Source of the DNA: Gammaproteobacteria bacterium
Lineage (GTDB): Bacteria > Pseudomonadota > Gammaproteobacteria > Thiohalospirales > Thiohalospiraceae
Length of the DNA stretch: 64,000 bases
Reading direction: 5' to 3'
Assembly (NCBI GenBank): GCA_015491735.1
Contig: WFVH01000078.1
Location: 1-64,000, forward strand
Made by a program: the position numbers and the translations under genes
Notes under the pieces: generated by a model
The model's database searches: none
Told to the model about the DNA's origin: nothing
The model's input: the letters and a program-made list of their open reading frames with translations, nothing else
Part shown: piece by piece, positions 1-64,000 of the stretch
How the letters are laid out: the number at the start of each line of letters is the position of its first letter
How positions within the stretch are numbered: position 1 is the stretch's first letter

Positions 1-297
1 CTCGTAAATCCAGCTGCACTCAAAGATAGTTGCCAACGACGACAACTACGCTCTGGCTGCTTAACCAGCCAGCCTCTGGCCCGGGCCTGTGCTTGTGCAC
101 CCGGATCCAGGGGTCGACTCTCACAAGCTCGCTCTGAAGCCCGTCCGGGGCGGATGAGCTAAAATCTTAACCGGACTCGCCGTTTGTTTTCCCTGCCTGT
201 CGGGTAGCAAGCGGTCAAATCCAAAGACCAGGCTAAGCATGTAGAGCTGACGGCGGAGTGCTTGCGGACGCGGGTTCGATTCCCGCCGCCTCCACCA
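1..297 (+). ncRNA. ssrA: tmRNA (ssrA), 3' part, 5' end outside the window
   Basis: Transfer-messenger RNA, which rescues stalled ribosomes and tags the nascent peptide for proteolysis. The tag reading frame is visible at 32-64: GCC resume codon, then codons giving ANDDNYALAA and a TAA stop. This is one residue from the E. coli tag (ANDENYALAA). The tRNA-like 3' end is at 258-297, with the T-arm GGGTTCGATTCCC and an encoded CCA at 295-297. Pseudoknot sequence lies between. The 5' tRNA-like half is missing because the window starts inside the gene. The short reading frames on the opposite strand here are fortuitous. Confidence 0.95.
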
Positions 298-304
298 ATA
301 CCAC

Positions 305-333
305 AAGGCCAACCCGGACGGGTTGGCCTTTTT
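305..333 (+). terminator. Rho-independent terminator of ssrA
   Basis: An 11-bp perfect stem (AAGGCCAACCC with GGGTTGGCCTT) around a GGAC loop, followed by a run of T, begins 8 nt after the CCA end of tmRNA. Confidence 0.9.
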
Positions 334-345
334 CGTTGCCGGAGG

Positions 346-398
346 GTAACTATTCAGCTTGTAGTGGTCAACGTGTCCGGAAACAGTTGACCACTACA
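346..398. repeat. Fragment of the GTAAC palindromic element abutting a solo 13-bp inverted repeat
   Basis: Positions 346-360 match the left end of the 152-bp elements found elsewhere in the window (GTAACTATTCAGC). The match stops where a second structure starts: TGTAGTGGTCAAC at 360-372 is perfectly inverted at 386-398, with GTGTCCGGAAACA between. Read on the minus strand, 373-398 resembles a terminal repeat of IS3- or IS481-type insertion sequences, so this may be a remnant of two abutted IS ends. No transposase is present. The remaining bases to 423 hold nothing I recognise. Confidence 0.5.
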
Positions 399-423
399 GT
401 TCCGGGCACGGGCCATTAACGAA

Positions 424-1821
424 TCACAAAACCTCGGCCGCATGGTCTGCCAACCGTGAACGCTCGCCCCGTAGCAGGGTGATGTGTCCCGCATGTGCCC
501 ACTGTTTGAATCGATCAACCACATAGGTAAGACCGGAGGTGGTTTCGGTGAGGTAGGGGGTGTCGATCTGGGCGACGTTCCCCAGGCAGATCACTTTACT
601 GCCCGGACCGGCGCGGGTGATCAGGGTTTTCATCTGTTTGGGGGTCAGGTTCTGTGCTTCGTCGATAATGATGAATTTGTTGAGAAAGGTGCGGCCGCGC
701 ATGAAGTTGAGTGAGTGGATGCGAATGCGTTTCTGCAACAGATCGTTGGTGGCGGCGCGTCCCCACTGGCCGCTGTCGCCGGGTTGGGTAAGCACCTCCA
801 GGTTGTCCATCAGGGCGCCCATCCACGGGGTCATTTTCTCCTCCTCGGTTCCGGGGAGGAAGCCGATATCGTCTCCCACCGGGATAGTGGCGCGGGTCAT
901 GATGATTTCGGTGTAGCGGTTTTCATCCAGGGTCTGTGCCAGCCCGGCCGCCAGGGTGAGCAGGGTTTTTCCCGTCCCGGCCTGGCCCAGCAGGGTAACA
1001 AAATCGACGGACGGGTCCATCAGCAGATTGAGCGCGCAGTTCTGCTCCCGGTTGCGTGGTTTGATTCCCCATACCGCCTGGCGGGTGTAGTCACGGGTCA
1101 GTTCGATGGTGGCCTGCTGATCCTTCCGCTCGCGAACAATGGCCAGGAAATCGTCATCGGCAAGGGAGATAAACTGGTTGGGGAACCATGACTCAACATC
1201 GGGGCCGGTAATTTTGTAAAAGGTACGCCCCTCTTCGTGCCAGGAGTCCATCTCCTTGCGGTATCTTTCCCAGAAGTCATCCGGCAGCTCCAGTAACCCC
1301 TGGTAGAGCAGGTTGACATCCTCCAGCACCTGATCGTTGTAGTAGTCTTCCGCATGGACGCCAAGCACCGCCGCCTTGATACGCAGGTTGATATCCTTGG
1401 ATACCAGGGTGACCTTTTTGCTGGGGTGCTCCTGCTGCAGGGCGATGGCGATGCTGAGAATGTTGTTGTCCGATTTGTCACCCGGCAGGGACTCCGGCAG
1501 GTTGGAGGGTACGATATGGGTCTGGAAAAACAGCCGTCCACCGGCACCCTTTTCCGGTATGTTGTAGTCGGGGAAACGGAGTCCCTTGTCGATGGCCTCC
1601 TTGCTCGCTCCCTTCATCATCTCGTCCAGAAAGCGGCTAGCCTGGCGTGCGTTGCGGGCCACTTCCGACGGGCCGCGCTTGTGGTTGTCCAACTCCTCCA
1701 GTACCACCATGGGCAGAAATACACCGTGCTCCTGAAAATGAAACAGCGCGGTGGGATCGTGCATCAACACATTGGTATCCAGCACGAACAGGCGCTTGCC
1801 GTGAATGGTTTTTTTGCTCAT
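424..1821 (-). CDS. PhoH family protein with N-terminal PIN domain
   Basis: Predicted cytoplasmic ATPase of the PIN-PhoH (PhoH2) type, 465 aa. The PIN ribonuclease-like domain covers about residues 9-160, with acidic residues D15 in LDTNVL and D118 in GDKSDNN. The PhoH ATPase half has a Walker A motif GQAGTGKT at 279-286 and a Walker B IIIDEAQN at 384-391. Family members couple RNA unwinding to RNA cleavage; substrates in this lineage are not known. The gene follows bcp with a 10-nt gap on the same strand, so the two are probably co-transcribed. Length and motifs are normal for the family. Confidence 0.93.
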   Translation of the reverse strand: MSKKTIHGKRLFVLDTNVLMHDPTALFHFQEHGVFLPMVVLEELDNHKRGPSEVARNARQASRFLDEMMKGASKEAIDKGLRFPDYNIPEKGAGGRLFFQTHIVPSNLPESLPGDKSDNNILSIAIALQQEHPSKKVTLVSKDINLRIKAAVLGVHAEDYYNDQVLEDVNLLYQGLLELPDDFWERYRKEMDSWHEEGRTFYKITGPDVESWFPNQFISLADDDFLAIVRERKDQQATIELTRDYTRQAVWGIKPRNREQNCALNLLMDPSVDFVTLLGQAGTGKTLLTLAAGLAQTLDENRYTEIIMTRATIPVGDDIGFLPGTEEEKMTPWMGALMDNLEVLTQPGDSGQWGRAATNDLLQKRIRIHSLNFMRGRTFLNKFIIIDEAQNLTPKQMKTLITRAGPGSKVICLGNVAQIDTPYLTETTSGLTYVVDRFKQWAHAGHITLLRGERSRLADHAAEVL

Positions 1822-1831
1822 GGCTGACGTC

Positions 1832-2293
1832 CTAAATTACGCGCACTGCCTCGAGCACCTCTTCCACATGCCCGGCCACCTTCACCTTGCGCCACTCCTG
1901 CCGCAGTATGCCCTCTTGATCGATAAGAAAGGTGCTGCGTTCGATGCCCATCACTTTTTTTCCATACATGTTCTTCTCCTTGATGACATCGTACAGTTTA
2001 CACACTGTTTCGTCGCTGTCAGAGAGCAGCTCGAACGGAAACTGGTGCTTGGCCTTGAAATTTTCGTGGGTTTTGAGGCTGTCACGGGAGATGCCCAGAA
2101 TAACCGTGTTCAGTTTTTCAAACTCGGCGAAGTGATCACGAAAGGCCTGGCCCTCTTTGGTGCAGCCGGGAGTGTTATCCCGTGGATAGAAATAGAGCAC
2201 CACGTTGCTGCCTTTCAGCTCTGACAGAGTGATTGCCTGGCCACCCGTGGCTGGCAGGGTGAAGTCGGGGGCGGGTTGTCCGGTTTTGGTCAT
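1832..2293 (-). CDS. bcp: Thioredoxin-dependent thiol peroxidase (Bcp/PrxQ peroxiredoxin)
   Basis: Peroxiredoxin that reduces hydrogen peroxide and organic hydroperoxides in the cytoplasm, 153 aa. The peroxidatic cysteine is C44 in the motif DNTPGCTKEG. E. coli Bcp has a second, resolving cysteine five residues later; here that position is Gln (Q49), so this is the one-cysteine-helix form, which needs an external thiol or another cysteine (C98-region ETVCKLYD) for recycling. First gene of a probable bcp-phoH operon. The start is ATG; the region upstream to leuA carries the divergent leuA leader. Confidence 0.95.
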   Translation of the reverse strand: MTKTGQPAPDFTLPATGGQAITLSELKGSNVVLYFYPRDNTPGCTKEGQAFRDHFAEFEKLNTVILGISRDSLKTHENFKAKHQFPFELLSDSDETVCKLYDVIKEKNMYGKKVMGIERSTFLIDQEGILRQEWRKVKVAGHVEEVLEAVRVI

Positions 2294-2381
2294 CTGGATA
2301 CTCCAAAAAAAGTTGGAAACTTCAGTAAATAGCGCTATAGTCGATAATAACGAATAACCAGCTTGAAATTGCTATCGTACA

Positions 2382-2498
2382 ATGTCCTGTTCCGCAAGCC
2401 AAAGCAATACCAGCAACTGTGCCGCCCGGCGCGGTGGCTTGCGCGTGTCTGCCGCCCTGCTTGCCCTGCGACTGCTACTGCCTTCGGGCAGTCACTGA
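2382..2498 (+). CDS. Probable leuA leader peptide (LeuL-like)
   Basis: An open frame of 38 codons from ATG 2382 to TGA 2498, ending in ALLALRLLLPSGSH. Six Leu codons fall in the nine codons from 2457 to 2480. It lies 117 nt before leuA and precedes a chain of hairpins, which is the arrangement of a ribosome-mediated attenuator sensing leucyl-tRNA. No good ribosome binding site precedes ATG 2382; GTG 2445, with GGTGG at 2433-2437, would give an 18-codon version that keeps the whole leucine cluster. Function is inferred from position and composition only. Confidence 0.55.
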   Translation: MSCSASQSNTSNCAARRGGLRVSAALLALRLLLPSGSH

Positions 2499-2575
2499 AT
2501 ACCCCTTCAAGGGCCGTAAGGCCTGTCCCGAAATTTCCATACCCGACTTTGTGAAGTGGGGCTTTCTCATTTTGT
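2477..2575 (+). promoter_or_regulatory. Hairpin series of the putative leuA attenuator
   Basis: A perfect ACTGCC-TTCG-GGCAGT tetraloop hairpin (2477-2492) overlaps the end of the leader ORF. GGCC-GTAA-GGCC (2512-2523) follows. A terminator-like stem, CCCGACTT (2542-2549) with AAGTGGGG (2554-2561) and one internal mismatch, is followed by CTTTCTCATTTTG. The last could stop transcription when leucine is plentiful. No alternative antiterminator pairing was worked out. Confidence 0.45.
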
Positions 2576-2615
2576 CTGGCGTCTGTAATATGACGCTGGA
2601 GTTGCGGAGACAATA

Positions 2616-4163
2616 ATGAACAAAGATAAATTGATTATATTTGATACCACCTTGCGTGATGGCGAGCAGAGTCCCGGCGCGTCCATGACCCGTGATGAAA
2701 AGGTGCGTATCGCCAAGGCGCTGGAGCGGATGCGGGTGGATGTTATCGAGGCGGGGTTTCCCGCCGCCAGTGTGGGTGATTTCGAGTCGGTGCAGGCGGT
2801 GGCGCAGGCGGTGCAGGAGAGTACCGTTTGTGGCCTGGCGCGTGCGCTGGATGCAGATATCGAACGTACCGGTGAGGCGCTCAAGGGCGCCGGGCGGACA
2901 CGTATTCACACCTTTATCGCCACCTCGCCCATCCACATGCAGAAGAAGCTGCGCATGACGCCGGACCAGGTGGTGGAGCGGGCGGTGCATGCGGTGAGGC
3001 TGGCGCGGCAGTTTACCGATGACGTGGAGTTCTCCCCTGAAGATGCGGGCCGCTCCGAGGTGGATTTTCTGTGCCGGGTGTTGGAAGCAGTGATTGATGC
3101 CGGCGCCGGAACGGTCAATATTCCCGATACCGTGGGCTACAATGTTCCCGAGCAGTTTGGCGGCCTGATCCGGATGCTGCGCGAGCGGGTGCCGAATGCG
3201 GACAAGGCCATATTCTCCGTCCATTGTCATAATGATTTGGGTCTGGCGGTGGCCAACTCGCTGGCGGCGGTGGTGAACGGTGCGCGTCAGGTGGAGTGCA
3301 CCATCAACGGTCTGGGTGAGCGTGCCGGTAACGCCGCACTGGAGGAGGTGGTGATGACGGTGCGCACCCGTCAGGATGTGTTCCCCTGCACGGTGGGTAT
3401 CGATACCACCCAGATCGTGCCCACCTCCCGGCTGGTCTCCAGCATCACCGGGTTTGCCATCCAGCCCAACAAGGCCATTGTGGGGGCCAACGCCTTCGCC
3501 CACGAGTCCGGGATCCACCAGGACGGGGTGCTCAAAAGCCGCGAGACTTACGAAATCATGCGTGCCGAGGATGTGGGCTGGTCCGCCAACCGTATGGTGC
3601 TGGGCAAGCACTCCGGCCGCAACGCCTTCCGCAGCCGGTTGCAGGAGCTGGGTATCGAGTTCGGCTCGGAGGAGGAGCTCAACGAGGCCTTTGCCCGCTT
3701 CAAGGCGCTGGCGGACAAGAAGCATGAGATCTTCGACGAGGATCTGCAGGCGCTGGTCACCGAGGCCAGCACCGAGGCGGAGAACGAGCGGGTCAAGCTG
3801 GTCGGCCTGAAGGTCTGCTCCGAAACCGGCGAGACCCCGGATGCCAGTGTTACGCTGACGGTGGATGGCGTCGAGCAGCAGGGCAGGGCACAGGGTGGTG
3901 GCGTGGTGGATGCCAGCTTCAAGGCGATCGAAAACATTATCGGCAGCGGCACCGAGCTGCAGCTTTACTCGGTGAATAATATTACCAGCGGTACCGACGC
4001 CCAGGGCGAGGTCACCGTACGGCTGGAGAAGGGTGGGCGCATCGTCAACGGCCAGGGGGCGGATACCGATATCGTGATCGCCTCCGCCAAGGCCTATGTC
4101 AACGCGCTCAACAAGATCCTGACGCCACAGGATCGGGCCCATCCCCAAGCAGCGGACGTGTAG
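2616..4163 (+). CDS. leuA: 2-isopropylmalate synthase
   Basis: Condenses acetyl-CoA with 2-oxoisovalerate, the first committed step of leucine synthesis; cytoplasmic. 515 aa, the usual length of the proteobacterial type. The catalytic TIM barrel starts with [14 protein letters not shown] (D10, R14, D15) and has the metal-binding HCHNDLGLA motif near residue 204. A C-terminal LeuA dimer regulatory domain (about 390-505) carries the leucine feedback site. The ATG is preceded by GGAGAC. The upstream leader ORF and hairpins suggest attenuation. The downstream glycosylase gene begins 8 nt after the stop. Confidence 0.97.
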
Positions 4164-4171
4164 CCGCCGGG

Positions 4172-4897
4172 ATGGATCCGCAGCGGCGTCACCACTATCT
4201 GCAGGCGATGGGCATCGTCGAATGGCAGCGGCGGGAGCGGGCCGCCGAGCCGGCTGCGCAATCTGCGCAGATGGTTGGTGCCGCTCCCCCCGAGGGTGCC
4301 GGGCCGACCGATCAGCCGGTTACGCCCGTCGACGAGATCACCCGGCTGGACTGGGATGCGCTGCAGGCGCGCGTGCTGGCCTGTACCGCGTGCGACCTGC
4401 ACAAGACCCGTACCCAGGCGGTGTTCGGCGTCGGGAACCGCAACGCCGACTGGATGGTTGTTGGAGAGGCGCCGGGAGCCGAGGAGGATCGCCGTGGAGA
4501 GCCCTTCGTCGGCCGGGCCGGCCAACTGCTGGACTCCATGCTGCTTGCCATCGGCCTGGATCGTAAACAGGTCTATATCGCCAACGTGCTGAAGTGCCGG
4601 CCGCCCAACAACCGTGATCCCCGCCCTGAAGAGGTGGAGCAGTGCGAACCCTATCTGCAGCGTCAGGTGGCGCTGGTGCAACCGCGGCTGATTCTGGCAG
4701 TGGGACGGATCGCCGCCCAGAACCTGCTCAAAACCAACGCCCCCCTGTCGCGCCTGCGCGGCCGCCGGCACAGCTATGGTGAAGCCAATACGCCGCTGGT
4801 GGTGACCTATCATCCCGCCTATCTGCTGCGCTCGCCACTGGAGAAGCGCAAGGCGTGGCAGGATCTCAAACTGGCCCTGGAGGTGGCGGGGCAGTGA
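4172..4897 (+). CDS. Type-4 uracil-DNA glycosylase with HolD-like N-terminal peptide
   Basis: Removes uracil from DNA; 241 aa. The Udg4 core spans about 60-235: GEAPGAEED motif (98-106), HPAYLL motif (214-219) and four cysteines, C71, C74, C142 and C158, placed as in 4Fe-4S family-4 enzymes. The first ~22 residues ([17 protein letters not shown]) are not part of the fold and resemble the N-terminus of E. coli HolD (RRDWQLQQLGITQW, from memory), the clamp-loader psi subunit. In E. coli holD sits directly upstream of rimI, exactly this gene's position. A Pro/Ala-rich linker (24-56) joins the two parts. The stop overlaps the rimI start. Confidence 0.9.
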
Positions 4898-5376
4898 GCA
4901 CGATAGTCAAGCCCTTGCTGCGGAACCGCCCCATGACTGAACAGGATCTCTCTGCGGTAATGGCGATTGAAAGCCGCGCCTATCCGGTGCCCTGGACCAC
5001 CGGCATCATGCGGGACTGTCTGCGTGTTGGCTATCACTGCTGGGTCTATGAGCAGGATTGGGAACTGGTCGGCTATGCCGTCATGTCTGCGGCGATGGAT
5101 GTGGGCGAGGCGCATATTCTCAATTTATGCGTTCGACCCGAGTCGCAGGGAGTGGGTGTTGGCCGGCGGATACTGGAGCACATGCTGGATCTGGTGCGGG
5201 AGTCCGGTTGCCATCTCATCCTGCTGGAGGCGCGGCCATCCAATCCTGCGGCGATACGGCTCTACCGATCAGCAGGTTTTGAGCAGATTGGTCGGCGCAA
5301 AGCGTACTACCCGCTGCCCGATGGCCGCGAGGATGCATTGGTCTTTGCGCTGGACGTCAGTGGCTCAATAGATTAG
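4894..5376 (+). CDS. rimI: Ribosomal protein S18-alanine N-acetyltransferase
   Basis: GNAT acetyltransferase that modifies the N-terminal alanine of ribosomal protein S18, 160 aa from the chosen start. The acetyl-CoA loop is QGVGVGRR. The residues corresponding to the catalytic Glu and Tyr of E. coli RimI are present in LLEARPSN and RLYRSAGF, and the C-terminal YYPLPDGREDA signature is intact. GTG 4894 is chosen because it overlaps the upstream stop (GTGA) and retains the first beta strand (PLLRNRPMTEQDL); ATG 4933 would remove it. Probably translationally coupled to the glycosylase gene. Confidence 0.93.
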   Translation: MSTIVKPLLRNRPMTEQDLSAVMAIESRAYPVPWTTGIMRDCLRVGYHCWVYEQDWELVGYAVMSAAMDVGEAHILNLCVRPESQGVGVGRRILEHMLDLVRESGCHLILLEARPSNPAAIRLYRSAGFEQIGRRKAYYPLPDGREDALVFALDVSGSID

Positions 5377-5704
5377 ATTATTATTGCCGGATTAATAACT
5401 TGAACTGTATTGATGCCGGCAGGCTCCCGGGTTAACAGAATCGAATGTTGCGGCCGACCCGCTTCGGTTTGCGCCTTTTGGGGTGATTCGTATCCCTGTG
5501 CGCCTCCGGGATAAACCCGGACGGTGAGATAGGGGTATCGAATGATGGCCGTTGAAGCGGTGGTTGTTTTGGGGTGGCGGTCGCGTGCTTCCGGTGAGGG
5601 TTCGCGCGGGATCTCTGGCCGGGTTGATGACAACTGCCGTTACTGCCCGGTTCGCCCCTGAAAATCCCGCCATCTGCTGAGTACTGAACAGTTACAGGCT
5701 TCCA
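5377..5704. other. 328-bp intergenic region, mostly featureless
   Basis: Between rimI and the DUF4266 gene. It holds a shortened copy of the palindromic element near its right end and no convincing gene. The overlapping minus-strand frames here lack ribosome binding sites and have biased composition. I see no strong promoter; transcription of the DUF4266/DUF3570 pair must start here or read through from leuA. Confidence 0.5.
5639..5695. repeat. Internally deleted remnant of the GTAAC palindromic element
   Basis: 5639-5670 (GTTACTGCCCGGTTCGCCCC and onward) lines up with the left arm of the intact copy at 37437-37468. It is followed at once by a right end, CTGAACAGTTAC (5684-5695). The central ~60 bp are missing. 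No matching 8-bp target duplication was found. It ends 9 nt before the next start codon. Confidence 0.55.
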
Positions 5705-5935
5705 ATGAAAAAGAGTGAATCTTTACGAGCCATCGCGACCATTTTTTGTGTTTTATGGCTGAGTGGTTGCAGTTTCGAAGCTGTCCGGCCTTGGGAAAGG
5801 GGCGCACTGGCGCAGAAAAAAATGCAGATTCCTGCAGACAAGCTGGAAGCGTTCAGTGATGAGCATATCTATTTCAGCAAAGAGGCCGCCAGTGGGGGGC
5901 AGGGGATAGGGGGGGGAGGCTGTGGTTGTAACTGA
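5705..5935 (+). CDS. DUF4266 small lipoprotein
   Basis: A 76-aa precursor with a lipoprotein signal peptide: lipobox LSGC with the lipidated cysteine at C22, mature form about 55 aa. It contains the family hallmarks VRPWERG and EHIYFSKEAASGG, and ends in a glycine-rich, cysteine-containing tail GGGGCGCN (69-76). From memory, DUF4266 proteins are encoded next to DUF3570 proteins, often with ApbE flavin transferases and thioredoxin-like proteins, which suggests a periplasmic redox or metal role; no function is established. The stop codon overlaps the next start (TGATG). The terminal CGC could bind metal or be modified. Confidence 0.85.
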   Translation: MKKSESLRAIATIFCVLWLSGCSFEAVRPWERGALAQKKMQIPADKLEAFSDEHIYFSKEAASGGQGIGGGGCGCN

Positions 5936-7266
5936 TGATGAGTGAAGAAGAGCGTATCAACAGTAACAAACCCTCTGCCGTTCGCCGGGCGCTGGCGATG
6001 GCGACATCGTCCTTGTTGGCTGCACCCTTGCATGCTGTGGAGGAGAGCGAGCCACCCAGCCCGTGGGAATTCGACAGCTCGATTCTCTACTATGATGAGC
6101 AAGATCGGGTAAGGGTTGTCAAACCGGTGCTGGCGGCGCGCAAGGAGGTCGGCGAAGAGCGCTTTCTCGATGTGCGGGTTGTGTTTGATGCGATGACTGG
6201 CGCCTCACCCAATGGCGCAACTCCCTCATCAGAGCCGCAAACGTTTACCACGCCGTCCGGGGAGGACGTTTACACCGTCGGCAGGAATCAATATCCCATG
6301 CGTGATTTTGAGGATGAGCGGGTAGCGGCCAGTATTGCCCTCGAAACCCCCGTCAGCCGGATGGTAAGAATGGTACTGGGGCTCAACGGCTCTGTGGAGA
6401 CAGACTATGTCGCCCTGGGAGGGTCTGCCTTACTGCAGAAAGATATCAACAACCGTCTGACCACGCTCTCCACGGGTATTGCCGTCAGCTACGAACTTGT
6501 CAAGCCTGACGGCAACATCCCCGGGGAACTGGATACCATTGCGCTCACGGCAGAAAATCTGGCGCAGGCTGCCAGTGATGATGACGATGATGATGACAAC
6601 GAAGAAGGGGGGGATGACGAAGAGCAGAAGGTGATTGTCGATCTGCTGTTTGGTATTACTCAGGTGGTCAACAAGCGCACCATCTCTCAGTTGAACTACA
6701 CTTTGGGCCTTAGCTCCGGTTATCTGACGGATCCCTACAAAATCGTCAGTCGTGTCGGCGCCACCGATGGTTTGCCGGTAGAGTATCTGTATGAAAAACG
6801 CCCGGGCAGCCGTCTGCGGAACAGTCTCTATTGGCACACAGCGCACCAGTTCGATGAAGACAGCATCCACTTTTCCTATCGCTTTTTCTGGGATGACTGG
6901 GGGATCGTCGCCCACACGGCCGATCTGAGGTACCGCTACGAACTGGGTAGTGGTCACTACCTGCAACCCCATCTGCGCTATTACACCCAGACTGCTGCTG
7001 ATTTCTATCGCCACAGTTTGGTGAGCGGCGAGCGCACCCCCCGCTATGTCAGCGCTGATCTGCGTCTGGGGGAGTTTGTTTCCACCACGCTGGGTCTGAA
7101 GTATGGTATGCCGTTACTGGATGGTGAATTGAGTTTGCGAATAGAGCAGATGCGCCAGCAGGGGGATAGCTATCCAGGTGACGCAGTAGGTGATCAAAAA
7201 AACCATGATCTGTTTCCCACATTGGAAGCGGCTATCGTCCAGCTGAGCTACTCGTTTATTTTCTGA
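5935..7266 (+). CDS. DUF3570 family protein, predicted outer-membrane beta-rich protein
   Basis: 443 aa with an N-terminal signal peptide (hydrophobic ATSSLLAAPLHA, residues 23-34, after two arginines). The mature start WEFDSSILYYDEQDRV is typical of DUF3570. Alternating hydrophobic strands and a C-terminal aromatic end (YSFIF) suggest an outer-membrane barrel (inference). A run of Asp/Glu at 214-230, encoded by near-repetitive GAT/GAC codons, would form an acidic surface loop able to bind cations. ATG 5935 overlaps the upstream stop; ATG 5938 is an equally possible start. Two-gene unit with the DUF4266 lipoprotein; its frequent partners ApbE and TlpA are not next to it here. Confidence 0.83.
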   Translation: MMSEEERINSNKPSAVRRALAMATSSLLAAPLHAVEESEPPSPWEFDSSILYYDEQDRVRVVKPVLAARKEVGEERFLDVRVVFDAMTGASPNGATPSSEPQTFTTPSGEDVYTVGRNQYPMRDFEDERVAASIALETPVSRMVRMVLGLNGSVETDYVALGGSALLQKDINNRLTTLSTGIAVSYELVKPDGNIPGELDTIALTAENLAQAASDDDDDDDNEEGGDDEEQKVIVDLLFGITQVVNKRTISQLNYTLGLSSGYLTDPYKIVSRVGATDGLPVEYLYEKRPGSRLRNSLYWHTAHQFDEDSIHFSYRFFWDDWGIVAHTADLRYRYELGSGHYLQPHLRYYTQTAADFYRHSLVSGERTPRYVSADLRLGEFVSTTLGLKYGMPLLDGELSLRIEQMRQQGDSYPGDAVGDQKNHDLFPTLEAAIVQLSYSFIF

Positions 7267-7329
7267 AGCGGCCGGATACTCCTGTCCACGGGGAGGGTTG
7301 CTGATTGGGACCTTTTCCAGACCGTGAAG

Positions 7330-10128
7330 CTACGCTTGTCCAAGGCCAGCAGGTCGGTGTGATTGCTCCTTTGTGTGATCGAACATCGGCACATTTCCCC
7401 ACGGTTGTGGATCGTTGATGGCAAACCCCTGGGCGTAGTCGATACCCAGCTCGCGCACTTTCGCCAGAATGGTTTCATTCTCCACCCCTTCAGCGATGGT
7501 CTGGAGACCCATGACGTGACCGATGTGGTGAATGGATTCTACCATTGCCTGGCTGATGAGATCGCTGGTCATGTCCCTGACAAAACTGCCGTCGATTTTC
7601 AGATAGTCCAGCGGCAGCGTTTTCAGGTAGCCAAAGGAACTCAAGCCGCTGCCAAAGTCATCCAGGGCAAACCGGCATCCCAGCTTTTTGAGTCGCCGGA
7701 TGAGGCTGGTGGCGTAGCCAAGATTGTCGATGGCCGTGGTTTCTGTTATTTCGAAGCAGATGCCATTGGGGTCGATCCCGGTTTCCTCCAGTTGGGCGAT
7801 GATGAAGTGGTAGGCTTCATCGTTCAACGAATGGCCCGAAAGGTTGATATTGTACAGCGGGGGAACGTGGTTGCTGGCGCAGGCCATGCGGGACTGGCCC
7901 AGAATAAGCTCGAAAGAGCTTTTGATAACCCAGCGGTCGATATCCCGCATCATGTCATAGCGCTCCGCAGCCGGAATGAAGTCGCTGGGAAGAATGTGTT
8001 TGCCATCTTCGCTCAGCATGCGGAGCAGGATTTCATAGTGCGGCCGGCTGCTTGCGTCAGCGCTGAGAGGAAGAACAGACTGGCGGACCAGATAGAAGCG
8101 CCGTTCATCGAATGCCTTGCTGATGCGGTGAACCCAGTGCATCTCCCCCTGGCGCAGTGCAAGGGCGCTGTCATCGGGCTGATAGACATGCAGACGGTTA
8201 CGCCCTTGATCCTTGGCTATGTAGCAGGCTGAGTCGGCTGTGCGCATGATCTCCTGCAATCCACCACTTTGGGCATCGAACGGCACCAGTCCGATACTGA
8301 CACCAACTTCAAAAATTTTGTCCTCCCAGACGAAACGGTAGCTGCGGACCACCTGGCGTATCTGCTGAGCGGTTTCGATACCCTGCTCCAGGGCGCAGTT
8401 GAACAGCAACACGCCAAATTCATCACCACCGAGCCGCGCCAGCACGCCGTCCTCGCCGACCTTTGGCTCCATCAGAATGGCCAGTTGCTTCAGCAGCTTG
8501 TCTCCGGCAATATGGCCACAGGTATCGTTGACCACCTTGAACTGGTCAAGATCGAGAAAACAGAGAACATGGTGGCGGCCGTGAAATTTGGCGCTGTGGA
8601 GGGCGTGCCCCAGTTGCCGCTCGAACTCGCGCCGGTTGACCAGGCCGGTCAGTGGGTCATGGGTCGCCTGATAGGCAAGTTGCCGGGCCATGCTCCGCAC
8701 ATGGCTCACGTCATGGAATACGATGACAGCGCCGATGGTTTCCCCGTCCCGCTGTCGGATAGGCGCCAGGGTGATTTCAATGACGTACTCCTCTCCCTGC
8801 CGTTGAAGCAAGACGGGAGAGGAGGTTACCTTCATTACCTCTCCGTCTTCGAGGACCTTGTCGAGATTCCCCAGCTCGGATTTGCGGGTGGTTTCATTAA
8901 TGACGTTGAATACATCCTTCAGTGGCCGGCCGTATGCCTCCTTGTCGTTCCAGCCGGTCATCTGTTCGGCGACCTGGTTCAGATAGTCTACTCTGCCCTC
9001 CAGATTGATAGTGATTACGCCATCACCGATGGAGTGCAGGGTTACTTCGGCGCGCTCTTTCTCCCGGAACAGGATTTCATGCTGGTACTGCTCTGAACCG
9101 TACCAGGACAGAGGCTGTTTGATAAGACGCAGAAAAGCCCAGAAGAAAAAGGAGATCAGGGCGACAAACATCAATACGATTCCCAGCCGCAGATCCTGCC
9201 AGCCGGTCTGCCGCAACAGCGACAGATTGAGCTCTTCTCCCGTCAGCGGGATGATTGAGCTGAAGGAGAGTTGTGGAAACCAGGTGATAGTGGCGATATC
9301 GGGGGAGGCTGCATGATGATACACCTCCACGATCCGGCCGGTGCCTGTATCCTCGGGTACAGCGCCGTAGGTCAGGCGTACGGTCAGTCCCGGCAGGGAG
9401 TCGCTGGGGAAGAACTGGTCGTCAAAACGCAACTGTACCGCCGCGATGGCAATGGTTTTGGCGATCCGCTCCTGCTCCGTTCCGGTGTCCAGCTTGCTGG
9501 AGTACACCGGTTTGAACAGGGTGCTTCCATACCCGCCTCCAATCAGTTCTCCCGGCGCGCTTGCGGCGCTTCTGCCGGTACGGATAACCCGCTTGATCGC
9601 TTTCTGCGCTGCGGGCGAGGAGTAGATGTCATATCCGAGATAACGGGTGAAGGCGGGTTCGTCCGGCTGAACCAGTACCAGAGGAAAGTGAAAGGGACGT
9701 TTACCCGCCGGTAACCTTTTTCCCTCGAAGTCGAACTCGTAAACCGAGTAGCCGCGAAGCCCGTCGCCCCTTTTTTTCTTTTCGTATGATTTCAGGTCAT
9801 CATCTTTCACCCGTTCAAACAGCTGAATGATATGGATGTAGGGGTAAAGCTTGCTCATTTCACTGGCATAACGGGACAGCTCTGACTGTTTTTCCAGACC
9901 GGTGATCTGGGCCAGCGCTGCCAGTCCCTCCACCACTGTTTCACTGCGCTCCACTTTCTGTATGAGTTGCCGCGCATAGTCGTGACCAAACTGTTGAAAG
10001 CGCCGGTCACTATCCTGAATGTCCTGCCAAACGAATGCGGCGGCCACCAGCAGCACGATGGCGATGCAGAGCAGCACCAGCAGGGTATATAGAATGTCGT
10101 TTATTCGTATGCGCTTGTGTCTGCTCAT
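7330..10128 (-). CDS. Membrane CHASE-PAS-GGDEF-EAL cyclic-di-GMP enzyme
   Basis: 932 aa. Two membrane segments (12-33 and 313-333) bracket a periplasmic CHASE-like sensor. A PAS domain (about 355-475), a GGDEF domain (485-650) and an EAL domain (665-920) follow. The cyclase motif GGDEF is intact at 567-571, but the RxxD inhibitory site expected five residues before it is absent. In the phosphodiesterase the EAL motif reads EIL (699-701); other metal-site elements (NLSGHSLND, EITETTAID, LDDFGSGLSS, EGVE) are present, so both activities are possible. It lies 30 bp downstream of ligA in the smc-zipA-ligA direction and may be read from that operon. Confidence 0.92.
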   Translation of the reverse strand: MSRHKRIRINDILYTLLVLLCIAIVLLVAAAFVWQDIQDSDRRFQQFGHDYARQLIQKVERSETVVEGLAALAQITGLEKQSELSRYASEMSKLYPYIHIIQLFERVKDDDLKSYEKKKRGDGLRGYSVYEFDFEGKRLPAGKRPFHFPLVLVQPDEPAFTRYLGYDIYSSPAAQKAIKRVIRTGRSAASAPGELIGGGYGSTLFKPVYSSKLDTGTEQERIAKTIAIAAVQLRFDDQFFPSDSLPGLTVRLTYGAVPEDTGTGRIVEVYHHAASPDIATITWFPQLSFSSIIPLTGEELNLSLLRQTGWQDLRLGIVLMFVALISFFFWAFLRLIKQPLSWYGSEQYQHEILFREKERAEVTLHSIGDGVITINLEGRVDYLNQVAEQMTGWNDKEAYGRPLKDVFNVINETTRKSELGNLDKVLEDGEVMKVTSSPVLLQRQGEEYVIEITLAPIRQRDGETIGAVIVFHDVSHVRSMARQLAYQATHDPLTGLVNRREFERQLGHALHSAKFHGRHHVLCFLDLDQFKVVNDTCGHIAGDKLLKQLAILMEPKVGEDGVLARLGGDEFGVLLFNCALEQGIETAQQIRQVVRSYRFVWEDKIFEVGVSIGLVPFDAQSGGLQEIMRTADSACYIAKDQGRNRLHVYQPDDSALALRQGEMHWVHRISKAFDERRFYLVRQSVLPLSADASSRPHYEILLRMLSEDGKHILPSDFIPAAERYDMMRDIDRWVIKSSFELILGQSRMACASNHVPPLYNINLSGHSLNDEAYHFIIAQLEETGIDPNGICFEITETTAIDNLGYATSLIRRLKKLGCRFALDDFGSGLSSFGYLKTLPLDYLKIDGSFVRDMTSDLISQAMVESIHHIGHVMGLQTIAEGVENETILAKVRELGIDYAQGFAINDPQPWGNVPMFDHTKEQSHRPAGLGQA

Positions 10129-10158
10129 GGCGATCGGCTTTTCCGGAGAAAAGGGGTG

Positions 10159-12970
<2,812 letters not shown>

Positions 12971-12980
12971 ATGTTTTTCC

Positions 12981-15900
12981 TCAGGCACTGGCGGCCATTG
13001 CGGCTGCTTCGTCGAGATCCACGGCGACCAGTCGGGATACTCCCGGCTCTTTCATGGTTATCCCGTTCAGTTGTTGAGACAGCTCCATGGTGATTTTGTT
13101 GTGAGTGATAAAAATAAACTGGGTTTTCTCCGACATTTCGCGAACCAGAGCACAGAATCGTCCAACATTGGCGTCATCCAGCGGAGCATCCACCTCATCC
13201 AGCATGCAGAATGGCGCCGGGTTGAGGTGAAAAATGGCGAACACCAGCGCCACGGCGGTCAGCGCCTTCTCACCGCCTGACAGCAGGTGGATAGTGCTGT
13301 TGCGCTTGCCGGGCGGGTGGGCCATTACGGTTATTCCGGTATCCAGCAGGTCGTCGCCGGTAAGTTCGAGCGAAGCCTTGCCACCGCCAAACAGGCGCGG
13401 AAACATGTTCTGGAAGCCCCTGTTGACCTTGTCGAAGGTATCCCGGAAACGGCTGCGGGTTTCGCGGTCAATCTTGCGGATGGCGCTCTCCAGTGTCTCG
13501 AGTGCTTCCATCAGATCATCGTTTTGCGCGTCCAGGTAGCTTTTGCGCTCTTCCGACTGCCGGTACTCTTCAATAGCGGCCAGGTTGATGGGGCCGAGCC
13601 GGGATATCTTCTGCTCCAGGGTGGCCAGCCGGGTCTGCCACTCCTGCTCAGCGGCGTGCTCCGGCATCTCTTCGAACAGGGCGGTCAGGTTGTGGCCGGC
13701 CTCTTCGAGCTGCTCCTGCTGGGTCTGGCGGCGAGTCTTCAACTCCTGCCAGCTCAACCGCGCCTGCTCCACCGAACTGCGCATTTCACCGGTTTCCTGC
13801 TCAATCCGGCTGTGGATGCCGTCCAGTTCGCGAATGCGGTGCTCGATGGTTTCAACCTGGCGGCGGGCCTCCGCCATCTCCTGCTCGATCCCGCTGCGTC
13901 TGGCAAGCATCTTTTCCAGCTCCGCGGCTGTTTTTTCCAGTGGCGCATCGCCCTGTTCCAGCGTCTGCCGCAGCTCGTCCCTTCGGATCGAGAACTGGGT
14001 TCGTTGCCGCTCGATGCGTTCGACCGCCTGGCGGGTGGAGGCCAGTTCGGTACGCAGGGTTTGCAGTTTCAGGTTGATATCATGCGTCGTTTCACGCGCC
14101 TGCCGGGCCTGATCACGGCGCTGTTGCAGGGTGTGCTGCAACTTGTGCCGTTCGCCGGTCAGCTGCTCCCGCTGGCTGGCCAGGGTTTCCATCAGCGCCA
14201 GTGCTTCATTGAGGCGGGCGCGGGTGGTGTGCTGCTCACGGGCATTGCTGCTTGTTTGCCGGGCCAGCTCTTCCAGCTCGGAGGTGATGCGCCGGGTGTG
14301 CTGATGGAACTGCTCCAGCCGCACCTTGGCGCCACTCAGCCTGGCTTGCAGTCCGGCCACCTGGTGATTGAGGTCATTCAGTTCGCGCTGCTGTGTTTCC
14401 CGCTGATGCTCCAGGTTTTTCAGCCGCTCCCGCCCGGCAGTAACTTCCGTATGCAGTTTTTCGATCCGGGTAGCCAGTTGTTCAGTCTCATCCGCAAGCT
14501 GCTTGAGTTCCTGTTCCCGCTCCAGCACACCGGATTTTTCGTCGGTGCTGCGGGCCACCCGCAGCCAGTTGATACCCAGCCAGATGCCGTCAGGGGTGAT
14601 CACCGATTCGTGGATGGCCAGCGTACTGCGCTGCGAGAGCGCCTGGGGCAGATCATTGGCGATGCGGACTGAACCCAGCAGAGGCGCCAGTGTCCAGGGC
14701 GCGCTTGCCTTTGCCAGCAGTGTATTGGTGGCAGCGGATTGCGAACCGGGTTGCGCGGCTGTATCGAAAAGCGCCAGAGGGCCGTTCAGATCCTGCAGCG
14801 CGGTAGAGAGTTTACCCAGCCCCTCGATGCAGACCGCTTCCAGAGCGTGCCCGAGCACAACTTCCACCGCTTTTTCCCACCCTTTTTCTACCTGGATCTC
14901 CTCGACCAGCCGTCTGGCTTCCTGTAACTGATGCCGGGCCAGCCACTGGCCGGTTGCCCCCCGGTTTTTGTTCAGCGCTGCCTGTTGCAGGGCTTCCAGC
15001 GAGGCCTGGCGGCCGCGCAGGGTCTGCAAACGGCTGCGCAGTGTGTCCAGTTGGCTGGCAAGTTCGTGGTTCTGGTCGCGCTGGTCGCTGATGTGCGTGA
15101 CGAGGTCGGTCTGCCTTTGCTGCAGGGCGCTGGCGTGCTGCCTGGTCTGCTCCAGTTGCTGCTGCAAACGGGTGATATCGCTCTGTTCGGCGTCGGGAGT
15201 CAGGCTGTTGCGCTCCTGGGTAAGGCGATTGATACGGCTTTCCAACTGGCTGGACTGCTGTTCCAGACTGTCCAGCCGGGTACGTTCCACCTGGGCCGTT
15301 TGCGCCGGCTTGGCGTAACGCTGGTTGAACTCGTCCCACTGTTGCTGCCACTCCTGCATGGCCAGTTCCGCGGCGGCCAGTGCGGCGGCCGACTGCTCTT
15401 CCGCCTGTTGGGCGCGGCTCAGCTCCGGCTCGCGCTGCCGGAGTTCGGTTTGCAGGCGCTGGATGGTTTGTTGATCGGACGCCAGGTGGTGGCTGGCTTC
15501 CTGCCAGGCCTGCTCCAGTTTGGCCAGATCCTGCTGCTGTTGCTGGCGCCGCTCCCGGTTGTGCTGGATCGCCTGCTCCAGCCGGGCAATATCGGCCCCC
15601 ACGCTGTAGAAGCGGCTCTGGATACGGTTGAATGTTTCCAATCCTTCGCTGTGCAACTGGCGCTGTTTTTCGACTTCGGCCTCATTGGCGCGCTGTTTGG
15701 CGATGAGCGCCTCCAGAGCGGTCTCAAGTTCGCGATTGTGGCGCTCCTGTTCGCCGCATTGACGGTCGAGACGCTGCCAGCGCAGTGCGTACAGTTGCCC
15801 CTTGAGCAGGCGCTCTTCCTGTTTCAGGCTTTTGTACCGGGCAGCGGTCTGGGACTGCCGCTTCAGCCGTGCCAGTTGTTTGCCCAGTTCCTCGCGCAGG

Positions 15901-16487
15901 TCGTTGAGCCGATCCAGGTTTTCGCGGGTATGGCGGATGCGGGTTTCGGTTTCGCGGCGCCGCTCCTTGTATTTGGAGATGCCGGCGGCCTCTTCGAGAA
16001 ACAGACGCATCTCTTCGGGTTTTGCTTCGATAAACCGGGAGATGGTGCCCTGTTCGATGACGGCATAGCTGCGTGGACCCAGTCCGGTGCCGAGGAAGAT
16101 TCCGGTAATATCGCGGCGCCGGCAGCGCACGCCGTTGAGAAAATAGTTGGAAGCGCCTTCCCGGCTGACAACCCGTTTGATGGCGACTTCGCTGTAGCTG
16201 GCGTACTCGCCCCCCAGCCGTCCGTCGCTGTTGTCGAACACCAGTTCGATGGATGCCTGCCCTACCGGCTTGCGGGTGCTGGAGCCATTGAAAATCACAT
16301 CGCTCATCGAGTCGCCGCGCAGATGCTTGGCAGAGGATTCGCCCATGACCCAGCGCACCGCGTCGATCACATTGGATTTTCCGCAACCGTTGGGGCCTAC
16401 GATGCAGACCAGATTGCTGGGAAACGGGATAGTGGTGGGATCAACGAAGGTTTTGAATCCGGCCAGCTTGATTTTGCTAAGACGCAT
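12981..16487 (-). CDS. smc: Chromosome segregation protein SMC
   Basis: Condensin-type ATPase that organises the chromosome; 1168 aa. Walker A GPNGCGKS at 31-38, two long coiled coils around a hinge (about 500-660), and the C-terminal signature LLSGGEKALTAVA followed by the Walker B CMLDEVDAPLDD. ATG 16487 begins with the conserved MRLSKIKLAGFKTF and has AGGGAG in front; a longer frame upstream has no homology. Most gammaproteobacteria related to E. coli use MukBEF instead, so a full SMC argues for a lineage outside that group. Head of smc-zipA-ligA, divergent from queF. Confidence 0.96.
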   Translation of the reverse strand: MRLSKIKLAGFKTFVDPTTIPFPSNLVCIVGPNGCGKSNVIDAVRWVMGESSAKHLRGDSMSDVIFNGSSTRKPVGQASIELVFDNSDGRLGGEYASYSEVAIKRVVSREGASNYFLNGVRCRRRDITGIFLGTGLGPRSYAVIEQGTISRFIEAKPEEMRLFLEEAAGISKYKERRRETETRIRHTRENLDRLNDLREELGKQLARLKRQSQTAARYKSLKQEERLLKGQLYALRWQRLDRQCGEQERHNRELETALEALIAKQRANEAEVEKQRQLHSEGLETFNRIQSRFYSVGADIARLEQAIQHNRERRQQQQQDLAKLEQAWQEASHHLASDQQTIQRLQTELRQREPELSRAQQAEEQSAAALAAAELAMQEWQQQWDEFNQRYAKPAQTAQVERTRLDSLEQQSSQLESRINRLTQERNSLTPDAEQSDITRLQQQLEQTRQHASALQQRQTDLVTHISDQRDQNHELASQLDTLRSRLQTLRGRQASLEALQQAALNKNRGATGQWLARHQLQEARRLVEEIQVEKGWEKAVEVVLGHALEAVCIEGLGKLSTALQDLNGPLALFDTAAQPGSQSAATNTLLAKASAPWTLAPLLGSVRIANDLPQALSQRSTLAIHESVITPDGIWLGINWLRVARSTDEKSGVLEREQELKQLADETEQLATRIEKLHTEVTAGRERLKNLEHQRETQQRELNDLNHQVAGLQARLSGAKVRLEQFHQHTRRITSELEELARQTSSNAREQHTTRARLNEALALMETLASQREQLTGERHKLQHTLQQRRDQARQARETTHDINLKLQTLRTELASTRQAVERIERQRTQFSIRRDELRQTLEQGDAPLEKTAAELEKMLARRSGIEQEMAEARRQVETIEHRIRELDGIHSRIEQETGEMRSSVEQARLSWQELKTRRQTQQEQLEEAGHNLTALFEEMPEHAAEQEWQTRLATLEQKISRLGPINLAAIEEYRQSEERKSYLDAQNDDLMEALETLESAIRKIDRETRSRFRDTFDKVNRGFQNMFPRLFGGGKASLELTGDDLLDTGITVMAHPPGKRNSTIHLLSGGEKALTAVALVFAIFHLNPAPFCMLDEVDAPLDDANVGRFCALVREMSEKTQFIFITHNKITMELSQQLNGITMKEPGVSRLVAVDLDEAAAMAASA

Positions 16488-16720
16488 AGCTCCCTGAGTG
16501 GCAACTGTGTTATGAGTGCCGATCTTGTTAAACCCGGAGCCAAAATATACCGGCCCCGGTTGCCGTGCGTGCGTCAGCAGGCGCACACGCGAGGGCCTTT
16601 TTTGAAAAAACGGCTGGGGACAACAGGCTTGGCACGCCTCTGCGCGGTGGCTCTTGGCAGGGGTGTCGCGGGCTGCGCCTCGACAGCGGCCATGTTTGTT
16701 GTCCCGGGGCCGAATATATA

Positions 16721-16748
16721 TTGGTTGACCGGTCTAGATTAGTATAAT
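16721..16748 (+). promoter_or_regulatory. Predicted sigma-70 promoter of queF
   Basis: A -35-like TTGGTT (16721-16726) and a perfect -10 TATAAT (16743-16748) are separated by 16 bp. The ribosome binding sequence CGGAG and the queF ATG (16780) follow. The smc start is on the other side of this gap. Confidence 0.6.
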
Positions 16749-16779
16749 AACTGCTAATATTACCTCAACGGAGTGTCGT

Positions 16780-17169
16780 ATGCCTAGCCGTCCCAGCAAA
16801 CAGTTGGATACATTTGAAAATCCGCTTCCGGAGCGGGATTACACTATCCACATCGAAATACCGGAGTTTACCTGCTTGTGCCCTAAAACAGGGCAGCCCG
16901 ATTTTGCCACCCTGTCTATCGACTATGTCCCGGATCGGCGCTGCGTTGAGCTGAAATCGCTGAAGTTGTATGTGTGGGCATTCCGGGAACAGGGAGCCTT
17001 TCATGAGGCGGTTACCAATCAGATTCTGGATGATCTGGTGCGTGTCACCGCACCCCGGTTCATGCGTCTTGCCGGCAGGTTCAATGTGCGTGGCGGGATC
17101 TACACAACCGTCGTTGCCGAGCACCGCCAGGCAGACTGGGCGCCGCCGGAGCCGGTGCAACTGCCTTGA
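16780..17169 (+). CDS. queF: NADPH-dependent preQ0 reductase, unimodular type
   Basis: Reduces the nitrile of 7-cyano-7-deazaguanine to preQ1 in queuosine biosynthesis. 129 aa, the short homomeric type rather than the bimodular E. coli form. The nucleophilic cysteine is C34 in [11 protein letters not shown], with D41 after it; the family motif [13 protein letters not shown] and the FHE triad are present. The stop codon overlaps the TTG start of the following sugar kinase. No preQ1 riboswitch is visible in the short leader. Confidence 0.95.
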
Positions 17170-18443
17170 ATCTGTTCGTCGGTATCGATGTCGGTACATC
17201 GGGGTGCCGGGCCGTCGCTATCGACGACAGTGGATATCAGCATGGTCACGCCACACATCGCCTGCCGGCGCCGCTGCGAAGGGGCAGGGAGATTCAGCAG
17301 GATCCCGAAATCTGGTGGCAATCGGTCGTAACGGTACTGCGGCAACTGTTTACTGCTGCCGATGCCGGTTCAGTACGGGCAATTGCGGTGGATGGCACCT
17401 CCGCCACGCTGTTGCTTGCCGATGCGTCCGGCCGGCCGCTAGCGCCCGCACTGATGTACAACGATTCGCGGGCTGTGGATGAGGCGGCCTTGATTGCGGC
17501 TGCGGCGCCACGCGATACGGCGGTGCTGGGGGCGAGTTCGGCGTTGGCCAAACTGCTCTGGCTGCTGGCGCAGCGGGACAGGGGTGATGTCTGTCATGCT
17601 TTGCACCAGGCCGACTGGATCGCCGGGCGGTTGTGCGGCAGATTCGGGTTCAGCGACAGCAACAACAGCCTCAAGCTGGGCTACGATCCGGTAAGCAGGT
17701 GCTGGCCGGAATGGCTGGATGAACTGGGTGTGCCACGGGGTGTGCTGCCAGCGGTGGTCGCCCCCGGTACGCCGGTTGGAACTGTCGACGCTGCGTTGGC
17801 TCGCGAACTTGCGTTGCCGCAGGCCGTGTCCATCGTGGCCGGAACCACTGACAGCACCGCCGCGGTTGTTGCCACAGGTGTCTCTCTTCCTGGCGATGCC
17901 GTTACCTCGCTGGGATCCACGCTGGTGGTGAAGGTGTTGTCTGAACGGCCTTTTTTTTGCTCCCGTCACGGTGTCTATAGTCAGCCGCTTGGCGCTTTAT
18001 GGCTGGTGGGTGGCGCGTCCAACACCGGAGGCGCCGTGCTGCGGCAGTATTTTACTGAGGAACAGATGACGGAGATGAGCGTAGCGCTGCGTCCAGGCCG
18101 CCGCACCTGCCTGGACTACTACCCGCTCCCTGCTGCCGGTGAGCGTTTCCCCGTCTCCGATCCTTCGCTTGAGCCGCGGCTGTTTCCCCGGCCCCGGGAC
18201 GACGTGCGTTTTTTTCAAGGTATACTGGAAGGTATCGCGCGCATTGAACAGCGCGGTTACCGACTGCTTAGCCGGCTGGGCGCCCCTTTTCCCACAGCGA
18301 TCCGAACCGTGGGTGGAGGGGCGGTGAATAGCGCCTGGGCGCAGATCCGGGGCCAAATCGTGGGAGTTCCGATGATTGAACCTGTTTTCAGCGAAGCGGC
18401 CTATGGCGCCGCACTGCTCGCACGGGGAGGTTACAAGAGATGA
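17166..18443 (+). CDS. FGGY-family sugar kinase, D-ribulose kinase-like
   Basis: 425 aa, shorter than the ~500-aa xylulokinases and glycerol kinases and close to the compact cyanobacterial/plant kinases shown to prefer D-ribulose (family knowledge; identity with them not tested). The N-terminal phosphate loop is [15 protein letters not shown], the second domain has [14 protein letters not shown], and the C-terminal FGGY core includes [17 protein letters not shown]. The likely start is TTG 17166, overlapping the queF stop as TTGA; no other early start fits the conserved [12 protein letters not shown]. Translational coupling to queF is unexplained. Substrate is inferred. Confidence 0.82.
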
Positions 18444-18576
18444 TTCTGGCCGGCAGTGGGGGAGTTCCGGTTCGAAAGGGCGGCTCCCTTTCTCCGGTTG
18501 GTTGCAGTCGTTGCCGGTTGCCGGTGTCGCTGAAGTTCGGCCTCCAGGCTGCCCAATATTACCGGTATGATGCGGA

Positions 18577-19359
18577 ATGAGCAGGGAACTGAGGTTTTTT
18601 GTCGCCGCCTCGTTGTTGGCTGTTTCTCAAGCGCTATGGGCGAACAGCGTGACAATAGCGGTTGCGGCCAATTTCGTGTCGCCGGCCAAGGCGATTGCCG
18701 AGGCGTTTGAAAAAGAGAGCGGCTTCACCGTGGCCGTCAGTTCCGGATCGACGGGAAAGTTGTTTGCGCAGATAGTGCATGGTGCGCCTTATGACCTTTT
18801 TCTGGCAGCGGACAGCAGGCGGCCACGATTGCTGGAACAAAATGGCCGGGCGGTGTCCGGCAGCCGTTTTACCTATGCCTTGGGAGAGCTGGTATTGTGG
18901 AGTCCCCGGCCGGGGTACGTGGATAGCAGAGGAGATGTCTTGAAAGCTGGGCGTTTCAACCGGTTGGCCATGGCTAATCCGCGACTGGCCCCTTACGGGC
19001 GGGCAGCACGACAGGTAATGGAAAAACTGGAGGTATGGGGTGAGCTGCGCAGGCGTCTGGTTCAGGGTGAAAACATAGCTCAGACATTCCAGTTTGTCGC
19101 CAGCGGGAATGCTTCTCTGGGTTTTGTGGCGCTTTCCCAGGTTTATGCAACCGGAGGTTCGGGATCTTTCTGGAAAATCCCCTCTGGTTTGTATCAACCG
19201 ATCCAGCAGCAGGCGGTACTGCTGCAGCGGGGAAAAGAGAGTGCCGCAGCCGGTGCTTTTTGGCGGTATCTTCAGGGGGATGAGGCCCGGAAACTGATTC
19301 GTGGAATGGGTTACGGCGTCGTGATGGAGGGTTTGAGAGACAATAATGCCCCTGAGTGA
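18577..19359 (+). CDS. modA: Molybdate ABC transporter, periplasmic binding protein
   Basis: 260 aa with a signal peptide ([16 protein letters not shown]). The mature protein starts [11 protein letters not shown] and shows the ModA signature residues in [19 protein letters not shown] and the YGRAA helix start. It delivers molybdate to ModBC for molybdenum-enzyme synthesis. First gene of modABC; its end overlaps modB by 14 nt. The 133-bp gap upstream shows no recognisable ModE operator or molybdenum-cofactor riboswitch. Confidence 0.93.
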
Positions 19360-20032
19360 AACCGATATCCAGGCCATCTGGCTGACGCTGCGCCTGGCCA
19401 GCGTGACCACACTGTTGCTGCTCGTGGTGGGTACACCGCTGGCATGGTGGCTGGCAAGAACCCGTTCCTGGCTGAAACAGCCGGTGGCCGCAATAACCTC
19501 CTTGCCGCTGGTGCTGCCACCTACCGTGCTGGGGTTCTATCTGTTGATACTGCTGGGGCCTGACGGGCCGGTGGGATCGTTGATGCAGGATCTGGGTCTG
19601 GATACATTGCCTTTCACCTTCCCGGGGCTGGTGGTGGCTTCGATGATCTATTCGTTACCTTTTATGGTGCAGCCGTTACAGAACGCCTTTGCGGCGATCG
19701 GAAACCGTCCCCTCGAGGTGGCTGCAACGCTGCGTGCTTCTGCTCTGGACCGGTTTGTGACCATCGTGGTTCCACTGGCGCGCCCCGGGTTCCTGACCGG
19801 GATGGTGCTGGCTTTTGCCCATACCGTGGGCGAGTTTGGCGTCGTATTGATGATTGGCGGTAATATTCCCGGTGAGACCCATGTGTTGTCGGTTGCAATT
19901 TATGATCATGTCGAAGCGCTGGCGTATGACAATGCCCATCTGTTATCAGCCGGTTTGCTGACGTTTTCATTTGTCGTTATCTTGCTGCTGAACCTGCTCA
20001 ACAAACGCTCTCATCCCGAGATGTTCCGATGA
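19346..20032 (+). CDS. modB: Molybdate ABC transporter permease
   Basis: 228-aa inner-membrane permease with five predicted membrane segments. The cytoplasmic EAA loop that docks on the ATPase is visible as [20 protein letters not shown] (about 130-150). [16 protein letters not shown] is typical of ModB. It overlaps modA at the start and modC at the end (ATGA), indicating one transcript with coupled translation. Confidence 0.94.
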
Positions 20033-21120
20033 CCAGTCTTACCGTACGCTTTGCTGCGGAGCTGGATGGTTTTTCTCTCGATGTCTCCTTCGAGGCTCCC
20101 GGCTGTGGCGTTACCGCGCTGTTTGGCCATTCCGGATCCGGCAAGACGACGCTGCTGCGCTGTCTTGCCGGTCTGGAGCCGCGCGTGGCCGGATTTCTGC
20201 AGGTCAACGACGAGATCTGGCAGGATGATGCCAACGGCATCCATCAACCCACTCACCGCCGTGCGGTGGGCTACGTGTTTCAGGAAGCCAGCCTGTTCCC
20301 TCATCTTTCGGTACGGCAAAATCTCGAATATGGCATGAAACGTGTTCCCGCCAGCCAACGGCGGGTTGGCTTTGATGAAGCGGTGGCGTTGGCGGGGTTG
20401 CCGGATCTGCTGGAACGCAGCTCCATTCATCTCTCTGGCGGTGAGCGGCAGCGGGCGGCCATTGCTCGCGCGCTGTTGACCAGTCCGCGGCTGCTGCTGA
20501 TGGATGAGCCGCTGTCTGCGCTTGATGAGCGCAGCAAGCAGGAGATCTTTCCCTGCCTGGAGCGGCTGCACAATGAACTCTCCATTCCTGTCATCTACGT
20601 GAGTCATTCGCTAAAGGAGGTGGCGCGGCTGGCGGATCATATGATATGGATGGAAGAGGGCAGGATACGGGCCGCTGATTCGCTGCAGCGCGTACTGACC
20701 CGGATGGATCTGTCGGTAGAACAGGGCGAAGAGGCGGGGGCAATTCTGGAGGCAAAGGTGGCGCTTCATGATGACAGGTATCATTTGACAGCCCTCGATG
20801 GGCGCTGTGGGAGAGTGTGGGTCAGCCGCCTCGATTTGGCTCCCGGATCTCCGGCGCGTGTCCATATCCCGGCGCGGGATGTCAGTATCTGTCTGGAACG
20901 AAGCGGTGGCAGCAGCATTCTCAATATCTGGCCGGTCGTGGTCGAGGATATTTGCGAGCATTCTGCAAGTCAGGTACTGGTTCGGTTGCGTTGCGACGGT
21001 GGCGGAGATGCTCCCCGTCTGCTGGCCCGGATTACCCGCCGTTCCTGCACCATGCTGCGGTTGAAACCGGGGCTTGCGGTATTTGCTCAACTGAAGAGTG
21101 CCGCGCTCATCGATTACTGA
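20029..21120 (+). CDS. modC: Molybdate ABC transporter ATP-binding protein
   Basis: 363 aa. Walker A GHSGSGKT (33-40), ABC signature [15 protein letters not shown], Walker [14 protein letters not shown] and the switch histidine in [11 protein letters not shown]-terminal MOP/TOBE domain (about 290-360) probably binds oxyanion and gives inhibition by molybdate. Last gene of modABC; converges on comF, with 35 bp and no evident terminator between them. Confidence 0.94.
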
Positions 21121-21155
21121 GCGGGAGGGAGCGGCGTTTTGTCAGAAGCAGGGGA

Positions 21156-21863
21156 TCAAGGGTTGAGTGGAACACGGGCTACAACCCATACGTCGATTCG
21201 TTCGGCTCCCGCCTGCCGCAAGACCTTGGCCAGCTCATTGATAGTGTGGCCAGTGGTGACCACATCATCGACAATGGCAATGTGTTTTGCGGGGAGCTGT
21301 TTGGAAGCGGCGAAGGCGTTGCGTACGTTTTTGTGCCGCAGTTCCGTGTTCAGCTCTGACTGCGCGGCTGTTTTTCGGACTCTGTGGCAGCTACGCGTAT
21401 CGATGGGGAGCCGCAGCTGCCGCGCGATGGGGCGGGCCAGCTCAAGCGCTTGATTATAGCCCCGCTCGCGTATCCGGGAGGGGTGCAGCGGAACAGGGAG
21501 GAGAAGTTCGGGTCGTGGGGATTGCGCCAGCCAGCGCGCCATGAGTGTGCCGAGCAGGCGGGCATGGGGCAGTTTCCGGTGAAACTTGAGCCGGGTCAGC
21601 AGGTGATTGACCGGGTACCGGTAATGCAGTGGAGCGATACAGCGATCATAGGCAGGAGGGGTTCGCTGGCACGCGCCACACGTCAGTTCACCGGGTTTCC
21701 CCGCCAGGGGCAGGGCGCAGGTTCGGCAGAAATGGCTGTTGCGCGGCAGGTCGGCGTAGCAGCCCGGGCAGATATCGAGGTTGCGAATACCAGGATCACC
21801 ACACAACACGCAGCAGCCCGGAAACAGCCACGAGGAGGTGTTGTTTAGCCACTTGCCTGTCAT
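21156..21863 (-). CDS. comF: ComF family phosphoribosyltransferase-like protein
   Basis: 235 aa. The N-terminal zinc-ribbon part has paired cysteines (CCVLCGD, ICPGCY, HFCRTC, CGAC). The C-terminal type I phosphoribosyltransferase fold has the PRPP loop IVDDVVTTGHT. Family members are linked to DNA uptake and recombination in naturally competent bacteria; the biochemical role is unsettled. Placement next to and divergent from the biotin operon is common in Gammaproteobacteria. The start lies about 80 bp from bioB, so their promoters share one gap. Confidence 0.92.
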   Translation of the reverse strand: MTGKWLNNTSSWLFPGCCVLCGDPGIRNLDICPGCYADLPRNSHFCRTCALPLAGKPGELTCGACQRTPPAYDRCIAPLHYRYPVNHLLTRLKFHRKLPHARLLGTLMARWLAQSPRPELLLPVPLHPSRIRERGYNQALELARPIARQLRLPIDTRSCHRVRKTAAQSELNTELRHKNVRNAFAASKQLPAKHIAIVDDVVTTGHTINELAKVLRQAGAERIDVWVVARVPLNP

Positions 21864-21879
21864 TGGCTATCCCGTTTGA

Positions 21880-21907
21880 TTGACAGTCGTTGCAGAGGTA
21901 TTACTAT
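21880..21907 (+). promoter_or_regulatory. Predicted promoter of the biotin operon
   Basis: A perfect -35 TTGACA (21880-21885), a 16-bp spacer and a -10 TACTAT (21902-21907). A short dyad, ATTACT/AGTAAT (21900-21905 and 21915-21920), overlaps the likely start site and could be an operator; it does not resemble the BirA, BioR or BioQ sites I know. Confidence 0.6.
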
Positions 21908-21943
21908 GCTGGGCAGTAATCCATTTTTTTGGGCCGACATACC

Positions 21944-22975
21944 ATGAATTATTCCACAATGGGAAAAGTGCGTCACGATTGGCAGCGGCGAGAGGTCGAA
22001 GAGCTGTTTCAGCTGCCCTTCAGCGAGCTGCTGTTTCGTGCTCAGACTGTCCACCGGTTTTTTTTCGATCCGGCCAGCATCCAGGTCAGCAGCCTGTTGA
22101 GTATCAAGACCGGTTCCTGCCCGGAGGACTGCGCGTATTGCCCACAAAGCGCCTATCATGATACGGGACTGGGGGAGGAAGATCTGCTGGAGGTTCAGCA
22201 AGTGGTGGAAGCTGCCAGGACGGCCCGGGAGGCCGGGGTCAGCCGCTTTTGCATGGGAGCGGCATGGCGGAATCCCGCCGACCGTGATCTGGACAAAATC
22301 GAGGCGATGATCCGGGAGGTAAACGCCTTGGGGATGGAGACCTGCATGACATTGGGGATGCTGGATCGGGAGCAGGCGGTTCGATTGCGGGCCGCCGGGC
22401 TGGATTACTATAATCACAACCTGGATACCTCGCCGGAGTTTTACGGTACGGTGGTGACTACCCGCACCTATCAGGATCGTCTCGATACCTTGCGGTATGT
22501 GCGGGAAGCTGGCATCAAGGTGTGCTGTGGCGGCATTCTCGGCATGGGGGAGCAGCGCAAGGATCGTATCGGGCTGCTGCTGCAGCTGGCCAATATGGAA
22601 CAGCATCCAGACAGCGTTCCCGTCAACTTGCTGGTGCAGGTAGAGGGTACGCCACTGGAGAGCATCGAACGGCTGGATCCATTGGAGTTCGTGCGCAGCA
22701 TAGCGGTGGCGAGGATCATGATGCCGGCTTCGTTGGTTCGATTGTCTGCTGGCCGCGAGAGCATGAGCGACGAGTTGCAGACACTCTGTTTCCTGGCGGG
22801 CGCCAACTCTGTCTTTTATGGAGAGAAACTGCTGACCACTCCCAATGCGGCGACTTGCGGCGACGATGAGCTGTTCCGGCGCCTGCGGATGCGGCGGATG
22901 GAGCCGGCCGATTGCGGCCGAGGGACGGCAACGTCCGGAGCGATCAGTTATCGCCGTTGCGGGGAGGGATCCTGA
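21944..22975 (+). CDS. bioB: Biotin synthase
   Basis: Radical-SAM enzyme that inserts sulfur into dethiobiotin; 343 aa from ATG 21944. The radical-SAM 4Fe-4S motif is CPEDCAYC with C59, C63 and C66. The auxiliary 2Fe-2S ligands expected for BioB are present in [16 protein letters not shown] and KVCCGGILG. The start is uncertain because neither ATG 21944 nor ATG 21959 has a good Shine-Dalgarno; both precede the conserved RHDW. First gene of the biotin operon. Confidence 0.95.
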
Positions 22976-22977
22976 GC

Positions 22978-24162
22978 GTGCTGCAAATAGAGGAGGCATC
23001 CTTTCATGACGGAATCGGCCTGTGGCGTTTGGGTTTTCGGCCTTTTTTCCTCGGTGCAGGGGTTTTTGCCGCCCTGTTGATGGCGGTATGGATGGGGATC
23101 TATCAGTTTGGCTGGAGCCTCGCTCCGGCCGGCTATGCTCCCCCCGTCTGGCATGCCCACGAGATGATCTATGGCTACGGGATGGCTGTTATTGCCGGTT
23201 TTCTGTTGACGGCGGTAAAAAACTGGACTGGCGTACAGACACTGCATGGATATCCCCTCATGGGGCTGTTTGGCTTGTGGCTGGCCGCCCGGTTGAGTCC
23301 GTTCGCTGTTTCGGCTGCGGTCGTGTTTTTGCTCGACATGCTGTTCATGCTGGCTTTTTTTGCAGCCGTGCTGTATCCGGTGATCAAGTCCAGGAGCTGG
23401 AGTCAGATGGGTATCGTCGCCATTGTCTTCCTGTTGGCCGTTGGTAATTTGCTGTTCTACCTCGGGTTGACGGGCGTGGTCGGGGATGGTGTCCGGCAGG
23501 GGTTACATGCCGGCGTCTATCTCGTCGTGGCGTTGATCCTGGTGGTTGGAAGGCGGGTCATCCCTTTTTTCATCGAACGGGGATGCGGTTTCCCGCTTCA
23601 ATTGATCAATCGGCCCTGGCTGGATAATTCCATCATGGTTCTCTTCGGGCTGTTTGCCGTGGTGGATGTGTTTGCCGGGACGGCATCGGGCACAGCGCTG
23701 CTGGCGGCAGCTTTGCTGTTTCTGAATGGCATCCGGCTGAGGGATTGGTACACGCCGGCGATCTGGAAAAAGCCGCTGCTTTGGGTTCTCTACGTGGCCT
23801 ATGTCGGGATAATAGCGGGCTTTCTGTTCAAGGCGGTTGCCTTGGCAGGGGTCTCGGTGCCGCTTGCAGTGCACGCATTTACCGTGGGGGGGATCGGTAT
23901 GATGACGTTGGGGATGATGGCGCGGGTGGCCCTTGGCCATACCGGCAGGAACGTATTCGAACCGCCATCCTCCGTTTGGTGGATGTTTTTGTTGCTGGCT
24001 GGAGCAGCTGTTGTTCGTGTCCTGTTTCCCTTGCTGTTCGAAGGGCAGTACCGTTTATGGGTTTCCGCTTCCCAGTTATTGTGGATAGCGGCTTTCGCCC
24101 TGTTTGTGTTTGTCTATACACCGATACTGGTCAAACCGCGGGTCGACGGCAGGTATGGATGA
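22978..24162 (+). CDS. nnrS: NnrS family haem/copper membrane protein
   Basis: 394-aa polytopic inner-membrane protein with about twelve hydrophobic segments. NnrS proteins bind haem and copper and protect cells from nitric oxide stress or affect metal centres under NO. Candidate ligand residues are [11 protein letters not shown] near residue 56 and [12 protein letters not shown] near 325. GTG 22978 is chosen: it has GGGGAGGG nine nt upstream and starts 2 nt after bioB. The gene overlaps bioF by 8 nt, so it is embedded in the biotin operon, which is not a usual place for it. Confidence 0.88.
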
Positions 24163-25333
24163 CGCTGCGGCGCGGCGGGGATGGAACGAATCCCTTGCCG
24201 TTGCTATGGTGCAACTGAAACAGGGAGGGCTGTATCGTGAACGCCGTCTGGTGGATACGCCGCCGGGCCGGCTGGTTGTTTTCGATGGCCGGGAGTGCTT
24301 GTCGTTTTGCAGTAACGATTACCTGGGCCTGGCCAACCATCCTGACGTGGTCCAGGCATTCCGCCGCGGTGCGGAAAGATGGGGTGTGGGTAGCGGCGCC
24401 TCCCACCTGATTTCCGGTCACTCCGTCGCCCATCATGCCCTGGAACTGGAGCTGGCGGAGTTCGTTGGCCGGGATCGCGCCCTGCTGTTTTCAACCGGCT
24501 ATATGGCGAATCTGGGCGTTGTTACCGCCCTGTGTGGCCGTGCTGATACCGTGCTGGAGGATCGCCTCAACCACGCCTCGCTCCTGGATGCGGCCCTGTT
24601 GTCCAGAGCGCGGCTGCAGCGTTATGTCCACGGTGATGCGGCGGATTTGGAGTGCCGCCTGTCCCGGATGGAGGGGGGACGGGCGTTGGCCGTTAGCGAT
24701 GGTCTGTTCAGTATGGATGGTGATCTGGCGCCGCTGCCGCAGTTGGCGGCCGTGACCCGGCAGCATGGCGCATGGCTGATGGTGGACGATGCGCATGGTA
24801 TCGGAGTGTTGGGTATGGCGGGGCGCGGAACCCTGGAACACTTTAATCTGGATCAGCAGCGGGTGCCGGTGCTGATGGGAACGCTGGGCAAGGCGTTTGG
24901 CGTTTTTGGCGCCTTTGTTGCCGGTAGCGAACTGTTGATCGATTCACTCATCCAGCGGGCGCGCAGTTATATTTACACGACAGCCCTGCCACCAGCGGTT
25001 GCGGAGGCGGCGCGGACCAGCCTGCGTCTGATCCGGGAGCAGTCATGGCGCCGGGAACATCTGCTCGCTCTGGTGCAGCGTTTTCGCAGGGGAGCGGCTC
25101 AACTGGATCTGCCATTGATGATCTCCGGAACACCGGTGCAGCCACTGCGGGTGGGGAGTTCAGAACAGGCGATCCGGTTGAGCCAGGCGCTGCTGGAGCG
25201 GAATATTCTGATCGGTGCGATTCGTCCCCCCACCGTGCCGGCGGGCAGCGCCCGGTTGCGGATTACCCTGTCGGCGGCCCATAGCGAGTCGGATGTGGAT
25301 CGGCTGCTTGCCGTGTTGGGGGAGGTGATGTGA
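24155..25333 (+). CDS. bioF: 8-amino-7-oxononanoate synthase
   Basis: PLP enzyme joining pimeloyl-ACP and alanine in biotin synthesis; 392 aa. The PLP lysine is in GTLGKAFG. Other cofactor motifs are [21 protein letters not shown] and [14 protein letters not shown] 24155 overlaps the end of nnrS by 8 nt and precedes a normal-length N-terminus; longer in-frame starts lie wholly inside nnrS. Followed by bioH with a GTGA overlap. Confidence 0.95.
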
Positions 25334-26103
25334 GGCTTCACAGTGAGACTCGGGGCAGCGGGCCGGATCTGGTGATGCTGCATGGCTGGGGCATGCACTC
25401 CGCCATGTGGGGAGCGTTTTCTGCGGAGCTGTCCAACCAGTTTCGCGTCACGTTGATCGATCTGCCGGGACATGGGCAGAGTCCAGCCCTGGAACGGGAT
25501 GACGCCACCAATCTTTCCGCGGTCGCCGCGGCCGTTGCAGCGGTGGCGCCTGAACAGGCGGCCTGGTTGGGCTGGTCGCTGGGTGGTCTGGTGACATTGC
25601 AGGGGGCGCTGGATTTTCCGTGGCGGATACCGCGACTGGTTCTGGTAGCCGCAAATGCCTGCTTCGTGCAGCGGGCCGGCTGGTTTCATGCGCAGCCGGC
25701 CGCGGTGCTGGACGGGTTTGCGGCCGGGCTTCGGCGGGATTACCGGACGGTTCTGATACGCTTTTTGGCGCTGCAGGCATGGGGTGCTGAGGATGTGCGC
25801 CAGCAAGCCAGGGTGTTGCGTGAGACACTGTTTGCCTATGGCGAACCGCAACCAGAAGCGTTGTCTGCCGGGTTGACCCTGCTGAAAGAGACCGACCTGC
25901 GTGGCGCGTTGCCAGAAATAAATCAGCCTGTCCTGTTGATATCGGGGCAAAACGACAGCCTGGTTCCTTCAGCGGCGGCCGAAAGGATGAGGGAAGCGTT
26001 GCCCAACGCCCACCTGGTACAGGTTCCGGGTGCAGGACATGCTCCTTTTCTGTTTCACTCCGCCTCTTTCCGGAAGACCATTGGAGCCTTCCTCAATGAG
26101 TAG
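25330..26103 (+). CDS. bioH: Pimeloyl-ACP methyl ester carboxylesterase
   Basis: Alpha/beta hydrolase that removes the methyl ester made by BioC to release pimeloyl-ACP; 257 aa. The nucleophile elbow is GWSLGG, the acid is in SGQNDSLVP and the histidine in GAGHAPF. The oxyanion loop LHGWGMHS is typical of BioH. GTG 25330 overlaps the bioF stop. Together with bioC it shows that pimelate is made by the modified fatty-acid route. Confidence 0.94.
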
Positions 26104-26992
26104 ATACCAGCTCGACAAACAGCGGATACAGCGCGCCTTCGAGCGGGCCGCTGTACACTACGATGAGGTCGCGGTGCTGCAACGCGAAGTGGGCAACCGG
26201 ATGCTGGAGCGGATGGCGTTGATTCGCCATGAACCCGTTTGCATCCTGGATATCGGTGCAGGTACCGGCTACTGTAGTTACGCACTTTTACAGCGCTATC
26301 GAAAGGCAATGGTGATCGCTGCCGATCTTTCACCCCGAATGCTCAGGGAGGCAGCCGGGCGTGGTTCGCCCTGGAAACGCTGGCGGCGGCAACGCGCCTT
26401 CGTGGCGGCGGATATCGACTGGCTCCCCTTTGCCGATGCCAGCGTGGATCTGCTGTTCTCGAATCTCACCCTGCAGTGGTGTCCCGATCTGAAACAGACT
26501 TTTCGTGAATTTCGCCGTGTACTGAAGCCGGGAGGATTGCTGATGTTCAGCACCTTCGGCCCGGACACGCTCAAGGAGCTGCGCCGGAGTTGGCGGGCGG
26601 TGGACGACCATACTCATGTCAGTGCATTTGTGGACATGCATGATATCGGTGATCTGGTGCTGGGCAGTCAGTTCGCCGATCCGGTCATGGATACCGAGCT
26701 GTTTACCCTTACCTACAAGGAGGTCCGGGAGCTGATGCGGGATCTGAAAATGCTGGGCGCGCGCAATGCCACTGCCGGTCGTCAGCGGAGCCTTACCGGC
26801 AAGGCACGTTTTGCCGGCATGGTGGAGGCCTACGAGAGGTATCGGCAGGATGGTCTGTTACCGGCCACCTACGAGGTGATTTACGGTCATGCCTGGGCGC
26901 CTGAACAGTGTGCGCCGCAGCGGCCCGATGCCGGGAACAGCCCGGTTCCGCTGATACAGATGCGCGCTGCGGCAAGAAAACGCACATCATGA
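26096..26992 (+). CDS. bioC: Malonyl-ACP O-methyltransferase
   Basis: SAM-dependent methyltransferase that caps malonyl-ACP to start pimeloyl synthesis; 298 aa. SAM-binding motif I is ILDIGAGTGYCS, with SNLTLQWCPDL and RVLKPGGLLMFSTFG later, as in BioC. ATG 26096 overlaps the bioH stop (ATGAGTAG). It ends in a basic, likely unstructured tail. Coupled to bioD by an ATGA overlap. Confidence 0.95.
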   Translation: MSRYQLDKQRIQRAFERAAVHYDEVAVLQREVGNRMLERMALIRHEPVCILDIGAGTGYCSYALLQRYRKAMVIAADLSPRMLREAAGRGSPWKRWRRQRAFVAADIDWLPFADASVDLLFSNLTLQWCPDLKQTFREFRRVLKPGGLLMFSTFGPDTLKELRRSWRAVDDHTHVSAFVDMHDIGDLVLGSQFADPVMDTELFTLTYKEVRELMRDLKMLGARNATAGRQRSLTGKARFAGMVEAYERYRQDGLLPATYEVIYGHAWAPEQCAPQRPDAGNSPVPLIQMRAAARKRTS

Positions 26993-27717
26993 AGGGGCTG
27001 TTCATCACCGGCACGGATACGGGGGTCGGGAAAAGTTTCGTTGCCTGTGCGCTGCTGGCGGGTTTCCGGCGGGCAGGGTTGAAAACGGCGGCTTTCAAAC
27101 CCGTCGCCAGCGGCAGCGAACAGACGCCGCTGGGCCTGCGCAACCAGGACGCGCTGCAGCTTGCTGCACGGATCACCGCTTCACTCCCTTATGAAAACGT
27201 TAATCCCTATACTTTTCGGCCGGCGATTGCTCCCCATATCGCGGCTGCCGAGGTTGGGACAGCCGTCGATCTTCAGCGGATAGCGGCGTTGTACCGGCTT
27301 GCCACCCGTCAAGCGGATATCTGTGTGGTTGAAGGAGCCGGGGGCTGGCTGGTACCCCTCAACGAGACCCAGAGCATGGCCGATCTGGTGGTTCAACTCA
27401 AGTTGCCCGTTGTGCTGGTGGTTGGTATGCGCCTGGGATGTCTCAACCACGCAATGTTGACGGCGGAGAGTATTCTGGCCAGAGGTGTTCATCTGGTCGG
27501 CTGGGTGGCCAATCGGGTGATACCGGAGATGCCTTGCTTCGATCAGAATGTCGAAACGCTGCAGCGATGTCTGCCTGGCAAATTGCTGGGCATCGTGCAG
27601 CATCTGCCCGGGGCATTGCCGGAGAAGGCGGGAGATGATCTGGATATTGCCGGATTAATGACGTTACTGCGCGTCGGCAATACCCAGCGGGATATTCAGT
27701 CGGAAAAGCTGAATTAA
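26989..27717 (+). CDS. bioD: Dethiobiotin synthetase
   Basis: Forms the ureido ring of dethiobiotin from diaminopelargonate, CO2 and ATP; 242 aa. P-loop GTDTGVGKS at 8-16, catalytic region FKPVASG and EGAGGWLVPLN. ATG 26989 overlaps the bioC stop. Last biotin gene here; bioA is not in this window. No clear terminator before the cbb3 operon. Confidence 0.95.
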   Translation: MKGLFITGTDTGVGKSFVACALLAGFRRAGLKTAAFKPVASGSEQTPLGLRNQDALQLAARITASLPYENVNPYTFRPAIAPHIAAAEVGTAVDLQRIAALYRLATRQADICVVEGAGGWLVPLNETQSMADLVVQLKLPVVLVVGMRLGCLNHAMLTAESILARGVHLVGWVANRVIPEMPCFDQNVETLQRCLPGKLLGIVQHLPGALPEKAGDDLDIAGLMTLLRVGNTQRDIQSEKLN

Positions 27718-27728
27718 CACTATTTTTT

Positions 27729-27742
27729 TTGTGTTATGTCAA
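27729..27742 (+). promoter_or_regulatory. Weak candidate FNR/ANR box upstream of ccoN
   Basis: TTGTGTTATGTCAA keeps the outer TTG and CAA of the FNR consensus TTGAT-N4-ATCAA at the correct spacing but departs at other positions. It lies about 170 bp before ccoN. No well-spaced -10 element was found, so this is only a candidate. Confidence 0.25.
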
Positions 27743-27904
27743 ATACCGTACTTGTCATGCCAAACGACATTCACTACCATAGCCAAGGTATCATCAACTA
27801 GAGAGCTGGCATCTGAAAAAGTTCCCGTCTGGTACGGTTTGTTGTTTCAGATGGTGTCCTGCCCCAGGTGATCGGCGCCATTTTTTTAACGGAGGAGACT
27901 ACTC

Positions 27905-29320
27905 GTGGAAACGACAGAGAAATATCATTTCGATGTCGTCAGATGGTTTACCATCATGGCGGTCGTCTATTTGGTCATAGGCACACTGGTGGGGGTCATA
28001 ATCGCCTCGCAGCTGGCGTGGCCGGCATTGAACTTCGATATCGCCGAACTCACCTTCGGTCGTTTGCGACCCTTGCATACCAATGCGGTGATCTTCGCCT
28101 TTGGCGGATGTGCATTGATGGCAACGGCCTTCTATACGGTACAGCGCACCTGTGGTGTTCCGCTATGGAGCAACAAGCTGGCCTGGTTCACCTTCTTTCT
28201 GTGGAATTTTATCATCATCTGCGCCGTGATCACCCTGCCGTTGGGGATTACCCAGGGCAAGGAGTACGCGGAGCTGGAGTGGCCATTCGATATATTGATC
28301 GCTGTCGCATGGCTGGCCTACTCTTTCAACTTCGCAATGACCATCGCCAAACGCAAGACCTCGCACATCTATGTGTCCAACTGGTTTTTCCTTGGCATGA
28401 TGGTGATGATCACCTATCTGCACGTGGTCAACAGTCTTGCCATTCCCGTCAGTCTGTTCAACTCCTACTCCATCTTCTCTGGCGTCCAGGATGCGATGAT
28501 CCAGTGGTGGTGGGGCCACAATGCTGTGGGTTACTATCTGACGGCCGGGTTCCTGGGCATCATGTACTATTTCGTTCCCAAGCAGGCCAATCGCCCGGTG
28601 TTCTCCTACCGCCTGTCGGTCATCCACTTCTGGGCGCTGATGTTCGGGTATGTCTGGCTGGGAGCCCACCATCTTCAGTACACCGCACTGCCTGACTGGA
28701 CCGGCTCGCTGGGCGCTGCCGTTTCCCTGGCAATGATCATTCCGTCTTGGGGTGGCGCTGTTAACGGCATGATGACGCTGTCCGGCGCGTGGGACAAGCT
28801 GCGTACCGACTATGTCCTGCGTTTCCTGGTGATGTCACTGGCCTTCTACGCCATGTCCACCTTCGAGGGGCCTGTCATGTCATCCAAAACGGTGAACGCC
28901 TTGTCTCATTACACTGACTGGGGCATCGGTCATGTTCATTCGGGTGCCCTGGGCTGGGTCGTCATGGTTGCCGCCGGGGCTTTGTACCATATGATAATGA
29001 AGTTGTGGAACACCGAGATGTACTCTGACAAGCTGGTCAACCTGCATTTCTGGATGGCCACTATCGGAGCAGTTATCTACATCGTCGCCATGTGGGTATC
29101 CGGTATCATGCAGGGGCTGATGTGGCGTGATTACGATGAGTTTGGCACGTTGAGTTACACCTTCGCCGAATCCGTTGCCGCCATGCATCCCTACTATGTG
29201 ATGCGTGCCGTAGGCGGGTTGATATTCTGGGGTGGTGCCGCTGTCATGATGTACAACATGTTCATGACTATCCGCATGGCCAGCGCGACCCGTGGTGTTG
29301 GCGCGCCCGCCAGAGCCTGA
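27905..29320 (+). CDS. ccoN: cbb3-type cytochrome c oxidase subunit I
   Basis: Catalytic subunit of the high-affinity terminal oxidase, with haem b and the b3-CuB site; 471 aa, 12 membrane helices. Histidine ligands are visible: H58 in RPLHTN (haem b), H205 in WGHNAVGYY and H255/H256 in GAHHLQYT (CuB), and the HVHSGALGW pair. Y249 is placed to be the cross-linked tyrosine of the C family. GTG 27905 is preceded by ACGGAGGAGAC. First gene of ccoNOQP, allowing respiration at low oxygen. Confidence 0.97.
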
Positions 29321-29341
29321 TGGCCGAGAAGGAGTAAATCG

Positions 29342-30067
29342 ATGTCAAATGAAATTCATTCAACAAAATTTCAGGACAAGGTCGAAAGCAATGTCTTTGT
29401 CATGTTCGTCATGCTGGCAATCCTCCTTTCAGTCGGTGGTTTGGTGGAGATTGTTCCGCTGTTCTACCTGAAAGGAACGATGGAGCATAACAAGCATCCG
29501 GAGATCGTATGGCAGCGCGAGGAAGGGCAGACGCTGGCGGACTGGAAACCGGGGGACGGCATTCGCCCCTATACGGCATTGGAGCTGGTCGGCCGGGATA
29601 TCTATATCCGGGAGGGGTGTTACCTCTGTCATTCCCAAATGATCCGGCCGTTCCGTGACGAGAAAGAGCGGTACGGGCACTACTCCCTCGCTTCCGAGTC
29701 GATGTACGATCATCCTTTCCAGTGGGGGTCAAAACGCACCGGTCCCGATCTGGCCCGTGTGGGTGGCAAGTACTCTGATGAATGGCAGCGTCAGCATCTG
29801 ATTGCGCCACGTTCGCTGGTGCCGGAATCCGTTATGCCAAACTATCCCTGGTTGGCCGAAAACATGCTGGACGGCGACTCGGTGGTAAGTATGGTGAAGG
29901 CGATGGCTACCCTTGGCGTGCCCTATTCCGAGAATGATTACGGTGCCGACTTCAGCGGCGCTGCGGAAGAGGTGAAAGGCAAGACCGAACTGGATGCCGT
30001 CGTTGCTTATCTGCAGGTATTGGGGACCATGGTAACCTTCGAGGAAGGTGTGGATTATCGTGAGTAG
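29342..30067 (+). CDS. ccoO: cbb3-type cytochrome c oxidase subunit II (mono-haem cytochrome c)
   Basis: 241 aa. One N-terminal membrane anchor (residues 18-42), then a periplasmic c-type domain with CYLCH (C93, C96, H97) and the methionine ligand probably in [10 protein letters not shown]. It passes electrons from CcoP to CcoN. ATG is preceded by GAAGGAGT. Its end overlaps the start of ccoQ. Confidence 0.96.
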
Positions 30068-30266
30068 TCTGGCAGAGTATTTCCATACGGATTGGGCGGC
30101 ATTGACATTGAATGACTGGATTGGTCTGGTCACAACAGTTGTCGTCTTTATTCTGATGGTTGTTGCGTATATCTATGTGTTTCATCCGGCAAACCGGGAG
30201 CACCTGGAAAAGCGCAAGCATATCCCGCTGGACGATGACCGTTTTGAGACGGAGGATAAAAGATGA
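30060..30266 (+). CDS. ccoQ: cbb3 oxidase accessory subunit CcoQ
   Basis: 68-aa small protein with one membrane helix (about 20-43) and a charged C-terminal tail. CcoQ stabilises the cbb3 complex, particularly the CcoP-CcoNO association. GTG 30060 is preferred over GTG 30048 because GAGGAAGG then lies at a usable distance and the product matches the usual length. It overlaps ccoO by 8 nt and ccoP by 4 nt. Confidence 0.88.
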
Positions 30267-31120
30267 GTGATAAAAGTAATCCGTACAAAGTTCCCACAAC
30301 CGGGCATGTATGGGACGATAATTTGGCCGAGTTGCTGAACGAGCCACCCAAGTGGTGGATGATAGGCTTTTGGGCCAGTATGGCGCTGGTGGTGATTTAC
30401 TGGTTGGTCTATCCATCGATACCGCTGGTGAACAGTCATTTCAAAGGTCTTATGGGGTGGACTGCAATCAAGGAGTTCAAACAGGATATGCAGGCCATCG
30501 AGGAGGTTCGTGCCAAGTATGAGAACCGGCTGCCCGGCATGTCGGCAGCCGCCATACTGGCGGATGACGAGTTGACCCAATATGTCACCCGCTCGGCCAA
30601 AGTGCTGTTTGGTGACAACTGCGCAGCTTGCCATGGCACCGGAGGGGCGGGGAACCCGAATTTTCCGGTCCTGGTCGATGATGACTGGTTGTATGGCGGC
30701 AAGATTGAGAATATCGTGCAAAGCATCGCCAATGGCCGCCGTGGCTTTATGCCTGCCCACGCAGGTAAATTGAGTGAGCAGGAAATTGCTGATCTCGCCA
30801 AGCATGTCAAGGCGATGAGCGAGGGGGGGGAGTATGCTCCCGGTAAAGAGCTCTATGCGGGTAAAGGCGCCTGTTTTGCTTGTCACGGGCAGGATGGCAA
30901 GGGTATGACGGCGATGGGTTCCGCCAATCTGACCGACGGCATCTGGCGCTTCTCTCCGGGTACCGAGGAGGCGATAGCTTATACTATCGCGCATGGTGTC
31001 AATGATTCCAATGATCCAAAAACACGGGATGCCGTGATGCCCAAGTTTGCCGGCAAAATGAGCGAAACCGAGATTAACAAACTGGCAGTTTATGTCTACA
31101 AGCTTGGTGGTGGACAGTAG
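30263..31120 (+). CDS. ccoP: cbb3-type cytochrome c oxidase subunit III (di-haem cytochrome c)
   Basis: 285 aa. A membrane anchor (about 31-51) is followed by two cytochrome c domains with CAACH (C120, C123, H124) and CFACH (C204, C207, H208). It is the electron entry point of the oxidase. ATGA overlap with ccoQ. The 95-bp gap before the next small gene carries a short GC-rich dyad (ACTCCGGTGATC twice, inverted). Confidence 0.96.
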   Translation: MSDKSNPYKVPTTGHVWDDNLAELLNEPPKWWMIGFWASMALVVIYWLVYPSIPLVNSHFKGLMGWTAIKEFKQDMQAIEEVRAKYENRLPGMSAAAILADDELTQYVTRSAKVLFGDNCAACHGTGGAGNPNFPVLVDDDWLYGGKIENIVQSIANGRRGFMPAHAGKLSEQEIADLAKHVKAMSEGGEYAPGKELYAGKGACFACHGQDGKGMTAMGSANLTDGIWRFSPGTEEAIAYTIAHGVNDSNDPKTRDAVMPKFAGKMSETEINKLAVYVYKLGGGQ

Positions 31121-31215
31121 TTTTTCGGCCGGTTTATGCTTGGGTTCTGGATGTGGATCACCGGAGTGGACGAAGCCACTCCGGTGATCATGAATCTAAC
31201 AGAAGGGGATTGTTT

Positions 31216-31329
31216 ATGGATGCGGTCGTTATTGGTGCTATTCTTTCAGTAGCGGGAGCAGTGCTTGTACTCATCGTACTCGCTGTCAGAATCATGAAAC
31301 TGATTAACACGACACGTTCAGAAGATTGA
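31216..31329 (+). CDS. 37-aa single-span membrane peptide downstream of ccoP
   Basis: ATG 31216 to TGA 31329, with a clear Shine-Dalgarno AGAAGGGGA 8 nt upstream. The product begins MDAVVIGAILSVAGA, has one hydrophobic helix (about 3-24), then a short basic segment (RIMKLINTTR) and an acidic end. It is followed 27 nt later by a strong terminator, so it is the last gene of the ccoNOQP transcript. I do not recognise the family. Size, topology and place suggest a small cbb3 subunit, comparable in concept to CcoM or CydX; this is inference. Confidence 0.72.
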   Translation: MDAVVIGAILSVAGAVLVLIVLAVRIMKLINTTRSED

Positions 31330-31635
31330 GATTATCTTTTGATATTGAGTTGGTAAAAGCAAAAAGGGGAGTTCATCCTCTTTTTGCTTTTTTTTTGCAC
31401 CCGTCTTCTCCAGTTTTGCTATCGTGCCCGTGAAAAGGAGATGTGAAAGATATCGATTTGTCCTTCTGGCTTCAGGTTGTCCTCCAACAGGAGATGACAG
31501 CGAGGGAGAACGGGTCGGTTCGGTCAGGCGATTCTCTTCCCCGGCAGACGAGAAATAGTGCTGTTCGTGATACAATTATTAGATTCAGTTTATTGCGCAC
31601 GGCAAGCGAATTCAGCAAGCATGAGAGAATAGTGT
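31330..31635. other. 306-bp gap between ccoNOQP and ccoG
   Basis: Holds the terminator at 31356-31396, then AT-richer sequence that probably contains the ccoG promoter; no convincing -35/-10 pair was identified. No gene supported. Confidence 0.5.
31356..31396 (+). terminator. Rho-independent terminator of the ccoNOQP operon
   Basis: AAAGCAAAAAG-GGGA pairs with TCC-TCTTTTTGCTTT around a GTTCA loop and runs straight into eight or more T. The A-rich left arm makes it likely to act on the opposite strand too. Confidence 0.85.
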
Positions 31636-33063
31636 ATGAGCCAAAATCATCGTTCCGGGCAGAACAGCACGCTTTCCGATCTGTATGATGAGGTGGGGCA
31701 TTGGCATGTAAATACCGGGGGTGAAACTATCCATGCCAAGCGGATTCCCGGACGGTTTCGCCGCCTGAAGTGGTTGACCTCCTCCATCTGGCTGTTGTAT
31801 TTCTTCGGCCCCTATTTGCGATGGGGTGATCGACAGGCGATACTGTTCGATATTCCAAACCGTCAATTCCATTTTTTTGATTTGACCATCCTTCCGCAAG
31901 ATGTATGGATGCTGTCGCTGGTGTTGTTGTTCCTGGCAATCGTTCTGATTGGGGTCACGGTGATTGCTGGCAGGGTGTTTTGTGGTTTTTTCTGTTTTCA
32001 AACTGTCTGGACCGATGTCTTTACCTGGATCGAAAACTGGCTGGAAGGGCCACCCGCCAAGAGACGAAAGCTGGACAAGGCGCCGTGGGATGCCAACAAA
32101 GTGCGCATCAAATTAACCAAACATTTTTTGTGGTTGCTGATTGCTGTCATAACAGGTGTTACTTTTGCCGGTTGGTTCACTGATATCTACCAGCTTTGGT
32201 ACGATTTTTTCACTTTGCAAGCCCATCCCGCCGCTTGGGTAACACTCGGGCTTTTTATTGCCGGCACCTATATTCTTGCCGGTTTCATGCGTGAACAGGT
32301 CTGTTTCTGGCTATGTCCCTATTCCCGTATTCAAGGGGTCATGTACGAGCCTGAAACCATTCTCCCAACCTATGATGCAAGGCGAGGGGAGCCTCGGGGC
32401 CGCTTGAAAAAGGGGGCTTCGGTAACGGAGGATGACTTTGGTGATTGTGTCGACTGTCATTTGTGTGTGGCGGTGTGCCCCACCGGTGTGGATATCCGTC
32501 ATGGTCAGCAGGAGGGGTGTATCACCTGCGGACTCTGTATCGATGCCTGTGATCAGGTGATGGACAAGGTCCATCGTCCTCATGGTCTTATTCGCTATAC
32601 TTCGCTGGATGAAATTGAAGGAAAACCGGAAATTCCGCTGTTCAAGCGCCCCAAGGTGCTGGTTAGCCTGGCAATCATATCGATTGCCCTGCTGGGTATC
32701 ATATACGGGGTCGCCAACATTTCCGGGATCGAACTCAAGGTATTGCATGATCGACAACCGCTGTTTGTTCTTCAGAGTGATGGTTCGATTCAGAACCGGT
32801 ATGAAATCAAGGTGCTCAACAAAACCAGTCAGGATATTCACGTCAAGCTGGCGGCTGATGGTCCGGCCAATCTAAAGGTGATAGGTGCCGAAAAACCGTT
32901 TCTTGCCCCCAAGGGTAATATTTCCGCCCATACGGTGTTTGTAAGGGTTCCGGGGAAAGAGCTGCTGGAAGAGCGGATTCCAATCACTTTCCGCATTGTC
33001 GCTCAGGAACAGCCAGAGTTGAGTACCGAATATGAAAGCATGTTTTTTGGCCCGCGCCGCTGA
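31636..33063 (+). CDS. ccoG: Cytochrome c oxidase accessory protein CcoG (FixG/RdxA)
   Basis: 475-aa membrane iron-sulfur protein. Five membrane helices, a polyferredoxin-like part with two 4Fe-4S motifs (CVDCHLCVAVCP and CITCGLCIDACD), further cysteine pairs (FCGFFCF, CFWLCPY), and a C-terminal Ig-like periplasmic domain (about 370-475). CcoG reduces Cu(II) to Cu(I) for delivery to the cbb3 oxidase. Start of the ccoGHIS assembly operon. The ribosome binding site at ATG 31636 is weak. Confidence 0.95.
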   Translation: MSQNHRSGQNSTLSDLYDEVGHWHVNTGGETIHAKRIPGRFRRLKWLTSSIWLLYFFGPYLRWGDRQAILFDIPNRQFHFFDLTILPQDVWMLSLVLLFLAIVLIGVTVIAGRVFCGFFCFQTVWTDVFTWIENWLEGPPAKRRKLDKAPWDANKVRIKLTKHFLWLLIAVITGVTFAGWFTDIYQLWYDFFTLQAHPAAWVTLGLFIAGTYILAGFMREQVCFWLCPYSRIQGVMYEPETILPTYDARRGEPRGRLKKGASVTEDDFGDCVDCHLCVAVCPTGVDIRHGQQEGCITCGLCIDACDQVMDKVHRPHGLIRYTSLDEIEGKPEIPLFKRPKVLVSLAIISIALLGIIYGVANISGIELKVLHDRQPLFVLQSDGSIQNRYEIKVLNKTSQDIHVKLAADGPANLKVIGAEKPFLAPKGNISAHTVFVRVPGKELLEERIPITFRIVAQEQPELSTEYESMFFGPRR

Positions 33064-33080
33064 TTGGGAGAGCAGGTGAT

Positions 33081-33617
33081 ATGAGCAAGATGATGGAGAG
33101 CCACTTTTCGCAGAGTAACAAACGTGCATGGCGGAATCCCTGGGTTATCGGGTGGTTGCTGCTGCTCGGCGTCGTTTTGGCCGTCAATGCCGGCATGATC
33201 ACGTTGGCATTTGTTACCGGTCCGGGTTTGGTCGACAAGAATTACTACGAGCATGGACGGGAATTCGAAGAGAACCGGCTCAAACGGGTGGCCGCCAGGA
33301 GCGCGCTTGGCTGGACAGCGCATCTCGATATGCCGGAGAAAAACCGGCAGGGAGTTGGGGCCATGTATCGGTTTAGCGTGGTGGACAGGGTGGGCGTTCC
33401 TGTTGACGACGTGGAGGTGCGGATAAACACCTACCGTCCTTCCGATGCCGATGCCGATTTTTCAGTACCCATGCGGCAGTATGCGCCTGGAATGTATGAG
33501 GCCGAGCTTTCCTTTCCTCTCAAGGGGCACTGGGAGATAACGCTTGTAGCGAAGCCGGCGTCGGGGGATGAAAGTCACGATCTTATCAAGCGGCGCATTT
33601 TCGTGCTGGGGGAGTGA
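33081..33617 (+). CDS. ccoH: cbb3 oxidase assembly protein CcoH (FixH)
   Basis: 178 aa, one membrane helix near the N-terminus (about 21-46) and a periplasmic FixH domain (DKNYYEHGREFEENR, then beta-rich sequence). Needed for assembly of the cbb3 oxidase, probably at the subunit or copper-insertion stage. 17 nt after ccoG. A long perfect hairpin follows 17 nt after its stop, separating it from ccoI. Confidence 0.9.
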   Translation: MSKMMESHFSQSNKRAWRNPWVIGWLLLLGVVLAVNAGMITLAFVTGPGLVDKNYYEHGREFEENRLKRVAARSALGWTAHLDMPEKNRQGVGAMYRFSVVDRVGVPVDDVEVRINTYRPSDADADFSVPMRQYAPGMYEAELSFPLKGHWEITLVAKPASGDESHDLIKRRIFVLGE

Positions 33618-33634
33618 TGGTTGAGACAGCCCTG

Positions 33635-33703
33635 GTACTCTTTCAAGGTAATAAATCAGGATTCAGTGCCCCTGAATCCTGATTTATTACCTTGAAAGAG
33701 TAC
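33635..33703. repeat. Perfect 32-bp inverted repeat with 5-nt loop between ccoH and ccoI
   Basis: Arms 33635-33666 and 33672-33703 are fully complementary; the loop is TGCCC. The outermost bases are GTACTC and GAGTAC. There is no T run after it, so it is not a normal intrinsic terminator, and I found no second copy and no flanking direct repeat. On RNA it would form a very stable stem able to protect ccoGH mRNA ends or hinder read-through into ccoI. Confidence 0.95.
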
Positions 33704-33744
33704 GGGCGGCATTATGATTCGAACAAGGCGATAGCAGGTCAAAA

Positions 33745-36240
33745 ATGGCGCTTCTGTCTCAGGTAGAGTCCACCTCTCGTGTTGACCAGGCCTCCCTGCA
33801 GGAAGGTGAGAGTGGCTGTTTCCACTGCGGTTTGCCTCTGCCCGAAGAAGATCTGTTCCAAGCCGAAATAGCTGGCCGGTTGCGGCGCTTCTGCTGTTTG
33901 GGTTGTCAGTCCGTCTGTAAAGTCATCCATGATGCCGGACTCGAAGGGTTTTATCAGCGGACGCCGGAGGGAACGCTGCTCGCGCCTCCCCCTGAACTGC
34001 CCAGGGATCTCGCTTTCTACGACCTGGACGAGGTTCAGGGTGAGTACGTTGCCGGACTGGGTGAACAGCGGGAGATCGACCTGCTGGTGGAGGGAATCCA
34101 TTGTGCCGCTTGTGTTTGGCTTATCGAGCGCACCCTGTCCAGTACTCCCGGTGTGAATGACGTTAATGTTAATCTGTCCGGCAGGCGTTTGCACCTGCGC
34201 TGGGATAACCGGCTCATTCCGTTGTCAAAAATTCTCGGCCGGCTGGGCAGTATCGGATACGCCGCCGTGCCGTTCGATCCGGAGGCGGCTGAAGGCGCTC
34301 TCAAACGCCAGAACCGGGCGTTTCTGTTCCGTATCGCTTTTGCCGCGTTTGCCATGATGAATTTGCTATGGGTTTCCATAGCACTGTATACCGGGGCGGA
34401 TGATGGCGAGTTTCGCCATCTTTTTTACTGGGTAGGACTCGTTCTGGCTACTCCCACGCTGTTCTATTCCGGCTATCCTTTTCTAAAAGGGGCATGGACC
34501 GGGCTGCGGCGTATGCATCTGACCATGGATGTTCCCATTGCCATTGGTGCCACCTCCACCTATCTCTACTCCGGTTATGTCACGGTATTCAACCCGGTTC
34601 AGGGGCATGTCTATTTTGATACGGTGGTCAACTTGATATTTGTGCTGCTGGTGGGGCGTTATCTGGAGTCGATGTCCAAACGCCATGCCGTGGCGGCGAC
34701 CCAGCGATTGATGGATTTGCAGCCAAGAGTCGCCACCCTGGTGCAGGGCGGTATCGATCAGGTGGTTCCCGTGCGGGCGCTCAAAGCCGGAGAGTTGATA
34801 CTGGTGAAGGCCGGGGAGCAGATTCCGGTAGACGGCGTTGTTGATGAGGGGCGCAGTTCGGTTGATGAAGCGATGCTTACCGGCGAGTCCCGGCCGGTGA
34901 ACAAGCAACCTGGAGATACCGTATCGGCCGGAACCATGAATCTTGCCAGTACCTTGCAGGTACGGGTCACCGGTGTGCTGAGAGATACGGCCTTGGGGCG
35001 GATCATCCATCTGGTGGAGGAGGCGCAGGCCTCGAAAGCGCCAATTCAGCGTATTGCGGATAGAATCGTTCCCTGGTTCGTAACGATTACTCTTTTCCTG
35101 GCGGCTGTAACGTTTATATTCTGGTATGGAACTGGCGTCGAAATGGCGTTGATGGCCGCCATCTCTGTCCTGATTATTACGTGTCCTTGCGCTTTTGGAA
35201 TGGCAACCCCCATGGCCGTTGCCGTCGCCTCTGGTCTTGGAGCCCGGAACGGGATCTTGATAAAAAATGGCGAGGTGCTGGAGACACTGTCCAAAATTTC
35301 ACATTTTGTATTCGACAAGACCGGAACCCTGACCGAGGGGCAGATGAGTATTCAGGCGCTGCATCTGGCTCCGGGTTGTGACAAACAGGTGATCGAACGC
35401 CTGGCAGCTGCGGTTGAGCGGTATTCTGAGCACAGCATCGCGCAAGCCATTGTGCAGCAGGCAGAGGTTGACGGGCTGGACCCCGCCACAGTGAAGGTGA
35501 CCGGTTTCGAAAACCGCTCGGGTTTTGGCGTCAAAGCCACGGTGGGCGGGCAGATGGTTATACTGGGTAGCCGGAGCTGGCTGGTTCAAAACGGGGTGAG
35601 CAGCTTCGAGGGTTTTGACAGGTTTGCCAATGGTCTGCAGAGAAAAGCGGTCACTTGTGTCTATATGGCTGTCGATGGCCGGGAGGTGGCGCTGTTTGGT
35701 GTTGCAGACCAGTTGCGGCCTGATGCGGTCGAGCTGCTTGATGTGCTCCGTCGGCAAGGGGGACGTTTGACCCTGCTTAGCGGTGACAGTAAACAGGTAG
35801 CCCACGCAATTGCCGAGCAGTTGGGAGGTATGGAGGTGATTGCCGAAGTGCTGCCGGATGAGAAGGATTCCGTCATCCAGCAGTTGCAGCAGAAGGGGGA
35901 GCGCGTAGCCATGGTGGGTGATGGAATCAACGATGCTCCGGCCTTGATCCGCGCCGATGTGGGGATTTCTCTTGGATCGGGTACCGATGCGTCGATGGAG
36001 AGTTCGGATATTGTTTTGATGAGTGACGAACTGGAGAAGGTACAGCAAGCCGTGGCGCTATCAAGACGCACCTTGCGGACCATTCGCCAGAATATTGCCA
36101 TTTCCCTGGTCTACAATAGTATTATGGTGCCCTTGGCGATGATGGCGTATGTAACACCGCTGGTTGCGGCGATCGCTATGCCGATCAGTTCATTGCTGGT
36201 GATTGGAAATTCGTCCCGTATTCGCACCTTGTTTGGTTAA
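33745..36240 (+). CDS. ccoI: Copper-transporting P1B-type ATPase for cbb3 assembly
   Basis: 831 aa. N-terminal metal-binding region with C25/C28 (CFHCG), a CCLGCQSVC cluster (50-58) and an HMA domain with C120/C123 (HCAAC). Eight membrane helices, including the transport motif CPC in ITCPCAFGMATP. The phosphorylated aspartate lies in DKTGTLTEG, with TGES and GDGINDAPA motifs. This FixI/CtpA type exports Cu(I) slowly to supply the cbb3 CuB site. Start ATG has only a weak AGGT in front and lies 41 bp after the long hairpin. Confidence 0.95.
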   Translation: MALLSQVESTSRVDQASLQEGESGCFHCGLPLPEEDLFQAEIAGRLRRFCCLGCQSVCKVIHDAGLEGFYQRTPEGTLLAPPPELPRDLAFYDLDEVQGEYVAGLGEQREIDLLVEGIHCAACVWLIERTLSSTPGVNDVNVNLSGRRLHLRWDNRLIPLSKILGRLGSIGYAAVPFDPEAAEGALKRQNRAFLFRIAFAAFAMMNLLWVSIALYTGADDGEFRHLFYWVGLVLATPTLFYSGYPFLKGAWTGLRRMHLTMDVPIAIGATSTYLYSGYVTVFNPVQGHVYFDTVVNLIFVLLVGRYLESMSKRHAVAATQRLMDLQPRVATLVQGGIDQVVPVRALKAGELILVKAGEQIPVDGVVDEGRSSVDEAMLTGESRPVNKQPGDTVSAGTMNLASTLQVRVTGVLRDTALGRIIHLVEEAQASKAPIQRIADRIVPWFVTITLFLAAVTFIFWYGTGVEMALMAAISVLIITCPCAFGMATPMAVAVASGLGARNGILIKNGEVLETLSKISHFVFDKTGTLTEGQMSIQALHLAPGCDKQVIERLAAAVERYSEHSIAQAIVQQAEVDGLDPATVKVTGFENRSGFGVKATVGGQMVILGSRSWLVQNGVSSFEGFDRFANGLQRKAVTCVYMAVDGREVALFGVADQLRPDAVELLDVLRRQGGRLTLLSGDSKQVAHAIAEQLGGMEVIAEVLPDEKDSVIQQLQQKGERVAMVGDGINDAPALIRADVGISLGSGTDASMESSDIVLMSDELEKVQQAVALSRRTLRTIRQNIAISLVYNSIMVPLAMMAYVTPLVAAIAMPISSLLVIGNSSRIRTLFG

Positions 36241-36264
36241 CTTAGTGAAGGCTGGTTCAAAGCG

Positions 36265-36480
36265 ATGGAAGTGATCTACTCGTTGATTCCTGGCATGCTG
36301 GTAATGGGGCTTGGTATGGTCGGTGTGCTGATCTGGGCGATAAAACGGGGGCAATATGATGATCTGGAAGGTGATGGCAATCGCCTGCTGATGGATGATG
36401 ATGATCCTCTGTTGCCCAGTGAAATGAGAAAGAAAAGCAGGTTAAAGGCCCACCACTGGCCCGATGCCGAAGATGATTGA
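36265..36480 (+). CDS. ccoS: cbb3 oxidase assembly protein CcoS
   Basis: 71 aa. A single membrane helix (about 6-27) followed by an acidic and then basic cytoplasmic tail; EGDGNRLLMDDDDP is typical of CcoS. Required for cofactor insertion into the oxidase. Last gene of ccoGHIS, 24 nt after ccoI. Confidence 0.9.
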   Translation: MEVIYSLIPGMLVMGLGMVGVLIWAIKRGQYDDLEGDGNRLLMDDDDPLLPSEMRKKSRLKAHHWPDAEDD

Positions 36481-36557
36481 GATATAAACAGGGTTATCTG
36501 CCGGATCGGAATCATCAGTGACGGGTGCAGCCGGAATATCCTGTTTGCTCCGTTTTC

Positions 36558-36587
36558 TTCAAAGGTAAAGCCGACGGGCAATATAAT
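36558..36587 (+). promoter_or_regulatory. Candidate promoter before the SAM hydrolase gene
   Basis: TTCAAA (36558-36563), an 18-bp spacer and a perfect TATAAT (36582-36587), 35 bp before the ATG at 36623. Confidence 0.45.
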
Positions 36588-36622
36588 GGGGATCTGCTGT
36601 TGATGGGCATCGAGTTCGTCGA

Positions 36623-37351
36623 ATGATCGTACTGTTTACCGACTTTGGTATTGCAGGTCCCTATGTTGGTCAGATGAAAGCGGTGCTTGTCCGCCATGCT
36701 CCATCTGCCCCGGTTATTGACCTGTTTTCCGATGCTCCGCGGTGCAATCCGAGAGCGGCAGCATTCCTGCTGGCGGCTTATGTCAGCGAGTTTCCGCTCG
36801 ATACAGTCTTTCTCGCTGTCGTCGATCCGGGGGTTGGTGACAAGCGGCGGAGGGCAGCTGTCATTCGGGCGGATGGGCGATGGTACGTCGGGCCGGACAA
36901 CGGGCTGTTCAATGTGGTGGCTATGCGGGCGCGCAGCTTGAAGTGGTGGGACATTGGCTGGCGGCCGGCACGAATGTCCAACAGCTTCCACGGCAGGGAT
37001 CTGTTTGCTCCCTTGGCCGCAAGAATCGCCAATGGTGAAGAGCCACCCGGTACGCAGGTTCCGGAAAATGAGCGCGTTATCGCCGGTTGGCCAGCGGATC
37101 TTCCGGAAGTGGTCTATATCGATCATTTTGGAAATGCCCTGTCAGGGTTGCGCGCCTCCAACCTGCCATCACATAGCAAGCTGCTTGTCAGGGACCGGAC
37201 CGTTCGCTATGCTCGAACCTTTTCGTCTGCTCCTGAAGGTGAACCGTTTTGGTATGAAAATTCCAACGGTTTGGTGGAGATAGCAGTCAACAAGGGACAT
37301 GCGGGAGAATTGCTTGGCCTGGAGATTGGAAATCCGGTTGATATTTTGTAA
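36623..37351 (+). CDS. SAM hydrolase / SAM hydroxide adenosyltransferase (DUF62 family)
   Basis: 242 aa. Members of this family (Pfam SAM_HAT) split S-adenosylmethionine into adenosine and methionine, and are relatives of SAM fluorinases and chlorinases. Motifs seen: LFTDFG (5-10), DPGVGD, YVGPDNGLF and the C-terminal YIDHFGNALS. The halide-site residues were not assessed, but most homologues are hydrolases. Its stop codon TAA (37349-37351) is formed by the GTAAC end of the inserted repeat that follows; without the repeat the frame would end one codon later at a TGA overlapping tcdA. Confidence 0.88.
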   Translation: MIVLFTDFGIAGPYVGQMKAVLVRHAPSAPVIDLFSDAPRCNPRAAAFLLAAYVSEFPLDTVFLAVVDPGVGDKRRRAAVIRADGRWYVGPDNGLFNVVAMRARSLKWWDIGWRPARMSNSFHGRDLFAPLAARIANGEEPPGTQVPENERVIAGWPADLPEVVYIDHFGNALSGLRASNLPSHSKLLVRDRTVRYARTFSSAPEGEPFWYENSNGLVEIAVNKGHAGELLGLEIGNPVDIL

Positions 37352-37637
37352 CAGCTCAGCCAGTCTCCGGAATTCGCGCACCCTTTCCGCGTTGAAAGAA
37401 AAATGGTAATTCTTCAGCTTGGTATGAAGTAAGCCAGTAACTGTTCAGCTCACCCCTGAAATCCGCCAGTTCAAGGCGAAAAATGGGAGTTTACGGGTGT
37501 AAATGACCCTTTTTCAACGCAGAAATGGCGGATTTCAGGGGTGAGCTGAATAGTTACGAAAAATGATCATTTACTGACTGTAAATACCTGTTCTCCGCCT
37601 TGAACTGACAAATCTCAGTGGCCATCTGAGCGGTTAC
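37348..37637. mobile_element. Older decayed palindromic element, split by a younger 152-bp copy
   Basis: The ends GTAACAGCTCAG (37348-37359) and CTGAGCGGTTAC (37626-37637) are imperfect inverted repeats. It is flanked by GATATTTT (37340-37347) and GATATGTT (37638-37645), an 8-bp duplication with one change. Removing the inner 152-bp element and one of its 8-bp repeats leaves 130 bp. The left end provides the stop codon of the SAM hydrolase gene and the right repeat touches the tcdA start. Confidence 0.8.
37406..37557. mobile_element. Intact 152-bp MITE-like palindromic element, copy A
   Basis: Flanked by perfect 8-bp repeats GAAAAATG (37398-37405 and 37558-37565). The ends are GTAATTCTTCAGC and GCTGAATAGTTAC. 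The core 37437-37557 is a long palindrome whose outer 32-nt arms (37437-37468 and 37526-37557) differ at one position. It has no coding capacity. GTAA ends and 8-bp target duplications suggest mobilisation by an IS66-family transposase (inference). Confidence 0.88.
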
Positions 37638-37645
37638 GATATGTT

Positions 37646-38446
37646 ATGAGTGATGGACTTCCGAGCGCCTATCATCAGCGGTTTGGTGGTATAAGCCGTT
37701 TATACGGAGAAGGCGCGCTAAACAAGCTGAAAGAACGGCATGTCTGTGTCATCGGTTTGGGCGGGGTAGGCTCCTGGGCCGTAGAGGCATTGGCTCGCAG
37801 CGGTGTTGGTTCACTGACCCTGATCGACTTCGACGAGATATGCCTGACCAATACTAACCGCCAACTGCCCGCCTTGAGCGGTACCGTTGGGAAGAAAAAA
37901 GGGCAGGTAATGGCGCAGCGCGTAGCGGATGTCAATCCGGATTGTCATTGTCAGATTATTGAGGATTTCGTAACTACGCACACGATAGCAGACTATCTCT
38001 CTGCCGATCGGGGATATGATTATGTTATTGATGCCATTGATAGTATCAAATTCAAATCCGAGATAGTCTATTTCTGTAAACGCAACAAGATTCCCGTTAT
38101 TACCACAGGCGGCGCTGGCGGGGTTACCGATCCGCTAACGATCAAGGTGGCGGATTTAAGCCGTACCTATAACGATGCACTGGCGGCAAAGGTTCGCTCC
38201 CGGTTGCGTACTGAATTTGGATATACACGGAATCGTAAACGCCGCTTCGGCGTTGAATGCGTGTTCTCTTCTCAACAGCGGTTGTATCCAAAAGCTGATG
38301 GTAGTGTCAGCTATCAAAAGCCGGGAATACACGGGGTTTCTCTGGACTGCCGTTTCAGCTACGGTTCAGCGTCATTCGTTACCGCTGTTTTTGGATTTGT
38401 TGCTGCATCGCGGGTGGTCAACAACTTCCATGCCCGGCGTAAATAA
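37646..38446 (+). CDS. tcdA: tRNA threonylcarbamoyladenosine dehydratase
   Basis: E1-like ATP-dependent enzyme that cyclises t6A37 of tRNA to ct6A; 266 aa. Nucleotide-binding GLGGVGSWAVEALARSG (about 37-53) and DFDEICLTNTNRQ match TcdA (CsdL). A C-terminal hydrophobic stretch (FVTAVFGFVAASRVV) may contact the membrane. No Shine-Dalgarno precedes ATG 37646: the start is immediately after the 8-bp duplication of the older repeat, which suggests that translation was once coupled to the upstream gene by an ATGA overlap. Confidence 0.94.
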   Translation: MSDGLPSAYHQRFGGISRLYGEGALNKLKERHVCVIGLGGVGSWAVEALARSGVGSLTLIDFDEICLTNTNRQLPALSGTVGKKKGQVMAQRVADVNPDCHCQIIEDFVTTHTIADYLSADRGYDYVIDAIDSIKFKSEIVYFCKRNKIPVITTGGAGGVTDPLTIKVADLSRTYNDALAAKVRSRLRTEFGYTRNRKRRFGVECVFSSQQRLYPKADGSVSYQKPGIHGVSLDCRFSYGSASFVTAVFGFVAASRVVNNFHARRK

Positions 38447-38769
38447 ATTCTTGTTTATCAATAAATTGTTAATGCCCTGTCACGTTTTTGCACTTCCTCC
38501 CTTCAGAATGCCATTCCCCCCGGGCGCACTGCTCGCAGCATCTGGGCCGGGGCTGATTACTGCAAGCTTTGTGCATTTGGGGAGTGTTCCGCGAAAGAGA
38601 GAAGTGAAATTTCATATACCCGGAAGAAGGAGAAATGCATCGGGTGGGGGAGTGCAAGCGTAGCGATTCGCCAGCTCAAGTTACGTTTGTGACTTGAATC
38701 CAAGTTAACCATAACAGTATCTCCCGCCCGCAAGAAAAAAGGGTGCCGGGATGTGAGGTATTGCAGAGG
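38447..38769. other. 323-bp gene-free stretch after tcdA
   Basis: AT-rich start after the tcdA stop, with no strong terminator, and no frame with a believable start. The overlapping minus-strand frame starts inside the adjacent repeat and has no ribosome binding site. I see nothing else. Copy B of the palindromic element follows, then about 195 bp with the probable pnt promoter, which I could not place precisely. Confidence 0.45.
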
Positions 38770-38921
38770 GTAACTATTCAGCTCCCCCCTGAAATCCGCC
38801 ATTTCTGCGTTGAAAAATGGTCATTTACACGCGTAAACTCCCATTTTTCGCCTTGAACTGACGGATTTCAGGGGCAATCTGAACAGTTGCCGGCTTGTTT
38901 CATACTATGCTGAATAGTTAC
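38770..38921. mobile_element. Intact 152-bp MITE-like palindromic element, copy B
   Basis: Ends GTAACTATTCAGC and GCTGAATAGTTAC form a perfect 13-bp terminal inverted repeat. Perfect 8-bp target duplication TGCAGAGG (38762-38769 and 38922-38929). Opposite in orientation to copies A and C: its 31-bp extension is on the right. This copy lies in a simple intergenic site, so it shows the full element boundaries most cleanly. Confidence 0.92.
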
Positions 38922-39117
38922 TGCAGAGGTAGATGATTTGACCCAATATTTGGAGCCGCCAAAGGTCTTGCAGCCATCGATGGGTGGTTTAAAGCGGTGC
39001 TTGATTGCTGTAACATAGCTGGTTTTACCGGAAGCCGGTTTTGTTTTAATCCGACTAGACTGCATTGAACTGCGTCAGATATTGTCGGCTCACCGCATCA
39101 GAATTGGAGAAACAGAG

Positions 39118-40251
39118 ATGCCGCTATGCTTGGCAGTGCCGAAAGAGATTGCCCCAGGGGAGCGCCGGGTTGCGATGGAACCGGGTGTTGCCGCCCGCCT
39201 CGCCAAAATGGGCGTTGAAGTAACCCTGCAGAGAGGAGCAGGTCTGTCCGCTCATTTTACCGATGAAGATTTTTCAGATGTGAAAATAGTCGCGACAGCC
39301 GCCACCTTGTACAAAAATGCAGATCTGATATTCAAGGTGCAGCCCCCCACGCTGAAAGAGGTGGACGCCATCAAGGAGGGGGCTGTAATTGTCGGTTTCA
39401 TGTCTCCCGGAAAAAACCCGGACGTTGTTGCAAGGATGTGTGAAAAGAACATTACCAGTTTTGCGATGGAGCTGGTGCCTCGTATCAGCCGCGCACAATC
39501 CATGGATGCGCTTTCCTCCCAGGCGGCCATTGCAGGATATAAGGGAGCGCTTATGGGGGCCGACCTTGCCAGTGTGTTCTTCCCCATGTTGACTACTGCG
39601 GCAGGCACTATCCGTCCAGCCAAGGTGCTGGTTATCGGTGCGGGTGTTGCCGGATTGCAGGCAATTGCCACAGCCAAGCGGCTTGGAGCGGTGGTGGAAG
39701 CCTATGACGTGCGTTCGGCTACCAAAGAGCAGTGTGAGTCCCTGGGCGCCAAATTTATCGACACCGGTGTCAAGGCGGAAGGGGAGGGAGGGTACGCCCG
39801 TGAACTTACTGCGGAGGAGAAACAACAGCAGCAGGATGTGTTGGCGAAGCACATCGCTATCTCGGATGTGGTCATTACCACAGCGGCGATTCCCGGTAAA
39901 CCCTCACCGCGTATTATCAGCAAAGAGATGGTAAGCCGGATGAAAACAGGGGCTGTGGTCGTGGATTTGGCGGCAGAAGGTGGTGGTAATTGCGAACTGA
40001 CCGAGCCTGGCAAGACGATTGAATTCGAGAAACGCATCATTGTCCACGGGCCACTGAATGTGCCCAGTCAGACGCCCGTGCATGCCAGCGAAATGTATGC
40101 AAAAAACCTGTTCAACCTGATCTCCCCCTTTATCAAGGAGGGTGAGCTGGTGCTCGACTGGGATGATGAAGTGATTCAGAAAAGTGCGCTGACTCATGGG
40201 GGCGAGATAAAGAGTGATCTCTGCCGTCGACCACTGGAGGAAAAAAGATGA
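39118..40251 (+). CDS. pntAA: NAD(P) transhydrogenase subunit alpha part 1
   Basis: NAD(H)-binding domain I of proton-translocating transhydrogenase; 377 aa. NAD-binding fold VLVIGAGVAGLQAIATAKRLG (residues in two runs) followed by VEAYDVRSATKEQ, and the mobile-loop region GGYARELTAEE. ATG 39118 has GGAGAAA nine nt upstream; an earlier in-frame ATG lacks homology. The alpha subunit is split into two genes here, as in Rhodospirillum, rather than fused as in E. coli. Confidence 0.94.
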   Translation: MPLCLAVPKEIAPGERRVAMEPGVAARLAKMGVEVTLQRGAGLSAHFTDEDFSDVKIVATAATLYKNADLIFKVQPPTLKEVDAIKEGAVIVGFMSPGKNPDVVARMCEKNITSFAMELVPRISRAQSMDALSSQAAIAGYKGALMGADLASVFFPMLTTAAGTIRPAKVLVIGAGVAGLQAIATAKRLGAVVEAYDVRSATKEQCESLGAKFIDTGVKAEGEGGYARELTAEEKQQQQDVLAKHIAISDVVITTAAIPGKPSPRIISKEMVSRMKTGAVVVDLAAEGGGNCELTEPGKTIEFEKRIIVHGPLNVPSQTPVHASEMYAKNLFNLISPFIKEGELVLDWDDEVIQKSALTHGGEIKSDLCRRPLEEKR

Positions 40252-40544
40252 TTGAAGGATTTACCGCTCTCTATATCTTTATGCTGGCGGCCTTCACCGG
40301 TTATGAGGTGATTAGCCGGGTTCCGGTGATCTTGCACACACCGTTGATGTCGGGCTCCAACTTTATCCACGGTATCGTGTTGGTGGGTGCGATGGTCACC
40401 TTGGGCCATGCGGAGACCGGTCTGCAGATGTTGATCGGCTTTGTTGGCGTCATTCTCGCTGCCGGCAATGCTGTAGGTGGCTATGTGGCGACCGAGCGGA
40501 TGCTGGAGATGTTCGATCGCAGCAAGAGCAAGGGAGGCGCCTAA
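40248..40544 (+). CDS. pntAB: NAD(P) transhydrogenase subunit alpha part 2
   Basis: 98-aa membrane part of the split alpha subunit, with three hydrophobic helices and the conserved PLMSGSNFIHGI between the first two. Contributes to the proton channel. ATGA overlap with pntAA; pntB starts at the base after its stop. Confidence 0.93.
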   Translation: MIEGFTALYIFMLAAFTGYEVISRVPVILHTPLMSGSNFIHGIVLVGAMVTLGHAETGLQMLIGFVGVILAAGNAVGGYVATERMLEMFDRSKSKGGA

Positions 40545-41939
40545 GTGAGCAGCTTTATCGAGATTGTCTATTTTGCTGCGGCGGTTATCTTCATCGTCGG
40601 GCTGAAAAAAATGAGTTCGCCGGTAACGGCGCGCGAAGGTATCGTCTGGGCCGGTTACGCAATGGTTGCTGCAACCGCTGTTACCTTCCTGTCTCCGGCG
40701 GTCTACGGGCACGGATTCAATCTGCTGTTGATCGTGATTGCTATCGGTATCGGCTCCTATGTCGCGTACAGAAGCGCCAAGCGTGTCGAGATGACCGATA
40801 TGCCGCAAATGATCGCCATCTATAACGGCATGGGCGGTGGCGCCGCGGCGGCTATTGCGGCTGTGGAGCTGGTTCGTTTTGCTGATGGCCATGATATCGG
40901 TGGTGGCACCGTGCAGGTGCTGGCGGTGCTGGGCGCGTTGATTGGTGCGGTCTCTTTTTCCGGTTCGGCGGTGGCTTATGCCAAGCTGCAGGGGTTGATG
41001 AACAAGACACTGCGGTTGCCTTCGCACCAGGCGCTCAATATCGCGCTGTTTGTGGTAACGGTGCTGTTTGGTTCCATTCTGGCGTTGAGTGGTGAGGTCA
41101 GTGGCTTTACCGTCTTTCTGTTTTTCCTCTGCGCCCTGGTGTTGGGGATTATGGTTACCCTGCCCATTGGCGGGGCGGATATGCCGGTGGTTATCTCTCT
41201 GTTCAACGCGCTTACCGGCCTGGCGGTGGCATTCGAAGGCTATTTGCTGGGGAATGCGGCAATGATTATCGCCGGTACCGTAGTGGGTTCGTCGGGCACC
41301 TTGCTGACACAGCTGATGGCGAAGGCAATGAACCGGCCTATCTCCAATATCCTGTTCAGCAGCTTTGGCAGTGCCGGTGGTACCGGGGAAGAAGAGGATA
41401 TCGCCGGTACGATGAAAGAGATTGAGGCCAGCGATGCTGCAGTGACCATGGCCTATGCGGAAAAAGTCATCATCATTCCCGGTTACGGAATGGCGGTCGC
41501 CCAGGCCCAGCATAAACTGGCTGAACTGGTTCAGCTGCTGGAAGACAGGGGAGTCACGGTGAAATTCGCCATCCATCCGGTTGCGGGGCGGATGCCGGGG
41601 CATATGAACGTGCTGCTGGCCGAGGCGGGGATCGACTATGACAAGATCTATGATCTCGACGAGATCAATCCCGAATTTCCTACCGCTGACGTGGCGCTGG
41701 TCATTGGCGCCAATGATGTGGTCAACCCGGTGGCGCGCACCAATCCGGACAGTCCCATCTACGGGATGCCCATACTGGATGCGGATAAGGCGAAGAACTG
41801 CATAGTCATCAAACGGGGGAAAGGGTCCGGCTTTTCGGGAATAGAGAATCACCTGTTTTATGCCGACAATACGCGCATGCTGTATGGAGATGCGCAAAAG
41901 GCCATTGGCGAACTGATTGCCGGAGTCAAGCAGCTGTGA
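40545..41939 (+). CDS. pntB: NAD(P) transhydrogenase subunit beta
   Basis: 464 aa. Eight or nine membrane helices, then the NADP(H)-binding domain III (about 285-464) with IIPGYGMAVAQAQH, AGRMPGHMNVLLAEA and GANDVVNPVA. With PntAA/AB it couples proton entry to NADPH formation. GTG start immediately after the pntAB stop. Confidence 0.95.
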   Translation: MSSFIEIVYFAAAVIFIVGLKKMSSPVTAREGIVWAGYAMVAATAVTFLSPAVYGHGFNLLLIVIAIGIGSYVAYRSAKRVEMTDMPQMIAIYNGMGGGAAAAIAAVELVRFADGHDIGGGTVQVLAVLGALIGAVSFSGSAVAYAKLQGLMNKTLRLPSHQALNIALFVVTVLFGSILALSGEVSGFTVFLFFLCALVLGIMVTLPIGGADMPVVISLFNALTGLAVAFEGYLLGNAAMIIAGTVVGSSGTLLTQLMAKAMNRPISNILFSSFGSAGGTGEEEDIAGTMKEIEASDAAVTMAYAEKVIIIPGYGMAVAQAQHKLAELVQLLEDRGVTVKFAIHPVAGRMPGHMNVLLAEAGIDYDKIYDLDEINPEFPTADVALVIGANDVVNPVARTNPDSPIYGMPILDADKAKNCIVIKRGKGSGFSGIENHLFYADNTRMLYGDAQKAIGELIAGVKQL

Positions 41940-42040
41940 ACGGCTGTGGGTGGCCGCGGGATGGCAGCGTTTTTCAGGAGCAGATGTAAACTGCTTGACC
42001 TCAAAGAGGTTTGACAGTAGCGTATCTGGAATATGTCTGG

Positions 42041-42066
42041 CCGCCCGTTCGAGACGGGCGGTTTTT
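42041..42066 (+). terminator. Rho-independent terminator between pntB and ilvB
   Basis: An 8-bp perfect stem CCGCCCGT/ACGGGCGG with a TCGAG loop, then TTTTT. It ends 19 nt before the ilvB start. It most simply terminates pntAA-AB-B. TTGACA at 42011 upstream raises the possibility that it also attenuates an ilvB transcript, but I found no branched-chain-rich leader ORF there. Confidence 0.85.
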
Positions 42067-42084
42067 ATTCGGGAGATGGGTTAA

Positions 42085-43803
42085 GTGGAATTGAGCGGTG
42101 CCGAAATCCTTGTTCAGTTTTTGAAGGACGAGGGCGTCGAGTGTGTGTTTGGCTACCCGGGTGGTAGCGTGTTGCATATCTATGATGAACTGTACAAACA
42201 GGAGGATATCAAGCATATCCTGGTTCGCCACGAGCAGGCGGCGGCGCATGCCGCGGATGGTTATGCCCGAACCTCTGGTAAAGCCGGTGTGGTGCTGGTT
42301 ACCTCCGGCCCCGGAGTGACCAACGCGGTTACCGGTATTGCGACCGCCTATATGGATTCAATTCCCATGGTGGCCATTACGGGCCAGGTGCCGACGGCGG
42401 TGATTGGCAGCGACGCCTTTCAGGAGGTGGATACCGTGGGCATCACCCGCCCTTGCTCCAAACATAACTTTCTGGTCAAGGATGTGCGGGAACTGGCTGT
42501 TACCCTGAAAAAAGCGTTCCACCTGGCAACTACCGGCCGCCCCGGTCCGGTGGTGGTGGATATTCCCAAGGATGTGACCGATCCCAACGTCAAGGTGCCC
42601 TACAGTTACCCCGAAACCGTATCGATGCGCTCCTACAACCCGAAGGTAAGGGGGAATGCGCGTCAGATTCGCCGGGCAGTGGAGCTCATCCTTTCCGCCA
42701 GACGTCCGGTTATCTATTCCGGGGGAGGGGTTATTCTCGGGCGGGCCGCCAGCTCTCTGACCGAGCTGACCCGTCTGCTCAACATTCCCATTACCAGCAC
42801 GCTGATGGGGTTGGGGGGGTATCCGGCAACGGATCGGCAGTTTTTGGGTATGCTGGGAATGCATGGCACCTACGAAGCCAATATGGCGATGCACGAGTGT
42901 GATGTATTGATTGCCGTTGGTGCGCGTTTCGATGATCGGGTCACCGGCAAGATCGAGCAGTTTTGCCCCCATGCCAAGATTGTTCACATCGATATCGATC
43001 CAGCCTCCATATCAAAGACGGTCAAAGTGGATGTGCCCATTGTTGGAGATGTAGACAGTGTTCTGACCGAGATGTTGCAGTTTCTGCGTGGCACCGAGTC
43101 TTCAATGAACCAGGCTGAACTGCAGCAGTGGTGGGAGCTGATTGATACCTGGCGCGCCACCGACTGTTTGGCCTACGACCGGGATAGCGAGCTGATCAAG
43201 CCCCAGTTCGTGGTGGAAAAGCTGTGGGAGATAACCGGAGGCGGGGCTTTTGTCAGTACCGATGTCGGGCAGCATCAGATGTGGGCTGCACAGTTTTACC
43301 GTTTTGACAACCCGAGCCGGTTTGTTACTTCCGGGGGATTGGGCACCATGGGCTTTGGTTTGCCGGCGGCCATGGGGATACAGCTTGCCAACCCCGAATC
43401 CGATGTCGTTTGCATTACCGGCGAAGGCAGCATACAGATGTGTATTCAGGAGTTGTCCACCTGTTTTCAATACATGCTGCCGTTGAAAATAGTCAATCTC
43501 AATAACCGCTATCTTGGAATGGTTCGCCAGTGGCAGGAGTTTTTCTACGGCAGCCGTTACTCTCACTCCTACATGGACGCTCTGCCGGATTTTGTAAAGT
43601 TGGCGGAGTCCTACGGGCATGTCGGGGTGCGTATCGAGAATCCGGCGGATGTCGAGGATGCCTTGAGAGATGCGTTTGCACTGAAGGAGCGGTTGGTATT
43701 TCTCGACTTCATTACTGATCAGACGGAAAATGTATATCCCATGATCGCGGCCGGAAAGGCGCACCACGAGATGGAAATGTCGCCTAAAAGTGTTTTGATA
43801 TAA
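42085..43803 (+). CDS. ilvB: Acetolactate synthase large subunit
   Basis: ThDP enzyme for the first common step of valine, leucine and isoleucine synthesis; 572 aa. The catalytic glutamate is E50 in VRHEQAAAHAADGYAR. The diphosphate motif reads GEGSIQM in place of the usual GDGS, a variant also seen in other proteobacteria. FAD-binding region and RFDDRVTGK are present. GTG 42085 has CGGGAGATGG upstream. First gene of ilvBN-ilvC. Confidence 0.95.
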   Translation: MELSGAEILVQFLKDEGVECVFGYPGGSVLHIYDELYKQEDIKHILVRHEQAAAHAADGYARTSGKAGVVLVTSGPGVTNAVTGIATAYMDSIPMVAITGQVPTAVIGSDAFQEVDTVGITRPCSKHNFLVKDVRELAVTLKKAFHLATTGRPGPVVVDIPKDVTDPNVKVPYSYPETVSMRSYNPKVRGNARQIRRAVELILSARRPVIYSGGGVILGRAASSLTELTRLLNIPITSTLMGLGGYPATDRQFLGMLGMHGTYEANMAMHECDVLIAVGARFDDRVTGKIEQFCPHAKIVHIDIDPASISKTVKVDVPIVGDVDSVLTEMLQFLRGTESSMNQAELQQWWELIDTWRATDCLAYDRDSELIKPQFVVEKLWEITGGGAFVSTDVGQHQMWAAQFYRFDNPSRFVTSGGLGTMGFGLPAAMGIQLANPESDVVCITGEGSIQMCIQELSTCFQYMLPLKIVNLNNRYLGMVRQWQEFFYGSRYSHSYMDALPDFVKLAESYGHVGVRIENPADVEDALRDAFALKERLVFLDFITDQTENVYPMIAAGKAHHEMEMSPKSVLI

Positions 43804-43805
43804 CC

Positions 43806-44300
43806 ATGCGTCATATTATCTCCCTGTTGATAGAGAACGAGGCGGGTGCGCTTTCCCGCGTTGCCGGTCTTTTTTCTGCCCGTGGCTACAACATCGAGTC
43901 CCTCAGCGTGGCGCCTACGGAAGATGCCAGCTTGTCACGCATGACTCTGGTGACGCGCGGATCGGAAGAGATTGTCGAACAGATTACCAAACAACTCAAT
44001 AAACTGGTGGATGTGGTCAAGTTGCTGGATTTGACCGAGGGCGCTCACATAGAGCGTGAAATGATGCTTATCAAGGTTCAGGCGTCTGACAGCAGTGGGC
44101 GGGATGAGGTCAAGCGGCTGGCTGACATATTTCGCGGAAACATCATCGATGTCAGCAATACCAGCTATGTCGTCGAATTGACCGGGGATAGCTGCAAGCT
44201 GGATGCTTTCATCCGTGCGCTGGGTGATACCCCGATTCTGGAAACCGTCCGCTGCGGCTCCATGGGTATCCCCCGGGGTGAAAAATCCCTGCATGTATAG
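43806..44300 (+). CDS. ilvN: Acetolactate synthase small (regulatory) subunit
   Basis: 164 aa; N-terminal ACT domain (IENEAGALSRVAGLFSARG) that binds valine, and a C-terminal ACT-like half (about 80-160). It activates IlvB and confers feedback inhibition. Starts 2 nt after ilvB. The 89-nt gap to ilvC follows. Confidence 0.95.
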   Translation: MRHIISLLIENEAGALSRVAGLFSARGYNIESLSVAPTEDASLSRMTLVTRGSEEIVEQITKQLNKLVDVVKLLDLTEGAHIEREMMLIKVQASDSSGRDEVKRLADIFRGNIIDVSNTSYVVELTGDSCKLDAFIRALGDTPILETVRCGSMGIPRGEKSLHV

Positions 44301-44374
44301 CCTTTCTGCGGAGAGCTTCTTCTGCAATTGCTGCTTGTTATCGGGTTGCTAAATCATCAACAAAGAAACCATAA

Positions 44375-45406
<1,032 letters not shown>

Positions 45407-45561
45407 GCGGCGGTTAATCGCCGAATGCGTGAAGGCTTGAACCCCCGCCGTTCGCCGGCTACAGAACGGATGGGCAAGTTTGTTAACTGCTCCATTCTGT
45501 TCAAACCCTTCATGTACTCGTTTTTCTTGTGGTGAAGGCTTGCCTCACGGGCTGATTTTGC

Positions 45562-46194
45562 ATGCGCTCCAAGCACTATCCTATTGTTGCCCGGCAGGGA
45601 TTATGGCTTATTCTTCCCCTGAGTGGGGCGGGGCTGCTTCTGCTTCTGTTTCATCAGTTTGCTTTCTCCTTGCCGGTATGGCTGGCCGTTGGGGTAATCG
45701 CGTTTCTGTTTCGTGATCCGGAACGTCGTATTCCGGCGAAGCCATTGGGAATCGTTGCGCCCGTCGATGGCCGTGTTATCGCAATGCAGGAGATGGATGA
45801 TCCTTACCTTGAAAGGAGAGCCTGTTGGCTCAAAATTGCAGGTTCTGCCGCAGGAAGTTATGTCGTGCGTTCCCCCATGGAGGGCAAACTGCAGAAACAG
45901 TGGTATGCTACGCCTTCGGACATCGGCAACTCACGAGCCGTTTTGGCCACATGGATTCAAAGTGACGAGGGAGATGATATTCTCCTGCTGGTTCGGCCGC
46001 GGTTGGCGTGGTTGAGATTGCACAGCGATGTCGTTCCTGGCGAGCGGACCGGGCAGGGGATGCGCCTCTGTTACTCCCCTTTTGGCGCAGAGATTGAAAT
46101 CTGGATGCCGTTGAATACGCATATCGATGTGCGGCCGGGGCAGAGAATCCATTCAGGTAGTGATGTTATTGGCATATTGAATCATGGCTCTTGA
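45562..46194 (+). CDS. Phosphatidylserine decarboxylase-like protein lacking the processing serine
   Basis: 210 aa, same family as the short archaeal-type Psd: two N-terminal membrane helices (14-30 and 33-50), FRDPERRIP (50-58) and IVAPVDGRV (64-72). Active members cleave themselves at Gly-Ser in a motif like FGSRLDVYLP to make the pyruvoyl cofactor. Here the aligned segment is FGAEIEIWMP (174-183), with Ala176 in place of Ser, and the DVHxxRAP histidine region reads GSYVVRSPMEG. It should not be able to form a pyruvoyl enzyme. The gene is intact and overlaps pssA by 11 nt, so it probably keeps a non-catalytic role in phospholipid synthesis. Confidence 0.75.
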   Translation: MRSKHYPIVARQGLWLILPLSGAGLLLLLFHQFAFSLPVWLAVGVIAFLFRDPERRIPAKPLGIVAPVDGRVIAMQEMDDPYLERRACWLKIAGSAAGSYVVRSPMEGKLQKQWYATPSDIGNSRAVLATWIQSDEGDDILLLVRPRLAWLRLHSDVVPGERTGQGMRLCYSPFGAEIEIWMPLNTHIDVRPGQRIHSGSDVIGILNHGS

Positions 46195-46957
46195 CAATGG
46201 TGAGCAGGCAAGCAGTGGCGGCAGCCCGCGGCGGCGCGGCATCTATCTGCTGCCTAACTTGTTCACCACTGCAGCTCTGTTTGCCGGGTTTTTCGGTATC
46301 ATTGCGGCGATGAAAGGGCAGTTCGAGGCCGCCTCCATCGCTATCTTTATCGCAATGATTCTGGATGGTCTCGATGGCAGGGTGGCTCGGCTGACCAATA
46401 CTCAAAGTGATTTTGGCGTTCAGTATGACAGCCTTTCTGACATGCTCTCCTTTGGACTCGCGCCAGCGCTGATTGTTTATCAGTGGTCTCTGAGCGGAAT
46501 GGGGAAGCTGGGGTGGCTGGCGGCTTTTCTGTTTACCGCTTGCGCCGCGCTGCGCCTGGCCCGTTTCAACTCCCAGGTGGAAGTGGTGGATAAACGTTTT
46601 TTCCAGGGATTGCCAAGCCCGGCGGCGGCCGGACTGATTGCCGGGTTGGTATGGGTAGGCTTCGACAACGGATTTACCGGTGAGGCGTTGCGCATTCCGG
46701 CTTTTGTATTGACGGTGGCTGCCGGTATCCTGATGGTCAGCAATGTCCGTTATCGCAGCTTCAAGGATCTGGATCTCAAGCATAAGGTTCCTTTTATGGC
46801 GGGGTTGGCCATTGTGATGGTATTCGTCTTTGTTGCTGTCGATCCACCGCAGGTTCTGTTTCTCCTGCTATTGCTCTATGCGCTGTCCGGCCCCATTTTG
46901 ACCCTGCTCTACCGGCAGCGGTTGAAGGCTTCGTCGAGTGACACGAAAGAGGGTTGA
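46184..46957 (+). CDS. pssA: CDP-diacylglycerol-serine O-phosphatidyltransferase
   Basis: 257-aa membrane enzyme that makes phosphatidylserine. The CDP-alcohol phosphatidyltransferase motif is visible from DGLDGRVARL to the two aspartates in YDSLSDMLSFG (residues about 64-88). About seven membrane helices. The type II (Bacillus-like membrane) enzyme, unlike E. coli PssA. Overlaps the Psd-like gene; dapA follows with no gap. Confidence 0.93.
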   Translation: MALDNGEQASSGGSPRRRGIYLLPNLFTTAALFAGFFGIIAAMKGQFEAASIAIFIAMILDGLDGRVARLTNTQSDFGVQYDSLSDMLSFGLAPALIVYQWSLSGMGKLGWLAAFLFTACAALRLARFNSQVEVVDKRFFQGLPSPAAAGLIAGLVWVGFDNGFTGEALRIPAFVLTVAAGILMVSNVRYRSFKDLDLKHKVPFMAGLAIVMVFVFVAVDPPQVLFLLLLLYALSGPILTLLYRQRLKASSSDTKEG

Positions 46958-47839
46958 ATGATGTTTCACGGGAGTATGGTTGCGCTGGTCACACCGATGC
47001 ATACCGATGGTTCGCTGGACGAGGAGAGTCTGCAGCGGCTGGTTGATTTCCATGTCGAAAATGGCACGGACGCCATTGTTGCAGTGGGAACGACCGGTGA
47101 ATCGCCAACGCTGGACCACCGGGAACACTGCCGTGTGATCCGTCAAGTGGTGGCGTTTGCCGCTGCGCGTATCCCGGTTATTGCAGGAACCGGGGCCAAT
47201 GCCACCGCCGAAGCCATTGAATTGACCCGTTGCGGAATGGAGGCGGGTGCGGATGCCTGCCTGCTGGTAACTCCGTACTATAACAAGCCGACGCAGGAGG
47301 GGTTGTACCGGCATTTCCGGGCGGTTGCCGAGGCGGTGCCCATACCGCAGATTCTGTACAACGTGCCGGGCAGGACAGCATGTGATCTGTTGCCGGAGAC
47401 GGTAGAGCGCCTCTCCTCCATCTCCAACATTATCGGTATCAAGGAGGCCACCGGTGATCTGGAACGAGGCAGGGAGATTCTGCAGCGTTGCGGCGACAGG
47501 CTCGATCTATACAGTGGAGATGACAGCACCGCCATGGAACTCATACTGCTGGGTGGCAAGGGCGATATTTCGGTAACCGCCAACGTCGCGCCCCGGGCGA
47601 TGCATGAGATGTGCGCCGCTGCCCTGGCCGGCGATCGCAGCCGTGCGAAAGCATTGAACCGGCCGTTGGAGGATCTGCACCGGGATCTGTTCATAGAATC
47701 CAGTCCCATTCCGGTCAAATGGGCCCTTCACGAGATGGCGTTGATCCCCCCCGGCATTCGTTTGCCCCTGACGCCGTTGGCGAAAAGCTGTCATGATACG
47801 GTCAGACAGGCGCTTGACAAGGCGGGGGTGTTGGGGTGA
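46958..47839 (+). CDS. dapA: 4-hydroxy-tetrahydrodipicolinate synthase
   Basis: First step of the lysine/diaminopimelate branch; 293 aa TIM barrel. The Schiff-base lysine is in [20 protein letters not shown] and YNVPGRT hold the other active-site residues. ATG 46958 directly follows pssA (ATG 46961 is an alternative). Followed by bamC with a GTGA overlap, as in the dapA-bamC-purC order of E. coli. Confidence 0.96.
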
Positions 47840-48132
47840 GCCATTTTTTTGCAAGGGCGGTCGCGCCGGTCTTGTTCCTTGCTGTTGTCTCAGGCTGTTC
47901 CGGCAGCAAGGAAAAGGAGATCCCGGCCTATTTCAGTGCGCAGACCATCCCTGCGCTGAAGGTTCCCGCGGATCTCGACAAGCCTTATCGCGCCCAGGAA
48001 ATGCAGTTGCCAGAGGATGCTTCCCGGGTGCAGCTTCCAGCCGGCATGGATGTGGAGGAGCTGTTGAAGCCGCCGCGTATCGTTGATGATACCGCGTCCT
48101 GGGCTGGCGAACGATCTGAAAAACGGCTATGA
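47836..48132 (+). CDS. bamC: Miniature BamC-like lipoprotein
   Basis: 98-aa precursor; lipobox VSGC with the lipidated cysteine at C21. The mature part (about 77 aa) has the [19 protein letters not shown] type of sequence found in the unstructured N-terminus of BamC, which in E. coli binds BamD. Both helix-grip domains that make up the rest of the 344-aa E. coli protein are absent. The gene order dapA-bamC-purC supports orthology. GTG 47836 overlaps the dapA stop, and the end overlaps purC as ATGA, so it is not simply a truncated remnant. Confidence 0.75.
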
Positions 48133-48839
48133 AGAAGCGGACAGAGCTATATGCCGGCAAGGCAAAAACAGTATATACCACGGATGATCCGGACCGGTTC
48201 ATTCTGGAGTTTCGTGACGACACCTCCGCCTTTGATGGTGAAAAGGTCGAGCAACTGCTTGGCAAGGGAGTGATCAATAACAAATTCAATGCGTTCATCA
48301 TGACCAAACTGCAGGCGGCCGGGATCCCTACCCATTTTGAACAGCTTCTGTCGGAGCGGGAATCAGTGGTCAAGCGGCTCGATATGATACCCGTCGAGTG
48401 TGTAATAAGGAATATCAGCGCCGGGAGTCTCTGCCGCCGGCTGGGCGTTGCCGAAGGTGAAACGTTGACGCCGCCGGTGTTCGAGTTTTTCTTCAAAAAT
48501 GATGCGCTGCACGATCCGATGATCAACGACTCCCATATTATTACCTTTGGCTGGGCGAACGAGCGTGAGATCAGCCGGATGAAGGAGTTGACGCTGAAGG
48601 TCAATGGTGTTCTGAAGCAGCTGTTCGGGAAAGCGGGGCTGTTGCTGGTGGACTACAAGCTGGAGTATGGCCGTTTTGACGGAGAGATTGTACTGGGGGA
48701 TGAGTTCAGTCCGGATGGCTGCCGGCTGTGGGATGCCGGGAGCCGTGAGAAGCTTGACAAGGACCGTTTCCGGCAGGGGTTGGGTTCGGTGGTGGAGTCG
48801 TACGCGGTTGTGGCGGAACGTCTTGGAATAGCGTTGTAA
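48129..48839 (+). CDS. purC: SAICAR synthase
   Basis: Joins aspartate to CAIR in purine synthesis; 236 aa. Conserved [30 protein letters not shown] and [10 protein letters not shown] segments. Overlaps bamC. parE begins 7 nt after its stop. Confidence 0.97.
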
Positions 48840-48846
48840 CGGGTTT

Positions 48847-50739
48847 ATGTCTGGTTCATACACCTCAGAATCCATCGAGGTGCTCACTGGCCTGGAGCCG
48901 GTGCGCAAAAGGCCGGGCATGTATACCCAGACCGAACGGCCCAACCATCTGGCCCAGGAGGTGATCGATAACAGCGTCGATGAGGCCATTGCCGGTTTTG
49001 CTAGAAGCATCAAGGTAACACTCCACGCGGATGGCTCCCTGTCGGTAGAAGATGACGGACGGGGGATGCCGGTGGATCTCCATCCGGAGCAAAAACTGCC
49101 CGGTGTTGAAGTGATCCTCACCAAGCTGCATGCCGGAGGAAAGTTTTCCAACAAAAACTACACCTACTCCGGTGGCCTGCATGGCGTTGGCGTATCGGTG
49201 GTCAACGCTTTGTCCAGACGTCTGGAGGTCTGGGTGCGCCGCAATGGCAAAGAGTACCATATCGCGTTTGCCGATGGCGTCCGGGTGTCGCCGCTGGAGG
49301 CGTTGGGCGCGGTAGGCAAACGCAACACCGGCACCACCGTGCGTTTCTGGCCGGATCCGGCGTTTTTCGATTCCGCCAGATTCTCGGTACCCCGGCTCAA
49401 GCACCTGCTGCGCGCCAAAGCGGTGCTGTGCACGGGGTTGACGGTGGCGTTCACCGAGGAGAAAACGGCTGAAACCACCACGTGGCGCTATCAGGAAGGG
49501 CTCAAGGAGTACCTGCTCGGCGAACTCAACGGGTTGGAGACGCTTCCAAAGCAGCCTTTCGATGGCAGCATGCGGGGGAACAGCGAGGCGGTGGACTGGG
49601 CTGTTGTCTGGTCGCCCGAGCAGGGCGAACTGGTCACGGAAAGCTACGTCAACCTGATCCCCACCAGTCAGGGTGGCACCCATGTCAACGGCCTGCGTAC
49701 CGGTCTGACCGAGGCGATGCGCGAGTTTTGTGATTTCCGCGGTTTGCTGCCGCGGGGGGTCAAACTGAGTCCGGAGGATATCTGGGAGCGATGCAGCTAT
49801 ATCCTGTCGGTCAAAATGCAGGAGCCGCAGTTTTCCGGCCAGACCAAGGAGCGGCTCTCTTCTCGGGAGAGCGCCGCTTTTGTTTCCGGCGTAATCAAGG
49901 ACGCTTTCTCCCTGTGGTTGAATCAGCATCCGGATGTTGGAGAGTCGATTGCTGAACTGGCTATCGCCAATGCGCAAAAACGGCTGCGCGCCAGCAAAAA
50001 AATAGTCCGCAAAAGGGTGACCCAGGGGCCGGCGCTGCCAGGCAAGCTGGCGGACTGCTCCTCCACCGACCCCGCCTGCACTGAACTGTTTCTGGTGGAG
50101 GGTGACTCTGCTGGCGGCTCCGCCAAGCAGGCGCGGGATCGGGAGTTTCAGGCCATCATGCCGCTGCGGGGGAAAATATTGAACACCTGGGAGGTGGAAT
50201 CTGCGCAGGTGCTCGGTTCCCAGGAGGTGCATGATATCGCCATTGCCATTGGTGTCGATCCGGGATCCAGTGATCTGGAGGGGCTGCGTTACGGAAAGAT
50301 CTGCGTGTTGGCCGATGCCGACTCCGACGGCGCGCATATTGCCACGCTGTTGTGCGCCCTGTTCTTGCGCCATTTCCGCCCGCTGGTGGTGGCCGGCCAC
50401 GTGTTTGTGGCCATGCCGCCACTGTTCCGCATCGATGTGGGGAAAGAGATTTTCTATGCTCTGGATGAAGCAGAGAAAGCGGGGATACTGGATCGAATAG
50501 CGGCCGAAAAAAAACGTGGCAAGGTCACCGTGACCCGCTTCAAGGGGCTTGGGGAGATGAACCCCCTGCAGCTACGGGAAACAACGCTTTCCCCAGACAC
50601 CCGCCGACTGGTTCAGCTTACCATCACGGCCGACGACGATACCGATCAGGTGATGGACATGCTGCTGGCCAAAAAACGGGCAAAGGATCGTAAAGCGTGG
50701 CTGGAGAGCAAGGGGGATCTGGCCGAGATTCTGGATTGA
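48847..50739 (+). CDS. parE: DNA topoisomerase IV subunit B
   Basis: ATPase subunit of the decatenating type II topoisomerase; 630 aa. GHKL motifs QEVIDNSVDEAIAG, EDDGRGMP and the ATP lid GGLHGVGVS; TOPRIM motifs LVEGDSAGG and DADSDGAHI in the C-terminal half. Length and absence of the GyrB insert identify ParE rather than GyrB. parC is not in this window. Follows purC closely, so probably co-transcribed. Confidence 0.95.
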   Translation: MSGSYTSESIEVLTGLEPVRKRPGMYTQTERPNHLAQEVIDNSVDEAIAGFARSIKVTLHADGSLSVEDDGRGMPVDLHPEQKLPGVEVILTKLHAGGKFSNKNYTYSGGLHGVGVSVVNALSRRLEVWVRRNGKEYHIAFADGVRVSPLEALGAVGKRNTGTTVRFWPDPAFFDSARFSVPRLKHLLRAKAVLCTGLTVAFTEEKTAETTTWRYQEGLKEYLLGELNGLETLPKQPFDGSMRGNSEAVDWAVVWSPEQGELVTESYVNLIPTSQGGTHVNGLRTGLTEAMREFCDFRGLLPRGVKLSPEDIWERCSYILSVKMQEPQFSGQTKERLSSRESAAFVSGVIKDAFSLWLNQHPDVGESIAELAIANAQKRLRASKKIVRKRVTQGPALPGKLADCSSTDPACTELFLVEGDSAGGSAKQARDREFQAIMPLRGKILNTWEVESAQVLGSQEVHDIAIAIGVDPGSSDLEGLRYGKICVLADADSDGAHIATLLCALFLRHFRPLVVAGHVFVAMPPLFRIDVGKEIFYALDEAEKAGILDRIAAEKKRGKVTVTRFKGLGEMNPLQLRETTLSPDTRRLVQLTITADDDTDQVMDMLLAKKRAKDRKAWLESKGDLAEILD

Positions 50740-50745
50740 ATAACC

Positions 50746-50774
50746 AACGCCGGCCGGGACGGGCTGCCGGCGTT
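50746..50774. terminator. Hairpin between parE and the convergent DUF2905 gene
   Basis: AACGCCGGC (50746-50754) is inverted at 50766-50774. There is no T run on either side, so termination would be imperfect or Rho-assisted. Confidence 0.4.
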
Positions 50775-50818
50775 GTGGTTCGTTGTGACAGAGCGGCTAT
50801 TTCCCTCATGGTGCCTTG

Positions 50819-51019
50819 TCAGCGGCGAAACAGCCAGATCAGCAGGGTAATCAGCAGGCTGAGGATAGCTGCACTGGTCAAGGGAAAATAGAAACGAAAG
50901 TTCTCCCGCTCGATGACAATATCCCCAGGCAATCTGCCCAGTCCGGTTTTCTGCAGCCAGGGCCAGAGCAGTCCGATCAGAACCATCATAACTCCCAGAA
51001 TAACAAGCGTTTTGTTCAT
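50819..51019 (-). CDS. DUF2905 small membrane protein
   Basis: 66 aa with two hydrophobic helices (about 4-22 and 46-64) linked by the family signature GLGRLPGDIVIERENFRFYFP. Function unknown. The start overlaps the end of the addA-like gene by 4 nt (ATGA), so it is translated from that transcript. Confidence 0.88.
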   Translation of the reverse strand: MNKTLVILGVMMVLIGLLWPWLQKTGLGRLPGDIVIERENFRFYFPLTSAAILSLLITLLIWLFRR

Positions 51020-54000
51020 ACTGAACCTCGCCGGTCCGATTGGGCTTGTTGCTCAATTTCGAAAACATGCCGGCAGGCGGTGAAAAGCAGCAGGGAGCGC
51101 ACGGTTTTTTCCGGCCACAGCCGCTGGATACCGTTCGCATAGAGCGCCATCTGCTGCCGGTAGAGTGTAGCCAGTTGTGCAACGGTTTCCGTTGTGGCGC
51201 TGCGATGGGTCTTGTAATCGATCAGGGTAACCGTGTGGTCCCCGACCAGCAGCCGGTCAATGATGCCATGGATCGTTTTTCCATCCATTTCATAGACAAG
51301 CGGTATCTCGTTGTAGGTTGATGTATAAAGCCTGTCGTCGAACAGCGGTTGGAGCCGGGGTTCCTGAATGACCTTTCTGGCTTCCTGTTGGCACTCCAAC
51401 AGCAAGGTTGCACCGCCATTGATGGTCATTTCGGCAGAAATCTGTTGCAGCAGATCCTCTTCCCGGATAGCTGGCTCGCGGGTAAGCAGTTCCAGCATGC
51501 GGTGGATGATAGTTCCACGCAGGCGGCCATCGGGATCGCCTTTCCCCGGCTGATGGTCTCCCTGGCGGCTCGGAGCGATCTCCTGGCTGACGGGGGAGAG
51601 ATGCAGGGGGCTGTGGAGCCGGGGATCCGGCTGTTCATTACTGAAAGGCGGTTCCGGTTTGCGGGTTTGTCTCGATGTTGAGGGCGTACCTGACTCGCAC
51701 AGCACGCCGTTTTTTTCTCCATTCAGCCTGTCGCCGAATTTCTCTCGAATCATTCCATACCAGCCGAGGTTGCCGCCTCTGCCGGGGGTGGATGCCGACA
51801 GGTAGAGCAACTGTCTGGCCCGGGTGATTGCGACGTAGAGCAGGTTGGCGTCTTCCCGCTGCTGCGCTTTGGTTTGCTCTTCGAAAAGGGAGAGGGTCAG
51901 TGGGTCACTGTCCTGTTTTTTGCCCGCGAGCAGGAAATGGCTCGGCCGATCCTGTTCGGCAGGCCAGTTGACCAGGGCGCTCCAGCTGTTGTTCCGTGTG
52001 TTGCTGCTGGCGCTGTCGGCCAGGAATACCACGGGAGCCTCCAGTCCCTTGGCGGCATGAATGGTCATCAGGCGCAGCCGGGGGGCGCCGCCGCCGGTGG
52101 GGGCTTCGTCCGGGGCATCCTGCTTGAGTTCGCGCAGATCTTGCAGCCGGGCGATGAAGTGCATCAGGCTGGGATAGCGGCCACTGTCCACCTCCAGCGC
52201 CAGTTGCAGAAAACGTTCCAGATTGGCGCGTACCCGTGGACGCAGATGGGCCGGAAAAGCCGCCTCGTAACGCGCGGGCACATTCCCCTCACTGTAAATC
52301 CGTTGCAGCAGATCGTGAACCGGCAGGTGGCCTGCCAATAACTGCCACTCCCTCAGCCAGCGGCGGGCGCGGGCCAGTGGCCTGCCGGCCGGGCTGGAGG
52401 AGAGTGCCATTAACCGCTCCCACCAGCTCCCTGGCCCTTTGCCGGCCAGGGTGATCAGATCCTGATCCGAACAGGCGAATAGAGGAGAGCGCAATACCAC
52501 GGCCAGCGACAAGTTGTGGTAGGGCGCGACCAGGGTCTCGAGCAGCGCTTCCATGTCTTTGACCTCCTGGCTCTCCAGCAGTGTGCCACGGTCGGCGCTC
52601 TGGTAGGGAATTCCCGCATCGCGGAGGGCGGCTTCAATGTCTGGAAGGTGGGTGCGCCGGGCGATCAGAACCAGAATATCGTCCAGGTTGACCGGCCGTG
52701 CCTCCCCGCTATCATCGATAATAACGGGCTGTTCCACCAGTGAGCGGATGGTGGCGGCAATCTGCTCTCCTTCACGGTAGTAGCGCCGATCTGTTTGAAC
52801 GATACGGGGTTGCTGCAGGGGGTTGCGTAGCTCCCCGTTGGTTGGTGCTGCATCACAAGCGCCGCACTCGACCAGCGGAAGCAGCTCCACCCGCCCCCAC
52901 AAATGCGGATGGTGGGTGTCATGTGGATGAAAATGGGGCAGCTGCTGGTTCAGTTCACCACTGCCATACAGTTCGTTGACAAACTGCATGATTGCCGGCG
53001 CCGAACGCCAGGATTTGTCCATGGGATAACTGTCAGCGTCCAGATGTTCAGCCAGCCATCGGTGGGCCGTATCGAATAGCCGCGGTTCGGCGCGGCGAAA
53101 GCGGTAGATGGACTGTTTGCTGTCGCCCACAAGAAAGACGCTTCGTGGCCGCTCGGGTTCACCGGCAGCCATCTCCTCCAGCAGCGGCAGGATCAGACGC
53201 CACTGGGTCGGGTTGGTGTCCTGGAACTCGTCGATCAGCAGGTGGTCGATACGCTGATCCAGCTTGTACTGTACCCAGTGTGCGTTGCCGGCCGTGCTCA
53301 GCAGTTTGTAGCTCTTCCACTCCAGGTCGGCGAAGTCCAGCAGCCGCTGCTCCTCCTTGATGCGCTGATAGTGTGCGATTAGCCGATGCCCGGCCAGAAA
53401 CCAGGCGCTGGACAGATCCAGGGTCCGGCGGGCGGCGAGCTGCCGAAATGTGTCGAGAATGGCCCTGCTCAGTGTTTCATGCAGCTGCAGGAAGCGCTGC
53501 TGTCCCTGTTCACCCATCGCTTTGGCCTGGGCTTTTGCCGGTTTGCGTTTTCTTGGTTCGTTTTCCCGCGTCAGGAAGAGCTGCCGAAGCTCGGTGAACC
53601 GTTGTTCACTGGCTTCTGCTTCCAGGATGCGAAACAGGGATTCAGCCTGTTCCATGTTCGTTTTGGTTTTGTGTCGCGCGAGCAGCCGTCCGAACTCCAG
53701 CAACTGATCCCTGCGTCGGGGGGAAAAAAAGTTGCTGACAGGGTGCACATCCGGGTCGATCCCGAGTTGTGACTGCAGCTTGTTGCGGGCAAAGCCGGCC
53801 GGGTCGTTTTGATTATCGGTGAATGCCCACCAGTCGCTGCGGTGCTGCAGGAAATCCATCAGCGCGGTCTGCGTGTTGAACAGACTGCCGCAGTGGTTGA
53901 ACAGTGTTTCCAGCGCCCGGGCCAGGGCGGCGTCAGGAGAGCGGGTGGCTTCGCTGAACAGGGCGTCCCACGCCTCCTGCTGCAGCAGGGCGCTGCTCTC

Positions 54001-54414
54001 CAGCAACTCGAAGCCGGGCGGTATCCCGGCTTCCAGCGGAAAACGGCGCAGGATCTCCTGACAGAAGGCGTGAAAGGTGCTGGTGCGCACCGTTTGAGGG
54101 GTACGGAGCAGTTGTTCGTAGAGTATACGGGCCTGTTCCCGGTTTGCCTTTGTATCCGTTACCCCTTGTTGCGCCAGCAGCGTTGCCAGCTGCTGGCTGT
54201 CTGCGGCCGCCATCTCGTACAAACGCTGTGTTAAACGGGTCTGCATCTCTGCCGCCGCTTTGCGGGTAAAGGTGATGGCCAGAATCCCGCCCGGGCGAGC
54301 GCCATCCAGCAGCAAACGGACAAGCCGTGTCACCAGCAGCCAGGTTTTTCCAGTGCCGGCGGAAGCCATTACCGTGGCGTTACTGGCGGGGGTGGCGGGA
54401 GCTAGTTGATTCAT
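51016..54414 (-). CDS. UvrD-type helicase-nuclease, AddA/RecB-like
   Basis: Double-strand-break end-processing enzyme; 1132 aa. Superfamily 1A helicase motifs in order: Walker A ASAGTGKTWLL, HAFCQEILRRFP, LLIDEFQDTN, VGDSKQSIYRFRRAEP, LMTIHAAKGLEAPVVFLAD and LLYVAITRARQLLYLS. A C-terminal PD-(D/E)XK nuclease domain has GIIDRLL and LIDYKTHRS. Partner of the AddB-like protein encoded upstream. ATG 54414 is preferred to TTG 54432, though neither has a ribosome binding site. An element begins 26 bp upstream. Confidence 0.9.
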   Translation of the reverse strand: MNQLAPATPASNATVMASAGTGKTWLLVTRLVRLLLDGARPGGILAITFTRKAAAEMQTRLTQRLYEMAAADSQQLATLLAQQGVTDTKANREQARILYEQLLRTPQTVRTSTFHAFCQEILRRFPLEAGIPPGFELLESSALLQQEAWDALFSEATRSPDAALARALETLFNHCGSLFNTQTALMDFLQHRSDWWAFTDNQNDPAGFARNKLQSQLGIDPDVHPVSNFFSPRRRDQLLEFGRLLARHKTKTNMEQAESLFRILEAEASEQRFTELRQLFLTRENEPRKRKPAKAQAKAMGEQGQQRFLQLHETLSRAILDTFRQLAARRTLDLSSAWFLAGHRLIAHYQRIKEEQRLLDFADLEWKSYKLLSTAGNAHWVQYKLDQRIDHLLIDEFQDTNPTQWRLILPLLEEMAAGEPERPRSVFLVGDSKQSIYRFRRAEPRLFDTAHRWLAEHLDADSYPMDKSWRSAPAIMQFVNELYGSGELNQQLPHFHPHDTHHPHLWGRVELLPLVECGACDAAPTNGELRNPLQQPRIVQTDRRYYREGEQIAATIRSLVEQPVIIDDSGEARPVNLDDILVLIARRTHLPDIEAALRDAGIPYQSADRGTLLESQEVKDMEALLETLVAPYHNLSLAVVLRSPLFACSDQDLITLAGKGPGSWWERLMALSSSPAGRPLARARRWLREWQLLAGHLPVHDLLQRIYSEGNVPARYEAAFPAHLRPRVRANLERFLQLALEVDSGRYPSLMHFIARLQDLRELKQDAPDEAPTGGGAPRLRLMTIHAAKGLEAPVVFLADSASSNTRNNSWSALVNWPAEQDRPSHFLLAGKKQDSDPLTLSLFEEQTKAQQREDANLLYVAITRARQLLYLSASTPGRGGNLGWYGMIREKFGDRLNGEKNGVLCESGTPSTSRQTRKPEPPFSNEQPDPRLHSPLHLSPVSQEIAPSRQGDHQPGKGDPDGRLRGTIIHRMLELLTREPAIREEDLLQQISAEMTINGGATLLLECQQEARKVIQEPRLQPLFDDRLYTSTYNEIPLVYEMDGKTIHGIIDRLLVGDHTVTLIDYKTHRSATTETVAQLATLYRQQMALYANGIQRLWPEKTVRSLLLFTACRHVFEIEQQAQSDRRGSV

Positions 54415-54440
54415 GAAACGGAATGATAGCAAATTTCGGG

Positions 54441-54720
54441 GTAACTACTCGGCCAGCCCCGGAGATCCACCTTTTCCGGGTTGAACAACGGCCATTGGCT
54501 GACTGTAAACCCGTTGTAACGATTCAGCATAGTATGAAACAAGCCGGCAACTGTTCAGATTGCCCCTGAAATTCGTCAGTTCAAGGCGAAAAATGGGAGT
54601 TTACGAGCGTAAATGACCCTTTTTTAACGCGGAAATGGCGGATTTCAGGGGTGAGCTGAATAGTTACAACCCGTTTTTTTGCCTTGAACGGATGAGTGTC
54701 TGGGACGGCCGGGCAGGCGC
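54441..54720. mobile_element. Older palindromic element in front of the addA-like gene, split by copy C
   Basis: The left end GTAACTACTCGGCCAGCCCC (54441-54460) is imperfectly inverted at GGGACGGCCGGGCAGGCGC (54702-54720). It is flanked by a perfect 8-bp duplication ATTTCGGG (54433-54440 and 54721-54728). Without copy C and one of its duplications it would be 120 bp, close to the 121-bp core of the intact elements. The perfect duplication contrasts with its decayed right end. Confidence 0.8.
54516..54667. mobile_element. Intact 152-bp MITE-like palindromic element, copy C
   Basis: Ends GTAACGATTCAGC and GCTGAATAGTTAC; perfect 8-bp target duplication AACCCGTT (54508-54515 and 54668-54675). 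Same orientation as copy A, with the 31-bp extension on the left (ATAGTATGAAACAAGCCGGC within it). Inserted near the centre of an older relative. Confidence 0.9.
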
Positions 54721-54728
54721 ATTTCGGG

Positions 54729-55158
54729 CTGACAACCGTTGCTTGCATTCGGCTTGGTCAATCGCAGTTTGTTGTATTTGTACACAAAACTGAAACAGTT
54801 GCACGTTGCCAGTGTCCCTTGTTGTTGTTACCATCTTTCGCTCTGGAAGCAGCCCAGGAAAACAAAGACAAGAAGGGGCCAGGACTGAATATTCCAGGGT
54901 ATCCAGGGAGGTTCGGATCAGGTGGGATACCGACAGGAGGTCCATACCGGATGGATGGCCGGGTTTGGGAACAGCTTGACGGATAGCGCATGGATGACGG
55001 GTCGCAGGGAGTGTGGCGCTGGCTGGATTGCCGGATAAGGAGGTTTCGTGGCGGCGTTGTGCCGCCTTTTTTAATGGTTTTTCTCCCGGGTTCAAGCGGG
55101 TTATCCGTCCGAATCGCTGCCTGGCAACTCATTTTTGACAGGCGGGGAGGTTGCCGGG
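54729..55158. other. 430-bp gap between addA-like and addB-like genes
   Basis: No gene is firmly supported. A plus-strand frame ending at 54986 has a hydrophobic stretch and a Gly/Pro-rich end (NIPGYPGRFGSGG) but starts inside a repeat and lacks a ribosome binding site. A clear plus-strand terminator at 55048-55070 suggests that something is transcribed on that strand. Confidence 0.4.
55048..55070 (+). terminator. Rho-independent terminator on the plus strand
   Basis: GGCGGC and GCCGCC pair around GTTGT and are followed by six T and AA. It is antisense to the AddA/AddB-like genes and has no assigned upstream gene. Confidence 0.7.
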
Positions 55159-58101
55159 TCATTCGTTTTCGGGCCAGGCCTGGCGTCGGCAGACTCCAGC
55201 CAGGGAGCAGTGTCCGCAGCTCTTTTCGTCTCCCCATGCGGGTAATCTGCCTCCATCACTGATAGCGGTCAGGATCTGTTTCAGGCGCTCGCCGGTATCG
55301 CGGGCAATTTGCCGAAGCGTCTCTCCCTCCAGTACGGAGCAGGATTTGACGCCGTGGGTGTCCAGCCGCAGGTATTCACAGCGGTCTACTTTATCGCCGA
55401 TCAGCAAGGCGTAGAAAGGCAGTTGCACCGATTCACCGCAGATAATCGCATCCCGGTTGCTGATCTGGCCGGTTTTGTAGTCGATAACTGCCAGCCCTTC
55501 AGGGTGCTGATCAATGCGGTCGATACGCCCGCGCAGGTTGTGCAAGGGGGTGAATCTCTCCACCTTGCGAATGGATTCTGTCGCTCTCAACTTATAGTGG
55601 GTGGCCCGTTCGAGCTGCCAGCCAATGTAGTCAGGAATGATGCTCTTCCACTGCTGCAGCCATCCCCGGTGCATGAAATTGTCCTCTAGATCACCGGCGA
55701 ACACCTGCTCGGCGATCTGCTCCAGCAGCCGGCTGGCCTCGACCCGGTTACTTTCATCCAGTTGCATACGGCAGGGGCCGGGCAGATCGGGCAGGTCGCT
55801 GTGGAAAGCCTCCAGGCAGCGGTGTATCCGCTCCCCGTAGTCCAATTTGGCCAGTGCTTCGCGTACAGCTTCAGGTGCGGCAAGCTTCAGGCAACGGGCG
55901 ACGAAGAACTGGTAGGGGCAGTCCATGAGTTGTTGATAGCTGCTGGCGGAGATTATGCCGGGTAACAGATCAGGTGGTGTGACCGGTGCAGGCCGGCTCA
56001 CGGGCGCGGGCAGGGCGGTAGTATCCGATCGGAACACCGTGGTCAGTGGGCTGCGCACCAGGGAAAGAAGGTCAGAACTGTCGAGTTCCTGGTTGTAGGC
56101 GAGGAGGTGAAAGGCGCGCAGATTCTCTAGCCAGGGGCTGGGTATGATTTCCTCGCCATCCTGTTCCCGCCGGCGGGTTAGCACTACCCGGGGCGCTGCC
56201 TGCAGGAGACGGCGGAACAGGTAGAAACGTTCGGTCAGCTGCGCGCGCGCGGTTGGCAATCCCAGCTCGGCCCTTACGGCATCGTTGAAAAAAGGGGAAG
56301 AGGGTGGCGTTCCCGGTAGATACTCTTGCTCGACAGCGGCGACAATCAGGGCGTCATAGCGGGCCAGGGCGCTTTGCGCCAGGTTGATGAGCTGGACGCG
56401 GCTCCCGGACACCGGTGGAGCGTAGTTGACGCGCTCCAGCGTATTACCGAGCCAGGCGCGAAACGTTTGCCAGTTCATTCTCAGTTGGCTGTCTGCCGCC
56501 GCGCTGGAGAGCTGTTCAATCTGCTGGATGATGCAGCTGCCGGCATCATCATCGAGCAGCGCCTGATCCATTTCCAGCCGTTTCATACTGAGTTGCAGCG
56601 CTTCGATAAACTGGCGGGGATAGCGCTCTCCCTGCAGACAGGTGGAGAGCGGCGCCGCTGCTTTCTCCAGTTGGCTCAACAGCTTCCGGACCTCTCTGGC
56701 GGTCTGTTCCGTCCAGCCGGGAAGCAGTGTCCGCTGTTTTTCGAGATATTGCCGGTAACGCGTCATTCCCCGCGCGATGTTTCCGTTCCGTATGATGTCG
56801 TTCTCAAGGCGGTAGGCAGTCGTTCTCAGCTGCTCCCGATCCTGGCCAGCGAACAGGAAGGGTGATCTGAGCAGGTCGAGCAGCGGTCGCTGGTCGAACT
56901 CCTCTTCGACGGCCTGTAGCCACCGCTCAAGTGATGCCGCGGCGCTGGTGGTGGAGAGTGCCCAGCCGGCGCTGTCCGCAATCGATACGCCACCCTGCTC
57001 CAGCAAGGCCCGGACCTGGCGGGCCAGGCGGCGGTTTTCGGTAACGATGCCAATTTGCCGGCAGCCGTCGAGCAGCCAGCGCCTGACCTGGATGTCGATG
57101 GCCCTGGCCTCTTCATCGGCTCCGGCTGCTTCGAACAGAAATATTCGTCCGGCGATCGGGTTTTGCGGTGTAACAGATGAAAATTGACGGGCGCGCTCCC
57201 GTATGGGTGGACCCTGGTGGGCGTAGACTGCATCGAGGAACCGGGTTACCGGTGTCTTCGTTTTGGGATCTGTTCGGTGCGGGAGCGCCTCGAGCCGCCG
57301 GAAAAGGCTGGCGGGAACGGCATCGGGATGGTAGCTGTCGCCGCCATCCCCCGCTTCATCTCCTCCCTGGATGAACAGGTTGGCCCGTTGGCCAAACAGT
57401 TGTGGTTTCAGCCAGTTGCGCTCTGCCTTTGAAAGGCGGTGAAAGCCGGCCAGGAAAAGTTGGCAGCCGTTTTCCGGCCGGGCAGAGTCGCTGGCGAGCT
57501 TCAACAGATATACCGTGCTGGATTCGATCGCCCCCTCCAGCTGAAGCTGCTGGTGCCAGGCCTGCCAAAGCGTGTGAACCAGTGTCGCTTCCCTGCTCAG
57601 GGGCAGGGATGCCCGCTGATCGGCTTCATAGGCAGCGGTAAGGCGTTCGATTAATTCGGCGTAGCTGGCCGGTAACCGGGCCTGGTGCAGCGTTAGCTCG
57701 TCGAACAGCTCAACGAGATTGCGGGCGAGAATCCATGGCGATCCGTTGCCATAGAGTTCCGGGTGTTCCATCAGCACTTCGGTCAACATCAGTTCCCTTT
57801 GTTGTGGACTCAACAGGGATTGCCGGACTGTGTCGCCGGTTCGCTGCACCCAGCCAGGCAAGGTTTCTATTTCCGGGCCGATCAGCGCTGAAACGCCAAA
57901 TGCGGAGGAAGACTCGAGCAACAGCCGGCGCAGCCGGGGAGCCGCCTGCAGGTCGGGCAGCAGAACGGTAATCCGTGACAGATCCGGCAGTGAACCGGCG
58001 TTACCGGCGATGATCTGTCTGGCCAGCCCGGCAAGAACATCTTCGCCGTAATCGAGTTGATAGACAGCAGGTATCCGATGGTTTTTCGGGCGGTTGTTCA
58101 T
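55159..58101 (-). CDS. PD-(D/E)XK helicase-like nuclease subunit, AddB-like
   Basis: 980 aa. The N-terminal helicase-like part has no Walker A, as in inactivated AddB-type subunits. The C-terminal nuclease domain has GRIDRIDQH and VIDYKTGQ, and four cysteines (C in MDCPYQFF, then CGHCSLAGVC near the end) arranged to hold the 4Fe-4S cluster of AddB nucleases. It should act with the AddA-like helicase in recombinational repair. Unlike the usual tight addB-addA pair, the two genes are 744 bp apart and separated by nested repeats. Confidence 0.87.
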   Translation of the reverse strand: MNNRPKNHRIPAVYQLDYGEDVLAGLARQIIAGNAGSLPDLSRITVLLPDLQAAPRLRRLLLESSSAFGVSALIGPEIETLPGWVQRTGDTVRQSLLSPQQRELMLTEVLMEHPELYGNGSPWILARNLVELFDELTLHQARLPASYAELIERLTAAYEADQRASLPLSREATLVHTLWQAWHQQLQLEGAIESSTVYLLKLASDSARPENGCQLFLAGFHRLSKAERNWLKPQLFGQRANLFIQGGDEAGDGGDSYHPDAVPASLFRRLEALPHRTDPKTKTPVTRFLDAVYAHQGPPIRERARQFSSVTPQNPIAGRIFLFEAAGADEEARAIDIQVRRWLLDGCRQIGIVTENRRLARQVRALLEQGGVSIADSAGWALSTTSAAASLERWLQAVEEEFDQRPLLDLLRSPFLFAGQDREQLRTTAYRLENDIIRNGNIARGMTRYRQYLEKQRTLLPGWTEQTAREVRKLLSQLEKAAAPLSTCLQGERYPRQFIEALQLSMKRLEMDQALLDDDAGSCIIQQIEQLSSAAADSQLRMNWQTFRAWLGNTLERVNYAPPVSGSRVQLINLAQSALARYDALIVAAVEQEYLPGTPPSSPFFNDAVRAELGLPTARAQLTERFYLFRRLLQAAPRVVLTRRREQDGEEIIPSPWLENLRAFHLLAYNQELDSSDLLSLVRSPLTTVFRSDTTALPAPVSRPAPVTPPDLLPGIISASSYQQLMDCPYQFFVARCLKLAAPEAVREALAKLDYGERIHRCLEAFHSDLPDLPGPCRMQLDESNRVEASRLLEQIAEQVFAGDLEDNFMHRGWLQQWKSIIPDYIGWQLERATHYKLRATESIRKVERFTPLHNLRGRIDRIDQHPEGLAVIDYKTGQISNRDAIICGESVQLPFYALLIGDKVDRCEYLRLDTHGVKSCSVLEGETLRQIARDTGERLKQILTAISDGGRLPAWGDEKSCGHCSLAGVCRRQAWPENE

Positions 58102-58280
58102 TCCACCTGTTCCGTTGATCCGGCCACGATACTATATGGTGGCCGGGTTAATGGCGTTGCCCGGAGAGTTATAGCGGCATGCCTCGGTGGCCGTCCGGGC
58201 CGAAAAAATGGCTTGCAATATCATTCCATAAAGCTAAGCTTAAAAATACAGTTTTGTTGGGGAACAGCGGAGGTGGTCCA

Positions 58281-58994
58281 TTGCATAACGTAAAATCAGA
58301 GATGGTCGGCGGTGCAGGGGGTGACGAATTCGATAATTATGCCCCTCCGGAAAATGCCAGAATCAAGGTTATCCATATTTTTACCGACGATTATATTGAC
58401 GCCTTGCAGTTTGGTTATCTTGATGAGAATGGGGAGATGGCGCTGCTTCCCAAAATCGGTGGTGACGGAGGCTTCGCCTACCAGTTCGTTCTGGATGAAG
58501 ATGAGTACCTTACCGGGATTTGCGGGCGTTATGGCTGGTATATCGACCAAATCTGTTTTCATACGAACAAGCGTACATCCGAGGTTTTTGGAGGCAAGGG
58601 TGGTGCAACCAAATTCAGCATTCGGGCGCCGGGCAATCATGAGGTCGTCGGATTGTTTGGTCGCAAGGAGTGGTATCTTGACGCCATCGGGATCATCTCG
58701 CGAAATTTGACTGCAGAAGAGATCAGGCGAAGTTCCAACCCGCACGATCTGCAGAAGGTGGAGGGTATCGGCCCCAAGATCGCGGAACGCCTGATTGAAC
58801 GCGGCATCCTCGATCTGGATGACCTGTCCACAACGTCCGTCGAGCAACTGAGGCTGATTCTTCACGAAGCGGGCAGCCATTTTGCAATGGCTGATCCCTC
58901 GACCTGGCCACAGCAGGCGGCGCTTGGTGCAAAGGGGGAGTGGGACAAGCTGGCCGCCTTGCAGAAAGAGCTGAATAAAGGGCGCCGTGTTTGA
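58281..58994 (+). CDS. Jacalin-like lectin fused to a C-terminal helix-hairpin-helix domain
   Basis: 237 aa from TTG 58281, chosen because a perfect Shine-Dalgarno GGAGGTGG (58269-58276) lies just upstream; no such signal precedes other starts. Residues 10-140 form a jacalin-like beta-prism repeat: GGAGGDEFDNY opens it, and GICGRYGWYIDQICFHT and GLFGRKEWYLDAIGII mark the second and third strands. Residues 155-237 are a helix-hairpin-helix domain (LQKVEGIGPKIAERLIERG) with a TWPQQAAL tail of the kind appended to various proteins, including some L21-type ribosomal proteins (from memory). No signal peptide, so probably cytoplasmic. Ligand unknown. Confidence 0.82.
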   Translation: MHNVKSEMVGGAGGDEFDNYAPPENARIKVIHIFTDDYIDALQFGYLDENGEMALLPKIGGDGGFAYQFVLDEDEYLTGICGRYGWYIDQICFHTNKRTSEVFGGKGGATKFSIRAPGNHEVVGLFGRKEWYLDAIGIISRNLTAEEIRRSSNPHDLQKVEGIGPKIAERLIERGILDLDDLSTTSVEQLRLILHEAGSHFAMADPSTWPQQAALGAKGEWDKLAALQKELNKGRRV

Positions 58995-59026
58995 TGTTCG
59001 TCCAATCCAAACGCCCCCCATTGATT

Positions 59027-60577
59027 TTATTGGAATTTTTTGACTGGAATGGTTTCGGCCGCCGTGTTTATGGCAACGACCCGGGGTGACTCATCTTCTG
59101 TCAGCGGCTCTGCGCTGGCCAGCTGCTGCTCCAGTACCGCCAACGTTGCTTCCGATGCATCTTGTCCGAGCCGGCTCCGTTGCCGGATGCGGGCGCGAAG
59201 CAGCGGGATATCTGCCTGAAAGTCCAGTATCGTAACCGGCAGGCGCAGCCGATCTCCCAGCCGCCGGAAGTTGTCCCTGTCCGCTTTTTTCAGGAAGGTC
59301 GCATCCACGATCACCGGATAGCCGGCCGTTAGAATGGCTTCGGCAAGGAGTAAAAGGTGTTGATAGACCCGATGGGTGGTCTGCGGGGTGTAGATTCCAC
59401 CACCTGTTGACGAGGCGGTGTTCGCATCCGGCGCAAGACCCGAAAGCCGCTTGCGCTCGATATCGGAGCGGATGCGGATAGCGCCGAGCTGCTCCAGCAG
59501 CGCCTGGGTCAGATGTGTTTTGCCGGATCCGGAAAATCCGTGAGTAATGAACAAGCGCGGTTTTGCCCCGTTTGCAGAACGTTCCGCCAGCGAGAGATAG
59601 CGTTGCAGTTCGGATTGAAGGGCGGCATGCTGCGCCGGGGTTACCCCCGTTTGCGACAGGCGGATACCGGCGACCTTGGCGCGAACCATTGCCCGGTAGA
59701 CCCGGTAGTAGTCCAGTAGCGCCAGGCCGGAGTAGTCACCACTGTACTCCAGCTGTCTGTTCAGAAAATGGAATGCCAGTGCGGACTGCCCTCTTTGCTC
59801 CAGATCCATGACCAGGAAAGCGAGTTCACTCATCACATCGATCCAGTAAAGGGAGGGATTGAACTCGATACAGTCGAATACGATCACGCGTTCATTCAAC
59901 AGCACCATATTACCCAGATGCATGTCGCCGTGACACTCTCTGATGTAGCCGTCAAGTTTCCGTTTTTTCATCACCTCTTCGAGCCGATAGAGTGTGTCGG
60001 TACTCCATTTTTTCAACTGTTTGATCAGTTTCTTTTTTTTATTGTCGATAGAGAGTTGTAGTAGTATGGCAACGTTGTCCATTGCAAATTTGTGGATCTC
60101 TGCCGGTTCACCCCACGGCGTATCTGCCCCGGCTGTGGCGGCGTTGGCGTGGAAGCGGGCAATGTCCCGAGCCAGCTGGCCGAGATGGGACGGAAGGAGC
60201 CTTTTTTGCCGTAAAACATGGTCGAGGCGGGCGTCATCGGGAAACTGCTCCATCTTTACTGCGTATTCAAAGGGCGCCGGTCCGTTCAAGACGGGGTGTC
60301 TTGCCGTTCCTCCAAAGCTTACGACCCCCCGGTAGAGCTGTGGGGCAAGCCGGCGGTTGAGGCGTAGCTCCTCTTCGCAGTAATAGCGCCGTTTTTCCAG
60401 GGTGGAAAAGTCCACGAAGCCCAGGTTGACAGGCTTTTTTATTTTGTAAGCATAGGGGCCGGTCAACAGTATCCAGGAGATATGGGTTTCAATCAGCTTG
60501 AAACCACTTGTCGAGTGATCGTATATCTCCGGCTTTTGCAGTGCGTTGAGAAATGCGGTTTGGCTCTGGTGTGTCAT
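59027..60577 (-). CDS. Aminoglycoside-phosphotransferase-like / P-loop ATPase bifunctional protein
   Basis: 516 aa. The N-terminal two thirds resemble APH-type kinases: catalytic loop CHGDMHLGNMVL and metal-binding IVFDCIEFNPSLYWIDVMSE. The C-terminal third is a small-molecule-kinase P-loop domain with HGFSGSGKTHLTQAL and VIVDATFLKKADR. This two-domain family is widespread in Proteobacteria and functionally uncharacterised; the name does not imply drug resistance. Convergent with the jacalin gene and divergent from mrcB, with 94 bp on that side. Confidence 0.87.
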   Translation of the reverse strand: MTHQSQTAFLNALQKPEIYDHSTSGFKLIETHISWILLTGPYAYKIKKPVNLGFVDFSTLEKRRYYCEEELRLNRRLAPQLYRGVVSFGGTARHPVLNGPAPFEYAVKMEQFPDDARLDHVLRQKRLLPSHLGQLARDIARFHANAATAGADTPWGEPAEIHKFAMDNVAILLQLSIDNKKKKLIKQLKKWSTDTLYRLEEVMKKRKLDGYIRECHGDMHLGNMVLLNERVIVFDCIEFNPSLYWIDVMSELAFLVMDLEQRGQSALAFHFLNRQLEYSGDYSGLALLDYYRVYRAMVRAKVAGIRLSQTGVTPAQHAALQSELQRYLSLAERSANGAKPRLFITHGFSGSGKTHLTQALLEQLGAIRIRSDIERKRLSGLAPDANTASSTGGGIYTPQTTHRVYQHLLLLAEAILTAGYPVIVDATFLKKADRDNFRRLGDRLRLPVTILDFQADIPLLRARIRQRSRLGQDASEATLAVLEQQLASAEPLTEDESPRVVAINTAAETIPVKKFQ

Positions 60578-60671
60578 GGTGCGTTGTTAACCGGAACTAT
60601 CCGGACTACCGCCCTGTTTTCCAGGTTCGGTTGTCCAGTACTCAAAACCCAATACTAGCAGACAGTAGCAG

Positions 60672-63032
60672 ATGGCTTCGAAAAAACCGAGAAAGACAGT
60701 CAGGCGGCGAGCGGTGGAAAAGCGCGTTGCCGCGCCCGCCCGCTGGCGCAGGTTTGTCGCGCCAGCAGTGGCTACCGTGGTCTCGATGCTGGTTGCTTAT
60801 GTTTTCTATCTCGATGTCAACGTGCGCAGCCAGTTCGAGGGCAAACGCTGGGCGGTTCCCGCCAGCGTGTATGCAAGGCCGCTGGAGCTGTATCCGGGAA
60901 TGAAACTGACCCGCCGCCAACTGCTCGAAGAGCTGCAGGCGCTGGGCTATCAACAGAGCAGCAGTGTAGACGGAGTTGGCAGTTTCAAAGTGCATGGCCG
61001 GCACGTGACGCTGGCCACGCGGCCGTTCCGGTTCTGGGATGGGCGGGAGTTATCCCGGTATGTCGAATTGAGTTTTGACAATTCGACGCTGGCCGGGATT
61101 CGGGATGCCCGCAGCAGTCAACCTCTGTCCCTGGTGCGGCTGGAACCCCGGTTGATTGCAAAAATCTATCCGGGGCACAATGAAGATCGCATCCTGGTCA
61201 GGCTCGAACAGGTTCCACAGGCGCTGATTACGGCGCTTCTGGCCACCGAGGATCGCAATTTCTATCAGCACCATGGCATTGCTCCACGCTCCATTCTGCG
61301 TGCGGCGTGGGTCAATCTGCGCGCTGGCCGGACAGTTCAGGGCGGCAGCACGCTGACCCAGCAGCTGGTGAAAAACTTCTATCTGACCAACGAACGCACG
61401 TTGTGGCGCAAGATAAACGAAGCCATCATGGCGCTGCTGCTGGAGTTTCATTATGGAAAGGATGAAATTCTCGAGGCCTATCTGAACGAGATCTATCTGG
61501 GCCAGGACGGGCAGCGCTCCATTCACGGTTTTGGTCTCGCTGCCAGGTTCTATTTCGGCCGGCCGCTGCAGGAGCTGTCGCTGTCCCAGCTTGCCATGCT
61601 GGTTGGCATGGTCAAGGGGCCGTCATACTACGATCCGCGGCGTCATCCCGAGCGGGCCGTCGCCCGTCGCAATCTGGTTTTGCACACCTTGGCAGAGATG
61701 GATCTCATCGATGAGTCACAGTTGCAGACTGCTACCGGTAAAGCGCCGGGCATTGTGCCAGGCACGCCTGGCGGCCTGACCCGCTACCCCGCCTTCATGG
61801 AGCTGGTGCGGCGGCAGCTCTACCGGGACTACCGGGATGACGATCTGCGCTCCGAGGGGATGCAGATCTTTACGACACTGGAGCCGGTTGCCCAGGCGGC
61901 CGCGGAGCAGGCGTTGACAGAGCGGCTGGAAAAGCTGGAGCAGACTGGAGATTTGGAAATGGATACGCTGGAGGGCGCCGTTTTGGTGACGGATCCCGCC
62001 AGTGGCGAGATTCTGGCGGTGGTCGGTGGGCGCAAGGCCCGTTTCGCCGGGTTCAACCGGGCGTTGAACGCAGTGCGCCCCATCGGCTCACTGATGAAGC
62101 CGGCTATCTACCTGGCGGCGCTGGAACGGCCGGAGCGTTACACATTGATTACCCTGCTGGAAGATGAGCCGCTTACCCTGACCTGGCCCAACGGTGACAG
62201 TTGGTCGCCACGGAATTATGATCTTCAAAGTCATGGACAGGTACCCCTGTATCTCGCCCTCGCCCACTCCTATAATCCGGCCACCGTCCGGCTCGGTCTG
62301 GACATCGGCGTCGATGAGGTGCTGGACAGTGTCCGGCGGCTGGGCGTGTTTCGTCCGCTGAACCGCTATCCTTCCGTGCTGCTGGGAGCGGCGGAACTGA
62401 GTCCGCTGGAAGTTACCCAGATGTACCAGACGTTAGCCAACGGAGGATTTCGCTCCCCGCTGCGCGCTATCCGTGAAGTGCTTGACGCCGATGGAGAGCC
62501 GCTGCAGCGTTACCCGCTGGATATTGAACAGGTTGCCGATCCCGCCGCGGTCTATCTGCTCAACCGGGCATTGCAGATCGCCGTGCGTGACGGTACCGGG
62601 CGGGCACTGTACCAGCAGTTGTCACCGGCGCTGGACATTGCCGGTAAAACCGGCACCACCGATGGATTGCGCGATAGCTGGTTTGCCGGGTATGCCGGCG
62701 ACCGGCTGGCGGTGGTATGGGTTGGCCGCGACGACAATAAAAGTACCGGGTTGAGTGGCTCCAGCGGTGCATTGCGGGTTTGGCGTGATATGATAAAAAC
62801 AATGGGTGCCCAGCCGCTGGTACTGGTTGCGCCCCAGGGGGTCCAGCAGGTGTGGGTGGAGCCGGAGAGTGGTCTGCGCAGCCGGGAGACCTGCGCGGGG
62901 GCGGTCTGGTTGCCATTTATCGAAGATAGCGCACCCGTGCAGTACAGTGAGTGCGGGGCCGGTGGCTTCTCCGAACGCCCGGCCAACCCTTTACAACAAG
63001 GCATTGATTTGCTGAAAGAGATTTTTCGATGA
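60672..63032 (+). CDS. mrcB: Penicillin-binding protein 1b
   Basis: Bifunctional peptidoglycan glycosyltransferase-transpeptidase; 786 aa. Basic cytoplasmic tail, one membrane helix (29-47), UB2H domain (about 60-150), glycosyltransferase domain with catalytic E193 (ATEDRNFYQHHG) and QGGSTLTQQLVKN, and transpeptidase domain with S473-xx-K476 (GSLMK), SYN at 533-535 and KTGT at 659-662. UB2H distinguishes it from PBP1a and would bind the LpoB activator. Its stop overlaps the start of a TPR lipoprotein, possibly an activator. Confidence 0.96.
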   Translation: MASKKPRKTVRRRAVEKRVAAPARWRRFVAPAVATVVSMLVAYVFYLDVNVRSQFEGKRWAVPASVYARPLELYPGMKLTRRQLLEELQALGYQQSSSVDGVGSFKVHGRHVTLATRPFRFWDGRELSRYVELSFDNSTLAGIRDARSSQPLSLVRLEPRLIAKIYPGHNEDRILVRLEQVPQALITALLATEDRNFYQHHGIAPRSILRAAWVNLRAGRTVQGGSTLTQQLVKNFYLTNERTLWRKINEAIMALLLEFHYGKDEILEAYLNEIYLGQDGQRSIHGFGLAARFYFGRPLQELSLSQLAMLVGMVKGPSYYDPRRHPERAVARRNLVLHTLAEMDLIDESQLQTATGKAPGIVPGTPGGLTRYPAFMELVRRQLYRDYRDDDLRSEGMQIFTTLEPVAQAAAEQALTERLEKLEQTGDLEMDTLEGAVLVTDPASGEILAVVGGRKARFAGFNRALNAVRPIGSLMKPAIYLAALERPERYTLITLLEDEPLTLTWPNGDSWSPRNYDLQSHGQVPLYLALAHSYNPATVRLGLDIGVDEVLDSVRRLGVFRPLNRYPSVLLGAAELSPLEVTQMYQTLANGGFRSPLRAIREVLDADGEPLQRYPLDIEQVADPAAVYLLNRALQIAVRDGTGRALYQQLSPALDIAGKTGTTDGLRDSWFAGYAGDRLAVVWVGRDDNKSTGLSGSSGALRVWRDMIKTMGAQPLVLVAPQGVQQVWVEPESGLRSRETCAGAVWLPFIEDSAPVQYSECGAGGFSERPANPLQQGIDLLKEIFR

Positions 63033-63553
63033 AACCGTTGTCGACACGCTTTTGTGCAGGAGGCGGGCACGACTTCTCCGGAAGTGTGTCAATCCTGTTT
63101 ACGGCCGTTTCCCTTGCTGTGTTCCTGTCCGGTTGCGCCGGTATTCAGGGGCCTGCTTCGGAGCCAGTGGTAACACAGCCGCGGCAACCGGCGCAGAGCG
63201 TGGTGGTAAAACCGGCTGTTCGTCCGCAGGTGATTCCTGCTCCGCTTCCGGTTCCGCCCGCCCGCCCGGAGCCGCCGGCCAATGACACCGTACTGGCGCT
63301 GCTGAGTGATGCCCGTACCCAGGCAGACTCTGGCAATCTTGCTGCGGCAGCCGCCAGTCTTGAGCGCGCCATACGAATTGAGCCGCGGAATGCCCGCTTG
63401 TGGAACCGGCTGGCCCATGTGCGCCTCAAACAGAAACGGTACCGCCAGGCGGCTGGCCTGGCCGCAAAGTCCAGTAGCCTTGCCGCCGGGAATAGCGCCC
63501 TGTTGAGCGATAACCAGGCCATTGTCGAGAAGGCCCGGCAGGGCCGCCGGTAA
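63029..63553 (+). CDS. Tetratricopeptide-repeat lipoprotein
   Basis: 174 aa with a lipobox LSGC (cysteine C36) after an unusually long n-region. A Pro/Val-rich linker (about 44-85) is followed by two TPR-like helical hairpins (DSGNLAAAAASLERAIRIEP and NARLWNRLAHVRLKQKRY). ATGA overlap with mrcB. Outer-membrane TPR lipoproteins such as LpoA activate PBPs; the coupling to mrcB makes a similar role plausible, but there is no direct evidence. Confidence 0.82.
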   Translation: MKPLSTRFCAGGGHDFSGSVSILFTAVSLAVFLSGCAGIQGPASEPVVTQPRQPAQSVVVKPAVRPQVIPAPLPVPPARPEPPANDTVLALLSDARTQADSGNLAAAAASLERAIRIEPRNARLWNRLAHVRLKQKRYRQAAGLAAKSSSLAAGNSALLSDNQAIVEKARQGRR

Positions 63554-63556
63554 GCG

Positions 63557-64000
63557 GTGAGCATCTACTCCGTTGACAAACTGATGACCGAAGCGCGGCG
63601 GTTGGCGGCCGAGTACCGCAGAACCACCGGCAAGTCCCTGGCGATCAGCAACGAAATCGCCCTGTTCGATGCTGCCCGTTTGCTCAAACTGGAGGTGCCG
63701 GAAGTGGCGGTTGGGGGGTATGACGCGGTCGGCCGGCAGGGGTGCAGGGAAGGGCAGCGAATCCAGGTCAAGGCGCGGGTTCTGTTCGACGAAAGGAAGC
63801 CTGGGCAGCGTATTGGGCAGCTCAAACTGGACAAGGAGTGGGATCGGATAATGCTGGTGCTGATGGATGAGAGCTATGAGTCCAGCGAAATCTATGAAGC
63901 CACACGTGACGAGATTATTGGCGCCCTCGAGGGCCGGAGCAGCCAGCGCAGCCGCCGCGGCGCCATGTCCATCGCCCGTTTCAGACATGTCTCCCGGTTG
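63557..64000 (+). CDS. Conserved protein of unknown function, 3' end outside the window
   Basis: Open from GTG 63557 (3 nt after the upstream stop, AAGCGGTGAGC context) to the window end, 148 codons without a stop. It begins VSIYSVDKLMTEARRLAAEY. Residues 55-74 read YDAVG...RIQVKARV, and an acidic-to-QVK pattern (D56, Q70, K72) followed by GQLKLDKEWDRIMLVLMD resembles a PD-(D/E)XK nuclease-like core; this is inference only. Basic cluster QRSRRGAMS near 134-142. Same strand and close spacing suggest one unit with mrcB and the TPR lipoprotein. Confidence 0.6.
   Translation, partial: MSIYSVDKLMTEARRLAAEYRRTTGKSLAISNEIALFDAARLLKLEVPEVAVGGYDAVGRQGCREGQRIQVKARVLFDERKPGQRIGQLKLDKEWDRIMLVLMDESYESSEIYEATRDEIIGALEGRSSQRSRRGAMSIARFRHVSRL

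Follow-up and report, generated by a model that had tools for sequence, protein, structure and literature searches.

Repeats of exactly 152 bp in the window, the 64,000-nucleotide stretch of gammaproteobacterial contig WFVH01000078.1 analysed here, are very probably non-autonomous MITEs of the DDE type, moved at their outer ends by an IS66-family transposase of the ISBst12 group in at least two waves. A history of mobility is recorded in target duplications, empty sites and nested insertions, and ISBst12-type elements share both the type of end and the length of the duplication. In the proposed mechanism, a single-gene ISBst12-group transposase would recognise the outer GTAACYRYTCAG ends and cut there, and insertion of the element by this enzyme would duplicate 8 bp of the target.

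Structure of the 152-bp copies in the window

Three copies of identical length, as described in the earlier note, were returned by both direct reading and recovery by script: copy 1 (37406-37557, forward strand), copy 2 (38770-38921, in the opposite orientation on the reverse strand) and copy 3 (54516-54667, forward strand). Starting from the extension, each element was shown to consist of the 13-bp motif GTAACTATTCAGC, an 18-bp spacer and a 121-bp imperfect palindrome, which starts with a second end motif, GTAACTGTTCAG, and closes with GCTGAATAGTTAC. This agrees with the anatomy proposed previously, i.e. a palindrome with a one-sided 31-bp extension bearing a second end motif. The extension is located on the left in copies 1 and 3 (37406-37436 and 54516-54546, followed by cores at 37437-37557 and 54547-54667) and on the right in copy 2 (38891-38921, with the core at 38770-38890). 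The element is bounded by terminal inverted repeats, the 13-bp GTAACTATTCAGC ends being present in inverted orientation; the outer left end of copy 1, GTAATTCTTCAGC, carries two mismatches and that of copy 3 carries one.

Each copy is flanked by a perfect 8-bp target duplication and, in line with the earlier description, the three differ from one another: GAAAAATG for copy 1 (left duplicate at 37398-37405, forward strand; right at 37558-37565), TGCAGAGG for copy 2 (38762-38769, forward strand; 38922-38929) and AACCCGTT for copy 3 (54508-54515, forward strand; 54668-54675). The elements are gene-less, as had been supposed, with no ORF of at least 80 aa inside any copy, while nearby listed ORFs merely run into the copy edges. 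Genes flanking the copies encode TcdA-like (ThiF), SAM-hydroxide adenosyltransferase, alanine dehydrogenase/PNT and AddA/AddB-like proteins.

With up to two mismatches permitted, the 13-bp motif occurs ten times in the window, compared with 0.52 occurrences expected. Two fragments outside the full copies had also been attributed to the family. At 346-358 (forward strand), a solitary end motif GTAACTATTCAGC is present, yet the resemblance extends only one to two bases further, beyond which lies an unrelated hairpin. This short hairpin (TGTAGTGGTCAAC...GTTGACCACTACA, positions 360-398), which closely follows the tmRNA gene and the lone MITE end, resembles face-to-face ends of the IS3 family. The second fragment, at 5639-5695 on the reverse strand, is indeed a relic of the family, but a degenerate one with an internal deletion.

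Another family of repeats, GTACTCTTTCAAGGTAATAAATCAGGA..., was observed at 33635-33703 of the window, where it contains a perfect inverted repeat of 32 bp. It also occurs at loci L138, L139, L141 and L142 of genomes G007 and G002, with dozens of matches in G002, often adjoining MITEs.

Abundance and variants in the host genome

Across the genome from which the window derives (G000; 2.43 Mb in 101 contigs), the 13-bp motif was found 438 times with at most one mismatch, as opposed to once for a reversed control, and a gapped two-ended pattern identified 119 intact two-ended elements of 139-169 bp. Copies were analysed in detail in a sample of 393 kb of stretches of this genome, which contained 41 core ends, 39 extension ends and 10 others. 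Among the 35 distinct full-length copies of this sample, 32 are 152 bp long and 27 are flanked by perfect 8-bp duplications, with a single mismatch in three more, so that most of the genome copies checked have duplications like those claimed for the window copies. Rarer variants of 62, 100 and 176 bp are likewise flanked by perfect duplications, the 176-bp variant having its outer 12 bp tripled.

In the sampled stretches, the family reaches a density of approximately one copy per 10 kb, sufficient to break genome assemblies. Many G000 contigs start or finish within a copy, indicating that the family probably does break this assembly.

Duplications, empty sites and nested insertions

The family was detected in all seven congeners, mostly with 8-bp duplications, and in two genomes of other families within the same class; no match to the MITE was found in plasmids, phages or viral contigs. 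Perfect 8-bp duplications flank all sampled copies of G001, G002, G003 and G006, 10 of the 21 copies of G007 (seven more having one mismatch) and most copies of G020, which belongs to another family; older-looking copies of G004 and G005 exhibit duplications with one to six mismatches. Several G020 copies (L196, L197 and L202) were observed to carry a similar insert of ~47 bp, GCCTACATGGATGTAGGTGAGGGGCGTGAGCAGGA..., within the palindrome, their 8-bp duplications having at most one mismatch.

For an empty-site test, nine G007 sites were closed computationally and looked for in G002, a close species. Two of the nine gave gap-free alignments across the full 240 bases, at 95% and 93% identity, and thus represent exact empty sites, the absence of which in relatives would have counted against the mobility proposed in the earlier note. 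Base-level empty sites were not obtained at copies 1 and 2 of the window, where intergenic DNA in other species is too diverged. The interval containing copy 1, ~390 bp in G000, measures ~93-111 bp in G003, G006 and G001, i.e. ~300 bp less, so that neither copy 1 nor its older host is present there.

That host reflects a nesting overlooked by the earlier note, in that copies 1 and 3 were each shown to reside within a relative of the same palindrome that is older and has diverged. The relative split by copy 1 spans 37348-37637 on the forward strand (halves 37348-37405 and 37566-37637; score of 45 versus at most 12 in 100 shuffles), while that split by copy 3 spans approximately 54441-54704 on the same strand (aligned parts 54441-54515 and 54676-54704; score of 37 versus at most 12 in 100 shuffles). 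Including these two, 3 of 29 recent G000 insertions are nested in older relatives, with scores of 45, 37 and 34 versus at most 13 in shuffles, and the hosts become continuous once the MITE and one duplication are removed. As recent insertions lie within older relatives, the family expanded in at least two waves, an old one now diverged and a recent one.

These observations bear on whether the repeat is instead a REP/RAYT-like palindrome, mobilised in single-stranded form by a Y1 (HUH) transposase. A long imperfect palindrome, high copy number and mostly intergenic placement would fit such an origin, as would a Y1_Tnp (RAYT-like) gene in G000 that adjoins the cut end of an IS66 relic; however, the MITE copies have perfect 8-bp target duplications, cleavage is at terminal inverted repeats, and the same type of end is found on DDE-type IS66 elements. 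HUH transposases are not known to make target duplications of this kind. The duplications, together with the exact empty sites, refute this origin, to which we assign practically no probability.

A probable IS66 partner of the ISBst12 group

A Pfam search of G000 for IS66 yielded one match, a truncated transposase (DUF6444 and DDE_Tnp_IS66) representing a left-half relic, with GTAACTATTCAGC, not belonging to a MITE copy, located 270 bp upstream of the gene. In G002, the right half of an IS of this type was found, which terminates in GTAACTATTCAGC, and the MITE end matches these relics of the genus at 13 of 13 positions on both sides. The G000 relic (L034:6800-7770, contig C39) breaks off at the Y1_Tnp gene, which is itself preceded by a tandem CACACATGGGGTCAGGTCTTG repeat.

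In a scan of named genomes, one complete relative (L090) was identified in an uncultured Ectothiorhodospiraceae MAG (G273) of the same class as the window's genome. This element of 1727 bp has the ends GTAACTATTCAGC and GTAACCATTCAGC, encodes a single transposase of 476 aa and matches at 80% identity across the relic; L090 is not flanked by a target duplication, and no MITE was found in its genome. Nine ISBst12-type copies from other genomes of the class (L093, L095, L096, L098, L099, L100, L101, L115 and L119, of which L098, L115 and L119 come from one genome) were shown to combine GTAAC-type ends with perfect 8-bp duplications. Placement in the ISBst12 group is based on the single gene, the type of end and comparison with the literature, where ISDge4 of this group is reported to have the ends GTGACTACTCAGCA and GTAACTGCTCAGCA and an 8-bp repeat (PMC12898284). 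The link to IS66 that the earlier note had drawn from GTAA termini and 8-bp duplications is therefore supported and narrowed to the single-gene ISBst12 group, and the proposed search for an IS66 element with matching ends led to elements of this group with the same type of end and the same duplication length.

The further suggestion of a resident transposase stands in part. IS66 relics with matching ends do occur in the genus, but these are broken copies, and an intact IS66 of matching type was detected neither in G000 nor in any congener. Similarly, no IS66 match at all was obtained in G020, despite its many MITE copies. Fragmented assemblies such as these may lack multi-copy IS elements and, given that the genus displays only its halves, the transposase may be lost or unassembled. 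An intact partner today is usual, though not strictly required for past mobility. Sharing between the MITE and the IS is limited to the terminal 13-15 bp, with no clear source for the MITE interior in the IS; derivation of the 31-bp extension from the right end of the IS was considered and rejected, as the similarity, judged by eye, is unconvincing beyond 13-14 bp.

A genus without an intact matching IS66 would be expected if another DDE family, with ends similar by chance, had moved the MITE. Such a coincidence is highly improbable in view of the 13/13 match on both sides to IS66 relics of the same genus and of a duplication length that agrees with ISBst12-type elements. We infer that an ISBst12-group transposase very probably moved these MITE copies.

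Maintenance of the palindrome

To assess the hairpin, 27 copies from several genomes were aligned, giving a consensus hairpin of 45 pairs. Both-sided changes were observed in nine pairs and 61 cells, compared with a shuffled mean of 20, these counts being inflated by kinship, and in slid controls the paired fraction decreased to 34-47%. Such paired changes are, however, seen repeatedly, in different subfamilies (ATCC/GGAT to ACGC/GCGT, for instance). Compensatory changes thus maintain the palindrome, through selection or through palindrome self-correction.

The same compensatory changes would be anticipated for an element that is primarily RNA or regulatory in nature (a terminator, RNase III substrate or mRNA stabiliser), retained at its sites through selection and mobile only secondarily, and 29 of 31 G000 copies are indeed intergenic although ~85% of the sample consists of ORFs. 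However, purging of insertions from genes also yields an intergenic bias, and the insertions are recent and polymorphic. Furthermore, the copies show no preferred orientation with respect to co-directional genes (12 in the same and 9 in the opposite orientation), G-T mismatches exceed A-C mismatches on one strand only slightly (6 versus 2 in the consensus of G000 and 4 versus 4 in G005), and an Rfam search returned no match to the MITE, the sole match in the window being the tmRNA. A primarily regulatory element is accordingly considered very unlikely, and no RNA function is claimed, as the G-T excess is small and a bias in gene orientation is lacking.

A second motif inside the extension end

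Within the genus of the window, the extension measures 31 or 32 bp, and in one case 35 bp. In G020, where the boundaries were set solely by an 8-bp duplication no more than 70 bp from the inner motif, it measures 21-22 bp in nine loci, 31 bp in approximately seventeen, 44 bp in one and 0 bp in one 121-bp copy, with a few loci overlapping. The locus with the 44-bp extension (L207, contig C133 of G020) displays three end motifs 22 bp apart, the duplication flanking the outermost. Between eight G020 copies, the spacer is 45% identical, compared with 95% for the core. The spacer thus varies freely in sequence but keeps its length, and the motif in use is the outermost one. The inner end motif would then be an accessory binding site, with cleavage at the outermost motif. 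In the scanned IS ends, no convincing second motif was found at these distances.

A tentative explanation, which may well prove wrong, is that a cleavage end is stacked upon a second, normally unused motif at approximately two, three or four helical turns (21-22, 31-32 and 44 bp), with spacing conserved and the spacer free to vary. Helical phasing is put forward as a hypothesis suggested by few independent lineages, among which 35-bp and 12-bp-step variants exist. If correct, an ISBst12-group transposase would contact the two motifs from the same face of the helix, invariably cutting at the outermost, and MITEs could grow new ends stepwise, evolving asymmetric ends that are absent from the parent IS. 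The stacked end would offer a simple handle on the choice of ends by IS66-family transposases, the mechanism of which is poorly characterised.

Comparison with known systems

The MITE resembles elements of the ISBst12 group, such as ISDge4 (PMC12898284), in its GTRACTRCTCAGC-type ends and 8-bp duplication, the complete relative of the relic being single-gene as in that group. It differs from them in being gene-less and 152 bp long, in having only the terminal 13-15 bp in common, and in the additional end motif located 31 bp inward of one terminus. In the literature searched, outside of which most subscription journals fall, making this weak evidence of absence, no description of an IS66-family MITE was found, and IS66 is unmentioned in a review of prokaryotic MITEs (PMC10969869).

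In genome G088 (L212-L225), an unrelated palindromic MITE of 140-142 bp was observed with the same GTAACTAYTCAGC ends, and of the 13 copies for which both flanks were read, 7 show perfect duplications of 8 bp. One bacterial class therefore contains at least two unrelated families of palindromic MITEs whose ends are of the ISBst12 type, namely the 152-bp family and that of G088.

ERIC, Correia/NEMIS and RUP (PMC10969869) are, like the present family, short, gene-less, intergenic, high-copy and hairpin-forming, but their ends differ and the 8-bp duplications set the present family apart. MITECca01 of Cardinium, with 169 copies amounting to 3.5% of the chromosome, likewise outnumbers its parent IS, although that parent is an IS982 element of which intact copies are present (PMC9769881). 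A MITE with an IS partner is a known kind of element, and the stacked end is the unusual part of a MITE that otherwise belongs to this known general kind.
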